The position numbers were made by a program, and so were the translations under genes. Source: Pelosinus propionicus DSM 13327 (GTDB taxonomy: Bacteria > Bacillota > Negativicutes > DSM-13327). From it: a stretch of 64,000 bases of DNA. Location: positions 1-64,000 of the forward strand of contig NZ_FOTS01000006.1 in assembly GCF_900114615.1 (NCBI RefSeq), given 5' to 3'. This document shows positions 1 through 64,000 of the stretch, piece by piece (positions within the stretch are counted from its first letter, which is position 1; each line of letters starts with the position of its first letter). The notes beneath the pieces were generated by a model. It had not been told where the DNA came from, searched no databases, and saw only the letters and a list, made by a program, of their open reading frames with translations.

Positions 1-218
1 TAAACGATAATTTTGAAAAGCATTTTAGGTGAGACTACTGATTTTCTGCCTTTACGAGAATACGCTTTGTATAACAGCGAATAATCAAGTTGATCCATTA
101 TCTTACTTAACAGCCTGACCGAATCGTTTTCTGGTATGAGGATTTCGATAGGAAGCGGTAAAACTAGTTGATATGAATTTGTTTTTGTTGTAGGATTTAT
201 ATGTGTAAAGTTTTTCAT
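1..218 (-). CDS. IS1182-like transposase, N-terminal part (cut by window edge)
   Basis: Reading leftwards from an ATG at 218, an open frame of 72 codons runs off the window. The translation contains LIPENDSVRLLSKIMDQLDY and, a little further on, AYSRKGRKSVVSPKMLFKII, which is the typical N-terminal DUF772-type start of IS1182/IS5-like transposases. The catalytic DDE part lies outside the window, so intactness cannot be judged. A near-palindromic terminal-repeat-like sequence lies about 70 bases upstream of the start, as expected at an IS end. Confidence 0.75.
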   Translation of the reverse strand, partial: MKNFTHINPTTKTNSYQLVLPLPIEILIPENDSVRLLSKIMDQLDYSLLYKAYSRKGRKSVVSPKMLFKIIV

Positions 219-237
219 AGCAGTTTAATTCTACACC

Positions 238-267
238 AAGAGGCAGGTTCTTCGGAACCTGCCTCTT
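238..267 (+). terminator. Perfect 13-bp hairpin with TTCG tetraloop
   Basis: AAGAGGCAGGTTC (238-250), TTCG, GAACCTGCCTCTT (255-267), then a T-rich stretch on the plus strand. It sits between the transposase start and the IS end. It looks like an intrinsic terminator for plus-strand transcription. As there is no plus-strand gene before it, it may instead shield the IS or act as part of it. Confidence 0.5.
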
Positions 268-396
268 GTATTTTTAATACATATAAGGGACTATCTCAAT
301 TTCTTATTGAGACAGCCCCTTCTATTTAAAGAAGCAAAATCACAATCAATACGTATTTCTATAATTAAATTACTTGATCCCATGAGAAAACTCCAA

Positions 397-1074
397 TTAC
401 AAAGAATTCGTGGCTGATTCTAGAAACACAATATTATAAATGTCTTGTGGCTGTTTTACGACATAAGTGACATTGTGATCACTTAATTCTACCTCATCAC
501 GAAATCCCCACAACACGCCAATACTATCCATGCCAGCGTTTTTCGCTGTAAGCATATCTGTTTTAGAATCACCAACATATAATACTTCTTTGGAATCAAG
601 CTGCATTTGCTTGGCAATTTCTAAGGCAGCTAGAGGATCGGGCTTTTTAGCAAAACCAGCACGCTCACCATAAATAGCGCTAAAGACAACATCAGGAAAC
701 AAATATCGCAGTAGTTTATTAGTATAATCATTACGCTTGTTAGAATTTACGGCTATTGGCATCCCCTCATGATTGAAAGCTTTCAGCAAAGAAACAATTC
801 CTCCATATGGTTTTGTTTCTTTCTTGTAGTTTTTATGATACGCTTTGATAAATTTCTCTACCCCTTCTTCAATATATGCCAGTTCTATATCTTCCGGCAT
901 ACTTTGCTCAATTAAGTCATGAAAATCTTTATCAATTATTGCTCGATACTCTTCTTTTGCATGTATAGGATACCCATAGCTGGCAAGAACCTCGTTCACA
1001 CTATTAGAAATATCACTCAATGTATCCAATAAAGTACCATCTAAATCAAAGATAACTCCTTTATATCTATTCAT
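397..1074 (-). CDS. HAD-family phosphatase (phosphoglycolate phosphatase-like)
   Basis: A soluble HAD hydrolase of 225 residues. The nucleophile motif FDLDGTLLDT is at residues 8-17. A lysine motif (KKPDP) and the acidic motif VGDSKTDMLTAKNAG follow towards the C-terminus, in the order seen in Gph/PGP-type phosphatases with a helical cap. The frame opens further upstream, but the ATG at 1074 is preferred because AAAGG lies just before it and the extra residues fall in a dispersed repeat. Substrate specificity cannot be read from sequence. Lying beside polyol genes, it may dephosphorylate a sugar or polyol phosphate, or act in phosphoglycolate salvage. It stands apart from the next gene, with a repeat between. 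Confidence 0.85.
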   Translation of the reverse strand: MNRYKGVIFDLDGTLLDTLSDISNSVNEVLASYGYPIHAKEEYRAIIDKDFHDLIEQSMPEDIELAYIEEGVEKFIKAYHKNYKKETKPYGGIVSLLKAFNHEGMPIAVNSNKRNDYTNKLLRYLFPDVVFSAIYGERAGFAKKPDPLAALEIAKQMQLDSKEVLYVGDSKTDMLTAKNAGMDSIGVLWGFRDEVELSDHNVTYVVKQPQDIYNIVFLESATNSL

Positions 1075-1121
1075 CGGCAATACCTTTCCCATGGATTCTG
1101 CCATGGCGTTTAATATAAAAA

Positions 1122-1190
1122 GCAAAGACGCAAAGCACACAAAAGAGTCTATTTTAACATATCTTTGTGTCTTTGCGTACTCTGCATTTT
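1122..1190. repeat. Dispersed CAAAGACGCAAAG repeat, inverted pair
   Basis: GCAAAGACGCAAAG at 1122-1135 is matched in reverse by CTTTGTGTCTTTGC at 1163-1176 (one mismatch). The same words recur near 44024-44060 and 62262-62400. It can fold as a hairpin between the two HAD genes and might slow or stop transcription, but it has no clear U-tract. Confidence 0.7.
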
Positions 1191-1220
1191 AACGTTTCCT
1201 GGAAGAGACGTATGATTGCC

Positions 1221-2042
1221 CTAGCAAGTTTCTTCCAATGCTTCCTTAACTTGCTTTAATGAAGGGAATACCAGTGTAGGCTTTACTTCACTTTCAGGAA
1301 TGTCCACTAATTGACTTTCACCAGACAACACTAGAATCGTTGTTACATTATTTCCTTTTCCAAGAGCAATATCTGTATATAGTCGATCTCCAACAATCGC
1401 AATTTCATCTTCTTGGCAGCCAGTATTTTCTAATATATACTGCAGCGTATGAGCTGTCGGCTTACCAAAATACTCAGGCTTAGCACCAGTTGATGCCGTA
1501 ATTAATGCGCATATGGCTCCACAATCGGGAATATATCCGCCTTCTATGGGACAATTAAAATCAGGATTCACTGCTAAAAACCTTGCTCCATTTCGAATGA
1601 AAGTACATGCTTTCGTCAAATTATCATAAGCCAGAGAAGTATCAAAGCCGACAACCACAATGTCGGGATTTTCATCTACTAATAAAATCCCAGCTTCCTT
1701 AAAATCATTTTGCAGATATTCATTGCCCAGAACAAAGACAGTTTGATCTGCCGCATGCTTTTTCAGATAATTGATAATAACATGATTAGAAATAAGCATC
1801 ATATCTTCTTCTACGTAATACCCCATATTACGAATACGGTCCACATATACCTTGGTATTTTTGGAAGAGTTGTTCGTAAAAAATTTAAATTTAATTTTGT
1901 TCTTTTCCAGCGTATGCAAAAAGTCTATCGCACCGTCTAAAATCCGTTTCCCCAAATATACAGTACCATCTAAATCCATAACGAAGCATTTGATCTTTCT
2001 CAATATCTCTTGCTGCTGTGTCGTATTTATTACTGGCTCCAT
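1221..2042 (-). CDS. HAD-IIA phosphatase (NagD/AraL type)
   Basis: A HAD hydrolase of about 273 residues. The nucleophile motif MDLDGTVYLG lies near residue 24, FTNNSS gives the second motif, and the late part has GKPTAHTLQYIL and VGDRLYTDIALG, the layout of NagD/AraL proteins with an alpha/beta cap between motifs. An ATG also exists at 2048, but the one at 2042 sits at better spacing from AAGGAG. It starts 21 bases after the AraM-like gene ends, so the two are co-transcribed, as araL and araM are in Bacillus subtilis. The likely role is to dephosphorylate a polyol or sugar phosphate, perhaps as damage control or to remove a toxic intermediate. The exact substrate is unknown. Confidence 0.85.
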   Translation of the reverse strand: MEPVINTTQQQEILRKIKCFVMDLDGTVYLGKRILDGAIDFLHTLEKNKIKFKFFTNNSSKNTKVYVDRIRNMGYYVEEDMMLISNHVIINYLKKHAADQTVFVLGNEYLQNDFKEAGILLVDENPDIVVVGFDTSLAYDNLTKACTFIRNGARFLAVNPDFNCPIEGGYIPDCGAICALITASTGAKPEYFGKPTAHTLQYILENTGCQEDEIAIVGDRLYTDIALGKGNNVTTILVLSGESQLVDIPESEVKPTLVFPSLKQVKEALEETC

Positions 2043-2063
2043 CAACATGACTCCTTTCTATAA

Positions 2064-3428
2064 TTATATATATTTTTTAATATCGTGGGTGAACTCTTCT
2101 AATAGTCCCAAGTCAGATAATAAGTTAAGAATGGTATAACGGGGACGCACTTCTTTTGCTACCAAGAGGCTATCCAACACGGTTTGTTGATCAACACCAA
2201 CTTCCTCTGGCTTAATGGGTGCTCCAGCTCCCTTCATTAAACTTTCAACTCGGTCTGCTTTTTCTGCCTCCTTGGCAATGTTAATAATTTGGGGGAAATT
2301 TTCCTTGATGACTTGAATTCTAGAAATTCTTGCTTCTATGGAATTTCTGCCATCCTTTTCGCTCATAGACAAAATACCAGGTGCAGCCTTTCCATAAAGT
2401 TCACTGATTGATTCTCGCCACGCCTTTTCATCAAAAATACGAGCCTTGCCTACCGCTTCCTCAAAATCAACTTGTTTTTCTACTAACATTTCATAGAGTC
2501 TGGCTACAATAATACTAGTCAATCCTACCTTTGTACCATGCAGCAAAGCTTCTTTACCTTCAAATAAGAACTTCATCTCCCAAAAGTGAGAAATATGATG
2601 TTCCGCCCCTGATGCCGGACGAGAATTTCCTACAAAACTCATTGCAATCCCTGTACGAACTAAACCATCCATAACATTTTCAATTGCAATGTCTTCTCGA
2701 TTTTTTACCCCATCAATATTATCAACACATTTCTTAATCGCATCGCTTGAAATTTTAGCAGTGACATCACAATAATACTCATTATTTACGATGCGGCTTA
2801 TCTGCCAGTCACTTAATGCAGAATATTTTCCGATCATATCCCCAAGACCTGCTAAAATCATCCGCATAGGTGCTTTCTTTAAAATCTCAGTGTCACCAAT
2901 AATAACTTTCGGATAGGAAGATTCCACACTGGTTTTTAGATTATCAATAATTAATGCGGAGCTGTCAGAAGCATATCCATCCATAGAAGGTGCAGTCGCC
3001 ACTACAATAGACGGGATATTGGTTCTACGGCTGATGAATTTTACAATATCATTTAAAGTTCCTGATCCTACTGTAACTATGAGATCTGTATTTTTTTCGA
3101 CCTGCAACAGCAATTTTCCAACTGCCTCTTCATCTGGCACTAAATCTCGAGTCACTTTATATACGTAAGACTTATAAGATAAATGTTGTTCTGCAAGCAG
3201 CGAAGCGACTCTCTTCCCAGCTACTTCATACGTATTTGTATCAGCAACAAGCAACACTTTTTTCGCACCTAATGTTTTGACTACATCTGGCACTTGATTC
3301 AGAGCATCCTTTTCAATAATTACTTTTTCAATATTGATACTATGTGGTTTTCCACATTGGCATTCCAATTTGGCATTTAAAAAATCATTACTTTCTAATC
3401 TACCGATCGTATCCAATGTCAATTTCAT
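2064..3428 (-). CDS. araM: AraM/EgsA-like sn-glycerol-1-phosphate dehydrogenase
   Basis: A member of the iron-alcohol-dehydrogenase/G1PDH family of about 454 residues. It shows the NAD-binding VGSGTLNDIVKFIS and the APSMDGYASDSSA, AGLGDMIGKYSALSDW and HHISHFWEM segments, the latter holding family metal-binding histidines. AraM of B. subtilis makes glycerol-1-phosphate from dihydroxyacetone phosphate. Because this gene follows a sorbitol-type PTS that lacks its own dehydrogenase, it could instead oxidise an imported polyol phosphate; this is inference. Starts at 3437 (GTG), 3434 and 3428 are all open; 3428 has the best spacing from AGGA. It is separated from the PTS genes by a strong terminator and so may be expressed by readthrough or a weak promoter. 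Confidence 0.85.
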   Translation of the reverse strand: MKLTLDTIGRLESNDFLNAKLECQCGKPHSINIEKVIIEKDALNQVPDVVKTLGAKKVLLVADTNTYEVAGKRVASLLAEQHLSYKSYVYKVTRDLVPDEEAVGKLLLQVEKNTDLIVTVGSGTLNDIVKFISRRTNIPSIVVATAPSMDGYASDSSALIIDNLKTSVESSYPKVIIGDTEILKKAPMRMILAGLGDMIGKYSALSDWQISRIVNNEYYCDVTAKISSDAIKKCVDNIDGVKNREDIAIENVMDGLVRTGIAMSFVGNSRPASGAEHHISHFWEMKFLFEGKEALLHGTKVGLTSIIVARLYEMLVEKQVDFEEAVGKARIFDEKAWRESISELYGKAAPGILSMSEKDGRNSIEARISRIQVIKENFPQIINIAKEAEKADRVESLMKGAGAPIKPEEVGVDQQTVLDSLLVAKEVRPRYTILNLLSDLGLLEEFTHDIKKYI

Positions 3429-3556
3429 TGCCATCACATCCTATTCATATTTTTAGAAAGAATACTCATCTTTTCTGACTCTTATTTATTTCTCAAGGTT
3501 ATAAACCGTATTTTGCAAATCTTGATGCGGCATCCCATCAGCACATCGTTTTTAAA

Positions 3557-3597
3557 AAAATTGCTATTTGTTCTTTAAGGAGACAAATAGCAATTTT
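3557..3597 (-). terminator. Intrinsic terminator after srlB
   Basis: AAAATTGCTATTTGT (3557-3571) pairs with ACAAATAGCAATTTT (3583-3597). Read on the minus strand, the 15-bp stem is followed by a run of T. It should end, at least partly, the sorbitol-type PTS transcript just before araM. Confidence 0.85.
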
Positions 3598-3606
3598 CTT
3601 ACTTTT

Positions 3607-3972
3607 TTAATTGCCTTCGATTCGAATAATATCATGCAGAGAGATCTCCGGATGACCTTCGCCCCTTAATTCAATCTGCCCTGGCAATTCGACTGTATCG
3701 CTGCCAGTGAATTTAAATGTGCAGTGTCCCAATTCCTCCAACGTTTTAAGTGCCTCATCTCCAATAGCCGTAATCGTATATTGTGTTTTTCCTAAGGTTA
3801 CTCTATCGCCAACTTGAATTGGTCTTTTAATTTCTCCTGTTGTGTGCATAATCGAAATTTCTTCTAAGCCATCTAAAGGGCATGTATCAAAGATAATAAG
3901 ATCCCCAGTAGATTCCATTAATTCGCTAGCCATATCTCCTATGCTCGTCACTACAACTTCATATTTCATCAT
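3607..3972 (-). CDS. srlB: PTS sorbitol/glucitol-type EIIA component
   Basis: A 121-residue cytoplasmic EIIA of the glucitol family, about the usual length. The sequence around ISIMHTTGE places the expected phosphorylatable histidine at residue 43. It takes phosphate from HPr and passes it to the EIIB domain of SrlE. It is last in the row srlA, srlE, srlB, after which there is an intrinsic terminator. Sorbitol specificity is by family only; a different polyol is possible because the matching dehydrogenase SrlD is missing here. Confidence 0.93.
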   Translation of the reverse strand: MMKYEVVVTSIGDMASELMESTGDLIIFDTCPLDGLEEISIMHTTGEIKRPIQVGDRVTLGKTQYTITAIGDEALKTLEELGHCTFKFTGSDTVELPGQIELRGEGHPEISLHDIIRIEGN

Positions 3973-4042
3973 TCACTTCCCTCTCATTTCATAATGTGTG
4001 TCTTCAGGAATCAACCATAAGAGAAGCAATATTTCTCTACAT

Positions 4043-5017
4043 TTAACCAAATAATCCTATGCCCATGAAATAAGCAATTACTACCGATAAAGGACCTGTC
4101 ACCAATCTTGACATGAGGATAACAGGTACCCCAAGTTCAATCGTTTCTGGTTCCGCCTCACCTAAGCTCAAGCCCACAGGCAAGAAGTCGCAGCCAACTT
4201 GAGGATTGATCGCAAATAAGGCCGGCAGAGCAAACTGTGGAGGAATATGGCCTGCACCAATTTCAACACCAATCAAAACGCCTACTACCTGAGCAATAAC
4301 TGCACCTGGTCCTAGCATCGGCGATAATACTGGCAGAGAGCATATAACAGATATAATCAATAATCCAGGAAGGCTTCCTGCATAAGGAGAAACTACATTT
4401 GCCACAATATTTCCTAGACCTGACTGCAAAATGATACCAATAATCATACTTACGAAAGCCATAAAGGGTAGAATGCTGGTCATAACCGTATTAATTGTAT
4501 GACGACCGGATTGAAAGAAAACCCCGACTACGCCACCTACGGCTTTACCAAATCGAGCCAGGATATTTCCCTTTTCTGCCGGAGCTTCCTGCGCTGCTTG
4601 CTGCGTAGCTGCTGCTGGCGCAGTTGAAGGTTCAGGAGGAGTATATTCCCCTTCAAATAAGGTAAGGCAGGATTCCTTAACACCTGAAACATAAATGTCT
4701 TCTGTAATAAACTGAGCTAACGGTCCGGACTTTCCTACAGGCAATACATTCACAGTGAAAATTCTTTTTTTCGGATATACACCGCAGCGTGCAGTACCGC
4801 CGCAATCAACAACGGCAACAGCAATCTGATCATCGGGAACACCTGTTTTAAATCCATTTACCAGCTCTGCACCAAGCATTTCTGCAATTTTAACTGCTAC
4901 AGGATGAAGATCACCACCAGTGATACACACTACTTTATTCCTTGTTTCTGTGGTTCTTATAATCAAAGGACCACCAAATCCACCTGGACCTTTTTCAATT
5001 CGAACTGCATTACTCAT
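4043..5017 (-). CDS. srlE: PTS sorbitol/glucitol-type EIIBC component
   Basis: A protein of 324 residues. An N-terminal EIIB domain (about 1-120) carries the motif [12 protein letters not shown] at 71-82, holding the cysteine that is phosphorylated. An Ala/Pro/Gln-rich linker at about 128-150 leads to a membrane part with several hydrophobic segments (from about 165) and the conserved [25 protein letters not shown]. It is the partner of SrlA and SrlB in uptake and phosphorylation of a sugar alcohol. It lies 37 bases after srlA and has its own good ribosome site. Confidence 0.93.
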
Positions 5018-5053
5018 AACACTCCCGCCTCCCTATCATTACTTTTCGCCCAA

Positions 5054-5590
5054 TTATGCCTTTACGGTTTGATTATTTTTGCGATTCATCATATAGATGG
5101 TCATTCTTTCCGTTAAAATGCCTCTAATTAAGATTACAATCACACCAGTAATAAAATAGCGGACTGCTAATTCACCTAACGGAAGACCCAAAGCTGTGAT
5201 ACCGCTGGAAATCCCTACCCATACAAATAATTCAGCAGCATTGGCATGCGGAAACAAACCAGTAATCGGATGAACAAAAGATATGGACGCATCCATAAAT
5301 GCAGGTTTATACTTTTCCGGCAAAAACCTGCCAAAACTATAGCAAATTGGATTCGTTAGAAAAAATACAGCCATAATAGGAAATATCGTATAGCGTAAAA
5401 TAATATTTTTCGTGGCAGCCTTGGCAATCCGATTCACTCGTTCTTCTCCAATTAAACCAATCAATGAGTTTACCGCCGTAATAAGAACAATCAGTGTCGG
5501 AAGAATCCCCGTAACTAAGCCTACAAAAACTTCTCCACCTTTTTGAAATAGTGCAATGAAACTTTGAGCTAAGTGCGCTAATACCAGCAT
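5054..5590 (-). CDS. srlA: PTS sorbitol/glucitol-type EIIC2 component
   Basis: A 178-residue membrane protein of the glucitol EIIC2 family, with hydrophobic stretches near 22-45, 68-90 and 120-160, and the family segments FLTNPICYSFGRFLPEKYKP and GLFPHANAAELFVWVGI. It forms the rest of the sugar channel with SrlE. It is preceded by GGGAGG and followed closely by srlE; gutM lies about 100 bases upstream, as in enterobacterial and clostridial gut operons. Confidence 0.93.
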   Translation of the reverse strand: MLVLAHLAQSFIALFQKGGEVFVGLVTGILPTLIVLITAVNSLIGLIGEERVNRIAKAATKNIILRYTIFPIMAVFFLTNPICYSFGRFLPEKYKPAFMDASISFVHPITGLFPHANAAELFVWVGISSGITALGLPLGELAVRYFITGVIVILIRGILTERMTIYMMNRKNNQTVKA

Positions 5591-5693
5591 GAAATTTTAC
5601 CTCCCTTTACTTTTTCCTTGTACCATTTTCCCCATTTAAACGACTTCCCTAACGCCTCCTTTCCAAACGTACGAATCCATATAGACAAATCAA

Positions 5694-6068
5694 TTACATA
5701 GCCTGCAGCTTTAATAATTGACTTTCAATCTGATTTAACGCATCCAGCATTGCTGTATTCTTACTGTCTTCTCTGTGTATTTTTTCTTTTAGTTGACTGA
5801 TGCTGCACCCATTAACTTCTTTAAAATTCTTGAATCTAGCTAAGATGCTAAACCCTTTCATCATTCGACCTTCTATAATATCTCCGACTTCATTGCTGAC
5901 CAGAATAACAATCGTACCAGCAGACAGCTTTCTTTTTTTTGAACCGATGCCAATAACTCCTTTTTTTCTTAGTTCATCAACATTACTTCGAAAGTCTTTT
6001 ACTTGAAAATACGTTAAAATCATTTGCAGGACATAAAACAAGAAGGCAATCAGCAGTAATTTTTCCAT
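5694..6068 (-). CDS. gutM: Glucitol operon activator GutM
   Basis: A 124-residue GutM/SrlM family protein. Residues 3-21 (LLLIAFLFYVLQMILTYFQ) form one membrane segment, followed by the family core NVDELRKKGVIGIGSKKRKL. In Escherichia coli, GutM activates the gut operon alongside a repressor. Here it heads the PTS genes and follows a SorC-type regulator. A strong AAGGAGG precedes the ATG. Confidence 0.9.
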   Translation of the reverse strand: MEKLLLIAFLFYVLQMILTYFQVKDFRSNVDELRKKGVIGIGSKKRKLSAGTIVILVSNEVGDIIEGRMMKGFSILARFKNFKEVNGCSISQLKEKIHREDSKNTAMLDALNQIESQLLKLQAM

Positions 6069-6236
6069 ACTTTTCCTCCTTTTTTTCTGTAAACAATAGT
6101 AGTTTAAGATGTCTTGACCGATAATTCCAAATTTTCTAATAATATTTTAAGGGAAAATAGAAAGATTCAACTTGAAAATGATGAATACTTTCCCTTGAAA
6201 CGAACTAGACCGCCACATAAATCATTTTATCTCTTT

Positions 6237-7199
6237 CTACTTATCATTTTTATAATCATTAATTGCTACTGCATTACTATAGTTTGTGATGAGTACATCA
6301 ATGACTTTGCTATGCAAAGCACCAATTATTGCCTTTACTTTTTTCTCACCACAAGCTACGCCAATCACCGTTTCAATTTCTTTTAAATCCGTTAAATTAA
6401 TTCCTACCACTCTCTTATTAAAATCAAATCGATCCGCATTACCATTTATATCGTAAAATTGCAGGCAGATATCTCCTACTACACCTATTTGAGCAAATTC
6501 ATTCGTATCATCTTCATTAAAATATCCTGAAGTCATCATCGTTGACCCCATATCTGTCGGTGAACCAATTCCCACAATGCCAATATTACACAACTTGGAA
6601 TGATCAATCACTTCTTTAATACTCTGTTCTTTTAGCAGTGCTTTTTTTACATTTTCGTTACTGACTACAGCAGGGGCATGCAGCAATTTAAAATTTCCAC
6701 CAAAAGCTTGTGCAAATCCCATAACAATATCATTCGGATGAATATCAATTTTAGATTGCCCTACCCCTCCAATCAAAGGAATGAAGGTTAATTTTCTTTT
6801 TTCGTTACTATTGATATGTTCTGCAATTGCCTTAAGAGTAGTTCCCATTGAAATTCCAAGAGTATCACCATCTTTTACAATCCTTCGCAAATATTTGGCA
6901 GCCGCTTTTGCCAGCTGTCTTTTTTGCATCACTTCGTCAGCCTCATCTTCAACAATGAGCACTTCTCTAATCTTAAACCGCTGTTCAGTTCGCCTCTCCA
7001 ATTCCTCAAAATCACGCTCAAAAGGGTTAATAATTTCAATCTTTACAATGCCTAAATCTCGCCCCTCTTTTAACAGTCTTGAAATCGTAGGCCTTGAAAC
7101 TCCCAGGATATTACTAATTTCATTTTGCGTATAATACTCTTCATAATATAATTTACAGCATTTCACAATTAGACGACTATCATCAACTATCTTTTGCAT
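6237..7199 (-). CDS. SorC/DeoR-family sugar-responsive regulator
   Basis: A DNA-binding regulator of 320 residues. The N-terminal helix-turn-helix includes YTQNEISNILGVSRPTISRL, followed by a sugar-phosphate-binding domain with GISMGTTLKAIAEHI and ending in IGALHSKVIDVLITN, typical of the SorC family. The frame opens at a TTG, but the ATG at 7199 sits right behind GGGGGGAG and is chosen. A sigma-A promoter (TTGTCA, 17, TATTAT) lies upstream at 7249-7277. It is positioned to control the sorbitol-type PTS genes just downstream and likely its own gene; its inducer is probably a phosphorylated polyol. Confidence 0.9.
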   Translation of the reverse strand: MQKIVDDSRLIVKCCKLYYEEYYTQNEISNILGVSRPTISRLLKEGRDLGIVKIEIINPFERDFEELERRTEQRFKIREVLIVEDEADEVMQKRQLAKAAAKYLRRIVKDGDTLGISMGTTLKAIAEHINSNEKRKLTFIPLIGGVGQSKIDIHPNDIVMGFAQAFGGNFKLLHAPAVVSNENVKKALLKEQSIKEVIDHSKLCNIGIVGIGSPTDMGSTMMTSGYFNEDDTNEFAQIGVVGDICLQFYDINGNADRFDFNKRVVGINLTDLKEIETVIGVACGEKKVKAIIGALHSKVIDVLITNYSNAVAINDYKNDK

Positions 7200-7248
7200 A
7201 TCTGCTCCCCCCAATTATGTTGTTAGTATATTTATCCAGTTCACCAAA

Positions 7249-7277
7249 ATAATATAGTATTAACCACAAATTGACAA
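7249..7277 (-). promoter_or_regulatory. Sigma-A promoter for the SorC regulator and PTS genes
   Basis: On the minus strand TTGTCA (7272-7277) and TATTAT (7249-7254) are 17 bases apart, about 50 bases before the regulator start. Confidence 0.65.
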
Positions 7278-7386
7278 TAATAATTTCTTCAATCCTTCAG
7301 GAAACTAAGAATTATCCTATACTAACGTTTATTCATTTTTAGGAGAACATTACCCTATTGCAAAGAATGCAACTTCTATGAATTTC

Positions 7387-8679
7387 TTATGCAAATAATT
7401 TATCTTGAAGCCTTCTCATTTGGAGAATGAAAGAATCCTCGCGCAGCTGCACCATATCATAGGTAATAAGATCACCCTTCTTAACATCTTGTTTTAATAT
7501 TGTATCTTTGTTGACTAAGCCAACAGGCAGGGCATTCATTTGTTTCGCTATTTCATATCTTTCAATTGTTCCATAGACAGTATATCCACCAATTCCATCT
7601 AAATGATCACCTGCTTTTAGATCCTTTTTAGCAACGGTTATCACTTCTGATACTAGACCTCCCATTGGTGCAATTGTGGCTTGATGATCCAATACAGCCT
7701 TAGCTGCCGACAAAGGAGTTTCTAAGCTGCATAAATGATAGGGACGATACAATATATAATTAGGCCCTTTCCCCATACTTACGTATTCCATCTCAGCTCT
7801 TACTTCAGGCAGTTTACTTGTCACGATTACAAATACTCCAGGAGCAATACCATTCACGAAATCTACAACACCATACTGATTTAATACTCCATTTTCTTCT
7901 TTTAAGCTAAGTAACTGCGGCAGATCCTTGACCTCACCACTGATGCCATGCCCTCCTCTTACATCGCAGATGTAACCAGTAGCATTAGACATACATGCCA
8001 TCTCAACCATTGTTTTCGTTCCTTCTTTAAATGATGCCAGCATGTGCGGACTAACGCCCCTTCTAGTAGCTTCTTCCAAAACAGTATCTGGGTTACAATC
8101 AAAATCCAGTACGTTATTTTTACCTTTTCCGATTACCCTAACCTCGAACCCTGACGCTACTGCAAAATCATATAGTTCCTTCACTGCCCCTGGCTCATCG
8201 CCTGCAGCCCCAGTATAAATAACACCTGCCGCGTCAGCAAATTTCTTTAGGATGGGTCCAATTACAACATCCGCTTCTGCATTCAACATTACAATATGTT
8301 TCTTGCCAAGTATCGTATCTAAAGCAATTTTTGCTCCTACTTCTGTCACTCCTGTTGCATCAATAACAACTTGGATGACTTCCGATTTAGTAGCAACATC
8401 ACTATGATCCCCAATAACAGACTTGCCTTCTTTAATAAACGCATCTGCTTCGGCAGCAGTCTTAGCATATTTAATATTACTTTCATCAATTCCTGCATGC
8501 AAAAATGCTTTTTTGGCATTTTCTATATTAATATCTACAACGACTGCCGGTGTCATGCCTTTCATCAGGGTCATCTGACTGATCATACCTTTTCCCATCT
8601 GCCCCGCTCCAATGATACCTGTCAATATGTTCTTTCCGTTCTTTTCTAATTCTTCTAATTTATAATTTAATCCCAGCAT
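7387..8679 (-). CDS. Homoserine-dehydrogenase-like NAD(P) oxidoreductase with C-terminal SAF domain
   Basis: A soluble protein of 430 residues. A Rossmann motif GIIGAGQMGKGMISQ lies at 21-35, a homoserine-dehydrogenase-like middle part includes VIDATGVTEVGAKIALD and TGAAGDEPGAVKELYDF, and a SAF domain follows at about 345-415. This family occurs near polyol and rare-sugar genes; some relatives act on branched or short sugar acids, but I cannot name the substrate. It has its own sigma-A promoter and AGGAGG site, and precedes the SorC-regulated PTS genes. It probably works on the compound brought in by the sorbitol-type PTS (inference). Confidence 0.8.
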   Translation of the reverse strand: MLGLNYKLEELEKNGKNILTGIIGAGQMGKGMISQMTLMKGMTPAVVVDINIENAKKAFLHAGIDESNIKYAKTAAEADAFIKEGKSVIGDHSDVATKSEVIQVVIDATGVTEVGAKIALDTILGKKHIVMLNAEADVVIGPILKKFADAAGVIYTGAAGDEPGAVKELYDFAVASGFEVRVIGKGKNNVLDFDCNPDTVLEEATRRGVSPHMLASFKEGTKTMVEMACMSNATGYICDVRGGHGISGEVKDLPQLLSLKEENGVLNQYGVVDFVNGIAPGVFVIVTSKLPEVRAEMEYVSMGKGPNYILYRPYHLCSLETPLSAAKAVLDHQATIAPMGGLVSEVITVAKKDLKAGDHLDGIGGYTVYGTIERYEIAKQMNALPVGLVNKDTILKQDVKKGDLITYDMVQLREDSFILQMRRLQDKLFA

Positions 8680-8720
8680 TTACTCGTCCTCCTACTTTAT
8701 TTATTCACAATATCTCGCTT

Positions 8721-8790
8721 ATTTTTACATTTGTTCAGCGCCTTTACCTATGTTTACACTTAGTATACTTTCATTTTTTAGAATAGTCAA
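8721..8790 (-). promoter_or_regulatory. Sigma-A promoter with two direct repeats in the leader
   Basis: TTGACT (8785-8790) and TATACT (8762-8767) on the minus strand are 17 bases apart. Just downstream, TGTAAACAT (8750-8758) and TGTAAAAAT (8721-8729) form a direct repeat 29 bases apart, which could be an operator for the nearby SorC protein. The operator role is inference. Confidence 0.7.
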
Positions 8791-8879
8791 TTATTTTTTA
8801 TTGCTTTTTTTTATTTATTTTTTACTATTTTTTTATTATTTTTTTCGTTAAAACGACAATAATATTACCATTGCAAAGT

Positions 8880-8918
8880 TAAAAAAAATCAAATTCTTTA
8901 TATATAAAGAATTTGATT
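8880..8918 (-). terminator. Intrinsic terminator of the first galactitol PTS operon
   Basis: AATCAAATTCTTTATA (8887-8902) is followed directly by its exact complement (8903-8918); on the minus strand the 16-bp palindrome runs into eight T. It closes the operon that begins near 14.36 kb. Confidence 0.85.
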
Positions 8919-8972
8919 GGTCTACAATTTTCATTTGAATAACAATAGCGTAATTCGGCAGTCTTTTAGGAT

Positions 8973-9167
8973 TTAAATTCGATTGAAGAATATCTCTTTT
9001 TGCTTCTCTTTAGGCCTGATCTGTTTCCATTTTTTCTGCTTATACACCCGCCAAGCAAGTCCTCCGGCAACAACAGCACCATTAAGGACATCCTGATGAG
9101 AAATATATGAATCTACCATGCTGCTCAGATAAGGTCCAGCCATGGCTCTCATCATTTCATAAACCAT
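8973..9167 (-). CDS. Small protein of unknown function, 64 residues
   Basis: A short gene preceded by a textbook AAGGAGG seven bases before its ATG and followed by an intrinsic terminator, so it is very likely real. The protein has a small-residue stretch (LNGAVVAGGLAWRVY, about 29-43) and a strongly basic tail (KQKKWKQIRPKEKQK). I do not recognise the family. It is last in the galactitol-type PTS operon, 81 bases after gatC. A membrane- or PTS-associated accessory role is possible but unproven. Confidence 0.65.
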   Translation of the reverse strand: MVYEMMRAMAGPYLSSMVDSYISHQDVLNGAVVAGGLAWRVYKQKKWKQIRPKEKQKEIFFNRI

Positions 9168-9248
9168 AAGTTACCTCCTTTATTCAATGCTAATGATCGG
9201 ATTGTAGTACCGACGAGTTTAGCCTTACGATATATAGTCAACTCTAAA

Positions 9249-10499
9249 TTAATGGAAAATTCCAACCATTTTAAATATGATATAAGGAATTAGATGAGCC
9301 CCCCCATCAAGAGAAGAAATGGCAGCAGTACCTTCAGGGAATGGGAAGTTTACTTGTTTTGCCATCAAAGTAGTAACTGGTGCCAAATCGGTTGCAATAT
9401 ATAATATACCAACCATAAAAATCGTGCTGATAATAAGTCCCCTAAAGACATTTCCTTTCGAGGGAGCTACAGCCCAAAGTAAGCAGAAGGGCAAACCAGC
9501 TAGATCAGTGAAGGGCAGAATTCTATTACCCGGAAGAACAGCAGCCAAGAGCAGGGTAATCGGAATCATTAAAATGCAAACAGCCATTACTGAAGGGTGA
9601 CCAATAACAACAGCAGCATCCAAACCGATAAATACTTCTTTGCCAGGAAATCGATTGCTAAGATATTCACGTCCGCTTTCAGACAATGGTAATAGACCTT
9701 CCATTAAAATACGAACCATTCGCGGCATCAGGAAAAGTACAGCTGCCATATTCACGCTTAACTTGACAACACTTTCTACAGTATATCCTGCCAATATTCC
9801 AATAAATGCACCAAGAACCAGACCAATTAACATAGGCTCTCCAAAAACACCAAACCGTTCTTGAATCTTTTCCGGATTAATATCAATCTTATTGATGCCA
9901 GGAATATTGTCAATTACTTTATTTAACAATATTCCAAGAGGAGCCCAGGATATGGACTCCGTATGCGGTAATGATATGCCCGGCATATCAAAAACTTTTG
10001 CCACATACGGCTGCGTCCAATCAGCCAGCTTAAGAATAATTACAATGGTAATGCCGGAGGCAATAATGCCCAGAATAGCACTGTTTGTCAGATACATAAT
10101 CAATGCACCAGAAAAGATAAAATGCCAGTAATTCCATAAATCAATATCCATCGTTTTGGTCCAGTTCATAGACAGCATCAAAACGTTAATGAACAGACCC
10201 ATAATAAAAACGGCTGGAACAATCGGTGTACCAAAGCTGATCGCCGCAGCGATCGGCCAGCCAACATCCATTACATCAAGATGCAGTCCCCAGTTTGTAA
10301 CCATAGCCTGGGTTGCTGGCGACAAATTGCTGGTAAGCATACTTATAACCAGGAATATTCCGGCAAACCCCATACCGATCGTTAAACCAGAACGAAAAGC
10401 CCTAGGAAACCCCTGCCGAAAAAGCAATCCTAAAAGCATAATAATGATCGGCATCATGACCGTAGGTCCTAAATCAAGAATAAAATTTATTATTTGCAC
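9249..10499 (-). CDS. gatC: PTS galactitol-type EIIC permease
   Basis: A 416-residue multi-spanning membrane protein of the galactitol EIIC family. Recognisable segments are LDVMDVGWPIAAAISFGTP, the IFSGALIMYLTNSAILG loop, and GLDAAVVIGHPSVMA near the middle. It translocates the substrate for the EIIB and EIIA encoded just upstream. It starts with GTG behind GGAGGAGG. A stem-loop lies between gatB and gatC. Galactitol is the family name only; no aldolase, kinase or dehydrogenase accompanies this operon, so the real substrate is open. Confidence 0.92.
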   Translation of the reverse strand: MQIINFILDLGPTVMMPIIIMLLGLLFRQGFPRAFRSGLTIGMGFAGIFLVISMLTSNLSPATQAMVTNWGLHLDVMDVGWPIAAAISFGTPIVPAVFIMGLFINVLMLSMNWTKTMDIDLWNYWHFIFSGALIMYLTNSAILGIIASGITIVIILKLADWTQPYVAKVFDMPGISLPHTESISWAPLGILLNKVIDNIPGINKIDINPEKIQERFGVFGEPMLIGLVLGAFIGILAGYTVESVVKLSVNMAAVLFLMPRMVRILMEGLLPLSESGREYLSNRFPGKEVFIGLDAAVVIGHPSVMAVCILMIPITLLLAAVLPGNRILPFTDLAGLPFCLLWAVAPSKGNVFRGLIISTIFMVGILYIATDLAPVTTLMAKQVNFPFPEGTAAISSLDGGAHLIPYIIFKMVGIFH

Positions 10500-10563
10500 A
10501 AACTTTCCTCCTCCATATTTGGGTTATATCTTCTCTAGGGTTCTGCAAAGATTGTATTCTAAA

Positions 10564-10594
10564 AGTTTAGAGTAGTAAGATCCTACTCTAAACT
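10564..10594 (-). other. Stem-loop between gatB and gatC
   Basis: AGTTTAGAGTAG (10564-10575) pairs with CTACTCTAAACT (10583-10594), overlapping the gatB stop codon. On the minus strand it is followed by CTTTTAG, a weak U-rich tail. It may trim the relative amounts of EIIB and EIIC. Confidence 0.6.
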
Positions 10595-10885
10595 CTGCAA
10601 ATAAGCAGCAATTTCATCAGCTAACTTATCCATACCCATGCCCGTCAAAAACGGTAATCCGCTAAATTTCTTGGTGCCATGTAATGCACTATCATTAACC
10701 GGAGTCGTTGCAACTACCACATGGGGAGAATATACGGGAATTTTCCCAGACGCTTCTACTGCTTTACATTCAACCACTTCTACTTTCAACCCCCGTTTCG
10801 TCAAATATTGCTTACATTTTTCTGCAGCAACGGTTGAAGTAGCAATTCCTGTGCCGCAAATGGTAAGTACACGAAATGTTTTCAT
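10583..10885 (-). CDS. gatB: PTS galactitol-type EIIB
   Basis: A 100-residue cytoplasmic EIIB. The phosphocysteine loop ICGTGIATST places the active cysteine at residue 10. It accepts phosphate from GatA and gives it to the sugar in GatC. GAGG precedes the ATG; gatA ends 40 bases upstream. Confidence 0.93.
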   Translation of the reverse strand: MKTFRVLTICGTGIATSTVAAEKCKQYLTKRGLKVEVVECKAVEASGKIPVYSPHVVVATTPVNDSALHGTKKFSGLPFLTGMGMDKLADEIAAYLQSLE

Positions 10886-10924
10886 CTTGTTTTACCTCTT
10901 TTCTTCATCTTTTCTTTTCACTGT

Positions 10925-11392
10925 TTAAAAGTGAATTTTATCCTTTAGCAGCCGGCTAATATCTGTTACTGATTGTGTTATGCACAGTTGATTCAACAAG
11001 GACTGATCCTGAATGATCTGCATCAATTCGGATAATAATTTCACTTGATTGTCACAATGATTCATAGCTAGCATAAATATAATTTTTACATGTATTGCCT
11101 CCTCAATGTCACCCATGTTTTGAAACTCGACAGGTGTTTTAAAAATCCCAACGGCAATCATCGGCGCTATGACATGGCATATGTCAGTGTGTGGAATTGC
11201 CACTCCATTTTCTCCTGTTGGCAATCCAGTAGGAAAAGAGCGCTCACGCCGGATAATAGCCTCACTGTAGGTATCGCGGACATATCCCGCCTTATACAGC
11301 ATTTGTGACATCTGCCGCAATGCATCCTCTCTATCACGGACTTCCAAACCAACGGCTATCACTTTTTCGTCAAATTCAAAACATTTGCCCAT
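10925..11392 (-). CDS. gatA: PTS galactitol/fructose-type EIIA
   Basis: A 155-residue EIIA of the fructose/mannitol fold. The active histidine is H68 in GENGVAIPHTD. It relays phosphate from HPr to GatB and, by its phosphorylation state, should inform the LevR-like regulator encoded immediately upstream. The start overlaps the end of that regulator by 17 bases, which points to translational coupling. Confidence 0.92.
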   Translation of the reverse strand: MGKCFEFDEKVIAVGLEVRDREDALRQMSQMLYKAGYVRDTYSEAIIRRERSFPTGLPTGENGVAIPHTDICHVIAPMIAVGIFKTPVEFQNMGDIEEAIHVKIIFMLAMNHCDNQVKLLSELMQIIQDQSLLNQLCITQSVTDISRLLKDKIHF

Positions 11393-14339
11393 CTGTAATC
11401 ACCCTCATAAATTGTTCTATATTTTTGGATTGCTTCATTTTCATCAGCTGGTCGCGGTCATTTAACAAGAAATATAATTTTTTAAATTCATTTTTTTGAT
11501 AATTGTTGAGAGCCAGCATAAATACAATCTCTACCCGATACCCATCAACCCACTCGATCGGCTCTTGAAGCGTCATCACTGCAATAGCTGGCTTCAGGAT
11601 ATATTCCGGACTGCCGTGTGGCAATGCCACATCCTGAAATAAGGTTTGCGCTAATGCCTCACGCTCATAAATGGATACGATGTATTGTTCTCGTACATGT
11701 CCCTGACTCATTAATGTCTGAGCCAACGTATTCAAGACTTCATTTTTGTTTTTAGGGGAGCAGTTCAGCAATACAAGTTCCGGTCGAATTAATCCATTTT
11801 GCGAGTACTGTCCAGCCTCAGAGTAAATCATTCCTGCTTTATTTGAGGAGCTGCCGCGCAATTGTATAATCCTCTTTAATTTTTCCAAGCCATTTCCTTT
11901 TACAATCTCCTTCGCGGTAATAAACGGAATGCCGGGTACCACTGTACCCAAGGTTCCTATCACAGCCAGAAGATTATAATTCTGCCCGATTTGCCTTAAA
12001 CGGGTCTGCAGATCTTCTTCTACTAAAGCTCCCATGGTAATGATCTCTATCTGTTTCAGACATTGCGGCATATAATCGGCAATCATTTTTGCCATCCACT
12101 CTGCCGTTCCCTGACCGGTAAGGCAAATAGTTACAATTGCATCTGTCAAATGATGAATTGTGCTTATATGGCACAAATCCATTTCATAGTTTGAATTGTC
12201 CCAGTGCAGCGCATTAGCAATTTCCTCAATATCCGCATCCGGAGCCAATGCCTTGCGTACCGCTTCAATCACCATCGGTGTATTAACCCTAGTTACCATA
12301 CGCGTTACTATACCTGTACTATCGGTAATCAGCTTGCCGAACCCCACCAAAGACCCCATATCCACTAACATCAGAACCCCTTTGCCATTATCCGCCTGCC
12401 GTACGATATGCATAGCCCGCTGCAATGTATCTTGAGAACTCTCCTCTAATGGCATTTCCAAAGCTTTAGCATAATCAACACCGAGCAGTCGATTCGCGAC
12501 CTGCACCATTCCCTCGGCTACCCGTCCGTGGGTGAGTACCACAACCCCCACATGAACTTCATGTAGATGATCTTTTTTAGCATACGATTTTAAGTACATC
12601 GCAATAAAAGCTGTCTCATCTTCCGGCAGGTCCATTCCAAGATAATAAGAAGCGATTTGTGCCATTCTCTCTGCCAATTCATACTCTGCCGGATATTCAG
12701 CCTGCATCTTCTGAAGTTGAGGATTGACAATCAGCTTATGATTCATCCGGATGCGTTCATAAGAGGCAGCTAAATGGGTAGCCAAACAATATAACAAACT
12801 ATCATCAATATCTGGCAGCCGGGTTCTAGCCAGCTTTATCATTCGATCAACGGCATTGACGATTTTTCCGCCCACAATTTTTTCTAAATCCTGCCGAATC
12901 AGGTTTTGCTTATTGCCTTGCGCCTGCTTAATGAGCTGCCGTACCTTAGCCTCAAGTTCATCACTGATGACACGATTGATAATCGCAAGATCGATTCCCT
13001 GATTTTCCATTTTAATATAATTGTCTTCAATTTCCTGATATACTTCATTCGGCAATAAATACGTAGGTTCCACTAATGGTGCCCTTTGTTCGTCAGTCGG
13101 GGAGATCTCCAGATCCCCCTGGAGAATTTTTTCTATGATAGGACGCTGCTCATTTAAAAGCAGCAACCCTTTAACAACTTGATGGGTTAAATCATTAATT
13201 TCTATCTTTAATATTTTTTCTTTTTGTGCCATATTCTTCAGAAAAGCCCGGGCACAGGCAACCTGTATATCTGATCGCAATTGACCAATATTGCCATGAC
13301 ATTCATACATCAGTAAGGCAACTACTGCGTTATACGAAATCCTCATTGTCAATTTGATACGGCTGACTTCCTCACGAATAAAACTTACAATGATTTGAAA
13401 TCGTTCTTCCAAAGGACGCTGGGCGATGGCTGGCAGCTCAATTACCATTGGAATACGTCGGCGAAAAGGCAGCAGCAGAAATGACTCGATATTTTCTGTC
13501 GTCGCCGCAATCAGCATCAAACTTACATTACGGAAGGTATCACTTTCCCCCAGCCGCCGGAACTTTCCTTTATCAATTAGATAATAAAGAATTTCTTGTC
13601 CTTCCGGCGGCAGCCTGTGAATTTCGTCTAAAAATAAAATCCCTTGATTGGCTTTTTCCACTAAACCTTCTTTATCCACTTCCGCGCCGGTGAAAGCGCC
13701 TTTCACATAACCAAACAATTGCGCCAGTAATAACTGTGGTGTCTCTGCATAATCGGCGCAGTTAAAAACCACAAAAGGAGTATCACTTGGTTTTGTGCCA
13801 GATTCCAAAGCAAAACGGTGCATACAATAAGCTAATTCACTTTTTCCAACACCAGTTGCCCCAGCAATTAAGGTATGCAGCCCCTTATGCGGGTAAAAAA
13901 CGGCCGCCTTAGCCAGCTCTACTTGCGTCCGCAAACTGCCTTGCGCGCCGATTAAAGCATCAAAAGCGGTTTGTGTTTGTTTCACTGGCAGATTATTGAC
14001 CTCACTACTGTTAGGCGATTCTGGTTTTGCTGCGGAAAAGGCACCTTGCATTTTCATCTGCTGATATAAGTCACTAACCATATGCCTGGAGACACCAAAA
14101 CCATTTTCATTTAACTTTTGGGTCAATGCCCTTTCTGACAAATTAGGATACTTGTTTACTAAAACATGAATCTCTTTTTCCAGTAATTCTCTCATTCTCT
14201 GTCTTGAATTTCCAATGCCCAGTGATCGCCTGAGCTTGACTACATCACTCCTTCCCATCCCTAATTGGGCAGCAATTTCTTCATCTGTCAGAGGATTCTT
14301 TTTATTTTCCTGATTAATAATTTTTAATAACTGTCGCAT
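11376..14339 (-). CDS. LevR-like sigma-54 activator with PTS regulation domains
   Basis: A cytoplasmic regulator of 987 residues. N-terminal helix-turn-helix segments occupy about 1-100. The AAA+ domain has Walker A GATGVGKS (160-167), the sigma-54-contacting GAFTGA (214-219) and Walker B ILFLDE (234-239). A PRD follows at about 480-590, then an EIIA-mannose-like domain with VLTHGR (His 604), an EIIB-like domain with CLTGQG (Cys 739) and a full C-terminal EIIA with ALPHG (His 908). Such proteins open sigma-54 promoters and are tuned by PTS phosphorylation. A sigma-54 promoter lies right in front of this gene, so it should activate its own operon with gatABC. Confidence 0.93.
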   Translation of the reverse strand: MRQLLKIINQENKKNPLTDEEIAAQLGMGRSDVVKLRRSLGIGNSRQRMRELLEKEIHVLVNKYPNLSERALTQKLNENGFGVSRHMVSDLYQQMKMQGAFSAAKPESPNSSEVNNLPVKQTQTAFDALIGAQGSLRTQVELAKAAVFYPHKGLHTLIAGATGVGKSELAYCMHRFALESGTKPSDTPFVVFNCADYAETPQLLLAQLFGYVKGAFTGAEVDKEGLVEKANQGILFLDEIHRLPPEGQEILYYLIDKGKFRRLGESDTFRNVSLMLIAATTENIESFLLLPFRRRIPMVIELPAIAQRPLEERFQIIVSFIREEVSRIKLTMRISYNAVVALLMYECHGNIGQLRSDIQVACARAFLKNMAQKEKILKIEINDLTHQVVKGLLLLNEQRPIIEKILQGDLEISPTDEQRAPLVEPTYLLPNEVYQEIEDNYIKMENQGIDLAIINRVISDELEAKVRQLIKQAQGNKQNLIRQDLEKIVGGKIVNAVDRMIKLARTRLPDIDDSLLYCLATHLAASYERIRMNHKLIVNPQLQKMQAEYPAEYELAERMAQIASYYLGMDLPEDETAFIAMYLKSYAKKDHLHEVHVGVVVLTHGRVAEGMVQVANRLLGVDYAKALEMPLEESSQDTLQRAMHIVRQADNGKGVLMLVDMGSLVGFGKLITDSTGIVTRMVTRVNTPMVIEAVRKALAPDADIEEIANALHWDNSNYEMDLCHISTIHHLTDAIVTICLTGQGTAEWMAKMIADYMPQCLKQIEIITMGALVEEDLQTRLRQIGQNYNLLAVIGTLGTVVPGIPFITAKEIVKGNGLEKLKRIIQLRGSSSNKAGMIYSEAGQYSQNGLIRPELVLLNCSPKNKNEVLNTLAQTLMSQGHVREQYIVSIYEREALAQTLFQDVALPHGSPEYILKPAIAVMTLQEPIEWVDGYRVEIVFMLALNNYQKNEFKKLYFLLNDRDQLMKMKQSKNIEQFMRVITDGQMF

Positions 14340-14365
14340 TTATTTACCCCACCTTCGCCTATAAG

Positions 14366-14383
14366 ATGCAAGTTATGTACCAA
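14366..14383 (-). promoter_or_regulatory. Sigma-54 (-24/-12) promoter of the levR-gatABC operon
   Basis: On the minus strand TTGGTACATAACTTGCAT carries GG and GC exactly ten bases apart, matching the TGGCAC-N5-TTGC pattern. The predicted start of transcription is about 14356, some 17 bases before the ATG of the activator, with AAGGTGGGG between. Confidence 0.85.
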
Positions 14384-14489
14384 TGATTGCCACGTTTTGT
14401 GCTCTGGTCCTTGTCAAGACTTGATTCTTCTCCACTTCTATCGATCGAAAATATTTTCCAGCAGAACAAATCCAACCAATTTCCCCAAT

Positions 14490-14522
14490 GCCTGGTTCAA
14501 TCATGCACACATTGTACCAGGC
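14490..14522. promoter_or_regulatory. Candidate upstream activating site for the LevR-like protein
   Basis: GCCTGGT (14490-14496) and ACCAGGC (14516-14522) are perfect inverted arms 19 bases apart, centred about 125 bases upstream of the -24 element. The second LevR-type operon has the same geometry. This is the usual distance for enhancer-binding proteins; function is inferred. Confidence 0.55.
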
Positions 14523-14550
14523 TCTACTGCCAATGAAAGCGTTTATACAA

Positions 14551-14578
14551 TTGATTTTTTCATAAGATCTGCTATAAT
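14551..14578 (+). promoter_or_regulatory. Sigma-A promoter for the GpsA-like gene
   Basis: TTGATT (14551-14556) and a perfect TATAAT (14573-14578) with 16 bases between, about 70 bases before the ATG at 14654. Confidence 0.7.
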
Positions 14579-14653
14579 AAATCCGACGGATCAGATCCTG
14601 TCAAGCTGTCGCTTTTTACTCCACCTAGTAAAAAGTTAAGGAGCGTGACAGCT

Positions 14654-15715
14654 ATGTCGAAAATAACAATTATAGGTGCAGGTGCTATGGGCAGTGCTCT
14701 GACTGTACCTCTTATAAAAAACAATCATGAGGTTCGTTTATGGGGAACCGAGCTGGATCATGAGATCATCAATGCCCTGCTGGCCGGAGAACCTCATCCC
14801 AAGCATAAATGTTCGTTGCCCTCAGCAATTAGACCTTTCAAAGAAGAATCGCTGGCTGCGGCTATGCAGGATACTGACATTGTCATTATGGCGATTACGT
14901 CGGACGCTTTGGGAATGATATTTGAACGGGTCGTGCCTTATTTGCATCCCGGCATGATAATCGGCTGCGTCTCCAAAGGATTTGAATACGATGGGAACGG
15001 CAACGTTGTCCTGCTGCCGGAAATTCTGAAGGAACGGCTGCCAAATCACCTTGCAGATACCCTTTCTTTTGTCTTTATCGGCGGTCCTTGCAAGGCTGTC
15101 GAAGTCGTCTGGGAATCGCCTACTTCAGTTACGTATTCCAGTGCAAGCTTAGCCTCCGCCAAACAGCTTCAAAAAAACCTAATGACTGATGTCTATCGCG
15201 TTGAAGTCAATACCGATGTAACCGGAACCGAAATTTGTGCCGCTATGAAAAACGCCTATGCCGTTGGATTAGGCATGGCGGAAGGCTTTAAAAAACGCAA
15301 AGGCTTTTTGCATAACAACACGAAATCTGCTTTGTTCACTTTTGCCATAGCAGAGATGGGCATTCTATCTCAGGCTTTAGGGGGTACTCTTCTTTCCGTA
15401 TATGGACTTCCCGGGGTAGGTGACCTGGAGGTAACCGGAGAAGCCGGACGCAACCGAACACTGGGCGAAGTGATTGGCGAAGGACTGACCGCCAGTCAGG
15501 CTGTCACAAAGATGAAAGAAGAAGGAATCACTGTCGAAGGCTATCCCGCTATTCGTTTTGGCTACTTGCTGGCAAAACAGCTGGAAAGGGAAGCCAAGCT
15601 GGCGGTCAGCGATCTGCCATTACTGACCGGCTTGTATAAGATTCTCTATGAAGATGCACCGGGCTATGAAACAATCACAACACTCCTGCAGCAATGCACC
15701 GGTGCTTATAAATAA
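14654..15715 (+). CDS. gpsA: NAD(P)-dependent glycerol-3-phosphate dehydrogenase family protein
   Basis: A 353-residue GpsA-family enzyme. The dinucleotide motif is IGAGAMGSAL near the N-terminus, FIGGPCKAVEV marks the centre, ICAAMKNAYAVGLGMAEG holds the catalytic lysine, and GLPGVGDLEVTGEAGRNR marks the substrate loop. The family reduces dihydroxyacetone phosphate to glycerol-3-phosphate. Standard GpsA lies with housekeeping genes, while this copy sits divergently from a LevR/galactitol PTS operon, so it may be a paralogue acting on another polyol phosphate. A GTG at 14645 is in frame but too close to AAGGAG; the ATG at 14654 is chosen. It ends in a very strong terminator. Confidence 0.85.
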   Translation: MSKITIIGAGAMGSALTVPLIKNNHEVRLWGTELDHEIINALLAGEPHPKHKCSLPSAIRPFKEESLAAAMQDTDIVIMAITSDALGMIFERVVPYLHPGMIIGCVSKGFEYDGNGNVVLLPEILKERLPNHLADTLSFVFIGGPCKAVEVVWESPTSVTYSSASLASAKQLQKNLMTDVYRVEVNTDVTGTEICAAMKNAYAVGLGMAEGFKKRKGFLHNNTKSALFTFAIAEMGILSQALGGTLLSVYGLPGVGDLEVTGEAGRNRTLGEVIGEGLTASQAVTKMKEEGITVEGYPAIRFGYLLAKQLEREAKLAVSDLPLLTGLYKILYEDAPGYETITTLLQQCTGAYK

Positions 15716-15757
15716 ATAGTAGATCCGGCGGAAATCCGCCGGATCTACTATTTATTT
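15710..15757. terminator. Bidirectional terminator with a 23-bp perfect stem
   Basis: Positions 15710-15732 are the exact reverse complement of 15735-15757, with a two-base loop, and the outer arms are A/T-rich on both sides. It overlaps the gpsA-like stop codon and separates this gene from the convergent CoA-transferase operon. Confidence 0.9.
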
Positions 15758-15765
15758 ATGTACAA

Positions 15766-16989
15766 TTACAGCTCACCGTGAAAGCATTTAACAGCACCAG
15801 CAGCTTCCAATCTGACAACATCAGCCTCAGAGTATCCATATTTCAACAGATACTCACGGGTATGGTAGCCAATAGGCTTTGAAGTTCTAAGCTCAGGATC
15901 ACCGATGCTCTTTATTCTAATTGGACTTGTAGGAATCATCCTCTTGCCGAACTCTTTGTAATGCAATGGCCTTAAGATATCGTTAGCATACGCTTCTTCA
16001 TCGGCAAGAACATCGTCAACAGTGTGACATTTCTGATATGGAATCTCATTTTGCTTAAAGATAACTTCCCATTCATCAAATGTTTTTGCGGCAAATGCTT
16101 CATCAAGCATTTTAATTACTTCGCCGGTTCTCTTATGTTCGCCGATTACCTCAAGGGTATCATACTCTTTATTCCCCACTAAATGCCCAAGACCAAATGC
16201 GGTAAACATTATATCAAAATACTTATTGTAATTGCCATTACAGATCAGGAACCAAATATCATCTTTGGATTTGTAGCAATTGTTTGTAGGACAGGGAACT
16301 TCTTTTCTTGATCTAGGATATTCTGCACCAACCTGACGTGAAACCATGGCAAGCTGCATCCCCCAGACAGCCGTGTGGTAGAGGTTGACAACAACCTTAT
16401 CCCCCTTGCCGGTTCTTTGCTTGTTAACCAAGGCAGCCAAAACACCCGCAGTCAGAGCAATGGCAGCGTTAAAATCGCCGAATGCAACTACTACATTAAC
16501 AGGGCTTTCCCCTTTCTGGGGAAAGCTGGTAATCAAACCGCCCCGAGCAGAATAAGCAGTAGCATCAAACCCCTTCGAATCCTTTTCCGGCCCTCTTTCA
16601 CCATAGCCTCTCATGTGACCGTAGACGATATGCGGAAATTTGGCGCTGATGGTTTCGTAGTCCAGACCTAATTTTAATAAGGCCTTATCTCTGAAGCTTG
16701 TAACAACAATGTCAGCACTCTCAATCATCTTATAGATGAATGCAAGCCCCTCCGGATTCTTAAGGTTAACGCTAATCCAATTTTTGTTCATACTGCTCAT
16801 ATCGAATGCAGGATCCTCAAGATCATTTCGTTTCATACCAAAACCTGGCCCCTGGGTACGCTGCTCATCGCCAGTAAATGGCTCAATCTTAATAATTTCT
16901 GCGCCCATCTCGCCAATAATTCGCGGGCATGCCGGTCCTGCTACATAAGATGTTAACTCTATTACTTTGATTCCCTCTAAACCTTTCAT
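15766..16989 (-). CDS. Type III (CaiB/BaiF-family) CoA transferase, copy 1
   Basis: A 407-residue family III CoA transferase. It begins LEGIKVIELTSYVAGPACPR, has SMNKNWISVNLKNPEG in the first third, and the expected catalytic aspartate in VAFGDFNAAIALTAG. Such enzymes move CoA between carboxylic acids through an aspartyl-CoA ester. The longer frame begins 30 bases upstream, but the ATG at 16989 sits behind AAAGGGAGGGGGG and is chosen. It is the last gene of the long CoA operon, after the FadK-like ligase. CaiB of carnitine metabolism is the best-known relative; the substrate here is unknown. Confidence 0.9.
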   Translation of the reverse strand: MKGLEGIKVIELTSYVAGPACPRIIGEMGAEIIKIEPFTGDEQRTQGPGFGMKRNDLEDPAFDMSSMNKNWISVNLKNPEGLAFIYKMIESADIVVTSFRDKALLKLGLDYETISAKFPHIVYGHMRGYGERGPEKDSKGFDATAYSARGGLITSFPQKGESPVNVVVAFGDFNAAIALTAGVLAALVNKQRTGKGDKVVVNLYHTAVWGMQLAMVSRQVGAEYPRSRKEVPCPTNNCYKSKDDIWFLICNGNYNKYFDIMFTAFGLGHLVGNKEYDTLEVIGEHKRTGEVIKMLDEAFAAKTFDEWEVIFKQNEIPYQKCHTVDDVLADEEAYANDILRPLHYKEFGKRMIPTSPIRIKSIGDPELRTSKPIGYHTREYLLKYGYSEADVVRLEAAGAVKCFHGEL

Positions 16990-17018
16990 TTGCGCCCCCC
17001 TCCCTTTTGCTTTGTTCA

Positions 17019-18668
17019 TTAAATACTCGCTCTATTCAGCCTCTCCAGGTTTATTTTTTTTATAATGTCTTGGCGCAGCACAAACTTTTGAATTTTTCCC
17101 GACGGAGTCTGGGGGAGAAACTCTACTATTTCGATTCGTTCAGGATATTTACACTTAGCCACATTCTTTAATGCAAAAAAAGATTTTACCTCTTCCAATG
17201 TTAGCCCCAAATCAGCATCATTTAGCACCACATAAGCACAAATCCGTTCCCCCAGCCTTTGATCAGGCATCGCTACCACACCTGCTTCCCGAATGTTTGG
17301 GAATTGGAGAAGAATATTTTCAATTTCAACACTGCTTATATTTTCTCCACCGCGAATGATAACATCTTTTATTCTCCCTGTAATCCTGATGTAGCCATCA
17401 TCATCCATAATGCATAAATCACCGCTGTAATACCATCCCTCATCATCTAAGACTTGAGCAGTCAATTCAGGTTCTTTTAAATAACCTATAAAGACATTGG
17501 GTCCGCGGGATGCCTGCTCTCCCTCAATTCCTGCCGGCAGCGGATGCCGTGCCTTGTCAACGACGCGTATCTCTACACCTGGTACAGGCACCCCATCAGT
17601 ATTGAATACTTTTTCAACAGGATCGTGCAAACCTACGGCAGTATGGGGTACACTCTCAGTAGAACCGTATACACTCAGTACTTTCAGTCCCACGTCCAGT
17701 GCTTCTTTAACGATGTGCCTGGGTATCGGGGCTCCGCCGCACAAAAAGAAACGTAGTGAAGAGATATCGTATCTTTGTTTATTTAAGGAGCAAAGGATAT
17801 CATGGACAAATGGTATGGCACCCATGCTGCAGGTGCATTTCTCACGCTCAATTAATGCAAGACAAGTATCTGGCTTAAATATATCCTGCAATACACTTTT
17901 AGCAGCAAACATAAAGGTTGCAGTCACACCGTGATGAAAACCAGTAGCGTGCGCCACTGGCGCTGGCATCAGCATCACATCGAGATTACTGAAATGAAAC
18001 GCCGCCGCAAACGCTTTTTCACTGGCAATAATATTATTATGGGTAAACATAACACCTTTAGGAGAGCCACTTGTTCCAGATGTAAAGAGAACGGCAGCAA
18101 GATCATCTGCTTTACAAATGGTGTCACTCGCTAATGGGCGGTATTCTTGTATGACCTTGGTAAATGTATGGCCCTCATTAACTGTCTTCTCCTTTTCTAC
18201 CATAACTGTTTCCCGTAGACTAGGAATTGTCTGAACCAGCAAATCTACCATTTTTAGATAGTTAAATTGTCTAAACTCAGCCGCATAAAAGAATACTTTC
18301 GATTCACATGTAGTAAGAATATGCAATAATTCTTCGGCACGATAACATGGCAGGATAGGGTTTATAACTGCCCCCACCTTTAAGCACGCCACGTAAATTA
18401 CCGTAAATTCAGCCCAGTTAGGTAATTGTACAGATACAAAGTCACCTGGTATCACCCCTGCGTCTTTTAAAAAGGCTGCTACTCTATCAGAAGCATCATC
18501 AAGTTCAGCATACGTATAGCAAGTTCTTTCCAGGTCCACCACCGCTATCTTTTCCGGAGAGCTTAAAACCGCCATCTTCCAGTAATCTGCCAGTGTGGCG
18601 TCACCCCAGTAGCCCTTTTGGCGATATTCCCGTTTCCGCCATTCTGTAGACGTTAGCCTTGAAGACAT
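17019..18668 (-). CDS. Acyl-CoA synthetase, FadK/CaiC-like
   Basis: A 549-residue AMP-forming ligase. The P-loop LFTSGTSGSPKGVMFTHNN, the YGSTES adenine motif, the YYSGDLCIMDDDGYIRITGR hinge and the C-terminal PSGKIQK with its catalytic lysine are all present. Overall it resembles FadK, an anaerobically used short/medium-chain acyl-CoA synthetase, from its N-terminal RKREYRQKGYWGDATLADYW onwards. It would activate the carboxylate substrate and supply the starter CoA ester for the CoA transferases. The next gene begins 29 bases after its stop. The true substrate cannot be read from sequence. Confidence 0.9.
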   Translation of the reverse strand: MSSRLTSTEWRKREYRQKGYWGDATLADYWKMAVLSSPEKIAVVDLERTCYTYAELDDASDRVAAFLKDAGVIPGDFVSVQLPNWAEFTVIYVACLKVGAVINPILPCYRAEELLHILTTCESKVFFYAAEFRQFNYLKMVDLLVQTIPSLRETVMVEKEKTVNEGHTFTKVIQEYRPLASDTICKADDLAAVLFTSGTSGSPKGVMFTHNNIIASEKAFAAAFHFSNLDVMLMPAPVAHATGFHHGVTATFMFAAKSVLQDIFKPDTCLALIEREKCTCSMGAIPFVHDILCSLNKQRYDISSLRFFLCGGAPIPRHIVKEALDVGLKVLSVYGSTESVPHTAVGLHDPVEKVFNTDGVPVPGVEIRVVDKARHPLPAGIEGEQASRGPNVFIGYLKEPELTAQVLDDEGWYYSGDLCIMDDDGYIRITGRIKDVIIRGGENISSVEIENILLQFPNIREAGVVAMPDQRLGERICAYVVLNDADLGLTLEEVKSFFALKNVAKCKYPERIEIVEFLPQTPSGKIQKFVLRQDIIKKINLERLNRASI

Positions 18669-18720
18669 TCCACTCCCCCCCTGATCAGCGTCTCAAGCTG
18701 AATAAGGTTTCTTACTTCAT

Positions 18721-19731
18721 TTAATTTGCTTTGATCTTCCTTATTTCTTCAATCAAAACAGGGACTACCTCAAACAAATCTCCTACGATTCCATAATCAG
18801 CAACACCAAAAATAGGTGCATCTGAATCTTTATTGATGGCCACAATGATGTCTGATGAGGACATTCCTGCTAAATGCTGAATCGCTCCTGAGATACCGCA
18901 GGCAATATATATTTTAGGTCCAACCGTTTTCCCTGTCTGCCCCACTTGATGAAGAGGGGATATCCAGCCGGCATCAACAGCAGCCCTAGACGCTCCTACA
19001 GTGGCTTCCAACACTTCAGCCAGCTCTTTAATGCAGGCAAAATTTTCAGGTTTCCCTAAGCCTCTTCCTCCGGAAACAATAATTTCTGCTTCCTCTAGAT
19101 TCACTGCCGTTTCCCCTGCAGCTTTTATAAAGCCTATAATTTTTGTTCGAATCTCTTCTGACGGTGTCCTAATTTCCTCACGTATAATAGCTGCTGTTCT
19201 GCTAAAGTCAGGCTGTGTCTTTTTAAACACTCCCGTCCGTACCGTTCCAATCTGCGGTCTTGAAGCAGAGCATAATATCGTAGCCATAAGATTTCCGCCA
19301 AATGCAGGTCTTGTCCAGGCCACATCTCCCGTTTCCTCATTAATTTCGAGTCCTGTACAATCTGCTGTCAAACCGGTCGCCAACCTGCAGGATACCCTTG
19401 GTCCTAAATCTCTGCCATTATTCGTAGCTCCAATTAAGATCACCGATGGCTTATACTTTTCTACTAACCTCACCATGACATTAGTATAGCCGTCAGTATT
19501 ATAGTCCGTATATTCTTCGCCCTCTACTACAATAACCTCATCCGCGCCATAGGCAGTCACAGTTTTAGCAGCAGCATCCAGCTGTTTGCCAATCACAATG
19601 GCAATCAGTTTCTCATAATTAGCATCTGCCAGGACTCGCCCTTGATTTAACAGTTCTAAACCTACATTTCTAACTTCACCGTGAGCCGTTTCAATAAAGA
19701 CCCATACATTTTTATAATCCTTACTATCCAT
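18721..19731 (-). CDS. etfA: Electron transfer flavoprotein alpha subunit
   Basis: An EtfA of about 336 residues. The C-terminal FAD-binding region shows SGGRGLGKPENF, GASRAAVDAGWISPLHQVGQTGKTV and YIACGISGAIQHLAGM, all typical. It accepts electrons from the acyl-CoA dehydrogenases coded nearby and pairs with EtfB just upstream. The ATG at 19731 overlaps the etfB stop by a few bases, so expression is coupled. Confidence 0.95.
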   Translation of the reverse strand: MDSKDYKNVWVFIETAHGEVRNVGLELLNQGRVLADANYEKLIAIVIGKQLDAAAKTVTAYGADEVIVVEGEEYTDYNTDGYTNVMVRLVEKYKPSVILIGATNNGRDLGPRVSCRLATGLTADCTGLEINEETGDVAWTRPAFGGNLMATILCSASRPQIGTVRTGVFKKTQPDFSRTAAIIREEIRTPSEEIRTKIIGFIKAAGETAVNLEEAEIIVSGGRGLGKPENFACIKELAEVLEATVGASRAAVDAGWISPLHQVGQTGKTVGPKIYIACGISGAIQHLAGMSSSDIIVAINKDSDAPIFGVADYGIVGDLFEVVPVLIEEIRKIKAN

Positions 19732-19733
19732 TG

Positions 19734-20534
19734 TTAGCACCCCCGATTCAATAACTTAGCAACAACTAATTTTTCAATAAACTTAAGAGCTGACTCTCTG
19801 CCTGTACCTTCTTGAATTCTTATACCTGACTCTTTTCTAGGCGGTGTAAATGTTTTCTTTACCTTGGTCGGCGACCCCTTAAGACCAATTTTTGTTAGAT
19901 CAATTTCTGGCAAATCCGCAGCCGTTATCACTTCTATCACAGCTTTATTCGCTGCCATTTTACTTTTTATATTTGCATATCTGGGTTCATTAATTGATTT
20001 AATAACTGTGCATACTACGGGAAGTTTAGCTTCAATTACCTCATAGCCTTCATCATGCTCTCTCTGAACAGTAATTTTTTCTCCGCTAACTTCGATCTTG
20101 GCAATAAAGGTTAGCTGTGCAATTCCAAGATGCTCTGCTATTTCGGGTCCGACTTGTCCCGTGTCACCGTCGATGGCCTGCTTACCGCATAAAACCAGAT
20201 CAAATTTTCCCAGCTTTTTAATTGCCGTTGCTAATATATAGCTCGTTGCCAGGGTATCTGATCCCCCAAACAATCGATCACTAATTAACACCGCTTTATC
20301 TGCTCCAACGGATAGGCATTCTTTTAAAGCAGCTTTCGCTTGATCAGGTCCCATGCTGATTACCGTTACACTGCCGCCATGTGCTTCTTTAAGCTGCACC
20401 GCTGCTTCAAGAGCATTTTTATCAAATGGATTTACAATACTTGGCACACCAGCTCGAATCAGCGTATTGGTAACTGGATCGATTTTTATTTCCGCAGTAT
20501 CTGGTACTTGTTTAACACAAACTAAAATATCCAT
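19734..20534 (-). CDS. etfB: Electron transfer flavoprotein beta subunit
   Basis: An EtfB of 266 residues, starting MDILVCVKQVPDTAEIKID. The nucleotide loop reads CGKQAIDGDTGQVGPEIAE, closer to the DGDTxQVGP form known from FixA and other bifurcation-capable ETFs than to the AMP-binding form of mitochondrial ETF. This hints at, but does not prove, a second FAD and electron bifurcation. It lies between acyl-CoA dehydrogenase and etfA in one operon. Confidence 0.95.
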   Translation of the reverse strand: MDILVCVKQVPDTAEIKIDPVTNTLIRAGVPSIVNPFDKNALEAAVQLKEAHGGSVTVISMGPDQAKAALKECLSVGADKAVLISDRLFGGSDTLATSYILATAIKKLGKFDLVLCGKQAIDGDTGQVGPEIAEHLGIAQLTFIAKIEVSGEKITVQREHDEGYEVIEAKLPVVCTVIKSINEPRYANIKSKMAANKAVIEVITAADLPEIDLTKIGLKGSPTKVKKTFTPPRKESGIRIQEGTGRESALKFIEKLVVAKLLNRGC

Positions 20535-20572
20535 TCTCTGTATCCTCCCTTTGCTTAACGTATCCGATACGA

Positions 20573-21706
20573 TTATTTGAGCATTTCTTTTGCGATTACG
20601 ATTCTTTGAATTTGATTAGTACCTTCAAAAATCTGGAAAACTTTTGAATCCCTCATAAGCTTCTCAACAGGATATTCTTTACTAACACCATATCCGCCGA
20701 AAATCTGAACGGCATCTGTAGTTACCTTTACTACAGTATCGCCGCAGAACGCTTTTGTAATGGAACCTTCTTTTACTACAGGCTTATTATCATCCATTAG
20801 AATCATTGCATGATGAACTAACTGACGAGCAGCTTCCGTTTGAATTTCCATATCGGCCAAGATCATTTGAACTGCCTGGAATTGTCCAATCGGTTTTTTG
20901 AATTGAATTCTCTCTATCGCATATTTTACAGCTTCATCAATCGCAGCCTGGCAAATACCAACTGCTAACGTACCCACAAAAGCTCTTGAAACGTTCAAGG
21001 TATTCATAGCAGTTGTGAAACCTGTTCCCTCTTTTCCCAACAAATGATCCGCAGGAACTCTTACGTCTACGAAAGCTACATCTGTCGTATTCGATAACCT
21101 AAGTCCCATTTTATTTTCATGTTTGCCAACGACAATACCCGGGCGGCTTCTTTCTACAATAAACGCTGAGATGCCTTTAACTCCTTTGCTCTTATCCGTA
21201 GAAGCAAATACTACAAATACATCGGCGACTCCCCCATTTGTAACAAAGCACTTGGTAGCATTGATGATATATTCGTCTCCATCTTTAACAGCTGACGCCC
21301 TCATTGAGCTTGCATCCGACCCTGAGTTAGGTTCGGTTAAACAAAAAGATGCAAATGCTCCTGGAATGATCATGTCAGCAAATAACTTTTTCTGTGCTTC
21401 ATTTCCCGCCATGATAACGGACCTTAGTGCCACGAATGTCGTAACAAGAGAAATTGCATAGCCAGCATCAACCTTGGCTAATTCTTCAAAGACAGCAGCT
21501 GTTGTCTGATAATCGAGGCCCGCTCCACCATATTCTTCAGGTATTTCCAAACAATGCAATCCCATCTCAAAAGCTGGTTTGAGAAGTTCCATTGGAAATT
21601 CACCCGATTCATCAAGCTCTTTAACATGCGGTTTTACCTCTTTAATGGCAAAGTTTCTTACCATCTCGACTAATTCTTTTTGCTCTGCGGTTAATATGTT
21701 TCCCAT
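20573..21706 (-). CDS. Acyl-CoA dehydrogenase, copy 1
   Basis: A 377-residue flavin enzyme. FCLTEPNSGSDASS and CFVTNGGVADVFVVFA line the flavin, and the C-terminal IFGGYGVSKEYPVEKLMRDSK plus FEGTNQIQ carries the glutamate expected to be the catalytic base in butyryl-CoA-type dehydrogenases. It oxidises or reduces the alpha-beta bond of an acyl-CoA with EtfAB as electron partner. The ATG at 21706 follows GGAGG. A conserved promoter module lies about 70 bases upstream. Confidence 0.93.
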   Translation of the reverse strand: MGNILTAEQKELVEMVRNFAIKEVKPHVKELDESGEFPMELLKPAFEMGLHCLEIPEEYGGAGLDYQTTAAVFEELAKVDAGYAISLVTTFVALRSVIMAGNEAQKKLFADMIIPGAFASFCLTEPNSGSDASSMRASAVKDGDEYIINATKCFVTNGGVADVFVVFASTDKSKGVKGISAFIVERSRPGIVVGKHENKMGLRLSNTTDVAFVDVRVPADHLLGKEGTGFTTAMNTLNVSRAFVGTLAVGICQAAIDEAVKYAIERIQFKKPIGQFQAVQMILADMEIQTEAARQLVHHAMILMDDNKPVVKEGSITKAFCGDTVVKVTTDAVQIFGGYGVSKEYPVEKLMRDSKVFQIFEGTNQIQRIVIAKEMLK

Positions 21707-21773
21707 CTTTAATTCCTCCACTCAAATTCGATCCTGATAACCCCTACCACAGCTTAGATTTGATATGTTAAGC

Positions 21774-21832
21774 CTACTATATTTCATAAAATTCAACAAT
21801 TTAACATTAGTAAAAGATAAAATGACTATGAA
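21774..21832 (-). promoter_or_regulatory. Conserved activator-type promoter module (copy C)
   Basis: On the minus strand TTAAAT, 17 bases, TATAGT is preceded by CTTCATAGTCATTTTATCTT. The same -35/-10 words and spacing and much of the upstream block recur at 25255-25320 and 35795-35860. It lies just before the first acyl-CoA dehydrogenase. Confidence 0.65.
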
Positions 21833-21858
21833 GAAAAACTAAATTATCTCCATACCAG

Positions 21859-23031
21859 TTAAGAAACTCCGACAGCGCCCTGTTTCACAAACAAATCAAT
21901 TTCTTTCTTGTCGAACCCGAGTTGCTCCAGAATTTCTCTTGTATCCTGCCCCAAAGCTGGCGGATGTGCAGCAGATTGAAGGGAAATAGGAATCTCCGAT
22001 AACCTGTAGGGCAATTTAGTTTGCAGTATCTTTCCTACGATAGGATACTCTACATATTCCATGATCCCCGTATTGGATGCCACAATATCCTTAATGGCGT
22101 CTCCCATCTTTTTTACAGGGGTGATACAAATATCTTTATCTTTCAGCCAATCCATCCATTCTGCCTGAGTTTTACTGGCAACCAGCTGATCCATTCTCTC
22201 CCAAGCCTCCGGATCTTCGTGACGACGTAAAAACTGTTTTGGTATAAGATCTTGCATACCGGTGCTATCGCAAAAAATCTTCCAAAATTTATCTTCAACC
22301 ATACCAAATGACAATAGCCCTTTGTCACGGGTTTCATAAATATTGTAGCAAAGCGCGGGATATTCAATGGTCTCAGCAGAAATCTGATTTCCCTGGAAAT
22401 GATATCTGCTTGTTAACAGACTAAGCCACCATACTAGTGAATCAAACATTGGTATATCAACAGACTGGCCTGCACCTGTTCTTTCACGGTGATATAACGC
22501 TATGGCAATTCCCTGAGCAGCCGACGTAGCTGTTGCAACATCTGCTAAATGCAGCGGAGAAAGCTTACCTCCGTTTAATGACAAATAACCGCTTAAAGCC
22601 TGCAAGTTGACGTCATGAATTGCTTTTAAACTCATGGGATCATCTTGCCCAAAAGCGGACAGAGAACAGTAAATGATTCGAGGATTTATTTTCTTAATTT
22701 GAGCATAGTCAATACCCAGTCTTTTTGTAACTCCAGGACGATAATTCTCAATGATTATATCTGATTCTCTAGCTAACTTCTTAAAGATATTAAGTCCATC
22801 TTCACTTTTAAGGTTAAGAGTTACGCTTTTTTTATTGCGGCATAAGGCTGCAAAATAATAACTAACATTGTTAATTTTAGGCTCATCCCCCCTGCAAAAA
22901 TCGCCTTTTGCCATTTCTTCTACTTTAATCACTTCTGCCCCAAGATCTGCAAAGACCTGTGTTGCATATCCTCCTGGTAAATACCTTGTTAAGTCTAGAA
23001 CCTTTAATCCGGCAAATGACTTTTCATTCAT
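21859..23031 (-). CDS. Type III (CaiB/BaiF-family) CoA transferase, copy 2
   Basis: A 390-residue family III CoA transferase: FAGLKVLDLTRYLPGGYATQ at the N-terminus, CRNKKSVTLNLKSEDG, and the catalytic aspartate in LHLADVATATSAAQG. It is only distantly like copy 1, so the two may have different acyl partners or CoA donors. The ATG at 23031 directly follows GGGGGGAT and is preferred over a TTG upstream. The alcohol dehydrogenase gene ends 110 bases upstream, with a strong hairpin between. Confidence 0.9.
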   Translation of the reverse strand: MNEKSFAGLKVLDLTRYLPGGYATQVFADLGAEVIKVEEMAKGDFCRGDEPKINNVSYYFAALCRNKKSVTLNLKSEDGLNIFKKLARESDIIIENYRPGVTKRLGIDYAQIKKINPRIIYCSLSAFGQDDPMSLKAIHDVNLQALSGYLSLNGGKLSPLHLADVATATSAAQGIAIALYHRERTGAGQSVDIPMFDSLVWWLSLLTSRYHFQGNQISAETIEYPALCYNIYETRDKGLLSFGMVEDKFWKIFCDSTGMQDLIPKQFLRRHEDPEAWERMDQLVASKTQAEWMDWLKDKDICITPVKKMGDAIKDIVASNTGIMEYVEYPIVGKILQTKLPYRLSEIPISLQSAAHPPALGQDTREILEQLGFDKKEIDLFVKQGAVGVS

Positions 23032-23078
23032 TCTGCATCCCCCCAAATTCTCTAATACATTTAGCCTCTTATCCTTAC

Positions 23079-23120
23079 ATATTGAATTTGATCCCAGCCA
23101 GCCGGGATCAAATTCAATAT
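23079..23120 (-). other. Stable 17-bp intercistronic hairpin without U-tract
   Basis: Positions 23079-23095 pair perfectly with 23104-23120 around an eight-base loop. No T-run follows on the minus strand. It sits between the zinc alcohol dehydrogenase and CoA transferase genes and could stabilise or process the mRNA rather than end it. Confidence 0.6.
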
Positions 23121-23140
23121 TCTATTTTTTCTGAAAATTA

Positions 23141-24190
23141 TTAAGGCTCAAGTATGATCCGCAGCCCTTGTTTCTGGTCAAGTAAATCCATACCTTTTTC
23201 CCAATCCTTTAAGGGCAGTACATGAGTTGCAATTGGCCCCACATCTAAACCACCAGCAATCATGTTACAAGCTTGGAACCAATTTTTAAGATTATAAGCA
23301 CGATTTCCAACAATTGAAATTTCTCGCATTGCGATCTGTGTCATCATAAGCTCGCTTGGTTTTGCGGGCAAACCAGTTACCCCGATTCTTCCCCCCTTAG
23401 CTGCCATTTGGACAGCTTGTTCAACTACGGTTTGATGTCCAGCAGCATCTAAAATCACATCTGCGCCCTTGCCGCCAGTAAGCTCTCTTATTTTAGCGAC
23501 AGAATCCTCTTCGCTAGCATTGACAATAAAGTTCGCACCTAGGGTCTTTGCTGTTTCTAATCTGTCCTTATCAGCGTCAGTACCAACTACAATTACATTG
23601 CCAACGCCCATGTTTTTAAGAACAACAAGCATCAGTAAACCAATAGCGCCTGGCCCAATAACAACAGCACTCTGACCGAATTCGGGCTTCACTCTTTCAA
23701 CAGCATGAATTGCCACGCAGAGAGGTTCCATTAATGCTGCATCTTTAAAGCTTACAGCATCTGGGAGTTTGATAATATTTTGCGCTCTAACAGCTACATA
23801 TTGCGCAAAACCACCATCATAATCCGTTCCGAGGAATGGACGGTTATCACAGATATTGATAATTCCCTCAGCACAATAACTGCATTGTCCACAATACAGT
23901 ATCGGATTTACAGTAACACGATCCCCAACTGCCATATCTTTCGTTTGGCTGCCAACTTCTGTAATAACCCCGGAAAACTCATGACCAAAGATGGAAGGGT
24001 ACGAAAGCTTATAGGAGTTTGCAATTGCTGCGTTCCAGTGAAATAAAGAGTGATCTGTTCCGCAAATACCACTTGCTTTAATTTGGACCAAAACCTGGTC
24101 AGGAGCAATCTCAGGAATGGGCACAGAAGCGAATTCCATGCTATTTGGGGCAGCTTTCGTCTTTATAACAGCATCCATCATACCTTTCAT
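23141..24190 (-). CDS. Zinc-dependent medium-chain alcohol dehydrogenase
   Basis: A 349-residue MDR-family dehydrogenase (threonine/sorbitol dehydrogenase type). Catalytic zinc ligands appear in GICGTDHS and GHEFSG, the structural-zinc loop is CGQCSYCAEGIINIC, and the NAD-binding turn is VIGPGAIGLLML. It would oxidise a secondary alcohol with NAD. It sits 28 bases after the SDR gene, so two different alcohol oxidoreductases act in the same pathway, which suggests a substrate with more than one hydroxyl or a two-step oxidation. The start has AAAGGAGAGAG in front. Confidence 0.92.
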   Translation of the reverse strand: MKGMMDAVIKTKAAPNSMEFASVPIPEIAPDQVLVQIKASGICGTDHSLFHWNAAIANSYKLSYPSIFGHEFSGVITEVGSQTKDMAVGDRVTVNPILYCGQCSYCAEGIINICDNRPFLGTDYDGGFAQYVAVRAQNIIKLPDAVSFKDAALMEPLCVAIHAVERVKPEFGQSAVVIGPGAIGLLMLVVLKNMGVGNVIVVGTDADKDRLETAKTLGANFIVNASEEDSVAKIRELTGGKGADVILDAAGHQTVVEQAVQMAAKGGRIGVTGLPAKPSELMMTQIAMREISIVGNRAYNLKNWFQACNMIAGGLDVGPIATHVLPLKDWEKGMDLLDQKQGLRIILEP

Positions 24191-24218
24191 AATAACTCTC
24201 TCCTTTTTATTTTAATGA

Positions 24219-25007
24219 TTACTGGCAGGACCAACCGCCATCTAGGATCATGGTTTGACCTGTTGTATATGACGATTGGGGAAGAACGAAATAAAGAACG
24301 GCAGCAGCCATTTCATCCACTGTTCCCATTTTGTGCAGCGGAGTACGATCTAAAACACCTTTGAGCCTTTCGGGATCAGACAATAATCCTGCAACCATAT
24401 CCGTCTGAACATAGCCAGGCGCTACGGCATTCACGTTAATATTATAAGGAGCCAGATCAATTGCAAGCGCTTTAGTCATCGACATCAAAGCACCTTTCGA
24501 TGTGCAATATGGAACAATTCCCGGCATAGCACTAATGCCCCTTTGTGATGTCATACTTACGATTCTTCCGCCACCGTTCTTAGCCATAACCTTAGCCGCT
24601 GCCTGAGCAACAAAAAATCCGGAAGTCATATTCAGTGCAAAAAGTTTTTCCCAATCTTCTCTAGTGACATCAAGGGTGCTGCATCGTGGAAGTGCCATCC
24701 CTGAATTATTTACGAGAATCGTAATAGCTCCAAATGCTTTACATGCCTGTTCCATTAGATTGTCGATATCTGCCTGAACAGTAACGTCAGCTGGAACACC
24801 AAGAGCTTCCCCCCCGTTTTCCTTGATTGCAGTGCAAACTTCTGCCAGTTTCTCTTCTCTGCGTCCGGCGACTACTACTTTTGCACCTGCAGAGGCGAAG
24901 GTTTCTGCAATTCCACGTCCAATTCCGGTTCCTCCGCCAGTGACAATCGCTACCTGTCCCTTTAGAGGCAACCCGGCAAACCAATTTCCTTTCACTGTAT
25001 TCTCCAT
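24219..25007 (-). CDS. Short-chain dehydrogenase/reductase (FabG-like)
   Basis: A 262-residue SDR. The cofactor motif GGGTGIGRGIAE lies near residue 25, NNSG in the middle, and the catalytic YCTSKGAL later, with VNAVAPGYVQTDM beyond. It is the first gene of the long CoA operon. Related proteins act on 3-hydroxyacyl-CoA, gluconate or cyclic alcohols. The specific substrate is unknown. Confidence 0.92.
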   Translation of the reverse strand: MENTVKGNWFAGLPLKGQVAIVTGGGTGIGRGIAETFASAGAKVVVAGRREEKLAEVCTAIKENGGEALGVPADVTVQADIDNLMEQACKAFGAITILVNNSGMALPRCSTLDVTREDWEKLFALNMTSGFFVAQAAAKVMAKNGGGRIVSMTSQRGISAMPGIVPYCTSKGALMSMTKALAIDLAPYNINVNAVAPGYVQTDMVAGLLSDPERLKGVLDRTPLHKMGTVDEMAAAVLYFVLPQSSYTTGQTMILDGGWSCQ

Positions 25008-25254
25008 TTTCTCTTTCCTTTCACATCGTTATTTATGTAACTCCTGTTCAAAAAAAGGTTTCGATGTTTGACCCAGAATTCTACTTTAGCTTTATGAATC
25101 TCCCTCCAAATCGATAAAGGCTTGTAAATCTCTGGGTTATACAATAAATTAATTTTAATGTGGATTAAAGCGCGAACAGGAGAAATCACCATGCATAAAT
25201 AAACTAGATAAATGATCAGACTGGACGCGATCTTAACTTTACTTTTCATTTTCA

Positions 25255-25333
25255 ATATACTATACTTAATTATTTGCAACAATTTAAGATTTATAAAGTA
25301 TTGAACCATTATGAAGTAATCTTAAATTGTCAA
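25255..25333 (-). promoter_or_regulatory. Conserved activator-type promoter module (copy A) in a 448-base intergenic region
   Basis: On the minus strand CTTCATAATGG, then CTTTATAAA, then TTAAAT, 17 bases, TATAGT. Inverted arms ACAATTTAAGATT (25279-25291) and AATCTTAAATTGT (25318-25330) enclose the block, and TTGACA lies at 25328-25333. It is about 250 bases ahead of the SDR start, leaving a long leader in which I see no convincing gene. Confidence 0.65.
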
Positions 25334-25400
25334 TCGTACTTTAGTTATACTAATAAGTCATAGATTATAGCTTTAAATTGCATATATGGGCGCGTAATAA

Positions 25401-25433
25401 AAACAGCCCACTCAACATACAAGTAGGCTGTTT
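25401..25433 (-). terminator. Terminator after the first MFS gene
   Basis: AACAGCC and GGCTGTT form the stem with an inner ACT/AGT pairing; on the minus strand GGCTG runs into TTTTTATTA. It ends the MFS transcript before the CoA-operon promoter. Confidence 0.8.
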
Positions 25434-25455
25434 CGTATTGGGCTTTTGAATCTAA

Positions 25456-26748
25456 TTATATATGAAGCATAGACCCTTGCGAGATTTTCTCTTCAATTGG
25501 TCTAACGTTACAGCTGATTAACAAGATCATTGCACCTACTAGAGCTACACCAGCACCTACGAATAGAGCATATTCATAACTACCGAAATAATCAATAATG
25601 CACCCAGTAATGGTTGGAGCAGTGACTCCTCCAATTGTAGCAAAAGTAGCAAACACTCCAGTGATCTTCCCTGCATTCCTATGAGAAAAGACAATAGGCA
25701 TAGAATAAAATCCACCCATGGTAAGGCATAAGAAACCATTGGATGCTGAGATAAGTGCGACTGCAGTGCCGACGCTGGCAGCTTGTGACCCAACTATTAA
25801 TAAAATCCCAGCAGCGATCATGCCAATGACAGGATATAATTTTCGTCCAATATTATCTCCGAATTTTTTAGCCGCACAATCAGCCAAATATCCTCCCAGA
25901 GGATATGTGAAGGTTGCAACAAGATATGGAAACATAGAATACATGCCTGTTCTATCCATGGTAAGATGACGTCCGAGAGCGAAATACGTTGGTAACCATG
26001 TCATAAATAAATATAAGAGATAATTCGCACAAAAATAGGATACTGCACAGCTCCACACGGATCTGGTTGAAAAAATATCTCGTGCAGTCACGCAGGCAGC
26101 CTGACTGCAAATTCCCTGTGGTCCCTGATCAGCTCTGATATATTCCAGTTCTACTTTGCTGATTGCAGGATGTTGCTCTGGCTTATCCTTACCAAACTTC
26201 TGCCAAAGCAGGACCCAAATGGGAGCAATAAAAGCAAATGTATAGAATATACTCTGCCAATTCCAATTCTGCATAATCCAGACGGAAAGAGGCATGGTGA
26301 GAACAATTCCAATAGGCACACCCATGAGGCATAATCCCTGTGCGAACCCTGATTCCTTTTTTGGTATCCATTGCGCCACGATGGAAGAATTCGCGGGCAG
26401 ACAAACTCCCTCTCCTAAGCCCATTGCTATGCGTATTGCCAGCATTAAGCCTAGCGTTGAACCAAAGGGAGTCAGAAATACAAAGACCGACCACCATAGA
26501 GCACCAATGATTACAATTTTACCACCACCAAACCGGTCGGCCAGCCAGCCTCCCAGAATTTGAGTACAGCCATAGCCAATAAAAAATGCCGTTGAGACCA
26601 AGCCGAACTCTGTAGCCGTCCAATTAAAATGCTTCATCATTACTGGACCGGCAATTGACATGCACGATCTGTCCATATACAAAACAACATAACATAGTAC
26701 AATCAAAAAAATGATCTCCCAGCGTTTATTGCCAACCTTTGCATTCAT
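25456..26748 (-). CDS. MFS transporter of the anion:cation symporter type, copy 1
   Basis: A membrane carrier of about 430 residues with around 12 hydrophobic segments. DRSCMSIAGPVMMKHFNW after the first helix, GGWLADRFGGGK between helices 2 and 3, and GVCLPANSSIVAQWIP in the fourth follow the ACS-family pattern (hexuronate, 4-hydroxybenzoate and similar organic anions). The frame runs 87 bases further up, but the ATG at 26748 follows GGGGAGG and matches the start of copy 2. It probably imports the carboxylate used by the CoA cluster. Confidence 0.92.
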   Translation of the reverse strand: MNAKVGNKRWEIIFLIVLCYVVLYMDRSCMSIAGPVMMKHFNWTATEFGLVSTAFFIGYGCTQILGGWLADRFGGGKIVIIGALWWSVFVFLTPFGSTLGLMLAIRIAMGLGEGVCLPANSSIVAQWIPKKESGFAQGLCLMGVPIGIVLTMPLSVWIMQNWNWQSIFYTFAFIAPIWVLLWQKFGKDKPEQHPAISKVELEYIRADQGPQGICSQAACVTARDIFSTRSVWSCAVSYFCANYLLYLFMTWLPTYFALGRHLTMDRTGMYSMFPYLVATFTYPLGGYLADCAAKKFGDNIGRKLYPVIGMIAAGILLIVGSQAASVGTAVALISASNGFLCLTMGGFYSMPIVFSHRNAGKITGVFATFATIGGVTAPTITGCIIDYFGSYEYALFVGAGVALVGAMILLISCNVRPIEEKISQGSMLHI

Positions 26749-26835
26749 AACTCTTCCTCCCCAATACTCTTTAGACACAATAGCTCGTATGACTTTGTTT
26801 AACCTGGCTGCATCGGGATGTTTAGTTTGTAACAT

Positions 26836-26870
26836 AAGATGCTGGACAAGATTACCTGCTCCAGCATCTT
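26836..26870 (-). terminator. Hairpin between the two MFS genes
   Basis: AAGATGCTGGA (26836-26846) and TCCAGCATCTT (26860-26870) form an 11-bp stem with a 13-base loop, just after the stop of MFS copy 2. A poor U-tract makes full termination doubtful. Confidence 0.5.
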
Positions 26871-26890
26871 TGCCAGTATCTACAATTTAT

Positions 26891-28192
26891 TTAAATATGA
26901 GGGTCTACGGAGCGAGGGGGCAACGCAGTCTTATTTTCCACCGCTTTGACTGTACAAATAGTCAATAATATAATTGCGCCCATCACGGCTACAGCGGCAC
27001 CAAAATACATAGCATAATCATAACTCTTCGTATAGTCAATAATCATACCGGTCAAAAGCGGAGCGGATAATCCTGCACATGTGCCACAAAATCCATATAA
27101 ACCAATAATCTTACCAGCATTCTTCGGTGAAAAGATCATTGGCATGGAAAAGAATGGAGCCTGGGTTATGGATAAACAAAATATTGACGCGGTTATAAGT
27201 GCGATAGCACCTTCCGGACTACCTACGCGAGTTCCAAGTATCAGGAAGAAACCAGCACCAATTAAACCAATGATTGGATACATTTTACGCCCTGCATTAT
27301 GTCCGAATCTTTTTGCCGCGCGGTCAGCTATAATCCCACCAAGAGGATAAGCAATCATTGCAAACATATAGGGAATCATGGTCATATAGCCGCTCTTAAC
27401 AAGTGTGAAACCACGGCCATTCACAAAGTAGGTTGGCAGCCACGCAAAAAATAAGAAAAAGAGATAGTTGCTTGTAAAATAGGCCAATGCAGAGGTCCAT
27501 ACAGATGGGGTTGAAAAAACATCTTTTGGAGTCACGCTTGCAGCCTCACCTGAAAGCTGAACCGGACCTTTATCTGCTTTGATGTAAGCTATTTCTTCCT
27601 TGGTTATTGTCGGGTGCAGCTCCGGTTTGTTCTTACCAAACTGTGACCATAACAGAATCCAAATTGGACCAATAAAAGCGAAGGTATAAAATACCATCTG
27701 CCAATTCCAATTGTGCATAACATAGATTGCAAGGGGCATTGTAAGAGTAATCCCTAAGGGGGTCCCAATCATAACAATACCTTGGGCTGTTGCTGACTCT
27801 TTTTTGGGTACCCATTGAGCCAGCAATGAACCATTACAAGGCAAAATAACACCTTGGCCCACACCCATAATTGCACGCAGCACGATCATTAAACCAATGG
27901 TTGCCCCGAAGGGTGTAAGAAATTGAAAGATAGAGTACAAGAAAATTCCGACTACCATAATTTTGCCGCTGCCGAACCGATCGGCTAAATAACCGGCTGG
28001 TAACATCGTAAGGGCATAACCGATAAAAAATGCTGTTGAAACCAAACCAAACTGTGTAGCTGACCAACCATACTCCTGCATCATTATTGGTCCGGCAATT
28101 GACATACTGGACCTAGAAAGATACATAGCAGTATAACTCAGTAACATCAGGGTGACAATTACCCACCGTTTTTTGCCAATCTTTGAATTCAT
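26891..28192 (-). CDS. MFS transporter of the anion:cation symporter type, copy 2
   Basis: A 433-residue carrier clearly paralogous to copy 1 along its whole length: SRSSMSIAGPIMMQEYGW, AGYLADRFGSGK and GVILPCNGSLLAQWVPKKES match position by position. Two tandem copies point to duplication and divergence, perhaps for uptake of related acids or for exchange of substrate and product. The start has AAGGAGG. A 14-base palindrome lies 26 bases upstream. Confidence 0.92.
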   Translation of the reverse strand: MNSKIGKKRWVIVTLMLLSYTAMYLSRSSMSIAGPIMMQEYGWSATQFGLVSTAFFIGYALTMLPAGYLADRFGSGKIMVVGIFLYSIFQFLTPFGATIGLMIVLRAIMGVGQGVILPCNGSLLAQWVPKKESATAQGIVMIGTPLGITLTMPLAIYVMHNWNWQMVFYTFAFIGPIWILLWSQFGKNKPELHPTITKEEIAYIKADKGPVQLSGEAASVTPKDVFSTPSVWTSALAYFTSNYLFFLFFAWLPTYFVNGRGFTLVKSGYMTMIPYMFAMIAYPLGGIIADRAAKRFGHNAGRKMYPIIGLIGAGFFLILGTRVGSPEGAIALITASIFCLSITQAPFFSMPMIFSPKNAGKIIGLYGFCGTCAGLSAPLLTGMIIDYTKSYDYAMYFGAAVAVMGAIILLTICTVKAVENKTALPPRSVDPHI

Positions 28193-28217
28193 GATTTTTC
28201 CTCCTTATTTTATTAAC

Positions 28218-28231
28218 AGTAAATGTTTACT
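28218..28231. promoter_or_regulatory. Palindromic candidate operator AGTAAATGTTTACT
   Basis: A perfect 14-base palindrome in the leader of MFS copy 2. It may be a repressor or catabolite site; no matching regulator is identified. Confidence 0.4.
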
Positions 28232-28313
28232 TAACTGAATGTTGCGAAATAATAATCAATACTTTTTTTAGCAGACCGACTAAAAAGAGCATAGTTTTCA
28301 TTACGCCTTAGTC

Positions 28314-29726
28314 TTATAAAGAGCACTCTTTTTTCCCTTGCAAATACGTATCAATAGCCGCGGCAGCTTTCTTTCCTGCACCCATGGCCAGAATAACGGT
28401 TGCAGCCCCTGTAACAATGTCACCACCAGCGAACACACCTGGTTTACTGGTTGCACCATTATCAATATCAGCAATAATATTGCCTTTTTTATTGGTTTTT
28501 AGTCCTTTGGTCGTTGACTGTACTAATGGATTAGGCCCTTGGCCAATTGCAATAATGACCGTATCGACATCAAGCACAAATTCTGAGTTTGGAGCTTCTA
28601 CAGGACGGCGACGTCCAGAAGCATCTGGCTCACCAAGTTCCATGCGAACGCATTGCAGACCAATTACCCACCCATCCACATTGCCAAGTACAGCAGTTGG
28701 AGCAGTCAGCAATTGAAACTCAATACCTTCTTCTTTTGCATGATGCACTTCTTCCAGCCTTGCCGGTAATTCCTTTTCCGAACGGCGATAGACAATCGAG
28801 ACCTGCTCCGCACCAAGACGTAGAGCTGTTCGGGCACCATCCATGGCTACATTACCACCACCGACTACAGCCACTCTTTTGCCAACATGAATAGGTGTTG
28901 CACTTTGCGGAAAACGATAGGCTTTCATTAAGTTGCAGCGAGTTAGAAACTCATTGGCCGAATACACACCATTCAAATTTTCCCCGGGGATTTCCATAAA
29001 GTGAGGCAATCCGGCACCTGTTCCAATAAAAACAGCGTCAAAGCCTTCTTTTTCCATCAGCTCATCTACAGTAAAAGTACTGCCAATTACGGCGTTTACA
29101 ATAATCTCTACACCCAATTTACGTAAATTATTAATCTCTGCCTGCACCACTTCGTCTTTTGGCAAACGAAATTCGGGAATACCATACATCAATACCCCCC
29201 CCGGCAAATGCAATGCCTCAAAAACAGTAACTTTATAGCCTTTTTTTGCCAAATCACCTGCTACGGTCAGACCAGCAGGGCCAGAGCCGATAATAGCTAC
29301 TTTTTGAGCAGCAGCAGAACACTCAATAGCCGTTATGGCTTCGCCTTTATTTCGGGCAGTATCGGCGGCATACCGTTCTAGTCGTCCAATCCCTACAGCC
29401 TCACCTTTTTTAGCCAGCACGCAGTATTTTTCGCATTGTTCTTCCTGAGGGCATACCCTGCCGCATACTGCCGGCAAACTATTCACTTCTTTTATTTTTG
29501 CAATAGCACTATCCAGATCCCCTGCTTTTACTTTTTTAATAAATGCAGGAATATCAACTTCCACAGGACACCCCTTACGACAAGGAGCAGTTTTACATTG
29601 CAGACAGCGCTCTGCTTCGGCTTTCGCAAGCTCTAGGGTATAGCCAAGAGTAACCTCATCAAAATTTTCAACTCGCGCCGTTACTTCTTGTTCAGGCATT
29701 GGATGCTTTGTTAGCAAGAGTGACAT
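28314..29726 (-). CDS. nfnB: NfnB-like NADP-dependent oxidoreductase (glutamate synthase small-subunit family)
   Basis: A 470-residue flavoprotein. The N-terminal cysteine clusters CLQCKTAPCRKGCPV and CGRVCPQEEQCEKYC bind two [4Fe-4S] centres; two dinucleotide folds follow at GSGPAGLTVAGDLAKKG and VVGGGNVAMDGARTA. This is the layout of NfnB and GltD-like subunits. With the NfnA-like partner just upstream it should form NADH-dependent ferredoxin:NADP oxidoreductase. Its start overlaps the end of nfnA by 16 bases. In this setting it would balance NADH, NADPH and ferredoxin for the carboxylate pathway. Confidence 0.9.
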   Translation of the reverse strand: MSLLLTKHPMPEQEVTARVENFDEVTLGYTLELAKAEAERCLQCKTAPCRKGCPVEVDIPAFIKKVKAGDLDSAIAKIKEVNSLPAVCGRVCPQEEQCEKYCVLAKKGEAVGIGRLERYAADTARNKGEAITAIECSAAAQKVAIIGSGPAGLTVAGDLAKKGYKVTVFEALHLPGGVLMYGIPEFRLPKDEVVQAEINNLRKLGVEIIVNAVIGSTFTVDELMEKEGFDAVFIGTGAGLPHFMEIPGENLNGVYSANEFLTRCNLMKAYRFPQSATPIHVGKRVAVVGGGNVAMDGARTALRLGAEQVSIVYRRSEKELPARLEEVHHAKEEGIEFQLLTAPTAVLGNVDGWVIGLQCVRMELGEPDASGRRRPVEAPNSEFVLDVDTVIIAIGQGPNPLVQSTTKGLKTNKKGNIIADIDNGATSKPGVFAGGDIVTGAATVILAMGAGKKAAAAIDTYLQGKKECSL

Positions 29727-30565
29727 TTACATACTCCTTCCCGCTTTTCTGCGCTATATTTGCTATGTTCATTTTCATACAGCTTATACATACGCTGACG
29801 TGACATAAGTACATTAAAATCCACTTTATGACCATCAAATTCTGGACCATCGACACAGGCAAACTTATTTTCATTGCCAACCAAAACTCGGCACCCGCCA
29901 CACATACCCGTGCCATCAACCATAATGGGATTCAGGCTGACAATTGTTGGAATCCCGTAAGGGCGTGTCGTTTCAGCAACAAATTTCATCATAATTACAG
30001 GTCCAATGGCAACAACAAGACGAATCCTTTTATCAGAATCTAAGAGTTCTTTAAGAGGCTCTGTAACCAGAGCTTTACGTCCTTTGGAACCATCATCAGT
30101 TGTGATAATCAGTTCATTACTGACTGCTGCCATTTTTTCCTCATAAATCAAAATATCTTTAGAGCGAGCACCAATAATAGAGATGACTTCATTGCCAGCT
30201 TCCTCCATACCACGAGCAATAGGATATACAGGGGCGATACCAATTCCGCCGCCTACACAGACTACTGTGCCGATTTTTTCAATATGTGTTGCTTTGCCAA
30301 GAGGACCAACCAAGTCCAGTAAGAATTCGCCTGTATTCAAAAGGCCCAATTCGCTTGTAGAAGCACCAACTTCTTGAAAAAGGAGCGTAATCGTACCTGT
30401 CTCCCGATTAAAATCGGCAATAGTCAAGGGAATTCGTTCCCCATTTTCATTCATCCGCAGAATAACAAATTGACCTGGCTGGGCTTTTCGCGCAATAAGC
30501 GGTGCTTCTATTTCAAGAAGTTTAACATTCGGTGCTAATTGCTGTTTCAGAAGAATTTTATACAC
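29711..30565 (-). CDS. nfnA: NfnA-like FAD/NAD/[2Fe-2S] oxidoreductase subunit
   Basis: A 284-residue protein of the dihydroorotate-dehydrogenase electron-transfer/NfnA family. It shows the FAD motif RIPLTIADFN, the NAD motif VGGGIGIAPVYPIARG and the C-terminal cysteines GTGMCGGCRVLVGNENKFACVDGP that bind a [2Fe-2S] cluster. The open frame extends 120 bases upstream, but the GTG at 30565 lies behind GGAGGAGA and begins the conserved part. It is divergent from a LysR gene. Confidence 0.9.
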   Translation of the reverse strand: MYKILLKQQLAPNVKLLEIEAPLIARKAQPGQFVILRMNENGERIPLTIADFNRETGTITLLFQEVGASTSELGLLNTGEFLLDLVGPLGKATHIEKIGTVVCVGGGIGIAPVYPIARGMEEAGNEVISIIGARSKDILIYEEKMAAVSNELIITTDDGSKGRKALVTEPLKELLDSDKRIRLVVAIGPVIMMKFVAETTRPYGIPTIVSLNPIMVDGTGMCGGCRVLVGNENKFACVDGPEFDGHKVDFNVLMSRQRMYKLYENEHSKYSAEKREGVCKCHSC

Positions 30566-30679
30566 AAGCGATCTCCTCCAAGTAAGAATAATCCATCGGC
30601 ATTTGCCGTTTGTTCTTGCACATTCTTTTTGTTTTATGATAAGCTTCTTTTGCAGGAAATTAGATTCATCTTGTTGAAG

Positions 30680-30713
30680 TTGCAAATTGTAAATACAAAG
30701 AATATTATGAATC
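30680..30713 (-). promoter_or_regulatory. Possible fourth, weaker copy of the shared operator
   Basis: On the minus strand ATTCATAATATT followed by GTATTTACAATTTGCAA partly matches the upstream block of modules A-C. It lies in the divergent region between nfnA and the LysR gene, a normal place for a LysR-type site. No TATAGT-type -10 follows. Confidence 0.35.
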
Positions 30714-30784
30714 CTTTTCTTTTAATTAAAAGAGCAACGCTGAGCTGCCACCAGAGTGAAATTGATTTGGAAGGAGAATCCGCT

Positions 30785-31720
30785 ATGGAAATATCCCAAC
30801 TCAAGTACATGTTAACGCTAGCGAAACATCTAAACTTCTCTCGCGCCGCCGATGAGGTTTGTGTAACCCCTTCTTCATTATCCCAGCAAATAAAAAAACT
30901 GGAAGATGAACTGGGGGTCGTTTTGTTCGGAAGAACTACACGCTCAGTCCACTTAACCCCGGCTGGAGTTGAATTTATTGAAAATGCTCAAAAAGTATTA
31001 TCGCAAATTTCTGAAATTAATGTCGTAATGCAAAAATATATTGTTGGTGAAAGCGGGAATATCTCCATTGGAAACTGTCCTGCACTTGGGGCTTATGGCG
31101 TTACCTCCCTCATTGCTTCTTTTCAAAAAACGTACCCGAAAATATCACTGCAGTTCTATGAGGCAGAATGTTTTGATTTATACCCTTTACTGTGTAATGG
31201 CAAAATTGATGTGGCATTTCTTACAGCCTTTGATAAGTGTAAACCTGGAAAAATACCTTTAGAGTCCTATCCTTTAGTCGACGATGAGTTGGTAATCATC
31301 GCCAATACGTCTCATCCCTTTGCGTCCAGAGAGATAATTGACTTACATGAGGCTTCGCAAGAAAATTTTTTTTCTTTTTCCAAATCTTCCGGTCTTTATT
31401 GGGACACGATTGATGCCTGTCATCTAGCCGGATTCGAACCAAGATTTTCTTATGAAACTCAATATACGGATACAATTCTGGGACTTGTATCTGAAGGAAT
31501 GGGTCTTGCTATGCTTTCTTCGAGGACAGTTACGAAGAATTTACAGAAAAATATTGCCGTCATTCGGTTTAGACCAACCAAAATCAGAACTCTTTCCGTT
31601 GTTTTTCAAAAAAAGCAGAAACCACTGCCAATTATTTTAAACTTTAAAAATTTTTTTATTAATTGGATAAAAACCAATGAACTGCGTAATACCCCCTTTA
31701 ATAGCAAAAGTAACGTATAA
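30785..31720 (+). CDS. LysR-family transcriptional regulator
   Basis: A 311-residue LysR protein. The N-terminal helix-turn-helix is NFSRAADEVCVTPSSLSQQIKKLEDELG; the rest is the effector-binding domain. The ATG at 30785 follows GGAAGGAGA; a longer frame exists but crosses the promoter region. It is divergent from nfnAB and the only regulator inside the CoA cluster, so it is the best candidate for the activator acting on the shared promoter module (inference). Confidence 0.93.
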   Translation: MEISQLKYMLTLAKHLNFSRAADEVCVTPSSLSQQIKKLEDELGVVLFGRTTRSVHLTPAGVEFIENAQKVLSQISEINVVMQKYIVGESGNISIGNCPALGAYGVTSLIASFQKTYPKISLQFYEAECFDLYPLLCNGKIDVAFLTAFDKCKPGKIPLESYPLVDDELVIIANTSHPFASREIIDLHEASQENFFSFSKSSGLYWDTIDACHLAGFEPRFSYETQYTDTILGLVSEGMGLAMLSSRTVTKNLQKNIAVIRFRPTKIRTLSVVFQKKQKPLPIILNFKNFFINWIKTNELRNTPFNSKSNV

Positions 31721-31789
31721 TTTTAATACGGTTCAGATATGAAAGGTCGTCGGTATGCCCGATGGCCTTTAGCCTTTTCCAAACATTGT

Positions 31790-33805
31790 TTAAAGAATTT
31801 CTTTTTTTTGCAGGGACTGGGCAAGAATTTCTGCTATATCCAGTGTACGAACCTGTTCCTCAGCATTATGTGCCTTAGTACCATCGAGCATCATTGTCAG
31901 GCAATACGGGCAAGCCGTAGCAATAACCTCAGCCCCTGTTGATAGAGCCTCCTTTGCTCGAACCTCATTGATACGCTGCTGTCCGTTGCCGATTTCTTCC
32001 TCCATCCAGTTGCGCCCCCCGCCAGCGCCGCAGCAAAATGCCTCTTTCCTGCTGCGCTCCATCTCAATCACGCTTACTCCCGGTACTGCCTGCAGGACAG
32101 AGCGAGGTGCCTCAAACACATTGTTGTGACGTCCAAGATAGCAGCCGTCATGATAAGTCACCTTTGCATCAAAGGGACCATCTACTTTAATTTTGCCACA
32201 CCTGACAAGGTCGGCAAGAAGTTCCGAATGATGGATGACTTCAAATTCACCGTTAAAATCGGGATAATCATTTTTGAGAGAATTGAAGCAGTGAGGGCAG
32301 AGAGTAATAATTTTTGTAACCCCCATTTCCTTAAATAACTCCACATTTCCTGCAGCCAATGGCTGGAACTCAAATTCGTTGCCCATCCGGCGGATCGTCT
32401 CACCGCAGCATGGCTCATCATTACCTAGAACACCATAATTCACTCCTGCTGCATTCAGAACCTTTACCAACGATCTGCTCACCGCCTTAGCCCGGTTGTC
32501 ATAGGCTCCAGCACATCCCACATACAGCAGATACTCAGCCTCATCGGACCATACAGGAACTTCCAATCCATTCATCCAATCACCCCGGCTGCTGCTGGAA
32601 AGTTTCCACGGATTGCCGCTTTGGTAGCAGTTGAAAGCACGCTGCACATCTTCTGGCATTCGGGCTTCAGTCATAACCATATAACGCCGTAGATCAACAA
32701 TTTTCTGCACATGCTCATTGGAAACAGGACAGGCTTGTTCGCAGGCACGGCAGGTCGTACAGGACCAGATGAACTTGTCGGAAAAAATCCCTTCCACAAT
32801 CATCTTATCGAGAATGGACTGCTCAGCTTCCGTAAATTGAGGCTTTTCCTCTCCCGCAGCTTTAATTTTATCCAACAAAGGTGCCTTCTTTTCCATATGG
32901 GCGCGCAGCTCAACATGCAGCGCACGAGGATCTAGAGGTTTACCAGTCTGAAATGCCGGACACTGTTCTGTACATCGGCCGCATTGCACGCAGGTGTAGG
33001 TATCAAAAAGCTGTTTCCAGGTAAACTCTTCCACTTTATTAACTCCAAAGGTTTCCGCTGTTTCATCTTCAAAATCAACTTTCTCTAGAGAGCCTTTGGG
33101 ACGTAAAGTATGCCAAAATGCGTTGGCTGGCGCAAATGCCAGATGCAGATGCTTAGAGTGAGGAATGAGTACTCCCATCAAACCCATTGCCAGGAAATGT
33201 GTCCACCATGCCCCCGTTGCTATGATTTCAAGAGTTGCAGGCGAATGCTGTCCCAGCAATCCTGATACAAAATTAGAAAAAAAGGCACTGCCGCGAATAC
33301 CGGCATTTTCTCCAAGTGCAAAACTGGCACCATTATATAAAAGATCTCCGGTGACGATAAGACTAATGAAGCCAAGAATAGCAAAAGCTTCCACAGAATT
33401 ATTGATACGATCCGGTTTCAGTACCGTACGCCGAAGTATCGCCACAATAACCCCCATATATACAAGCAGCAGAAAGCTCTCTTTCAACCCGATAAACAGC
33501 CAATTGTCACCAATAAATGGCACTGGAACGCCAAACAGCCCTTCCACTGCCAGATTCATCGCACCAACACCGAGCACGATAAACCCCCACATGATCATAA
33601 CATGGGCGAAACCAGAAATAGGATCCTGTATCACCTTATCCTGGCCTACGACATTTGTCAGAAAGTATTTCAGTCGATCGTTAGGTCGATCATTCCTGTT
33701 CTCTGGTTTTCCATGAAGAGTATTTTTGAACCTGCGAAGAATCATATACGCCATCGAGCCAAAAGTAACCCCCATCCAGGCTAAAAAGACTACGATCTTC
33801 ACCAT
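31790..33805 (-). CDS. Membrane iron-sulfur oxidoreductase (ETF:menaquinone oxidoreductase-like)
   Basis: A protein of about 671 residues. The N-terminal third has five or so membrane helices of the heme-b/NarI-like type. Two [4Fe-4S] ferredoxin motifs, CVQCGRCTEQCP and CTTCRACEQACP, follow, and then two CCG domains with EPCCGETIRRMG and AFCCGAGGGRNWMEE. This is the layout of the DUF224/HdrD-like membrane proteins proposed to link ETF to menaquinone in syntrophic and related anaerobes. Here it would connect EtfAB and the acyl-CoA dehydrogenases to the quinone pool. The ATG at 33805 is preferred over a TTG at 33811. Confidence 0.88.
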   Translation of the reverse strand: MVKIVVFLAWMGVTFGSMAYMILRRFKNTLHGKPENRNDRPNDRLKYFLTNVVGQDKVIQDPISGFAHVMIMWGFIVLGVGAMNLAVEGLFGVPVPFIGDNWLFIGLKESFLLLVYMGVIVAILRRTVLKPDRINNSVEAFAILGFISLIVTGDLLYNGASFALGENAGIRGSAFFSNFVSGLLGQHSPATLEIIATGAWWTHFLAMGLMGVLIPHSKHLHLAFAPANAFWHTLRPKGSLEKVDFEDETAETFGVNKVEEFTWKQLFDTYTCVQCGRCTEQCPAFQTGKPLDPRALHVELRAHMEKKAPLLDKIKAAGEEKPQFTEAEQSILDKMIVEGIFSDKFIWSCTTCRACEQACPVSNEHVQKIVDLRRYMVMTEARMPEDVQRAFNCYQSGNPWKLSSSSRGDWMNGLEVPVWSDEAEYLLYVGCAGAYDNRAKAVSRSLVKVLNAAGVNYGVLGNDEPCCGETIRRMGNEFEFQPLAAGNVELFKEMGVTKIITLCPHCFNSLKNDYPDFNGEFEVIHHSELLADLVRCGKIKVDGPFDAKVTYHDGCYLGRHNNVFEAPRSVLQAVPGVSVIEMERSRKEAFCCGAGGGRNWMEEEIGNGQQRINEVRAKEALSTGAEVIATACPYCLTMMLDGTKAHNAEEQVRTLDIAEILAQSLQKKEIL

Positions 33806-33855
33806 AATCAACCACTCCCTCTTCCAATCTTCAATTCATTTCCTATGCATACAGA

Positions 33856-34392
33856 CTAGGACTGCAGCTTAAAATAGTCCGATACCCTATCTAAGGGAAC
33901 CTCTAGTAATCCTATTGTTTTGCTATATAAATAGATGATAAAACCTCGTTTACAGCGAAAGACACACTGCTGGCAGGTGCTTCTGTTGCAATACACATAA
34001 GCGTCCTCATCGGATAAAGGGAATACCACGGGCGGCTGCTTCTTTGAAGTCACATACTTCATGTAACCTCCGACGAAGGTCTTTAGCAAGATCCACTCTG
34101 GATTGTTTTCTGGCGGTTTCGTTTCCCAAAATACTTGCACCGCATTCTGATTGAAACCTCCAACAATCTTGTAATCTACATTAAAATCAGCCGGTACATC
34201 CTCTAACTGCTGCGGTTTCAACTGTTCCATGGACGTGCCGCAGCAAGCTGGTTCTTTAGCTGGCATATCATAGCCCATTCCCTGGTATAGCCTGCTGCAA
34301 TAACTACAGCGATAGATTACCATATCGGGACATTCCGGCCAGGGCTTTCTGGCTGCCTTGCTTCTTAGCGGCCCAAATTGCAGTTCTGCCAA
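33856..34392 (-). CDS. Desulfoferrodoxin-like protein lacking all histidines
   Basis: A 178-residue protein. The N-terminal part has RCSYC (29-32) and ACCG (50-51), the CxxC...CC spacing of a desulforedoxin iron site. Residues about 70-150 look like the superoxide-reductase beta fold (NAVQVFWE, EWILLKTFVGGYMKY, FPLSDEDAYVYCNR). The protein has no histidine at all, so the usual Fe(His)4Cys site cannot form; instead four cysteines cluster at 135, 140, 143 and 147. It starts with TTG behind GGAGGGG. It lies between the second acyl-CoA dehydrogenase and the membrane oxidoreductase. An electron-carrier role is plausible; the fold call is by eye. Confidence 0.6.
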   Translation of the reverse strand: MAELQFGPLRSKAARKPWPECPDMVIYRCSYCSRLYQGMGYDMPAKEPACCGTSMEQLKPQQLEDVPADFNVDYKIVGGFNQNAVQVFWETKPPENNPEWILLKTFVGGYMKYVTSKKQPPVVFPLSDEDAYVYCNRSTCQQCVFRCKRGFIIYLYSKTIGLLEVPLDRVSDYFKLQS

Positions 34393-34531
34393 TTTTCACC
34401 CCTCCCAGTACATTCTGAAATCGTTTTTTATCTATACAGAATGTGATCTGCTGGTTTTGGCTTTTTCCCAATACTATATTTTTCAAAAGGGGCATCGGCC
34501 TTAATGCCGATGCCCCTCTGGCATTTCCGGA

Positions 34532-35716
34532 TTACTCCTCATACTTTAAAATACCACCATGTGCTATCGTCTGGCGGGAAATGGTAATGCGCTGTACAGT
34601 TGGAGTACCCTCTTCCAACCACATTGCACGGGAATCGCGATATAGACGTTCAACCGGACCATACTCGCAATCTTCAAAATATCCAATACCACCAAAGATC
34701 TCCAGCATTTCATCACCACATAGTTTAGTGACTTGGATACTGAACAGTTTGCACATAGCAGCCTTCTCTTCAATATATTCTCCTTTAGGATCCTTTTCAT
34801 AGTCCTTAGCAAAATCATAAACCATAGTTCTCAAAGCATGGATATACGTAGCCATGTCAGCAATCTTCATTCTAATCGCCTGACGCTCAATAATGGGTTT
34901 GCCAAAAGTAACACGATCCTGAGCACGCTTAAGGCTTATTTCCAACATACGCTGAGCCATTCCTAAATTGCTGGCAGCAATATGGACACGGGAAACCGAT
35001 AGAGAATGAATCGAAATATGAAGTCCGTCACCGATTTTACCGAGTAAGTATTTTTTGTTTACTCTCATGTTCGTAAACTTTAAACCGGTATGTCCCGAAC
35101 CACGGCAGCCCATCATATGGGGCATGGGAGTCGTTTCATAACCCGGAGTATTACAAGGAACCATAAAGGTAGAGAGACGGTGCTCTTTATCCGCTTTCGG
35201 GTCGGTAACACAAGTAATATAAGCATAATTGCAGCAATCCGTATGGGAAATCAAAAATTTTTCTCCATTAATGACGTAATCGTCGCCGTCTTTTACAGCC
35301 AATGTTTGAAGATCGGCACCAGTTCCGCCTTTTTCTTCGGTAACGGCCCAGCAGGTGAATACAGATCGATCTTGGAACCCAGGCATCAATTCAGCCTTTA
35401 ACTCTTCGGTACCAAAATCGTACAGGGGTCGCCAGTTTAAATCCATGGCATAGTGGAGATGCATGCGCATTCCGCCTGGTCCACGACTAAATTCTTCCTG
35501 AACCTTAAGGATTTCCAGTTCGGAGAGACCCCATCCTCCATACTGCGTTGGAAGGGAACAGCGATACAAATTATTTTTGATACCGAGTTGATAGAATTCC
35601 TCGGGGAACACATTCGTATCCTCAATTTCTTTCTGCATTTCATCGAAGCGCCCCTCGGTCAGTGCACGAATCTGCACCAAATAGGCTTTAAATTCTTCCT
35701 GCGTTAGCTTACTCAT
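34532..35716 (-). CDS. Acyl-CoA dehydrogenase, copy 2
   Basis: A 394-residue acyl-CoA dehydrogenase. The flavin loop reads TCWAVTEEKGGTGADLQT and the C-terminal block IFGGIGYFEDCEYGPVERLYRDSRAMWLEEGT (split across the active site) keeps a glutamate in the usual base region. It differs clearly from copy 1, for example in the SHTDCCNYAYITCVTD stretch, so it probably acts on another step or intermediate. AAGGAGG precedes the ATG, and a conserved promoter module lies 80 bases upstream. Confidence 0.92.
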   Translation of the reverse strand: MSKLTQEEFKAYLVQIRALTEGRFDEMQKEIEDTNVFPEEFYQLGIKNNLYRCSLPTQYGGWGLSELEILKVQEEFSRGPGGMRMHLHYAMDLNWRPLYDFGTEELKAELMPGFQDRSVFTCWAVTEEKGGTGADLQTLAVKDGDDYVINGEKFLISHTDCCNYAYITCVTDPKADKEHRLSTFMVPCNTPGYETTPMPHMMGCRGSGHTGLKFTNMRVNKKYLLGKIGDGLHISIHSLSVSRVHIAASNLGMAQRMLEISLKRAQDRVTFGKPIIERQAIRMKIADMATYIHALRTMVYDFAKDYEKDPKGEYIEEKAAMCKLFSIQVTKLCGDEMLEIFGGIGYFEDCEYGPVERLYRDSRAMWLEEGTPTVQRITISRQTIAHGGILKYEE

Positions 35717-35794
35717 ATTTTCCTCCTTCAGTTTACAAAGTACAGACTATATAAACTAATCCTTCTGTAGTCTGTGTTCTTACTTCCCTTGTTC

Positions 35795-35860
35795 AAATGT
35801 ACTATACTTTATAATGTATAACAATTTAGTGTTTATAAAGATTGTAAATATTGTGAATAT
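35795..35860 (-). promoter_or_regulatory. Conserved activator-type promoter module (copy B)
   Basis: On the minus strand ATTCACAATATTTAC, CTTTATAAA, then CTAAAT, 17 bases, TATAGT. The order and spacing match modules A and C. It sits before the second acyl-CoA dehydrogenase, desulfoferrodoxin-like and membrane oxidoreductase genes. Confidence 0.65.
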
Positions 35861-35917
35861 TGATTAAACAATAGATACTTTCTTTAGCCCTGCTAATCAA
35901 TCACGAAGACACTAAAA

Positions 35918-35958
35918 AGCCAATCTGCTTCTTTAGCACCTAAAGGAGTAGATTGGCT
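35918..35958 (-). terminator. Terminator of the second galactitol/LevR operon
   Basis: AGCCAATCT (35918-35926) and AGATTGGCT (35950-35958) with further pairing inside; on the minus strand GGCT runs into TTTTTAG. It lies just after the second LevR-like gene. Confidence 0.85.
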
Positions 35959-35985
35959 AAGTAGTCTTTCAACTATGGACTTGTA

Positions 35986-38904
35986 CTAGTGTGCCAGGAT
36001 TCGTTTTGCTTCAGCTGGTGTACGAGCTTCAAGCAAACAATCAACAATTTCATCATTTATTAATTTTCCACCAAGCTCTTGAACAAGTTCTCTGCCATCA
36101 GTAGCGACAGCAAACAAACAGACAATATTTACCCAGTAATTCTCCCCCCATGGAATGGCTTCAGGAAAGATCGCCAGTGCAACTGATGTTTGATTTACAT
36201 ATCTTGGGTCTTCACCATGAGGAATGGCTACTCTCAGACTTAAAATCGGTACTCCAATTAACTCCCTCTTAACCACATCTGTTGCAAATTCAGGCTTAAC
36301 CAAACCTTTAGAAAGCAAACTTTGTGTAAGTAAGTCAATCACTTGCGGTTTACTCCATTCCGGATTAGGATAAAAAATTAAATCTTCTTGGATAACTTCA
36401 GCTACCGTTGTCCGTCGACTTGATGAATACTGCAGGATAGATGCTATATTTCCCTTTACGATTTGATCAACCGTAATAAAAGGAACCCCAGGCAAACCAG
36501 GATCTAGCGTCCCAACTACAGCTTTAACCAAATGAGTTTTCATAATCTTTTGAACTTCATTTGCAAATGTTTGCCGATCTGCTAATCCCAAGCAAATTAT
36601 TTCGATTTGTCCCTGTTGCCTGCCAAGCTGCCGTTCAATTTCCTTCTGTAATTGCATAGCCGCTCCTTTTCCTGTAATGCAGATCGTCAGAATAGCGGAC
36701 TTACTCTTATTTAAGGATACGTTATCTTGCGGCAATTCTGTACTTAAATACTCAGCGCTTAAAGAAGGCTGCCCCAATATTTCCGCCAATTCATCTAGCT
36801 CTGTATCGGGAAGTAACGCCCGTCTAACTGCTTCAATTACCATCATCGTATATACAGGTCCTACCGACCGAGTGGGAATGCCAGTTATGGCAGTGATCTT
36901 GCTGCCAAAATTGGCTAGCGATCCCATATCAACAAGTAAGAGTACACCCTTGCCTTCATTCATTTGCATAACAATTTCAATGGTACGCTCCAACGCTGTT
37001 GCTGAACTTTCATCCAACGACATTTCAACTGCTTTAGCATGGTTAACTCCTAACAGTCTGTTAGCAACTTCCGCCATTCCTACTGCCACATGCCCGTGGG
37101 ATAACACTAAAATTCCTACCCGCCCATCTGCATCTTGCCGGCAATACATTGTCAAATATAATGTGATAAAACCAATTTCTTCTTCTGGCAGTCTCACCCC
37201 TGTTTGCCCTAGAAAACACTCTGCCATTTCCCGGGCTACGGCAAATTCACGGGCATATTCATATTTTGTTTTTTCCAAATGCGGATTAATAATTCGTTTA
37301 TTTTGCTTGATTCGTTTCAGTGTTTCCGTTAAATGAATGGATAATCCTACAACGATTTGTTCACTTGGACGGTTTAAAATATTAGCAGCTTTCTCGATCA
37401 TAGCTTCAACGACATCTACCATCACTTTATCAACTACTTTATATAAATCAGCTTTTACAATAGGCTCCGGCGAATCATTGGCCCTTTTTATCCACTTCCA
37501 GAGCTTCGCTTCCAACTCCGCTCCAATGGTCCGGTTGATTTCTTCTTGAGAAACACCCTGCATAGAAAGCTTCCCATATTGTTCCTCAATATAAGAGTAA
37601 ATTTCTCGTGGTACTGAGTACAGCTCATCCACATATACCATATTTTCTTTTCCCGGCAAAATTTCGCAACTAGTAATTCGTAGTTTCTCAATTTTATCGC
37701 GCTGATGCTGAAGCTTAAGCAATCCACGCCGTACATGTGCAGGCAGATTGGATACCGTAATATAGAGTGCCTTGCTGCCGCTGGTAATGAGATTCAAGAA
37801 TCCTCTGGCACACGCTACCTGTATATCTGCAGATAACTGTCCAATATTACTGGAACAATCATAAAGTAAAAGTGACTTTAACGCATCAGCCTCAATATTT
37901 AAGGTATTCCCGGTGCGCTGTGCTTCAAGTTTAAAAAAATAGTGAATCAATGCTAATCTTTCCTGTAAGGGTCTCTCCTGAAGACTGGGCAGCTCTATAA
38001 CCATAGGCACCCTACGACGAAATGTAGCCAGTAAGGCGGCTGACTGCACCTCTGTCGTAGCCATAATTAACATAACCGCTACATGGCGCAGACTTTCCGT
38101 TTCCCCCATCCGTCGAAACTTTCCTTTATCAATAAGATAAAATAAAATTTCCTGCCCTTCTGGCGGCAGTCGGTGTACCTCATCTAAGAATAGAATCCCA
38201 CCATCCGCTTTTTCAATAAGCCCTTCTTTAGAACGCTCAGCACCAGTAAAGGCCCCTTTCATATGACCACACAACTGGGAGAGCAATAGCTGCGGATTAT
38301 CGGCATAATCCGCACAATTAAAAACTACAAAGGGGGCCTTTATATTTAACCGTTCTGAGTCCACGGCAAAACGATACATCGCTTCTGCCAGGTCGCTTTT
38401 TCCAACTCCAGTTGCACCTAACAGCAATGTATGAAGTCCTTTAGGAGGATATAAAATAGCTGCTTTTGCCTGCTCGATAATCGGAAATAGACTTCCCTTC
38501 TGACCAATCAAGTTATCAAATGCAGTACTGATAAATTCTTTGCCTCCATTTTCAACAACTATACCTACATTGGAAGAAAAGACATCTCTTTTTATTTCTT
38601 CCATACGATACACTGCATTGCTTAGTAATTGTTCTATTGTAAAACGGGATACAGAAAATCCCATTTGCTGTAATTGTCCCGTTACTCCTCGTTTTGATAT
38701 GCCCGGATTGCTTTCTAGGATTTGCCGAATGCTTGCATATAAAATGGCTTTTCTCCGCTCTCTAGAGTCAGGGATCTTCAGCTTTTGCCGCAAAAGGGTA
38801 GTTTCACCACGGGAAATAGACAACTTCTTTGCCAATGCTTCATCCGTATAAGGATTTTTTCTATCCTCAGCATCAATTAAAATTTGTAATCGTTCTTTCT
38901 TCAT
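35986..38904 (-). CDS. LevR-like sigma-54 activator with PTS regulation domains, copy 2
   Basis: A 972-residue paralogue of the regulator at 11.4-14.3 kb. Walker A GATGVGKS is at 163-170, GAFTGA at 217-222 and Walker B ILFLDE at 237-242. Behind these come a PRD, an EIIA-mannose-like domain (VLSHGH), an EIIB-like domain (ICITGKG) and a C-terminal EIIA with VAIPHG. It is placed last in its operon rather than first. A sigma-54 promoter in front of the EIIA gene at 42.06 kb is its likely target. The ribosome site is weak (GGGGAG, 13 bases away), which may keep its level low. Confidence 0.92.
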   Translation of the reverse strand: MKKERLQILIDAEDRKNPYTDEALAKKLSISRGETTLLRQKLKIPDSRERRKAILYASIRQILESNPGISKRGVTGQLQQMGFSVSRFTIEQLLSNAVYRMEEIKRDVFSSNVGIVVENGGKEFISTAFDNLIGQKGSLFPIIEQAKAAILYPPKGLHTLLLGATGVGKSDLAEAMYRFAVDSERLNIKAPFVVFNCADYADNPQLLLSQLCGHMKGAFTGAERSKEGLIEKADGGILFLDEVHRLPPEGQEILFYLIDKGKFRRMGETESLRHVAVMLIMATTEVQSAALLATFRRRVPMVIELPSLQERPLQERLALIHYFFKLEAQRTGNTLNIEADALKSLLLYDCSSNIGQLSADIQVACARGFLNLITSGSKALYITVSNLPAHVRRGLLKLQHQRDKIEKLRITSCEILPGKENMVYVDELYSVPREIYSYIEEQYGKLSMQGVSQEEINRTIGAELEAKLWKWIKRANDSPEPIVKADLYKVVDKVMVDVVEAMIEKAANILNRPSEQIVVGLSIHLTETLKRIKQNKRIINPHLEKTKYEYAREFAVAREMAECFLGQTGVRLPEEEIGFITLYLTMYCRQDADGRVGILVLSHGHVAVGMAEVANRLLGVNHAKAVEMSLDESSATALERTIEIVMQMNEGKGVLLLVDMGSLANFGSKITAITGIPTRSVGPVYTMMVIEAVRRALLPDTELDELAEILGQPSLSAEYLSTELPQDNVSLNKSKSAILTICITGKGAAMQLQKEIERQLGRQQGQIEIICLGLADRQTFANEVQKIMKTHLVKAVVGTLDPGLPGVPFITVDQIVKGNIASILQYSSSRRTTVAEVIQEDLIFYPNPEWSKPQVIDLLTQSLLSKGLVKPEFATDVVKRELIGVPILSLRVAIPHGEDPRYVNQTSVALAIFPEAIPWGENYWVNIVCLFAVATDGRELVQELGGKLINDEIVDCLLEARTPAEAKRILAH

Positions 38905-39005
38905 CCCTATTATAATCTCCCCTTTGCAGCATTCTATTGAAAGCAGAAGATCCTTCCCCTTCTATATGCTGTCATATAAATGTAGCATGCAGAAGTTAGA
39001 TATGC

Positions 39006-39656
39006 CTAGTCATTTTGCCCATATTCATATAAAAATACATTCCTTGCCTTTTCGATTTCTGATGGATCAAGAGGTATGGGATTTCCTTTGCATTTCGCTA
39101 AATGATATACTTTTGCTCCATCTTCCAGCATTACTGCGGCAACTAATGCATGTCTAACCGATATGCCCACAGCTATTACTCCATGATTCGCTAGTAAGCA
39201 GGCATTTTTATCGCCGATTGCTTCTATTACAGCAGATCCAATTCCTCCCTCACCAACTGGACTATACTTTGAAATAGGAACACTGCCGCCGACTTCGTTT
39301 GCCAGAGTAGTACTGCAGCAAGGAATTTCTTGATGCAGCATGGCAAAACTGCAGGCATAAGGCGAATGAGTATGTATAATACCATATAGATTGGGTTTAT
39401 TTATATATATATATAAATGGTCTTTCAAATCCACAGAGGCCTTCCATTTTCCCTCTATCATATTTCCTTTGCTGTCTACGATTACAATATCCTCTGTACT
39501 TAGTTTTTCATACTCCATGCCACTTGGAGTAATCGCTATATATCCGCTTTTTTTGTCTCTGCCGCTTACATTACCTCCTGTTAGTGTTACTAATCCATAG
39601 CGAACTAATTGCACCGCTGCCTCCAATACTTCTTTTCTAAGCTCCTCCAGCATCAT
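39006..39656 (-). CDS. Class II aldolase/adducin family protein
   Basis: A 216-residue class II aldolase. TGGNVSGRD near the N-terminus, the zinc-binding HTHSPYACSFA and the later ANHGVIAVG give the three metal histidines. Relatives are L-fuculose- and L-rhamnulose-phosphate aldolases. In the second galactitol-type PTS operon it should split a ketose phosphate into dihydroxyacetone phosphate and an aldehyde, yet no polyol dehydrogenase is next to it, so the imported sugar may already be a ketose, or the dehydrogenase lies elsewhere. AAGGAGG precedes two adjacent ATG codons. Confidence 0.88.
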   Translation of the reverse strand: MMLEELRKEVLEAAVQLVRYGLVTLTGGNVSGRDKKSGYIAITPSGMEYEKLSTEDIVIVDSKGNMIEGKWKASVDLKDHLYIYINKPNLYGIIHTHSPYACSFAMLHQEIPCCSTTLANEVGGSVPISKYSPVGEGGIGSAVIEAIGDKNACLLANHGVIAVGISVRHALVAAVMLEDGAKVYHLAKCKGNPIPLDPSEIEKARNVFLYEYGQND

Positions 39657-39680
39657 ATCTTTTCCTCCTTACGATTTACT

Positions 39681-39728
39681 TGCTAGATTGCTTGCCGGAT
39701 ATAAAAAGAACCGGCAAGCAATCTAGCA
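39681..39728 (-). other. Stable 18-bp intercistronic hairpin without U-tract
   Basis: Positions 39681-39698 pair perfectly with 39711-39728 around a 12-base loop. It lies between the EIIC stop and the aldolase start. No T-run follows on the minus strand, so mRNA protection or processing is more likely than termination. Confidence 0.6.
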
Positions 39729-39731
39729 ATA

Positions 39732-41081
39732 CTATGCTTGTATATCCTCATGTGCATCTCTACGCTTCGTAATTTTGCTATTGATAACGGCCATCGCTCC
39801 AATAACAGCTACCAAGACAGCCACGCCAACAACCTTTAAACCAGTCAGCTGCAAAATAATCCAAGTAAGAGGATTAGCTCCATCACAAATAGAAGCGATC
39901 TGTGTAGCACCACTCGGCATTTTGAAATTAGCATTTATGGCAAGCTGAGTATGTAATGGCGCCATATCCGTAGCAATTAATAATCCGATCGTAACCATGA
40001 CCAACCCTACAATAAAGGTTCTAAAGACATTGCCTTTGGTTACAGGAACCACCATAGCCAGCATGAAGGGAAGTACTGCTAAATCGGCAAAGGGGAGTAC
40101 TCGATTTCCAGGAAGAACAGCGGCCAAAATGATGGTAATCGGTACAAGCACTAAAGCAGCTGCCATGCAAGCAGGATGTCCAATAGCCACAGCTGAGTCC
40201 AATCCAATATAGATTTTCCCAGCATTCTTAAACCGCTTCTGAATAAATTCTTGTGCTGAATCAGAGATCGGTAAAAGCCCCTCCATAAGCATAGAAGCCA
40301 TTTTGGGAATCAGCACTAAACATCCTCCCATTGTAATACCTACCGTTAGAATGGTTTTTACGTCATATCCTGCAAGAGCACCAATAATCAAACCTAATAT
40401 ACTGCCAATAATGAGAGGTTCACCAAATATTCCGAATTTTTCTTGTAATGATTCTGGATCAGCTTTGACATCCCGGATGCCAGGAATCATATCAATGACC
40501 TTATTAATTACAATAGCAATAGGAACATAGGCTGCTGAAAAACCATGAGGCAGAGAAACACCAGGCAATTTGTTGTATTCTTCTACTCCAGGGGCTGTCC
40601 AATCTGCCAGATAAAACACAATGATCATATTAACAACCGCTGCAAAACCACCCCACAATATGCTGTCGGTAGCTGCCGTAACCAAGGCGCCCGTAAAAGC
40701 AAAGTGCCAATAATCCCAAATATCTACATCCACTGTTCTTGTCTGCTTTGTAATCAAAAGTATAATATTGACGATCAATCCAATGGGGATAATGATTGCT
40801 CCTACAGTCGACGCAAAGGCAATAGCTGCAGCAGCTGGCCATCCTACATCAATCACGGTTAATTGCAGTCCTAGCTTTTCTACCATAGCATGCGAAGCCG
40901 GGCCTAGCGTACTGGTTAATAAACCGATAACTAAGTTTAACCCAATGAAACCTACACCAACCATTAAACCTGATCGAATCGCCTTGCTTAACTTAGCACC
41001 TAAGCATAGTCCTAATATAGTAATAATAATTGGCATCATAACACTAGCCCCTAGGCTGACAATGTAACTTATAATTTCCAT
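39732..41081 (-). CDS. gatC: PTS galactitol-type EIIC permease, copy 2
   Basis: A 449-residue multi-spanning EIIC of the galactitol family, paralogous to the one at 9.2 kb: LTVIDVGWPAAAAIAFAS and GLDSAVAIGHPACMAAA align closely. It is some 30 residues longer, with an extra hydrophobic helix and a charged tail (ITKRRDAHEDIQA). It works with the EIIB and EIIA encoded upstream. Confidence 0.92.
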   Translation of the reverse strand: MEIISYIVSLGASVMMPIIITILGLCLGAKLSKAIRSGLMVGVGFIGLNLVIGLLTSTLGPASHAMVEKLGLQLTVIDVGWPAAAAIAFASTVGAIIIPIGLIVNIILLITKQTRTVDVDIWDYWHFAFTGALVTAATDSILWGGFAAVVNMIIVFYLADWTAPGVEEYNKLPGVSLPHGFSAAYVPIAIVINKVIDMIPGIRDVKADPESLQEKFGIFGEPLIIGSILGLIIGALAGYDVKTILTVGITMGGCLVLIPKMASMLMEGLLPISDSAQEFIQKRFKNAGKIYIGLDSAVAIGHPACMAAALVLVPITIILAAVLPGNRVLPFADLAVLPFMLAMVVPVTKGNVFRTFIVGLVMVTIGLLIATDMAPLHTQLAINANFKMPSGATQIASICDGANPLTWIILQLTGLKVVGVAVLVAVIGAMAVINSKITKRRDAHEDIQA

Positions 41082-41098
41082 GTATGATTCCCCCTCAA

Positions 41099-41392
41099 TT
41101 AAATTTTGAGATGATCAATAATTTCCTCTACTACTTTATCCACCCCAATTCCAGTTAAAAAAGCTGTTCCAGTTACTACCGGAATATTAATTTTTGCAGA
41201 TACCTGAGTTGTCGCCACCACTAAGTCATTGTCTGATGCCATAGATGCTATTTCCGCAATTTTACATTGATTAATCCTTACTTGTTTCAATTTGCCTCTT
41301 TTTTCGAGAGCATCCTTTAATTTATTAACTGCCATTGTAGAGGTGCATACCCCAGTTCCACACGCAACCAAAATTCTTTTTTCTCCAGCCAT
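41099..41392 (-). CDS. gatB: PTS galactitol-type EIIB, copy 2
   Basis: A 97-residue EIIB with the phosphocysteine loop VACGTGVCTST (active Cys 11). It receives phosphate from the EIIA coded just upstream. GAGG precedes the ATG; the EIIC follows after 17 bases. Confidence 0.92.
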   Translation of the reverse strand: MAGEKRILVACGTGVCTSTMAVNKLKDALEKRGKLKQVRINQCKIAEIASMASDNDLVVATTQVSAKINIPVVTGTAFLTGIGVDKVVEEIIDHLKI

Positions 41393-41493
41393 ATCTTTTT
41401 CCTCCTCAAGTTTGAACTATACTTTTACCTTATTTCCAATCATAGTCTCTGTTTACTATAGAATTCTCCTTTCCTCCTCTCTTTTGTTTCTTC

Positions 41494-41967
41494 TTAATCA
41501 GCAAGGGCAGAAAGCAATAACTGATACGTAGCACTTGTACTTGTTTTAGATGCCAAATCATGCAGAAGATCTTTATCCTGAAATAAACCTGCTAATTTTT
41601 GCAGGAATGCAGGCTGTTCATGAGCATTTTTTAATGCCAGCATAAATATAATTGAAACCTCAATCTCCACTTTAGGATTCTCCATATTGGCAAAGCGAAC
41701 CGGCTTTTCTAACACGCCTACTGCCATAGCACATTGGATGACATGTTCTACATCCGTATGGGGGATAGCCACATTTATTTCGCCCGTGCATAATCCCGTG
41801 GGAAAAGTTCTCTCCCTTTTTTTGACTGCCTCTAAATAGGTATCCTTTACAAAACCGTATTGTTCCAAACTAAGTGCCAGCTTCTCAAATGCATCCTCCC
41901 GGTTTCTTGCTACAAGAGGCACCATCATTAGCTCTTCCTTTAGCAGCAACGTAAAATCCACTATCAT
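41494..41967 (-). CDS. gatA: PTS galactitol/fructose-type EIIA, copy 2
   Basis: A 157-residue EIIA with the active histidine at 70 in NVAIPHTD. The open frame extends to 42093, but the ATG at 41967 lies behind AAAGGAGGG, matches the family start, and the longer version would run across the sigma-54 promoter. It is first in its operon. Besides feeding GatB, it should pass its phosphorylation signal to the second LevR-like protein. Confidence 0.92.
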   Translation of the reverse strand: MIVDFTLLLKEELMMVPLVARNREDAFEKLALSLEQYGFVKDTYLEAVKKRERTFPTGLCTGEINVAIPHTDVEHVIQCAMAVGVLEKPVRFANMENPKVEIEVSIIFMLALKNAHEQPAFLQKLAGLFQDKDLLHDLASKTSTSATYQLLLSALAD

Positions 41968-42055
41968 CAAACCCTCCTTTGACTCAATCTTATTTTCTTG
42001 TTCATGCATCATTACAATAGAATCCCATTGTCTATAAGCGATTCTGATATTATAT

Positions 42056-42073
42056 ATTGCAAATGGCGTGCCA
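42056..42073 (-). promoter_or_regulatory. Sigma-54 (-24/-12) promoter of the second galactitol operon
   Basis: On the minus strand TGGCACGCCATTTGCAA matches the sigma-54 consensus TGGCAC-N5-TTGC perfectly, GG and GC being ten bases apart. Predicted start near 42047, about 80 bases before the EIIA start. Confidence 0.9.
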
Positions 42074-42186
42074 AACAAAATATACCATTGCAATCACATA
42101 TACACGCGATAAATAGTCTGAATTTCTCTATTGTTCGATCTTACAAACTTGCATTTCGGATTGTTTTTTTTACAATTTATACCGAT

Positions 42187-42217
42187 ACATCGTGTCAATA
42201 ACATTATCTGCCGATGT
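42187..42217. promoter_or_regulatory. Candidate upstream activating site for the second LevR-like protein
   Basis: ACATCG (42187-42192) and CGATGT (42212-42217) are inverted arms 19 bases apart, centred about 130 bases upstream of the -24 element, the same layout as at 14490-14522 but with a different arm sequence. Confidence 0.5.
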
Positions 42218-42304
42218 TCTCGCTAAATGGCTTTTTTAGTTATACTACAAAATACAAACCAGCATAAGTATTTTGAAACGAATCAATTCTATTGTACGAT
42301 ATAC

Positions 42305-42343
42305 AAAAATGCCGGAATAACAACTTTACAGTGTTTTCCGGCA
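42305..42343 (-). terminator. Terminator of the acetoin-complex/lipBA operon
   Basis: TGCCGGAA (42310-42317) and TTCCGGCA (42336-42343) form the stem; on the minus strand it is followed by five T. It lies about 70 bases after the lipBA stop. Confidence 0.8.
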
Positions 42344-42415
42344 ATAGGATTTTTGATAGCGACATTACATATGAGCTTTGAAACTGTATCTTTAGCAGAT
42401 GATCCACTATTTGTA

Positions 42416-43945
42416 TTAAGAAGAAAGTCTTATTTTCGAAGAAAATCCTTCTGCAGCATGGTAAGAAGAGCGTACCAATGGACCACAGGCGGCATGAGAA
42501 AAACCAAGTTGCTTGGCTATTTGCTGGTAATATTGAAACTGCTCCTGTACTATATATTCTGCAACTGGAATATGCTCTGGGGAAGGAGCCAGATATTGTC
42601 CTACTGTCAAGCTGTCACAACCTACACTGCGTAAATCAGCCAGCGTAGCAGAAACCTGAGCTGGTGATTCTCCCAGTCCAACCATAATCCCAGACTTGGT
42701 TACGATTTGAGGAGCATTTTTCTTTACGTATTGCAGCACATCTAAAGACCGCTGATAATCAGCTTGAGGACGCACATGAGAGTATAGGGCGGAGACGGTT
42801 TCCACATTATGATTGATTACTTCCGGCTGAGCAGCAATAATGACGTCTAAGGCACTTTCTTCCCCTTGCAAATCAGGAATCAAGACCTCAATTAAGGTTT
42901 CTGGAGAAAGCTCACGGATTTTTTGTATGGTTTGTGAGAAATGGACAGCCCCCCCATCAACAAGATCATCACGTGTAACGGAGGTAATCACTACATAGTT
43001 CAGCCCTAACTTCCTCACCATTTGAGCAACACGCTGGGGCTCATCTTGATCTACAGGCTGTACAACACCTTTAGGAACAGCGCAAAACCGACAGCGCCTT
43101 GTACATTGGCTCCCTAATACCATAAATGTAGCTGTCCTCGACGCATAACACTCACCAATATTAGGGCAATGAGCCCCAGAACAAACTGTGGTCAAAGAGA
43201 ATTCATCCAACATCCCATACATCTCTTTGACATTGCTATTTCCTGAAACATGCCCCTTGAGCCACGATGGTTTTATTTTTTCTCCTAACCAGCGTCCTTC
43301 TGCTATCTCCCAATGATCAATACCGAATACAGCCATAAAGTGAGTGATTATTGTTTCTCGTACTGCCTGCATTTGGGGTGCTTTTCCCAAGATCTTCGCC
43401 ATACTGGTCACGCCTCGCTCCGTAATTCCACAAGGTGTAATCAATTGAAAATAGGATAAGTCAGTGTCAATATTGAGAGCAAAGCCATGATAGCTCAGCC
43501 AGCTTTTCATACCAATGCCAATGGCGCAGATTTTTTCCTTTCCTACCCATACTCCTGTATATTCCTCATCTCTAACTGCGTTAATTCCATAATCCCTCAA
43601 GGTGAGAATTATGACTTCTTCCAGTTTTTCCACGTAAGCATGAACATCTTGACCATAATGGCGCAGATCCAGCAGGGGATATCCTACTAACTGTCCTGGT
43701 CCATGGAAAGTAACATCTCCGCCCCGATCCACCTGGCAGACTTCACAATCCTTGGCTTTAAGCACAGCATCACTTGCAAGAATATTGGCCCTTTCTCCTT
43801 TGCGTCCTAGCGTGATTACAGGAGAATGCTCCAGCAATATTAATGCATCTTCGTTGATCTGCCCCTGTCGCCTCCCTTTGACGAAAGAGTGCTGAAATCC
43901 CCAGCTATGCTGATAGGGGGTAAGCCCCCAATTTAATACAATCAC
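42416..43945 (-). CDS. Fused octanoyltransferase-lipoyl synthase (LipB-LipA)
   Basis: A 509-residue fusion. Residues 1-about 215 are LipB: RGGDVTFHGPGQLVGYPLLDL, Lys 138 in GKEKICAIG and Cys 172 in TPCGI are the catalytic features. Residues about 225-509 are LipA: auxiliary-cluster cysteines in CSGAHCPNIGEC (255, 260, 266), radical-SAM cysteines in CTRRCRFC (281, 285, 288) and the C-terminal RSSYHA serine ligand. One polypeptide would thus attach octanoate to E2 and then insert sulfur. It follows the E1/E2/E3 genes, so it probably serves that complex. It starts with GTG behind AGGAGGTGG. No frameshift is visible at the join. Confidence 0.95.
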   Translation of the reverse strand: MIVLNWGLTPYQHSWGFQHSFVKGRRQGQINEDALILLEHSPVITLGRKGERANILASDAVLKAKDCEVCQVDRGGDVTFHGPGQLVGYPLLDLRHYGQDVHAYVEKLEEVIILTLRDYGINAVRDEEYTGVWVGKEKICAIGIGMKSWLSYHGFALNIDTDLSYFQLITPCGITERGVTSMAKILGKAPQMQAVRETIITHFMAVFGIDHWEIAEGRWLGEKIKPSWLKGHVSGNSNVKEMYGMLDEFSLTTVCSGAHCPNIGECYASRTATFMVLGSQCTRRCRFCAVPKGVVQPVDQDEPQRVAQMVRKLGLNYVVITSVTRDDLVDGGAVHFSQTIQKIRELSPETLIEVLIPDLQGEESALDVIIAAQPEVINHNVETVSALYSHVRPQADYQRSLDVLQYVKKNAPQIVTKSGIMVGLGESPAQVSATLADLRSVGCDSLTVGQYLAPSPEHIPVAEYIVQEQFQYYQQIAKQLGFSHAACGPLVRSSYHAAEGFSSKIRLSS

Positions 43946-44023
43946 AACTCCACCTCCTAGACCACATCAAATTCTAGCATGTAAGAGAAATTGATGTATC
44001 CTTAAAACATATAAAACAAATCG

Positions 44024-44060
44024 AACCACAAAGACGCAAAGTACACAAAGAGTTTAACAC
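44024..44060. repeat. Dispersed CACAAAGACGCAAAG repeat, single unit
   Basis: CCACAAAGACGCAAAG, TACACAAAGAG and TTTAACAC match the arms found near 1122 and 62262. It lies between lipBA and the dihydrolipoyl dehydrogenase gene. Confidence 0.6.
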
Positions 44061-44114
44061 CACATAGGCTAAGCCTTTCTTACAACCATTTGCTTGAAAT
44101 TCGTCAGATTACAG

Positions 44115-45497
44115 CTACTTTCCTATAAAGTGTATGCCTTGGCCCATTGCCACGTGAGCGGCCTCCATAATGGCTTCTGACAAGGTAGGATGAGGATGAA
44201 TCACATGGGCCAGCTCTTCCAGAGTAGCTTCCATGGATTTTGCTAATATGCCTTCTGAAATCAGATCCGTTGCATGAGGTCCAACAATATGAATTCCCAC
44301 AATTTCACCATACTGTTCCTCACAAATTATTTTTACAAAGCCAGTTGTTTCTCCATAAGCCATGGCCTTGCCGCTCGCTTGAAATGGAAATTTCCCTACT
44401 TTTATATTGCCGTATTTTTCTTTGGCTGCTTGTTCATTCATCCCAACCCAAGCAACTTCCGGATTTGTATAAATGCAAGAAGGAATGGCATCACCATCGT
44501 AGGAAGAATTGATTCCTGCTGCGTTTTGGGCTGCAACGATTCCTTGGGCAGAAGCCACATGTGCCAGTTGAATACCGCCTACTACATCTCCGATCGCATA
44601 GACTCCTGAAATACTGGTTTCCATTTGTGCGTTTACTGAAATCCCCTTTTTCCCGTGTAAATGCAGATCTTCAATTCCTGCAACGCTCGCTGCCCGCCCA
44701 GTTGAAATCAGCACTTTTTCCCCTTCTACTCTATAACCTATAGTATCGATCTGATACTCAACTACTAAATTAGCTTCTGCTTCTGCTATCTTGCTTACTT
44801 TAGCATTGGTAAAGAAAGTCACGCCTAACTTCTCCAAAGAATTTACCAGCACTTTTACCGTTTCTTGGTCTGCCATCGGTAAAAGAACAGGCATCATCTC
44901 AATGATGGTTACCTTGCAGCCAAAGGTCTGCATTAAATAAGCAAATTCCAAGCCAATAACGCCGCCGCCAATAATCACCATGGATTTTGGAATAACTCCC
45001 AAATCTAAGGCTTCATCGCTGGTTATAACCCCCGGAAGATCAAATCCGGGAATCGCTGGAACAAAAGGCTTTGATCCTGTAGCCAAGATTAATTTCTCGG
45101 TTGTAATCGTTGTTGTTCCTAATTTTTCATGAACTTCCACTTTGTGCGGGGTAATCACTTTACCGCTTCCACTATATAAATCAATTTTATTCGCTTGAAT
45201 TAAGCCCTTTACACCATTAACCAGCTGTTTTACAATGCCATCCTTACGGGCAAAAACTCTCTTTGCATCCACACTGACAGAGGAAGCTTCTATACCAAAC
45301 CCTTTTGCCGTATTGATCGTTTCATAGACTTCTGCACTTCTAAGCAATGCCTTGGTAGGAATACATCCCCGATTCAGGCATGTACCCCCTAGAGAATCTT
45401 TTTCCACCAATGCCACTTTTAGTCCGCATTGAGCAGCTTTAATAGCCGCTACATAACCTCCTGGACCTCCTCCTAGTACTACAACCTGATAGTTCAT
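44115..45497 (-). CDS. lpdA: Dihydrolipoyl dehydrogenase (E3), copy 1
   Basis: A 460-residue flavoprotein disulfide reductase. FAD motif LGGGPGGYVAAIKAAQ, redox pair GGTCLNRGCIPTK, NAD motif GGGVIGLEFAYL and the C-terminal HPHPTLSEA with the catalytic histidine. It reoxidises the lipoyl arm of the E2 protein encoded just upstream. Full length, with AAGGAGG before the ATG. Confidence 0.96.
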   Translation of the reverse strand: MNYQVVVLGGGPGGYVAAIKAAQCGLKVALVEKDSLGGTCLNRGCIPTKALLRSAEVYETINTAKGFGIEASSVSVDAKRVFARKDGIVKQLVNGVKGLIQANKIDLYSGSGKVITPHKVEVHEKLGTTTITTEKLILATGSKPFVPAIPGFDLPGVITSDEALDLGVIPKSMVIIGGGVIGLEFAYLMQTFGCKVTIIEMMPVLLPMADQETVKVLVNSLEKLGVTFFTNAKVSKIAEAEANLVVEYQIDTIGYRVEGEKVLISTGRAASVAGIEDLHLHGKKGISVNAQMETSISGVYAIGDVVGGIQLAHVASAQGIVAAQNAAGINSSYDGDAIPSCIYTNPEVAWVGMNEQAAKEKYGNIKVGKFPFQASGKAMAYGETTGFVKIICEEQYGEIVGIHIVGPHATDLISEGILAKSMEATLEELAHVIHPHPTLSEAIMEAAHVAMGQGIHFIGK

Positions 45498-45531
45498 CTG
45501 TTTTCCTCCTTAAAAGAAACTCTTACCTAGC

Positions 45532-46821
45532 TTAGATAAGCTGCAAGTAATCCTCTAATAATTCTTTTATTCTTCTTAAAAATTCCGCCGCTTGCGCTCC
45601 ATCTACTGCCCGATGATCAAAGGAAAGAGACAGGGACATGCGCGGCTGAATAATCATTTCTCCATCCTTGACAACTACTTTATCCTGCAATTGTCCAACC
45701 CCAAGAATACAAACTTCCGGAGCATTTACCACAGGTGTAAATGTGTCAATGCCATACATGCCTAGGTTGGTTACGGTAAAAGTCCCTCCCGACATTTCGT
45801 CCGGCAGCAATTTTCCCTCTTTTGCCTGCATCGCCAATTCTTTTGCCCGCTTTGTAATTTCTTCAATACTAAGAGTATCTGCATTCTTTATAACTGGCAC
45901 AACTAAACCATTTGGCAAGGCCACTGCCATACCTACATTCACTTCATCACAAATTTCCAATCCGTCCGAATGCAGCCTGGCATTAATTACTTGCTGGTAC
46001 TCCCGTAATGCTTTGGCAACGACTTTAATAATAAGATCATTATAAGAAGGTTTTAGACCGATGCGTTTTTCAAAACCTGGTATAAGCTTTTTACGCAGCT
46101 CTACCATGCCCGACATATCTACTTCCATGTTATGAGTAACATGAGGCGCTCTCCATGCATCTGTCATATGATCGGCGATGACTTTACGCATCCCTGCTAA
46201 TGGTTTTCGAATTCCTTTGGCTTTAGATCCCGCTTTTACCAATACATTTTCAACATCACTTTTCATGATTTTTCCGCCAATACCAGTACCTGTAATTTCC
46301 GCAAGTTCCACGCCTTTATCTTGGGCAATTTTTTGTGCCAGAGGACTGGCTTTATAATTTGTAACATCTACTGCAATAATTCTCCCGCCAGGACCACTTG
46401 GGGGAACAGCACGTAAATCAATCTCTTCTTCACGGGCTATACGCTTTGCTGCTGGACTGGCCTTAACTTTACCGCCAATGCCCTCTGCACTTTGTATAGG
46501 AGCAGCAGTGATTATTGCCTCTTGAGTTGTATGCTGTTTTTCAATCTTTAGATCTTGGACAGCATGACTTTCTACTTTTTCTCCCGGCTGACCAATGTAA
46601 GCAATGGGTTTATTAACCTCAACGATATCCCCCTCTGCCGCCATTATAGCCAGCACTTGCCCTGCTGCAGGAGCCTCGACCTCCATATTTACTTTATCAG
46701 TCAATATCTCCAGTAATATTTCGCCTTCCGCAACCGAATCTCCAACCTTCTTAAACCAAGTAACAATGGTACCTTCTTCCATGGTCATCCCGAGCTTCGG
46801 CATTAACAGTTCTGTTGCCAT
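45532..46821 (-). CDS. acoC: Dihydrolipoamide acyltransferase (E2), acetoin/pyruvate type
   Basis: A 429-residue E2. One lipoyl domain has its lysine at 43 in ILTDKVNMEVEA. Two peripheral-subunit-binding domains follow in tandem, at about 119-153 (ASPAAKRIAREEEIDL) and 157-191 (ASPLAQKIAQDKGVEL). The catalytic domain ends with FDHRAVDGAQAAEFL. The ATG at 46821 lies behind AGGAGG; the longer frame is not needed. Two binding domains are unusual and could tether both E1 and E3. Acetoin is suggested by subunit sizes and gene order, not proven. Confidence 0.9.
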   Translation of the reverse strand: MATELLMPKLGMTMEEGTIVTWFKKVGDSVAEGEILLEILTDKVNMEVEAPAAGQVLAIMAAEGDIVEVNKPIAYIGQPGEKVESHAVQDLKIEKQHTTQEAIITAAPIQSAEGIGGKVKASPAAKRIAREEEIDLRAVPPSGPGGRIIAVDVTNYKASPLAQKIAQDKGVELAEITGTGIGGKIMKSDVENVLVKAGSKAKGIRKPLAGMRKVIADHMTDAWRAPHVTHNMEVDMSGMVELRKKLIPGFEKRIGLKPSYNDLIIKVVAKALREYQQVINARLHSDGLEICDEVNVGMAVALPNGLVVPVIKNADTLSIEEITKRAKELAMQAKEGKLLPDEMSGGTFTVTNLGMYGIDTFTPVVNAPEVCILGVGQLQDKVVVKDGEMIIQPRMSLSLSFDHRAVDGAQAAEFLRRIKELLEDYLQLI

Positions 46822-46837
46822 CCTATATTCCTCCTGC

Positions 46838-47818
46838 TTATACAATTTCCCTAACTGCGTTCACGATGTCATCTACCTGAGGCACAGCACTCTTCTCCAG
46901 TTCCATACAATAAGGGATCGGAATGTTTTTTCCTGCAACACGTTTTATCGGTGCATCTAAATAGTCAAAGGCTTCACTTTCCATCACTTCAGCTGCCACC
47001 TCACCGCCGAAACCGCCTCGCTTGCAGGCTTCATGCACAATGATCAGCTTACCGGTCTTAATTACGGATTTTACCAGTGTTTCTTTGTCAAATGGCACCA
47101 AGGTACGAGGATCGATTACTTCAACATCGATGCCTTCCTTTGCTAAGATTTCTGCAGCTTCTAAGGATCGGTGGACCATTACGCCTGTAGCAAATACAGT
47201 AACATCCTTGCCAACTCGTTTTATATCTGCTACTCCAAATGGAATGGCATAGTCCTCTTCTGGTACTTCTCCCTTTTTGTTATAAACGGTTTTTGTCTCA
47301 ATGAATACAACAGGATTGTCATCACGAATCGCTGTTTTTAATAAACCCTTCACATCATAAGGAGTGGAAGGCATAACTACCTTTAAGCCCGGTACATGAA
47401 CTAGCCAAGCCTCTAAGCTCTGAGAATGCTGAGCTGCTGCACCTGTTCCTGAACCACCCGGCATTCTAAGCACCATCGGAACCTTTGCTTTGCCGCCAAA
47501 CATATAGCGCATTTTAGCAGCCTGATTGACTAAGGAATCCATCGCGATTGTAATAAAGTCACTAAACATAATTTCCGCGATGGGACGTAAACCAGTCACT
47601 GCTGCACCTGCCGCAGCACCTGCAATAACACCTTCAGAAATGGGTGTATCCCGTACTCTTTCTTCACCGAATTCCTCAAGCATACCCAAAGATACACCAA
47701 AAGCACCACCATATACCCCTACATCTTCACCTAGTAAAAATACATTTTCATCTCGGCGCATTTCTTCTTGCATGGCTTGTCTTACAGCCTCTTTATAGGT
47801 TATCAATGCCATCGTCAT
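46838..47818 (-). CDS. acoB: Thiamine-diphosphate E1 component, beta subunit
   Basis: A 326-residue transketolase-like beta subunit. It begins [17 protein letters not shown], with [38 protein letters not shown] and the C-terminal domain [19 protein letters not shown]. It completes the E1 active site with the alpha subunit. Length fits acetoin dehydrogenase AcoB or PdhB. AAAGGAG lies before the ATG. Confidence 0.93.
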
Positions 47819-47837
47819 TCACTACTCCTTTACAACA

Positions 47838-48797
47838 TTATGCGTATACATCTTCTTCTAACGTTTCAATACCAGGATACGATCCCTGTTGAGCAAATTC
47901 CACCGCGCGAACAATATCGTCCTTTGCTCCAGCTGTAATTTCATCTGATTCTTGCTGCGAGATTATATTGTTTTTAATCAGATATTGTTCAAAGGCTTTA
48001 ATGGGACATCGATCTTTCCAGGCTTCAATTTCTTCTTTTGTCCTATACCGATTGGCATCACTTTTGGAATGTCCCAGCCAACGGTATGTGATTCCTTCTA
48101 CAATAGAGGGACCTTCACCACTTCTGGCACGTTCTACTGCTGCCAAAGTTGCCTCGTATACTTTTATAGGGTCATTGCCGTCAACAGTAATCCCCGGCAT
48201 CTCGTAAGAAGCAGCACGATCCGCTATATTAGCAACTGCAGTACTTCTTGAAACCGACATAGACATACCATAATGATTGTTAGTACACATAAATACCACT
48301 GGCAGCTTCCAAATGGACGCTAAATTCAAGGCTTCATGAAAAGAACCTTCATTGCTGGCTCCATCACCAAAAAAGCATAGAACTACTTTTCCCGTTTTTT
48401 TCATCTGCTGTGTAAGAGCAGCGCCTACAGCAATGGCAAAACCACCGCCAACTACGCCATTGGCACCTAAATTACCTTTTTCTAAATCGGCAATATGCAT
48501 AGAGCCTCCCTTCCCTTTGCAATAACCGTTGGATTTTCCCATCAATTCAGCCATCATCCGATTTAAGTCTGCATCTTTACCAATGCATTCTCCATGTCCT
48601 CGATGGGTACTGGTAATTAAATCATCCGCATGGAGCGCAGCAGTAGAGCCAATAGCAAAAGCTTCTTGACCAATTGACAGGTGAGTCGTACCATGAATCA
48701 TACCTTTTGCAAAAAATGCATCAACCTGAGATTCAAAAAACCGAGTATGCAGCATTTTCTTATACCAGTTTAGTAACGTTTCTTTATTTAATGTCAT
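47838..48797 (-). CDS. acoA: Thiamine-diphosphate E1 component, alpha subunit
   Basis: A 319-residue E1 alpha. The thiamine-diphosphate motif GDGASNEGSFHEALNLASIW leads into FMCTNNHYGMS. At about 320 residues it is nearer to AcoA than to longer PdhA proteins. First gene of the complex. The ATG at 48797 follows AGGAGG at good spacing; the TTG at 48803 is too close. The promoter has an operator-like palindrome in its spacer. Confidence 0.92.
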   Translation of the reverse strand: MTLNKETLLNWYKKMLHTRFFESQVDAFFAKGMIHGTTHLSIGQEAFAIGSTAALHADDLITSTHRGHGECIGKDADLNRMMAELMGKSNGYCKGKGGSMHIADLEKGNLGANGVVGGGFAIAVGAALTQQMKKTGKVVLCFFGDGASNEGSFHEALNLASIWKLPVVFMCTNNHYGMSMSVSRSTAVANIADRAASYEMPGITVDGNDPIKVYEATLAAVERARSGEGPSIVEGITYRWLGHSKSDANRYRTKEEIEAWKDRCPIKAFEQYLIKNNIISQQESDEITAGAKDDIVRAVEFAQQGSYPGIETLEEDVYA

Positions 48798-48882
48798 TGT
48801 CAATTCCTCCTATATATTTAGTCATTCCGATAGATTGAAAAAATTCTTCTATACACTCACTCCTTTGCTATTATTCTGAATT

Positions 48883-49029
48883 ATTATACTTTTGAACATT
48901 TGTTCATTTTAAAGAACGAATGTTCACGCATGACTAAAAAAATAGATGAATATAACTTATAAAGAATTATTCACCACCGATTGCTGACCTAAAAATTGCA
49001 ACTATAAAAATGTTCTAAACATCTGTTCA
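48883..49029 (-). promoter_or_regulatory. Promoter and repeated TGAACA/TGTTCA operators of the acetoin-type operon
   Basis: On the minus strand a TATAAT (48883-48888) has only weak -35 words. Directly upstream is TGAACATTTGTTCA (48893-48906, perfect 14-base palindrome), then GAAC-GAAT-GTTC (48914-48925), and a third, imperfect copy at 49016-49029. They fit a SorC-type operator array. The whole stretch 48798-49311 holds no gene. Confidence 0.65.
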
Positions 49030-49170
49030 GCGTTTTAACTTTTGTAATTTTTCTTAATTTTATAGTAATTCAATTTTTCCATTCTGTCAATAATAAAAAT
49101 AGCTATATTTGCAGTATTAACATCAGTCTGCCTTACTCCTTTACTGCATCTATAATCCCTTCCAGCCTAC

Positions 49171-49199
49171 TTTACAGCAGAAATGGAACATAGTATAAT
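49171..49199 (+). promoter_or_regulatory. Sigma-A promoter of the divergent SorC gene
   Basis: TTTACA (49171-49176), 17 bases, TATAAT (49194-49199). The leader to 49312 contains a perfect 20-base palindrome at 49270-49289, which may act as an autoregulatory site or a weak attenuator. Confidence 0.7.
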
Positions 49200-49311
49200 T
49201 TAGACACTATAAGGCGGTTGGTTATTCGAATCGTCTTAACGTAACGATTTCCTTGTACCATCTATATGAAAAAAGTGAATTCACTTTTTGTCAATTTTTT
49301 TGAGGTGAATA

Positions 49312-50259
49312 ATGTCTATTTACGATAACGAAACCACATTTATAGCCAAAATTGCATGGCTATATTATGTCCAAGGTCTAACCCAAGACAATATTGCCAG
49401 TAAATTAGGCTGCTCACGACCTACCATCACACGTCATTTAGCCAAAGCCAAAGAGCTTGGAATTGTTGAAATAAAAATAGCAGACCATTTTCGTACCTGC
49501 TTTGATACGGAATACGCTTTAAAAGCTCGTTTTGGGCTAGAAGAGGTCATTGTAATTCCATCTGGCAATACATTAAGTGAAAATCTAAAAGGTGTTGGAA
49601 AAGCTTGTGCTGATTACTTGCAACGAACACTGCAGGATCAGGATATTTTAGGCATCGCCTGGGGATCTTCGATTTATGAAGTGGGTAAGGCTCTACAACT
49701 GAAAAAAGACTTAGACCTAACAGTAATTCAACTAATGGGTGGACTAAACAGCAGTGAAAAAATAAACCCAGAAGAAATTGTCAAACTGATTGCAACGCAG
49801 CTGCGTGCTTCAGGAATATGGCTTAATACACCAGCGATTGTCAGCTCTGCTAAAATCAAGAAAGCGCTCCTCAGCGACCCAGGTGTCAGCAGTGTTTTGG
49901 AGAAAGCTCAAAGTTGTACCAAAAGTCTCTTTGGCTTAGGAGAAGTCAGCCTTGATTCCTCTTTAATCGTTAGTAATGGTATTACTAATGCAGAAATGGA
50001 GCAGCTCCATGAATTGGGTGCCGTTGGCAACATCTTGGGTCAGTTTTTTGATAGCAGCGGTAAGCTTATTCATTCTTTTCTAGAGGATCGCCTCATCGCT
50101 GCTCCATTAAATACACTGCAGTCCATTCCAATTCGCATTGGTGTAGGCAGCGGCGGTCAATATAAAGTGAAGGCCATTTTAGGAGCACTCCACGGCGGCT
50201 TTATCAATGTGCTGATCACCGATGAAGAAACTGCACAGGAAATACTGAAAATAACGTAG
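49312..50259 (+). CDS. SorC-family transcriptional regulator
   Basis: A 315-residue SorC protein. Helix-turn-helix at about 20-45 (LTQDNIASKLGCSRPTITRHLAKA), followed by the ligand domain with GIAWGSSIYEVGKALQ and the C-terminal LGALHGGFINVLITDEETA. It is divergent from the acetoin-type complex operon, with TGAACA-type palindromes in between, so it most likely controls that operon in response to a small metabolite. GAGG precedes the ATG. Confidence 0.92.
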   Translation: MSIYDNETTFIAKIAWLYYVQGLTQDNIASKLGCSRPTITRHLAKAKELGIVEIKIADHFRTCFDTEYALKARFGLEEVIVIPSGNTLSENLKGVGKACADYLQRTLQDQDILGIAWGSSIYEVGKALQLKKDLDLTVIQLMGGLNSSEKINPEEIVKLIATQLRASGIWLNTPAIVSSAKIKKALLSDPGVSSVLEKAQSCTKSLFGLGEVSLDSSLIVSNGITNAEMEQLHELGAVGNILGQFFDSSGKLIHSFLEDRLIAAPLNTLQSIPIRIGVGSGGQYKVKAILGALHGGFINVLITDEETAQEILKIT

Positions 50260-50291
50260 AATATCTTTGCATTGATATTTCTTTTTTATTA

Positions 50292-50321
50292 CTATATCGT
50301 AAACAATTGTTTACGATATAG
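50292..50321. promoter_or_regulatory. Perfect 30-base palindrome containing GTAAACAATTGTTTAC
   Basis: Positions 50292-50306 and 50307-50321 are exact complements, with ATTGTTTAC repeated again at about 50326-50334. Without a T-run it is a poor terminator; it may be an operator for the next gene, or a hairpin closing the SorC transcript. Confidence 0.5.
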
Positions 50322-50436
50322 AACCATTGTTTACTAGATTCATATGCTTGTTACCTTGGAAACCATATTGTATATAAAGATTTTTCGTTACATATTCAAT
50401 AGTAAAATTCCTCGTAAAAATAAGGAGGGTCCTACT

Positions 50437-50880
50437 ATGTGCAAAGAGTCTTTTAAAGCGGTTTTAGTCTGCATGCGCTGTAATCAAGAGACTGTTCATG
50501 ATATTGAATACAATAATAAACTAATTGTACAAATTTCTTGTGAAGAGTGCGGAAAAACGATCGGTCCTTATAAGCAGATTACCGCAACTCCTCTGCCAAG
50601 CAACTTGACTCATAAAACCACTATCACCTCTACCGCTTCAACGGGTAATACTGCGTTAGCAAATGAAAATATCAGATTTGAGAAATCATCGAAATGCTCG
50701 CCTTACCAGAGCTATGGTGAATTGCTATTGTCGCGTATTATAACAAAGCCCTCCCGTTTAAACCAAGAAATCCATAAAGACTTGACGACATTCCTTTGTT
50801 CTATCCCCGTCCGTTTTATGACAAAACCTGCGCGTATTGCTAAAGAATACCGCACGCTAAAGGATACTTTGCATAGATAA
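50437..50880 (+). CDS. Zinc-ribbon protein of the Bacillus 'bh protein' type
   Basis: A 147-residue protein. CMRCNQET and CEECGKT near the N-terminus form a zinc ribbon; the C-terminal part RIITKPSRLNQEIHKDLTTF and IPVRFMTKPARIAKEYR matches a conserved tail seen in small uncharacterised Firmicutes proteins called bh protein. A Ser/Thr-rich stretch joins the two. The frame opens earlier, but the ATG at 50437 lies behind AAGGAGGG. Function is unknown. It stands alone, with a long hairpin 100 bases downstream. Confidence 0.75.
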   Translation: MCKESFKAVLVCMRCNQETVHDIEYNNKLIVQISCEECGKTIGPYKQITATPLPSNLTHKTTITSTASTGNTALANENIRFEKSSKCSPYQSYGELLLSRIITKPSRLNQEIHKDLTTFLCSIPVRFMTKPARIAKEYRTLKDTLHR

Positions 50881-50977
50881 TAATCGAGTAGGTCAACCCC
50901 ACAGAGCTAAGCGTACAAATTTTTAACACCTGGCTCTTCAGAATTGCCATTAGATTTCGCTCATGTCGGGCGTGCTG

Positions 50978-51058
50978 AAATAGAGATATCTGTTACTTTC
51001 TTGGTTGAATAATATGAGAACTTATTCACACCACAGAAGGAAACAGATATCTCTATTT
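50978..51058 (+). terminator. Long nested hairpin (81 bases) with T-tail
   Basis: AAATAGAGATATCTGTT (50978-50994) pairs perfectly with 51042-51058, with an imperfect inner stem, and runs into TTTTTAA on the plus strand. It may terminate the zinc-ribbon transcript. A similar long hairpin is at 59081-59188. Confidence 0.6.
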
Positions 51059-51095
51059 TTAATGAACAATTGAGTGAGAAATTCTCATCAATCGT

Positions 51096-52310
51096 TTATT
51101 CATAACGTAATGCTTCGATAGGATCCAGCAGTGCTGCTTTTCTGGCTGGATAAATGCCAAAAAATAAGCCGACCGCAATAGAGAATCCGAAAGGAACCAG
51201 AATCGATACAGCCGATATTACCGTATTCAGACCTCCAAAAGTTGAAATGGCAAATGCGGCCAATATTCCCAGAAAAATTCCAAAAATACCACCTAATACA
51301 CCAATGACCACCGATTCAATCAAAAACTGCAACATGATATCACGATATGTCGCGCCTAATGCTTTCCTAATACCGATTTCTCTAGTTCGCTCTGTCACCG
51401 ACACCATCATAATATTCATGATACCAATACCGCCAACTAATAGCGATATGGCCCCAATACTACCTAAGAGCAGCGTAATAGTTCCTGTCGTTTCTGTCAT
51501 CATCGCCATGATACTGGTTAAATTGCGTACTGTAAAATCATCTTCTTTTGTTCCACTGATCTTATGCCGCTGCCGTAACAAACTGGTGATTTGTTCCTGC
51601 GCTTGATCCATTCCTTCCATTTTCGTAACTTGAATACTAATAGAATTGAGGTAGGTGATACCCAGTAATCGCTCTTGCGCCGTTGTTAGCGGCACTAGAA
51701 CTATATCATCCTGATCTTGCCCCATGCTTGATTGCCCTTTACTATCCAAAACACCGACAACCAGATAAGGGGTATTATTGATGCGTACATTTTGTCCAGT
51801 CGGATTCATCTCGCCAAATAAGCTTTCTGCAACAGTAGCCCCAAGAACCGCCACCCGATTACGAGAATTTATGTCCTGCTGAGAAACGAAACTACCACTG
51901 CCTACCGTTAAACTTTTAATGGCCATATACTCGGGCGTAATGCCGTATACAGTTGTTGTCCAGTTCTGATTTCCCGCTATAATCTGGTATTGCTTACTGA
52001 CAGATGGTGCTACATAATCGATGCCTTGTACCGTTTTCTTTATATATTCAGCATCTTCCAAGGATAAGGTTACACTGCTGCCAGAAGCGGAGCGTACCCC
52101 CTGGGAAGAGGCTGCTCCCGGAGTCACAATCAGCATATTGCTGCCTAAGCTAGCAATTGAATTTTGCACCTTTTCCTTAACGCCCATCCCAATAGATACC
52201 ATGGAAATGACCGCACCGACCCCAATAATAATCCCTAGCATAGTCAAAATAGAGCGAAGCTTATTGGCCAATAAAGCCCGCAATGCAATCGCAATGCTTT
52301 CTTTAAACAT
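51096..52310 (-). CDS. macB: MacB-type ABC transporter permease
   Basis: A 404-residue permease with one N-terminal helix, a large extracytoplasmic MacB_PCD domain (about 45-260) and three C-terminal helices. [16 protein letters not shown] and the closing [21 protein letters not shown] are hallmark motifs. The ATP-binding part is a separate gene that overlaps it by eight bases. Together with MacA-like and TolC-like proteins upstream it forms a tripartite efflux pump across both membranes, or a mechanotransmitter for lipoprotein or peptide export. Confidence 0.93.
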
Positions 52311-52995
52311 AGTACTGCTCCTTTACCTCATCACTTATGATTAATCCGTCACGTACCGTGATGACGCGTTTCGCAGATTGGGCAATGTCTGGTTCGTGCG
52401 TTACCAAAATAATCGTTTTTCCTTGTTCATTTAAATCGCCAAATATCCGCATAATGTCAACACTAGAGCGACTATCGAGATTTCCCGTCGGTTCATCGGC
52501 CATAATGATGCTGGGTTCATTGATTAGTGCTCTGGCAATCGCTACTCGCTGCCTCTGACCACCTGACAGTTCATTGGGCATATGCTGTTTACGAGAAGCT
52601 AGTCCAACAGACTCCAGAATCGCAGCCGCTCGATTCAAACGTTCCTTTTCTGCTATTCCAGCATAGACTAAAGGCAATGCCACATTTTCCCATGCTGACA
52701 CTCGTGATAATAAATTAAAATTTTGAAACACGAAGCCAATGCGTTTATTTCTGGTTTTTGCTAGCTCATCATCTGTCAAAGTAGCAACTTCCTGCTCCTC
52801 CAGCAAATAAGATCCACTGGTGGGCCGATCAAGGCAGCCAAGGATATTCATCATTGTCGACTTGCCTGAACCTGATGGTCCCATAATGGCAACAAATTCT
52901 CCATTTTTTATTTCCAGGGAAACCCCAGCAAGTGCAGCCACTGTTTCTTCACCAATTCTATAGCATTTTGTAATATCCTTCAGTATAATCCCCAT
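52303..52995 (-). CDS. MacB-type ABC transporter ATPase
   Basis: A 230-residue ABC ATPase of the LolD/MacB class. Walker [10 protein letters not shown], signature [15 protein letters not shown], Walker [14 protein letters not shown]. It powers the permease coded directly downstream. GGGAG precedes the ATG. Confidence 0.95.
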
Positions 52996-53017
52996 GATCG
53001 TTCAACTCCCTTCTTCC

Positions 53018-54160
53018 CTACATGGGCGGTGGTGGACCGCTGTCTTTTTGCTTAGAAGAGCTTTGGCTTTGCGATTTAGTATAAGAAATGATTAATTTGT
53101 CATCATCTTGTAAACCACTGATAATTTCAACTTTATCATTACTTGTCAAACCAACCGTAACTGGAACATTCTCGCTCGTTCCATTATTGCGCAATACCAT
53201 TACATATTGACCACTGGTACTTGTTTTTAAAGCGGATAATGGAATCAGCAATGCATTATCCTTCTCATCAACCTTGATATTGACTCGTGCCGTCATTTCT
53301 GTTTTTAACAAATTATCTGGATCTTCTACTAGTAACGTTACATAGTAATAGATAACACTGCTAGTAGAAGAAGAGGATGACGACGACGACGAGGACGAAG
53401 AGGAGGAGGACGAAGACGTACTCGTAGTACTTGTTGATATCTGTCCAATTTTACTAACACTGCCTGTAAAAGTATGATTTTGATAAGCATCTACGGTAAA
53501 TGTCGCTGATTGGCCAACTTTTATCTTACCAATATCTGTCTCATCTACCTTTACCTTTACTTTCTTTCGTGAAACATCTCCAATCATCATAATAACCGTC
53601 TGATCACTCACACCTGCTGTTACCAAAGTACCTACCGATATTGGTTCTCCTAAAACAACCCCCTCCATAGGAGATACCAGTACCGTTTTTTCTACATTTG
53701 ACTTTGCCTCATTATAATTAGCTACAGCAGTCTGATAGTTTAACTGTGCCTCATCAAGATCTGCGTCGGATTTTGCACCGATAGAATGTAAATACTGCAG
53801 CCGCTTATATATTGCACCCGTGTTATTCATTGAATATTGGGCCTTATCCATTGTGAGTTCAAGGGCCTTATCATCTAAAATTGCCAGAATCTGACCGACT
53901 TTTACATAATCATTTTCTTTGACTTTAATTTCCTTGATCAAGGCTGTAACCTGCGACGAAATATCTACCGCATCGACGGGTTTTACTGTTCCAGTTGCAG
54001 ATACACTGGAGGTAATTTTCCCTCTGGTCGCCGTCACCGTTTCCTGATTAACAGACGCTTTAGCTTGTTGTGCATAATTGTAGTACCAGACTCCACTGAT
54101 AATCCCTAGCAAAACAACAATACCTACAGCTACTATTTTCTTATTTATTTTTTCCCACAT
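53018..54160 (-). CDS. macA: MacA-type periplasmic adaptor with polyserine insert
   Basis: A 380-residue membrane-fusion protein. N-terminal anchor at about 9-27, a biotinyl-lipoyl-like domain around TGTVKPVDAVDISSQVT, a short alpha-hairpin (about 100-160), then beta-barrel and membrane-proximal domains. Residues 242-269 are a Ser/Thr run, with about 18 serines in a row, in the beta-barrel region. The tail ends in SGPPPPM. It joins MacB to TolC. GGAGGGG precedes the ATG. Confidence 0.93.
   Translation of the reverse strand: MWEKINKKIVAVGIVVLLGIISGVWYYNYAQQAKASVNQETVTATRGKITSSVSATGTVKPVDAVDISSQVTALIKEIKVKENDYVKVGQILAILDDKALELTMDKAQYSMNNTGAIYKRLQYLHSIGAKSDADLDEAQLNYQTAVANYNEAKSNVEKTVLVSPMEGVVLGEPISVGTLVTAGVSDQTVIMMIGDVSRKKVKVKVDETDIGKIKVGQSATFTVDAYQNHTFTGSVSKIGQISTSTTSTSSSSSSSSSSSSSSSSSTSSVIYYYVTLLVEDPDNLLKTEMTARVNIKVDEKDNALLIPLSALKTSTSGQYVMVLRNNGTSENVPVTVGLTSNDKVEIISGLQDDDKLIISYTKSQSQSSSKQKDSGPPPPM
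53361..53432. repeat. Low-complexity serine-codon tract in macA
   Basis: A GAC/GAG-type triplet run on the plus strand (serine codons on the minus strand) with several synonymous codons mixed. It is prone to length change by slippage. Confidence 0.7.
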
Positions 54161-54171
54161 GTCATCCCCTC

Positions 54172-55434
54172 CTAGTCCATTCCCATAGCATTTTCTAATT
54201 TTGCCTTATATGTAACATAATCATATTGCGCTGCTATATAGTTATTCTTTGCTGTCGTTAATGCTAATTGTGCATCGATAACGTCAAGAATAACTCCTTC
54301 TCCTACTCGATATTTAGCCTCAGCAATGAAATAATCTTCTTCTGCTTTATGGACAGCAAATTGCGTTGTCTCAATCCGCTTTTCAGCTTCCCTCACTCCC
54401 AGAAAGTATTCTTTTACAGCAAGTTCTACCGTTTCTTCCTGTGCTGTCAACTCCAAACGTGCTGTATCTGCAGCACTTCGTGCTTTTTTAACTTTGTTAC
54501 TAGTAACTTGACTGTCAAATACATTCCAACTGCTTGTTACTCCCACATAAACATCATTGTCATCCTTAGGCAAAATATTACTTCCCCACCCGGTTGCAGC
54601 AGTAAGCGAAACCGATGGCTTCTTGTCAGCTTTAGCAACATTGATATTTTGCTCCGCTTCATCAATAGCAAGTCGATACTTTTTCACATCCGGACGATGT
54701 TCCACTGCAAAAGCTACACATTCATCCATCGTCTTATTAACGGGAATATATTGAAAATCATCAACAAATTCAATGGGTTCAGAGCTTTTCCAGCGAATCA
54801 GATTTTTGAAAGTATTAACTGCTACTTCATAGGAATTTTTAGCCTTTATCAACGTCTGCTGGGCATCTGTCAGTTCAACTTCTGACCGTAATACATCTGA
54901 TTTTGCAACATTACCAGCGCTATACTGCGCTTTAACATCATCGAGATGCAACAAATAATTATTAACTGTTTCCTGATCGACAGCCTGCGTTTTACCAGCT
55001 TCTACTACATCATAATAGGCGGAAATGGTTTTAAATTTCACATCCTGCCTAGTTTTCAGCAGACTTAGACCAGCTATCGTCACATCAGTTTTGGCAATCG
55101 CTATGTTTCCTTCATTTTTTCCACCACTGTATAGGGGCAGAGAAAGAGTAATATCGCTGGAGCTAGTAGCTGCCGAACGATGAATCTGCTTCAGATAAAA
55201 AGTATTCGAAGTATCAATTGATATTCCACGACTGCCTTGTGTGCTTTGTAACGCATATTCAGCTTGTTTTTCACTATTCATGGCGATCTTAATATCCAGA
55301 TGATTTTCCAATGCCATATTTACTGCTTGTTCCACTGTGAGAGGCGCAGCAAACCCTATCGTGGTCCTGACCAATAAATATAATCCCAAAATACCGGCAC
55401 TTCCCGGCTTTACATATTGTGTCAATAAACTCAA
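54172..55434 (-). CDS. tolC: TolC-family outer-membrane efflux channel
   Basis: A 420-residue outer-membrane factor. A hydrophobic signal segment at about 13-30 is followed by PLTVEQAVNMALENHLDI, and the two repeated coiled-coil halves end in AQLALTTAKNNYIAAQYDYVTYKAKLENAMG, typical of TolC-like proteins. It proves the presence of an outer membrane. It starts with TTG behind AAGGAGGAG. It heads the efflux operon; macA follows after 11 bases. GTTAC repeats lie about 210 bases upstream. Confidence 0.93.
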   Translation of the reverse strand: MSLLTQYVKPGSAGILGLYLLVRTTIGFAAPLTVEQAVNMALENHLDIKIAMNSEKQAEYALQSTQGSRGISIDTSNTFYLKQIHRSAATSSSDITLSLPLYSGGKNEGNIAIAKTDVTIAGLSLLKTRQDVKFKTISAYYDVVEAGKTQAVDQETVNNYLLHLDDVKAQYSAGNVAKSDVLRSEVELTDAQQTLIKAKNSYEVAVNTFKNLIRWKSSEPIEFVDDFQYIPVNKTMDECVAFAVEHRPDVKKYRLAIDEAEQNINVAKADKKPSVSLTAATGWGSNILPKDDNDVYVGVTSSWNVFDSQVTSNKVKKARSAADTARLELTAQEETVELAVKEYFLGVREAEKRIETTQFAVHKAEEDYFIAEAKYRVGEGVILDVIDAQLALTTAKNNYIAAQYDYVTYKAKLENAMGMD

Positions 55435-55632
55435 TTTAACTCCTCCTTATCATGGACCATCTATCTTTTGTTGTTTTTGGCTCAATACCAAGAAATTACA
55501 TTGGGCTTTTATACCTAATAGATGGTAGTGTTGGTTCGATTGTAATAACTTGAATTATTTCGGAAAATTTGATAGGTCAAGCATGATTTTTCTGTATTAG
55601 TCTTTGTTTTTATCCTAAAACTTTTCTTTAAT

Positions 55633-55664
55633 AGTAACATATGAATGTTACTTAATTGTTACAG
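55633..55664 (-). promoter_or_regulatory. GTTAC direct repeats upstream of the efflux operon
   Basis: TGTTAC at 55646-55651 and again at 55657-55662 (11-base period), with an inverted GTAACA just before (from 55634). The same repeats precede the response regulator and the secreted protein gene. They look like OmpR-family binding sites. Confidence 0.55.
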
Positions 55665-55838
55665 TAATATCAAAATAAATTCATTCTACCTGTAAAATTT
55701 CGGTATTTTCTCGTAAAAACGTAAATTTCGATGCATTTTACCAACAGTTACTGTGATTGAATTACTTTTTTCCATCTCTTTTGGATCATCTTTTTAGTAA
55801 CTGCGATTTACCAACAACGTATTTTCATATGACATGCA

Positions 55839-55884
55839 AAGTAAAATACTCATGCAGTTGACAAGCCGCATGAGTATTTTACTT
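55839..55884 (-). terminator. 17-bp hairpin after the small ORF
   Basis: Positions 55839-55855 pair perfectly with 55868-55884 around a 12-base loop. It lies 24 bases beyond the stop of the small membrane ORF. The U-tract is weak. Confidence 0.6.
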
Positions 55885-55907
55885 CTTTGGAATGCATTTC
55901 ACTAATT

Positions 55908-56039
55908 TCAAAGCAGAATTTGCACAATGCACTGAGAGATGTGAAAAACATAGTACCCTAGCAAGGATACAAGAGTCATCAATATAATTACGATATTTTT
56001 CCAAGAATAAGACCACAGACTTCCTGGCGAAATATGCAT
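55908..56039 (-). CDS. Possible 43-residue membrane peptide
   Basis: A short frame begins with ATG at 56039 behind GAGGAGAAGG and ends with TGA at 55908. The product starts MHISPGSLWSYSWKN and then has a single hydrophobic segment, IVIILMTLVSLLGYYVF. A hairpin follows. It sits between the efflux operon and its presumed response regulator. No family is recognised; the ribosome site and the clean membrane segment are the only support. Confidence 0.4.
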   Translation of the reverse strand: MHISPGSLWSYSWKNIVIILMTLVSLLGYYVFHISQCIVQILL

Positions 56040-56194
56040 AATAACCTTCTCCTCACTTTACAGTTTTATTTTAAAATATTTTTATGATAATCTTAATTAA
56101 CACAATTTAATCAGTTGCTAGACCTCACCCATTTCAGGAAGAGTTACCCTAATATAACAATAAAGTACTTTTACTTCTAATTATGAAGGATTTA

Positions 56195-56267
56195 TGTTAC
56201 AGTTTTGTTACAGAAATTTATACAAATATAGCATTTCATTGACATCTTCCGTCATATTCTTTATGCT
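56195..56267 (+). promoter_or_regulatory. Promoter and GTTAC repeats of the two-component operon
   Basis: TGTTACAG occurs at 56195-56202 and 56206-56213 (11-base period). Downstream are TTGACA (56239-56244), 17 bases, TATGCT (56262-56267). The layout suggests autoregulation by the response regulator. Confidence 0.65.
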
Positions 56268-56313
56268 AAAAATAACACTAAAAATGCCGTCGAGTCATAA
56301 GGAGGCAAAATTC

Positions 56314-56979
56314 ATGAATAAAACAATCTTAATTGTTGACGATGAACTGCGCATCAGGAAACTGATTGCTGATTTTCTAGTCCGTGAAGGTTACAGCACC
56401 CTAGAAGCTGACAATGGACGAGCCGCCTTGGAGTGCCTGGCAGCAGAACAAGTAGACCTGATCATTCTAGATGTTATGATGCCAGAGCATGATGGCTGGA
56501 CTGTATGCAGAGAGCTTAGAAAGAAAAGCAATATTCCTGTCATTATGCTTACGGCCAAAGGGGAAGAAGTTGATCAGCTTTTTGCTTTTGAAATAGGTGC
56601 AGATGAGTATGTCACCAAGCCCTTTAGCCCTAAGGTTCTAACAGCCCGTGTAAACGCACTATTTCGCCGCATCGAAAGAGAAAAAGCCATCGTATATGAT
56701 GGTCTAGAAATTAATGCTGCGGCAAGACAAGTATCTATAAATGATCACTCTCTCGATCTAAGTCCAAAAGAATATGATCTCCTTACCTATTTGACTGAAA
56801 ATAGCGGCAAGGCATTGAGTCGCCAGCAAATCTTAAATCAAGTTTGGAGTTATGACTATTTTGGTGATCTGCGAACTGTAGATACTCATATTAATCGACT
56901 GAGGACCAAACTAGGAGATAAAAGCGCACTTGTCCAAACCATTAGAGGATATGGTTATCGATTTGAGGCCGAAAAATGA
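56314..56979 (+). CDS. OmpR-family response regulator
   Basis: A 221-residue regulator. The receiver domain has DDE acidic residues, the phospho-accepting aspartate in LIILDVMMPEHDGW, the conserved TAKGE and the lysine in YVTKPFSP. The C-terminal winged helix (SPKEYDLLTYL, VDTHINRLRTKLG, TIRGYGYRFE) follows. The ATG at 56314 sits behind AAGGAGG. Its stop overlaps the kinase start (ATGA). Probable targets are its own operon, the efflux operon and the secreted protein gene, from shared repeats. Confidence 0.95.
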   Translation: MNKTILIVDDELRIRKLIADFLVREGYSTLEADNGRAALECLAAEQVDLIILDVMMPEHDGWTVCRELRKKSNIPVIMLTAKGEEVDQLFAFEIGADEYVTKPFSPKVLTARVNALFRRIEREKAIVYDGLEINAAARQVSINDHSLDLSPKEYDLLTYLTENSGKALSRQQILNQVWSYDYFGDLRTVDTHINRLRTKLGDKSALVQTIRGYGYRFEAEK

Positions 56980-58505
56980 CAGTTTCACTTCGTACAAAGC
57001 TCTTTATTATCTTAAGCGGACTAGTCTTATTTTTTGTACTTATGTTTTTAGGTCTCACCCGTGTTGGTCTGGAAAAATTTTATATTTCACAAAAAAAAGA
57101 AGCTCTCATTACTAGCAGCACTAACTTTGATCTTTTATATCAAGGCGATCCTAAAGAACTATCTTTGGAGTTAGAGCGGATCAACAATACGTTAGGAGCA
57201 GCCATTATCATTTTTACCAAAGAGGGGCAACTCAAATATAGTTCTTTTGGTCCTCTTGTCGATCAAGAACCTTCTGGTCCGACCCCCCATCCTCTTTTTC
57301 CCAATATTTTTGATAATCCTGCCCTTTCCCGCACCACGCCTCCCCGCTTTCCTCCCGGTCCTCCGCCAGTCATCAAAAGTAGAGAAATCATTGATAACCG
57401 TACCATTTTAGAAATGGAGCATGATCAAGTTTTAAAAATTGATTTTATGATTATTCGTCATCAAATGAAAAATAATGACATTATGGTTATAAAACAGCCT
57501 TTGGCATTAATATCAGAGAGTGTGAGTGTCGCAGCTCAATTTATTATTTTTACAGGCGTACTTTCTGTTATAGCAGGCTGTACTTGGGCTTTTTTCTTCG
57601 CAAAGCGATTTACCCTTCCCATCATGGAACTGAATCGTGTTGCCCAAAGCATGTCACAACTTGATTTTTCTCAAAAATGCATTATTAATCGCAGCGATGA
57701 AATAGGGGAACTCGGTAAAAGCATTAATCACTTATCTTATCAATTAGATACAGCGATTTCAGAACTAAATAAAAAAAATCAACAACTTATGGCAGATGTA
57801 GAAAAGGAAAGAAAGCTAGATACAATGCGTAAAAACTTTGTTTCTAGCGTCTCCCATGAACTAAAAACCCCTCTTTCTCTCATTTTAGGTTACGCAGAAG
57901 GTCTAAGAGAAAACGTAGCTCAGGATGAAGATAGTAAAAACTATTATTGCTCTGTCATCATTGATGAAGCAGAAAAAATGGATAAATTAGTAAGGGATCT
58001 GCTAAATTTATCCCAAATTGAATCCGGGTTCTTTCAATTAAACAGAACCACCTTCGATTTTGCTCTACTCCTGCATGATATTCTCCTGAAATACTCTACT
58101 ATTTTGGCGGAAAGAAAAATTCTCTTGGACATAGACACGACTGGTCACTATGTAGTTTATGGAGATGAACTTCGCATTGAACAAGTATTGCTTAACCTCT
58201 TTACCAATGCCATTGACCATGCTGAATTTAAGAAGATCATTAAAATCTGGATAGAAGAAACAGACACACAACTTAGAGTTTTTGTTTATAATTCAGGACG
58301 CCCCATACCAGAGGAAAGTTTCGAAAAAATATGGACAAGCTTTTATAAAGTAGACGAAGCTCGCACTAGAGAATACGGCGGATATGGGTTAGGTCTATCC
58401 ATTGTCCGAGCAATCCAAGAATTACACGGCAGCGAGTATGGTGTGGATAATATCGATGATGGTGTTGTATTTTGGTTTGACCTCAGCAAGGCAAAAAAAA
58501 TATAG
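56976..58505 (+). CDS. Membrane sensor histidine kinase
   Basis: A 509-residue kinase. Membrane helix at about 8-30, an outer sensor part with a proline-rich stretch (about 95-130), second helix at about 188-210, HAMP domain, phospho-accepting histidine in SSVSHELKTPLSLILG, then the ATP-binding N box NLFTNAIDH and G box GGYGLGLSIV. It partners the regulator that overlaps its start by four bases. The signal is probably an envelope stress or a compound exported by the adjacent pump (inference). Confidence 0.94.
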   Translation: MTVSLRTKLFIILSGLVLFFVLMFLGLTRVGLEKFYISQKKEALITSSTNFDLLYQGDPKELSLELERINNTLGAAIIIFTKEGQLKYSSFGPLVDQEPSGPTPHPLFPNIFDNPALSRTTPPRFPPGPPPVIKSREIIDNRTILEMEHDQVLKIDFMIIRHQMKNNDIMVIKQPLALISESVSVAAQFIIFTGVLSVIAGCTWAFFFAKRFTLPIMELNRVAQSMSQLDFSQKCIINRSDEIGELGKSINHLSYQLDTAISELNKKNQQLMADVEKERKLDTMRKNFVSSVSHELKTPLSLILGYAEGLRENVAQDEDSKNYYCSVIIDEAEKMDKLVRDLLNLSQIESGFFQLNRTTFDFALLLHDILLKYSTILAERKILLDIDTTGHYVVYGDELRIEQVLLNLFTNAIDHAEFKKIIKIWIEETDTQLRVFVYNSGRPIPEESFEKIWTSFYKVDEARTREYGGYGLGLSIVRAIQELHGSEYGVDNIDDGVVFWFDLSKAKKI

Positions 58506-58522
58506 GAAATATATACTAGTCC

Positions 58523-58538
58523 GTAACTAAATTGTAAC
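58523..58538 (+). promoter_or_regulatory. GTAAC direct repeats before the secreted protein gene
   Basis: GTAAC at 58523-58527 and 58534-58538, an 11-base period, the reverse orientation of the repeats at 55646 and 56195. A TACTAAT-like -10 follows near 58551. Confidence 0.5.
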
Positions 58539-58592
58539 AATTTCCCTTCATACTAATAGCAAGGAAGTAACTTAAATAAAGGAGATATTGAA

Positions 58593-59066
58593 ATGAAGCA
58601 ATATTTTACAAAAAAGTTAGTTAGCGGACTGGTCGTGGGATGTCTTGCACTGTCTGTTGGAGCAGTTGCCTTTGCTCATGGTGGCCAACCAGAATTCATG
58701 CCTGGACCGGGCATGAATCATCAAATGCCTCGTCCTGAAGATAGACAAGAACATATGAAAAATTCCATAGACAAATTGGTGGCTGATGGTACCATCAGCC
58801 AAGAGCAAGCTAGCAAGTTAATGGACTTTTTTAAAGAAAAAGATGCTCAGCGCAAATTAGACATGGAAAAAATGAAGTCAATGACCTCCGAGGAAAGAGA
58901 TTCATTCCTTAAGGAAAAATTTAGTCAGCCCCCAGATATCATTAAGGATCTAAAAGATGCAGCAAACTTATCTGATGAACAGGCCAAAGCTGTAGATGAC
59001 GCACTGCGCCCTCCTCATAGACCAGATCCTGAAGGTCCACGCTGCTCTAAAATGCCTACTCCCTAA
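58593..59066 (+). CDS. Secreted DUF2680-like protein, 157 residues
   Basis: A signal peptide covers about residues 1-28 (LVSGLVVGCLALSVGAVAFA then HGG). The mature part is Met/Pro/His-rich at first, then helical with KLVADGTISQEQASKLMDFF, a motif of DUF2680-type exported proteins, and ends in a proline-rich tail. It follows the kinase by 87 bases. Its role may be envelope-stress sensing or metal binding, like Spy/CpxP; this is only suggested by context. Confidence 0.8.
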   Translation: MKQYFTKKLVSGLVVGCLALSVGAVAFAHGGQPEFMPGPGMNHQMPRPEDRQEHMKNSIDKLVADGTISQEQASKLMDFFKEKDAQRKLDMEKMKSMTSEERDSFLKEKFSQPPDIIKDLKDAANLSDEQAKAVDDALRPPHRPDPEGPRCSKMPTP

Positions 59067-59080
59067 CTCGAAAAAGATTT

Positions 59081-59188
59081 GAATAGCCTGTACTCTTATT
59101 TTGATATGCTCCCTTTGTAGCAGACAGTAGATGAAAAACTGTTTATTACAGGGAAGTAAATATCTTTTTCTAAGAGCACAGGCTATTC
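59081..59188 (+). terminator. 108-base nested hairpin element with T-tail
   Basis: GAATAGCCTGTACTCTTA (59081-59098) pairs with 59171-59188 with one mismatch. Inside, CTCCCTTTGTA and TTACAGGGAAG also pair imperfectly. TTTTATT follows on the plus strand. It closes the secreted-protein transcript but is far longer than a normal terminator, so it may be a MITE-like insertion or a structured RNA. Confidence 0.55.
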
Positions 59189-59363
59189 TTTTATTCCATG
59201 GTATCCGCATTTTTTTCTATAGCCTGCCCTACGTTCTATTACAAGATTCTTGCTGAAAAAAAATTTCCTCTGGCAGATATCTATCACCTATAGTATATTT
59301 AAATGGACATCAACCATTTAAATTACAATGTTATTTATGGAATAATTATAGGAAGTGGTTCAA

Positions 59364-60251
59364 TTGACTATTTCTAAATATGAAATTTTCAACACAATTG
59401 TGGAACTTGGCAGCTTGACAAAAACTGCTGAAAAACTCCATCTGACGCAATCAGGGGTAAGCTATGCCATCTCTACTCTTGAATCTGAGCTGGGTTTTAC
59501 TTTACTTAAAAGAAATCGTTCCGGTGTAAGTCTGACCAGCAATGGAGAGCGGATTCTTATCTTTATACAGAAAATTTTGCAGCAAGAGGAACTTTTACAG
59601 CAAGAAGTAATTTCAATTAAAAGTTTAAATACAGGTACTGTTCGTTTAGGCACATTATCCAGCGTTTCCACACAATGGCTTCCTGGTATTTTATCGCAAT
59701 TTCATGAAACCTATCCGCAAATCGAAGTTAAAACCTATTTAGGCTGCTATGATGAAATGAGCGATTGGATTTCTAATAGCACTATAGATTTCGGGTTTGT
59801 TTCATTACCCACTTCTAAGGCATTTGAAGTAATGCCTTTAAAAAAGGATAAGCTAGTCGTTCTCCTGCCACCAAACCACCCTCTTCAGCATGAAAAATTC
59901 ATCTCGTTCAGCCAACTTAAAGGTGAGCATTTTATTATGCCTCAATGGGGTAGTGATGATAATATCAAACGACTTTTACATGAAAACAAAGTAAATTTAC
60001 ATGTCAAATATGAGTTAATGGAAGAACGTACTATTTTTGCAATGGTGCAAAGGGGACTAGGAATCAGTATTCTTCCTGAATTAATACTAATTAATGTACC
60101 TGAAGACATTCATATCGTTGAATTAGAAAAGGCAGATTACCGTATTTTAGGATTAGCCTCTCTTTCTATGAAAAACCTATCTCCTGCCGGAAAGAAATTT
60201 ATTGCTTGTACCCGTTCCTGGCTGCAAGAGCATAACTTTTTAGATTTTTAA
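59364..60251 (+). CDS. LysR-family transcriptional regulator
   Basis: A 295-residue LysR protein. Helix-turn-helix SLTKTAEKLHLTQSGVSYAISTLESELG at about 15-42, then the effector domain. I chose the TTG at 59364 because AGGAAGTGG lies at good spacing before it and the product then begins LTISKYEIFNTIVELG as is common; a GTG at 59355 is the alternative. No clear target gene is beside it, since its neighbours are on the same strand and unrelated. Confidence 0.88.
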   Translation: MTISKYEIFNTIVELGSLTKTAEKLHLTQSGVSYAISTLESELGFTLLKRNRSGVSLTSNGERILIFIQKILQQEELLQQEVISIKSLNTGTVRLGTLSSVSTQWLPGILSQFHETYPQIEVKTYLGCYDEMSDWISNSTIDFGFVSLPTSKAFEVMPLKKDKLVVLLPPNHPLQHEKFISFSQLKGEHFIMPQWGSDDNIKRLLHENKVNLHVKYELMEERTIFAMVQRGLGISILPELILINVPEDIHIVELEKADYRILGLASLSMKNLSPAGKKFIACTRSWLQEHNFLDF

Positions 60252-60316
60252 TTAAGTAAGCAATTTGCCTCACTCCTTATTTATATTATTTAATTTTTAT
60301 TAATTGCTAATAATTA

Positions 60317-60349
60317 TTGACAAGTATATTTTATCCATATAAAATATAC
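60317..60349 (+). promoter_or_regulatory. Sigma-A promoter overlapped by an inverted repeat
   Basis: TTGACA (60317-60322), 17 bases, TAAAAT (60340-60345). GTATATTTTA (60324-60333) and TAAAATATAC (60340-60349) form an inverted repeat within the spacer and -10, a likely repressor site. Confidence 0.65.
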
Positions 60350-60400
60350 AATATAGTCATGTAAGAATCGTTTTACAGTAAGTATCTGTTAGCTAAGTCT

Positions 60401-60455
60401 AAAAAGACTGCTAGGTTCCATCTGCAAATGACATGATGATACCTAGCAGTTTTTT
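60401..60455 (+). terminator. Terminator in the leader of the chemoreceptor gene
   Basis: ACTGCTAGGT (60407-60416) pairs with ACCTAGCAGT (60441-60450), flanked by A and T runs (TTTTTTG). It lies about 55 bases after the predicted transcription start and 85 bases before the chemoreceptor, so it could act as an attenuator or end a small RNA. Confidence 0.75.
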
Positions 60456-60536
60456 GTTTTATTAATTTGAAGAAAATCAAACTATTCTTTGTTAAACGCA
60501 GTAATTATTTAGCACTAAAGTGGAGGAGGATCTTTT

Positions 60537-62225
60537 ATGAAATGGACAGTAGGCAAAAAAATAGGCGGAGGATTTTCACTCGTTCTTGCCCTTGTGATTC
60601 TGATGAGCGGGTTTACAATTTGGAAAATAGGTGAAATAACTGCAAACTATCATACATTTAGTAAATTAAATATAGAAAAAATGGAAATGGTTCAAGGAAC
60701 AGCTGCTGATATTGCAAATGAGGGTGTAACCATGCGGCGTTTTAACTTTGTTGGCGATCCCAATGATATTCCTATTTATAATGATTATAAAACAAAATCA
60801 AATGATCGCTTGAAATGGTTAGAAAAAAATCTTCAAGCAGGTACAGGGCTGGAATATATTACTTCAATAAAAAAGGCAAAAGAAGAATATGAGAAAATTG
60901 CTGAAATGTCTATGGCTGCCAAGCAAGCCGGTAAAATTGATGAGGTTGCTCGCTACATGGCTGATGCAGGAGCCCCCTATAAGGCTACTATGACTGCTGC
61001 AGAAAAATTGACTCTCGATACGAGAACCTATGTGATCCAGGAGCAAGAACAATACGCGAAAGATGCGAGATCTTCTCAGATATTTTTGATTGTTATCAAT
61101 ATCATAGTTATTATTGCATCGAGTATTATTGCATTTTTTATTTCTCGAAATATTTCCCGCCCTGTACATACTGTTGCAGAAGCTGCCAGCCAAATTGCTG
61201 CTGGCAACTTAGCTGCCGACAAAATAACCTACCAATCGGAAGACGAAATTGGACAGCTTGCCGATGCTTTTAATCAAATGCGTATAAGTTTGCGAACTGT
61301 TATATCCCAAGTATCCATCTCAGCAGAACAACTTGCTGCTTCATCAGAAGAACTAACTGCAAGTGCAGAACAATCAGCTCAGGCATCTACGCAAGTAGCT
61401 GTCTCCATTATGGAAGTGGCCACAGGCACGGAAGCACAAGGAAGAAACATTAATTCTGCAGCAGCAACAGTTGGAAATATCACAACAGCAATTCAAGAAA
61501 TTGCCAGCAATGCCAGTATTGCCACTGAAATTAGCGACCAAGCTGCTGCAGCTGCTCAAAATGGCGGAAGCTCTATCGAAGCGGCCATTCACCAAATGAA
61601 TACGATTAATCATACTGTTACTGAATCTGCTTTAGCTGTCACAAAACTGGGTGAACGTTCTCGGGAAATAGGTCAAATTGTTGACACCATTTCCAATATT
61701 GCTAACCAAACCAATCTGCTGGCTTTAAATGCAGCCATTGAAGCAGCACGAGCAGGAGAACAAGGCAGAGGTTTCGCTGTTGTAGCGGAGGAAGTCCGCA
61801 AACTAGCAGAACAATCCCAAGAGGCAACGAAACAAATTGCATCACTCATTCAAGAAATACAAAATGAAACGGACAATGCAGTCACTGCCATGAATGACGG
61901 AACCCGTGAGGTAAAACTGGGTACTGATGTCGTCAATACTGCCGGAGGAGCTTTTACGGAAATCGTCAGTTTAGCCAGTCAAGTCTCAGGCCAAGTGAAA
62001 GATATTGCTTCTGCCATTGATCGAGTAGCGGCAGGCAGTGAAGAAATGGTTGTCTCAATCCGTGAGATTGAAACCATCAGCAAAGAAACAAGCGGGCAAA
62101 CACAAACCGTATCCGCAGCTACTCAAGAACAATCAGCTTCCATGGAAGAGATCGCCTCCTCCAGCGAAGCACTGGCCCATCTAGCTGAAGAACTGCAAGT
62201 AACAATCGCTACGTTCAAACTCTAA
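60537..62225 (+). CDS. Methyl-accepting chemotaxis protein
   Basis: A 562-residue chemoreceptor. First membrane helix at about 10-30, a four-helix-bundle-type sensor domain at about 32-183, second helix at about 185-205 ([20 protein letters not shown]), HAMP domain at about 206-260, and the signalling hairpin with its conserved tip [20 protein letters not shown]. It senses a small ligand outside and signals through CheA. GGAGGAGG precedes the ATG. The ligand is unknown. Confidence 0.94.
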
Positions 62226-62261
62226 GAAAATCACTTCACAAAATCAAAAATAAAAACGTTT

Positions 62262-62400
62262 TGAACCGCGAAGATACGAAGACTATGAAGAATTTGAAAC
62301 ACAAAGACACAACGCCGCTTACGCGGACACAAAGAACACAAAGGGACAAAATAAGTACACCTCTGTGTTCTTTGCATCTTTGTGACCTTTGTGTTTTAAC
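62262..62400. repeat. Dispersed CACAAAGACRCAAAG repeat, large composite copy
   Basis: Words such as CACAAAGACACAA, GACACAAAGAACACAAAG and, reversed, CTGTGTTCTTTGCATCTTTGTG form an inverted array. The 17-base word TAAGAAAATCACTTCAC at 62223 and its near copy at 62433 flank it. It relates to the repeats at 1122 and 44024. Confidence 0.7.
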
Positions 62401-62458
62401 ATTATCCCAAAAAACTTATAATTTTAGACTATTAAGAAAAGCACTTCACGTTCTTTTT

Positions 62459-62525
62459 GTCATTGCGAGCATAGCGAAGCAATCTCTTAACAAGTAGGGG
62501 ATTGCTTCGCTAGCTCGCAATGACG
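62459..62525. repeat. CATTGCGAG-type inverted repeat
   Basis: TCATTGCGAGC, then AGCGAAGCAATC (62460-62484) is mirrored by GATTGCTTCGCTAGCTCGCAATGA from 62500 (split here by eye; one base indel). Short palindromes of this wording are scattered in many bacterial genomes. It can form a long stem between the convergent chemoreceptor and lpd genes. Confidence 0.75.
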
Positions 62526-62578
62526 GATCGTTGTTATGTTATTAATTCTGATGCTATAAGAAAACACTACACTTCTGA

Positions 62579-63979
62579 TTATAGAATCTTTGCTCCCGGA
62601 GGCCAATGGATTGCATTGCCGCTCACACTGAGTGCTGCTTCGGCGATTCCTTCACTCATGGTAGGATGGGCATGAATTGTGGCAATGACTTCATCCACCG
62701 TTGCTTCCAGATTCATTGCCAAAGCGATTTCTCCAATCAAATCAGTGGCTCTTGGTCCAAAAATATGTCCGCCTAGAATTTCTCCGCTTTTCTCAGCGAC
62801 AATTAATTTAATCAGACCAGACTCACATCCTTCAATAAGGGACTTTCCATTTGCCATTAAAGGAAATAAACCAACTTTATAAGATATCCCCTGAGCCGCT
62901 GCTTCATCTTCCGTAAGTCCCACACCTGCAGCTTCTGGAATGGTATAAATGCAAGAAGGAATGACGTTAGGATTGTACAAAGGACGATGACCTAACGCAT
63001 ATTCAACAGCTGCAACGCCTTGGGCAGATGCCGCATGTGCCAGCATCATCTGCCCATTGCAATCACCGATTGCATAAATATGAGGTATATTCGTTGCAAA
63101 ATACTCATTTACAACAATTCTCCCCCGTTCCGTCTGGATTCCCACTTCTTCAAGCCCCATATTATGAACATTGGCCTTACGCCCTGTGGCCATCAAGATA
63201 TATTCTCCTGCCACTTCATAGTTTTTTCCAGCAGTTTGTACTACGGCACTTAATTGATTAGAGGTTGGCAGTATTTCTTTTAATCCTGCTTCCAGCATAA
63301 AATTGATGCTGCACTCTGTTAACTTTTCCTTTACTCTCTTGGCAATTTGTCGATCTACCATCGGTAATATTTCCGGCAGCATCTCGACAATGGTGACCTT
63401 TGTGCCAAAAGAACTATATAACGATGCAAACTCTGTACCAATGACACCACCGCCAACAATAATCAAGGACTTTGGCACTTTAGGTAAACTTAACGCTGCT
63501 GTACTGTCAATAACTCCAGCACTATTTGCACCTGGTACAGGGATTTTACTGGGAACAGAACCAGAAGCCAGTACAATAATATCCGCATCAAGAGTTACAG
63601 TCCTCTCCCCTACGACCTGAACTTTGTGGGCATCCTGCAACACTGCCCGCCCGCTGTGAGTCTTCACTCCATGAGCTTTTAAGAGCCCCTTTACCCCTTG
63701 AACCAGGCGATTTACAATCGTATCCTTACGAGCCATAAGGGCTGACCAGTCCAAGGAGATCCCCTGGACGCGCAGTCCATTATTTGCTTCTTCCTGCACA
63801 GCATGGTACAGCTTGGCAGTATGAAGAAGGGCTTTGGTGGGAATGCAGCCCACATTTAAACATGTCCCCCCCATTTTTTCTTTTTCAATGATATGAACCT
63901 CAGCCCCAAGTTGTGCCGCACGAATGGCCGCCACATATCCTCCGGGACCGCCTCCAACAATAATTACTTTTTTCTTCAT
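62579..63979 (-). CDS. lpdA: Dihydrolipoyl dehydrogenase (E3), copy 2
   Basis: A 466-residue flavoprotein disulfide reductase. FAD motif VGGGPGGYVAAIRAAQ, redox pair GGTCLNVGCIPTK, NAD motif VGGGVIGTEFASLYSSFG and the C-terminal IHAHPTMSEG. It is complete, with GGAGAG before the ATG. It is clearly divergent from copy 1 and probably belongs to another lipoyl-dependent system, such as glycine cleavage or a second 2-oxoacid complex, whose genes would lie to the right of the window. Confidence 0.94.
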   Translation of the reverse strand: MKKKVIIVGGGPGGYVAAIRAAQLGAEVHIIEKEKMGGTCLNVGCIPTKALLHTAKLYHAVQEEANNGLRVQGISLDWSALMARKDTIVNRLVQGVKGLLKAHGVKTHSGRAVLQDAHKVQVVGERTVTLDADIIVLASGSVPSKIPVPGANSAGVIDSTAALSLPKVPKSLIIVGGGVIGTEFASLYSSFGTKVTIVEMLPEILPMVDRQIAKRVKEKLTECSINFMLEAGLKEILPTSNQLSAVVQTAGKNYEVAGEYILMATGRKANVHNMGLEEVGIQTERGRIVVNEYFATNIPHIYAIGDCNGQMMLAHAASAQGVAAVEYALGHRPLYNPNVIPSCIYTIPEAAGVGLTEDEAAAQGISYKVGLFPLMANGKSLIEGCESGLIKLIVAEKSGEILGGHIFGPRATDLIGEIALAMNLEATVDEVIATIHAHPTMSEGIAEAALSVSGNAIHWPPGAKIL

Positions 63980-64000
63980 ATTTTCTCTCCATTTGTTTTT

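Follow-up and report, generated by a model that had tools for sequence, protein, structure and literature searches.

The window, a stretch of 64,000 nucleotides that opens contig NZ_FOTS01000006.1 of Pelosinus propionicus DSM 13327, encodes a histidine-free relative of desulfoferrodoxin (here SORL) that descends from the superoxide reductases (SORs), shares their fold, has lost every ligand of their Fe(His)4Cys centre (centre II) and carries four C-terminal cysteines that are invariant across its family. Its gene almost always shares a genome with one particular acyl-CoA dehydrogenase (ACD; ACD_WIN in the window). We suggest, at a probability of about 0.45, that SORL is a neofunctionalised desulfoferrodoxin whose new site is of the iron type and which serves an anaerobic CoA-ester pathway as a small, soluble partner in electron transfer.

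Descent and fold of the protein

That the protein lacks histidine (none in 178 residues), that its N-terminal CxxC...CCG is a desulforedoxin-type site (C29-X2-C32-X17-C50-C51; centre I) and that further cysteines stand at positions 135, 140, 143 and 147 (CX4CX2CX3C) had all been proposed in the sequence-only reading and proved correct (Table 1). GGGAGGGG stands upstream of the TTG start codon. The frame is under purifying selection, with dN/dS of ~0.06-0.3 against close relatives depending on the pair and the method (for a Pelosinus metagenome-assembled genome (MAG), dN is 0.043 and dS 0.384).

Table 1. Features of the SORL region and of the associated catabolic genes in the window
Feature	Position	Strand	Remarks
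Family III CoA-transferase	15766..17019	(-)	
Acyl-CoA ligase	17019..18668	(-)	AMP-binding; FadK-like, second best cyclohexanecarboxylate-CoA ligase
EtfA	18721..19740	(-)	
EtfB	19734..20534	(-)	
Second ACD	20573..21721	(-)	AcrC-like; second best cyclohexane-1-carbonyl-CoA dehydrogenase
Second family III CoA-transferase	21859..23046	(-)	
Zn-dependent dehydrogenase and SDR dehydrogenase	23141..25007	(-)	both also in Sporomusa locus L062
Two MFS transporters	25456..28192	(-)	recurrent beside SORL
EtfD/FadF-type membrane CCG-domain/[4Fe-4S] oxidoreductase	31790..33811	(-)	downstream of SORL
SORL, His-free desulfoferrodoxin-like protein	33856..34392	(-)	178 aa, TTG start, TAG stop
New cluster, Cys135-X4-Cys140-X2-Cys143-X3-Cys147	33952..33990	(-)	insert before last beta strand
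Centre-I-type site, Cys29, Cys32, Cys50, Cys51 (CX2C-X17-CC)	34240..34308	(-)	
Hairpin, 13-14 bp and short T tract	34488..34517	(-)	between ACD stop and SORL start
ACD_WIN, acyl-CoA dehydrogenase	34532..35716	(-)	394 aa, upstream of SORL

Neither PF01880 nor any other Pfam or NCBIfam model matches the window protein above cut-off, and TIGR00320 matches no better than weakly in 19 of 28 family members. Descent becomes apparent with a profile of the family itself, which retrieves desulfoferrodoxins from the PDB (E 1.4e-7 with hmmsearch, the next matches being antibodies) and aligns with ordinary desulfoferrodoxins at 99.3% in hhalign. Structure prediction with AlphaFold points the same way, both for the window protein (mean pLDDT 72, pTM 0.71) and for its Clostridium ljungdahlii counterpart (mean pLDDT 76, pTM 0.74): all nine Foldseek matches of the two models with E<=0.001 are SORs, VIA gives Z scores of 10.7-12.4 over ~119 residues against 2Fe and class III SORs, and the best structural match is the Treponema pallidum SOR 1Y07 (Z 11.8 and 12.4). 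The SOR-like fold suspected from the sequence is thus borne out by profiles and by both models, in which it is predicted as that of desulfoferrodoxin, a rubredoxin-like N-terminal domain followed by an Ig-like beta domain; the cysteine loop is of low confidence in each (pLDDT below 50).

The columns of the Fe(His)4Cys ligands are occupied in the window protein by F70, a gap, N96, S157 and I160, in agreement with the earlier claim that such a centre cannot be built. SORL is homologous to the SORs but lies outside them by the centre-II test. With desulfoferrodoxin, or 2Fe-superoxide reductase (Dx-SOR; 1DFX, 2JI1), it shares the fold, the N-terminal desulforedoxin site and the sequence profile, and it differs in the loss of all centre-II His/Cys ligands, in the four-cysteine insert and in standing in a catabolic operon instead of a stress context. 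The class III SOR of T. pallidum offers a precedent for the loss of centre I, which is also seen in some SORLs; that enzyme, however, keeps centre II and acts as a superoxide reductase, whereas SORL has lost it. The 'Atypical SOR' class of SORGOdb likewise holds SORs with lost metal-ligand residues, but it concerns a mutated N-terminal site or fusions, and no four-cysteine insert with loss of centre II was found described there (PMC3116461). Nor does SORL qualify as a bacterial [4Fe-4S] ferredoxin, which has a CX2CX2CX3CP motif in a ferredoxin fold, the SORL motif being CX4CX2CX3C within an SOR fold. No description of the family was found in the literature of open-licence papers.

A family with two-site intermediates

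Does the cysteine pattern define a family? Scanning 84,980 species genomes returned 26 relatives, to which whole-genome searches added more, and the family as treated here comprises 29 members without histidine ligands and two intermediates (L059 and L132). The four cysteines are invariant across the 28 aligned members and in 29/29 of those free of the histidine site, including the divergent L060 and L112, which settles in the affirmative the sequence-only reading's question of a family pattern. These 29 span Bacillota, Actinomycetota and one Pseudomonadota MAG. A chance pattern is ruled out by this invariance across phyla, the more so because the same proteins show no conservation in the columns of the old SOR ligands. 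Centre-I cysteines are kept in 24 of the 29 and in both intermediates, and are missing from the five Adlercreutzia and sulfonate-type members.

The family is rare (7/300 genomes of the window's class; 3/398 of the phylum sample), and the 26 relatives from the scan come from Pelosinus, Sporomusa, Pelotomaculum, Bacillus sp. B15-48, C. ljungdahlii and others, Acetobacterium, Lachnospiraceae MAGs, Adlercreutzia, a Coriobacteriales fragment and a Telmatospirillum MAG. The last, assigned to Pseudomonadota (L007, L009, L144), holds two histidine-less SORLs and one histidine-bearing SORL, and may reflect either binning contamination or transfer from Bacillota. In Sporomusa termitida the gene lies on a 131-kb plasmid (NZ_CP036260.1 61600-62127), annotated 'hypothetical protein', and the stretch matching that plasmid, L062, also carries the ACD, transporters, an SDR, a Zn-dehydrogenase and a CoA-transferase; since this copy is plasmid-borne and L062 carries genes of the cluster, the cluster may move between species.

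The two intermediates combine both sites in one protein. L059 (genome G450, same phylum) reads ...ETHLP...LHPMEEEHFIEW...AYVYCDEDLCQECTFRCKRGFKIYSYCNQHGLWKFEL, has all SOR ligands together with the CX4CX2CX3C insert, and passes PF01880. L132 (L144 6083-6616, from the Telmatospirillum MAG) has SOR-type ligands in HPHPM..DH and AHCTKHGLW, the first histidine being displaced by one residue in the alignment, and an insert with a longer spacer, CX4CX6CX3C. Aligned with desulfoferrodoxin by BLASTP, L059 matches at both ends and its insert appears as an 18-residue gap before YCNQHGL. A MAFFT alignment had suggested that Cys135 is the old SOR cysteine ligand; this was ruled out, both because of that gap and because the structural matches extend to the last strand, the ligand column being that of Ser157.

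The 31 proteins that bear the insert group together in a maximum-likelihood tree (100/93), and when insert, tail and ligand columns are removed the branching is DFX / L132 / L059 / rest (99/94 and 97/70). Because L059 and L132 branch at the base and hold Fe(His)4Cys ligands and the four-cysteine insert side by side, the reading is that the insert was gained first and the SOR site lost later, as far as two single sequences, one of them from a MAG, can indicate. Recombination between desulfoferrodoxin and SORL in the two lineages may be an alternative source of the combined sites. Homologues with the normal histidine ligands, which the sequence-only reading would have counted against itself, do exist in L059 and L132, but these also bear the additional cysteines and are intermediates instead of a refutation.

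Genomic partners

An ortholog of ACD_WIN was found in 22/22 SORL genomes tested (65-99% identity), and in the class survey both genes occurred in the identical 7/300 genomes, always 134-193 nt apart, although these seven are related and do not count as seven independent events. The two genes thus almost always stand in partnership in the genome. Adjacency is less strict: the ACD of Adlercreutzia is found at another place in the genome, among FixC/Etf genes, and a divergent branch adjoins another enzyme altogether. In two genomes of one family, G189 (L060 6756-13709) and G717 (L149 5444-9254), divergent SORLs with the new cysteines, without centre I and with no ACD nearby adjoin Xsc (sulfoacetaldehyde acetyltransferase; TIGR03457 above cut-off), a class III aminotransferase being adjacent or within 3.2 kb. 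This branch takes the module beyond the ACD, so that of the earlier proposal of a dedicated carrier beside ACD genes, the standing partnership survives and the exclusivity and constant adjacency do not.

Gene order in Clostridium, Acetobacterium and Lachnospiraceae runs ACD, CoA-transferase III, second ACD, EtfB, EtfA, (transporter), acyl-CoA ligase, SORL, and the full SORL-associated gene set is also present in the window, at 15.8-35.7 kb. The neighbours of the intermediate L132 are a CoA-transferase, a ligase and an ACD paralog of 48% identity. A LysR gene usually adjoins SORL. In L015, as in the Acetobacterium loci, SORL begins within the acyl-CoA ligase gene, ~70 nt before that gene ends (5989-6058), and translational coupling of the two genes is likely. 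In the window, a pair of NADPH-glutamate-synthase-like and FNR-like genes that resembles NfnAB (28314-30685) separates one half of the acyl-CoA pathway genes from the other.

The gene had been placed between an ACD and an ETF:quinone-type oxidoreductase; the former holds, while the latter is not of the ETF-QO/FixC kind but an EtfD/FadF-type membrane protein. It probably links ETF to menaquinone, as does the mycobacterial EtfD-type protein of the same architecture (PMC13083937). Its gene adjoins SORL only in some Sporomusaceae-type loci, a patchiness to be expected if the protein merely ties the pathway to menaquinone in those loci.

The hairpin between ACD and SORL (-28.5 kcal/mol, z -5) is kept in 11 genomes, with compensatory changes on both sides at 8/13 pairs, a count reached in 0/500 shuffles. 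It resembles a terminator or attenuator, which suggests that less SORL than ACD is made; a consensus terminator scan misses it, probably because the T tract is short.

As to the substrate, the cyclohexanecarboxylate matches of the window ligase and second ACD fall below the cut-offs of those models. AroE (shikimate/quinate dehydrogenase) and AroD (3-dehydroquinate dehydratase) lie near the SORL operon in L059 (12975-16119), and AroE does so in L106 (17587-18504); these neighbours at two loci are only a hint that the pathway might handle hydroaromatic acids (quinate/shikimate). Among operons of known function, carABCDE of acetogens, which encodes caffeyl-CoA reductase (CarCDE, 6FAH), combines a CoA-transferase, a ligase, an ACD and EtfAB, and no SORL is known in it. 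ACD_WIN matches CarC at E 7.5e-45, with 11 other ACD sequences matching better, and the second ACD of L015 does so at 2.5e-91, level with several ACDs. In the six-gene bbu cluster for gamma-butyrobetaine, a ferredoxin (BbuD) is encoded alongside family III CoA-transferases and a flavoenzyme of the ACD family; the cluster has a betaine/carnitine/choline transporter but neither EtfAB nor an acyl-CoA ligase (PMC8364193). Identity with the caffeate or the gamma-butyrobetaine cluster is unsupported by orthology or transporter type.

Possible roles: redox partner, accessory or sensor

How might an antioxidant have entered such a pathway? An ancestral 2Fe-superoxide reductase appears to have gained a four-cysteine loop of 18-20 residues ahead of its last beta strand; the superoxide site, Fe(His)4Cys, was lost afterwards, as was the N-terminal Fe(Cys)4 in some branches. 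Iron is the most likely occupant of the new site, either as a mononuclear Fe(Cys)4 or as a [4Fe-4S] cluster, and SORL may pass electrons to or from the atypical ACD or its Etf, in a pathway presumably made up of CoA-transferase/ligase, two ACDs and EtfAB. A fuller version, which we advance tentatively and at clearly less than even odds, is that SORL represents a new class of metal site in the SOR fold: an inserted CX4CX2CX3C Fe-S site replaced Fe(His)4Cys by way of two-site intermediates that still survive, and an antioxidant thereby became an obligate redox module, in one case of an uncharacterised anaerobic acyl-CoA pathway that may act on hydroaromatic acids and in another of sulfonate catabolism.

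An electron-carrier function is plausible. Descent and fold, the invariant new cysteines in place of lost SOR ligands, the two-site intermediates with their position in the tree, the ACD ortholog in every genome tested, the pairing in the class survey, operons with EtfAB and CoA-transferase/ligase, and separate SORs in the carriers argue for a redox partner. BbuD provides a precedent: it is small, rich in cysteine and putatively redox-active, and its operon also encodes an ACD-type enzyme and CoA-transferases, albeit that it is a di-[4Fe-4S] ferredoxin of unrelated fold (PMC8364193). Against this reading, zinc would suit four cysteines equally, the loop that holds them is poorly modelled, the genes beside L060 and L112 encode Xsc and an aminotransferase, neither of which catalyses a net redox reaction, the conserved hairpin suggests unequal expression of ACD and SORL, the Adlercreutzia ACD lies apart, and EtfAB already serve dehydrogenases.

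The main rival is a non-redox accessory role, in which the four cysteines would bind structural zinc (or a structural cluster) and SORL would serve as the assembly, cofactor-loading or activating partner of the flavoenzyme in its operon. Four cysteines within 13 residues are compatible with structural zinc, two enzymes as unlike as ACD and Xsc are accompanied by SORL, the terminator-like hairpin after ACD suggests sub-stoichiometric amounts, and the ACD-like BbuA needed GroEL-ES and added flavin for soluble expression, so that such enzymes can need help (PMC8364193). We nonetheless consider this role less likely than that of a redox partner: SORL derives from an iron redox protein, most members keep an Fe(Cys)4-type site, and the operons are rich in electron-transfer genes.

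Less probable still is that SORL senses oxygen or redox state and adjusts the activity of its partner enzyme or the operon accordingly. Exposed cysteine clusters often sense oxygen, the ancestors are oxidative-stress proteins, SORL occurs in strict anaerobes, and HTH-SOR fusions of the known HTH-SOR class (L133, L142, L143) occur in some of the same genomes; SORL, however, has no DNA-binding domain, and the LysR gene that is usually next door already supplies regulation.

That SORL is still a superoxide reductase or another oxygen-defence enzyme is very improbable. The SOR fold and centre I persist, and L059 and L132 keep centre II, but the full ligand set of that centre is absent from all 29 other members, the context is catabolic, and most carriers have ordinary SOR genes elsewhere: the window's own genome encodes a separate PF01880 superoxide reductase, and PF01880 proteins occur in 20/24 other carriers (one of the two matches in G450 being L059 itself). 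A decaying, functionless superoxide reductase, to which the loss of the active site might point, is ruled out by purifying selection, invariant new cysteines, a fixed gene neighbourhood and conservation across phyla.

Under the redox-partner reading, an antioxidant appears to have become part of an anaerobic degradation pathway. If true, a metalloenzyme would have swapped one metal site for another with the intermediates still alive, and an evolutionary step that usually goes unseen would become testable. The family also flags an unannotated accessory gene tied to an uncharacterised ACD in acetogens and gut bacteria, and such genes should not be annotated as oxygen defence.
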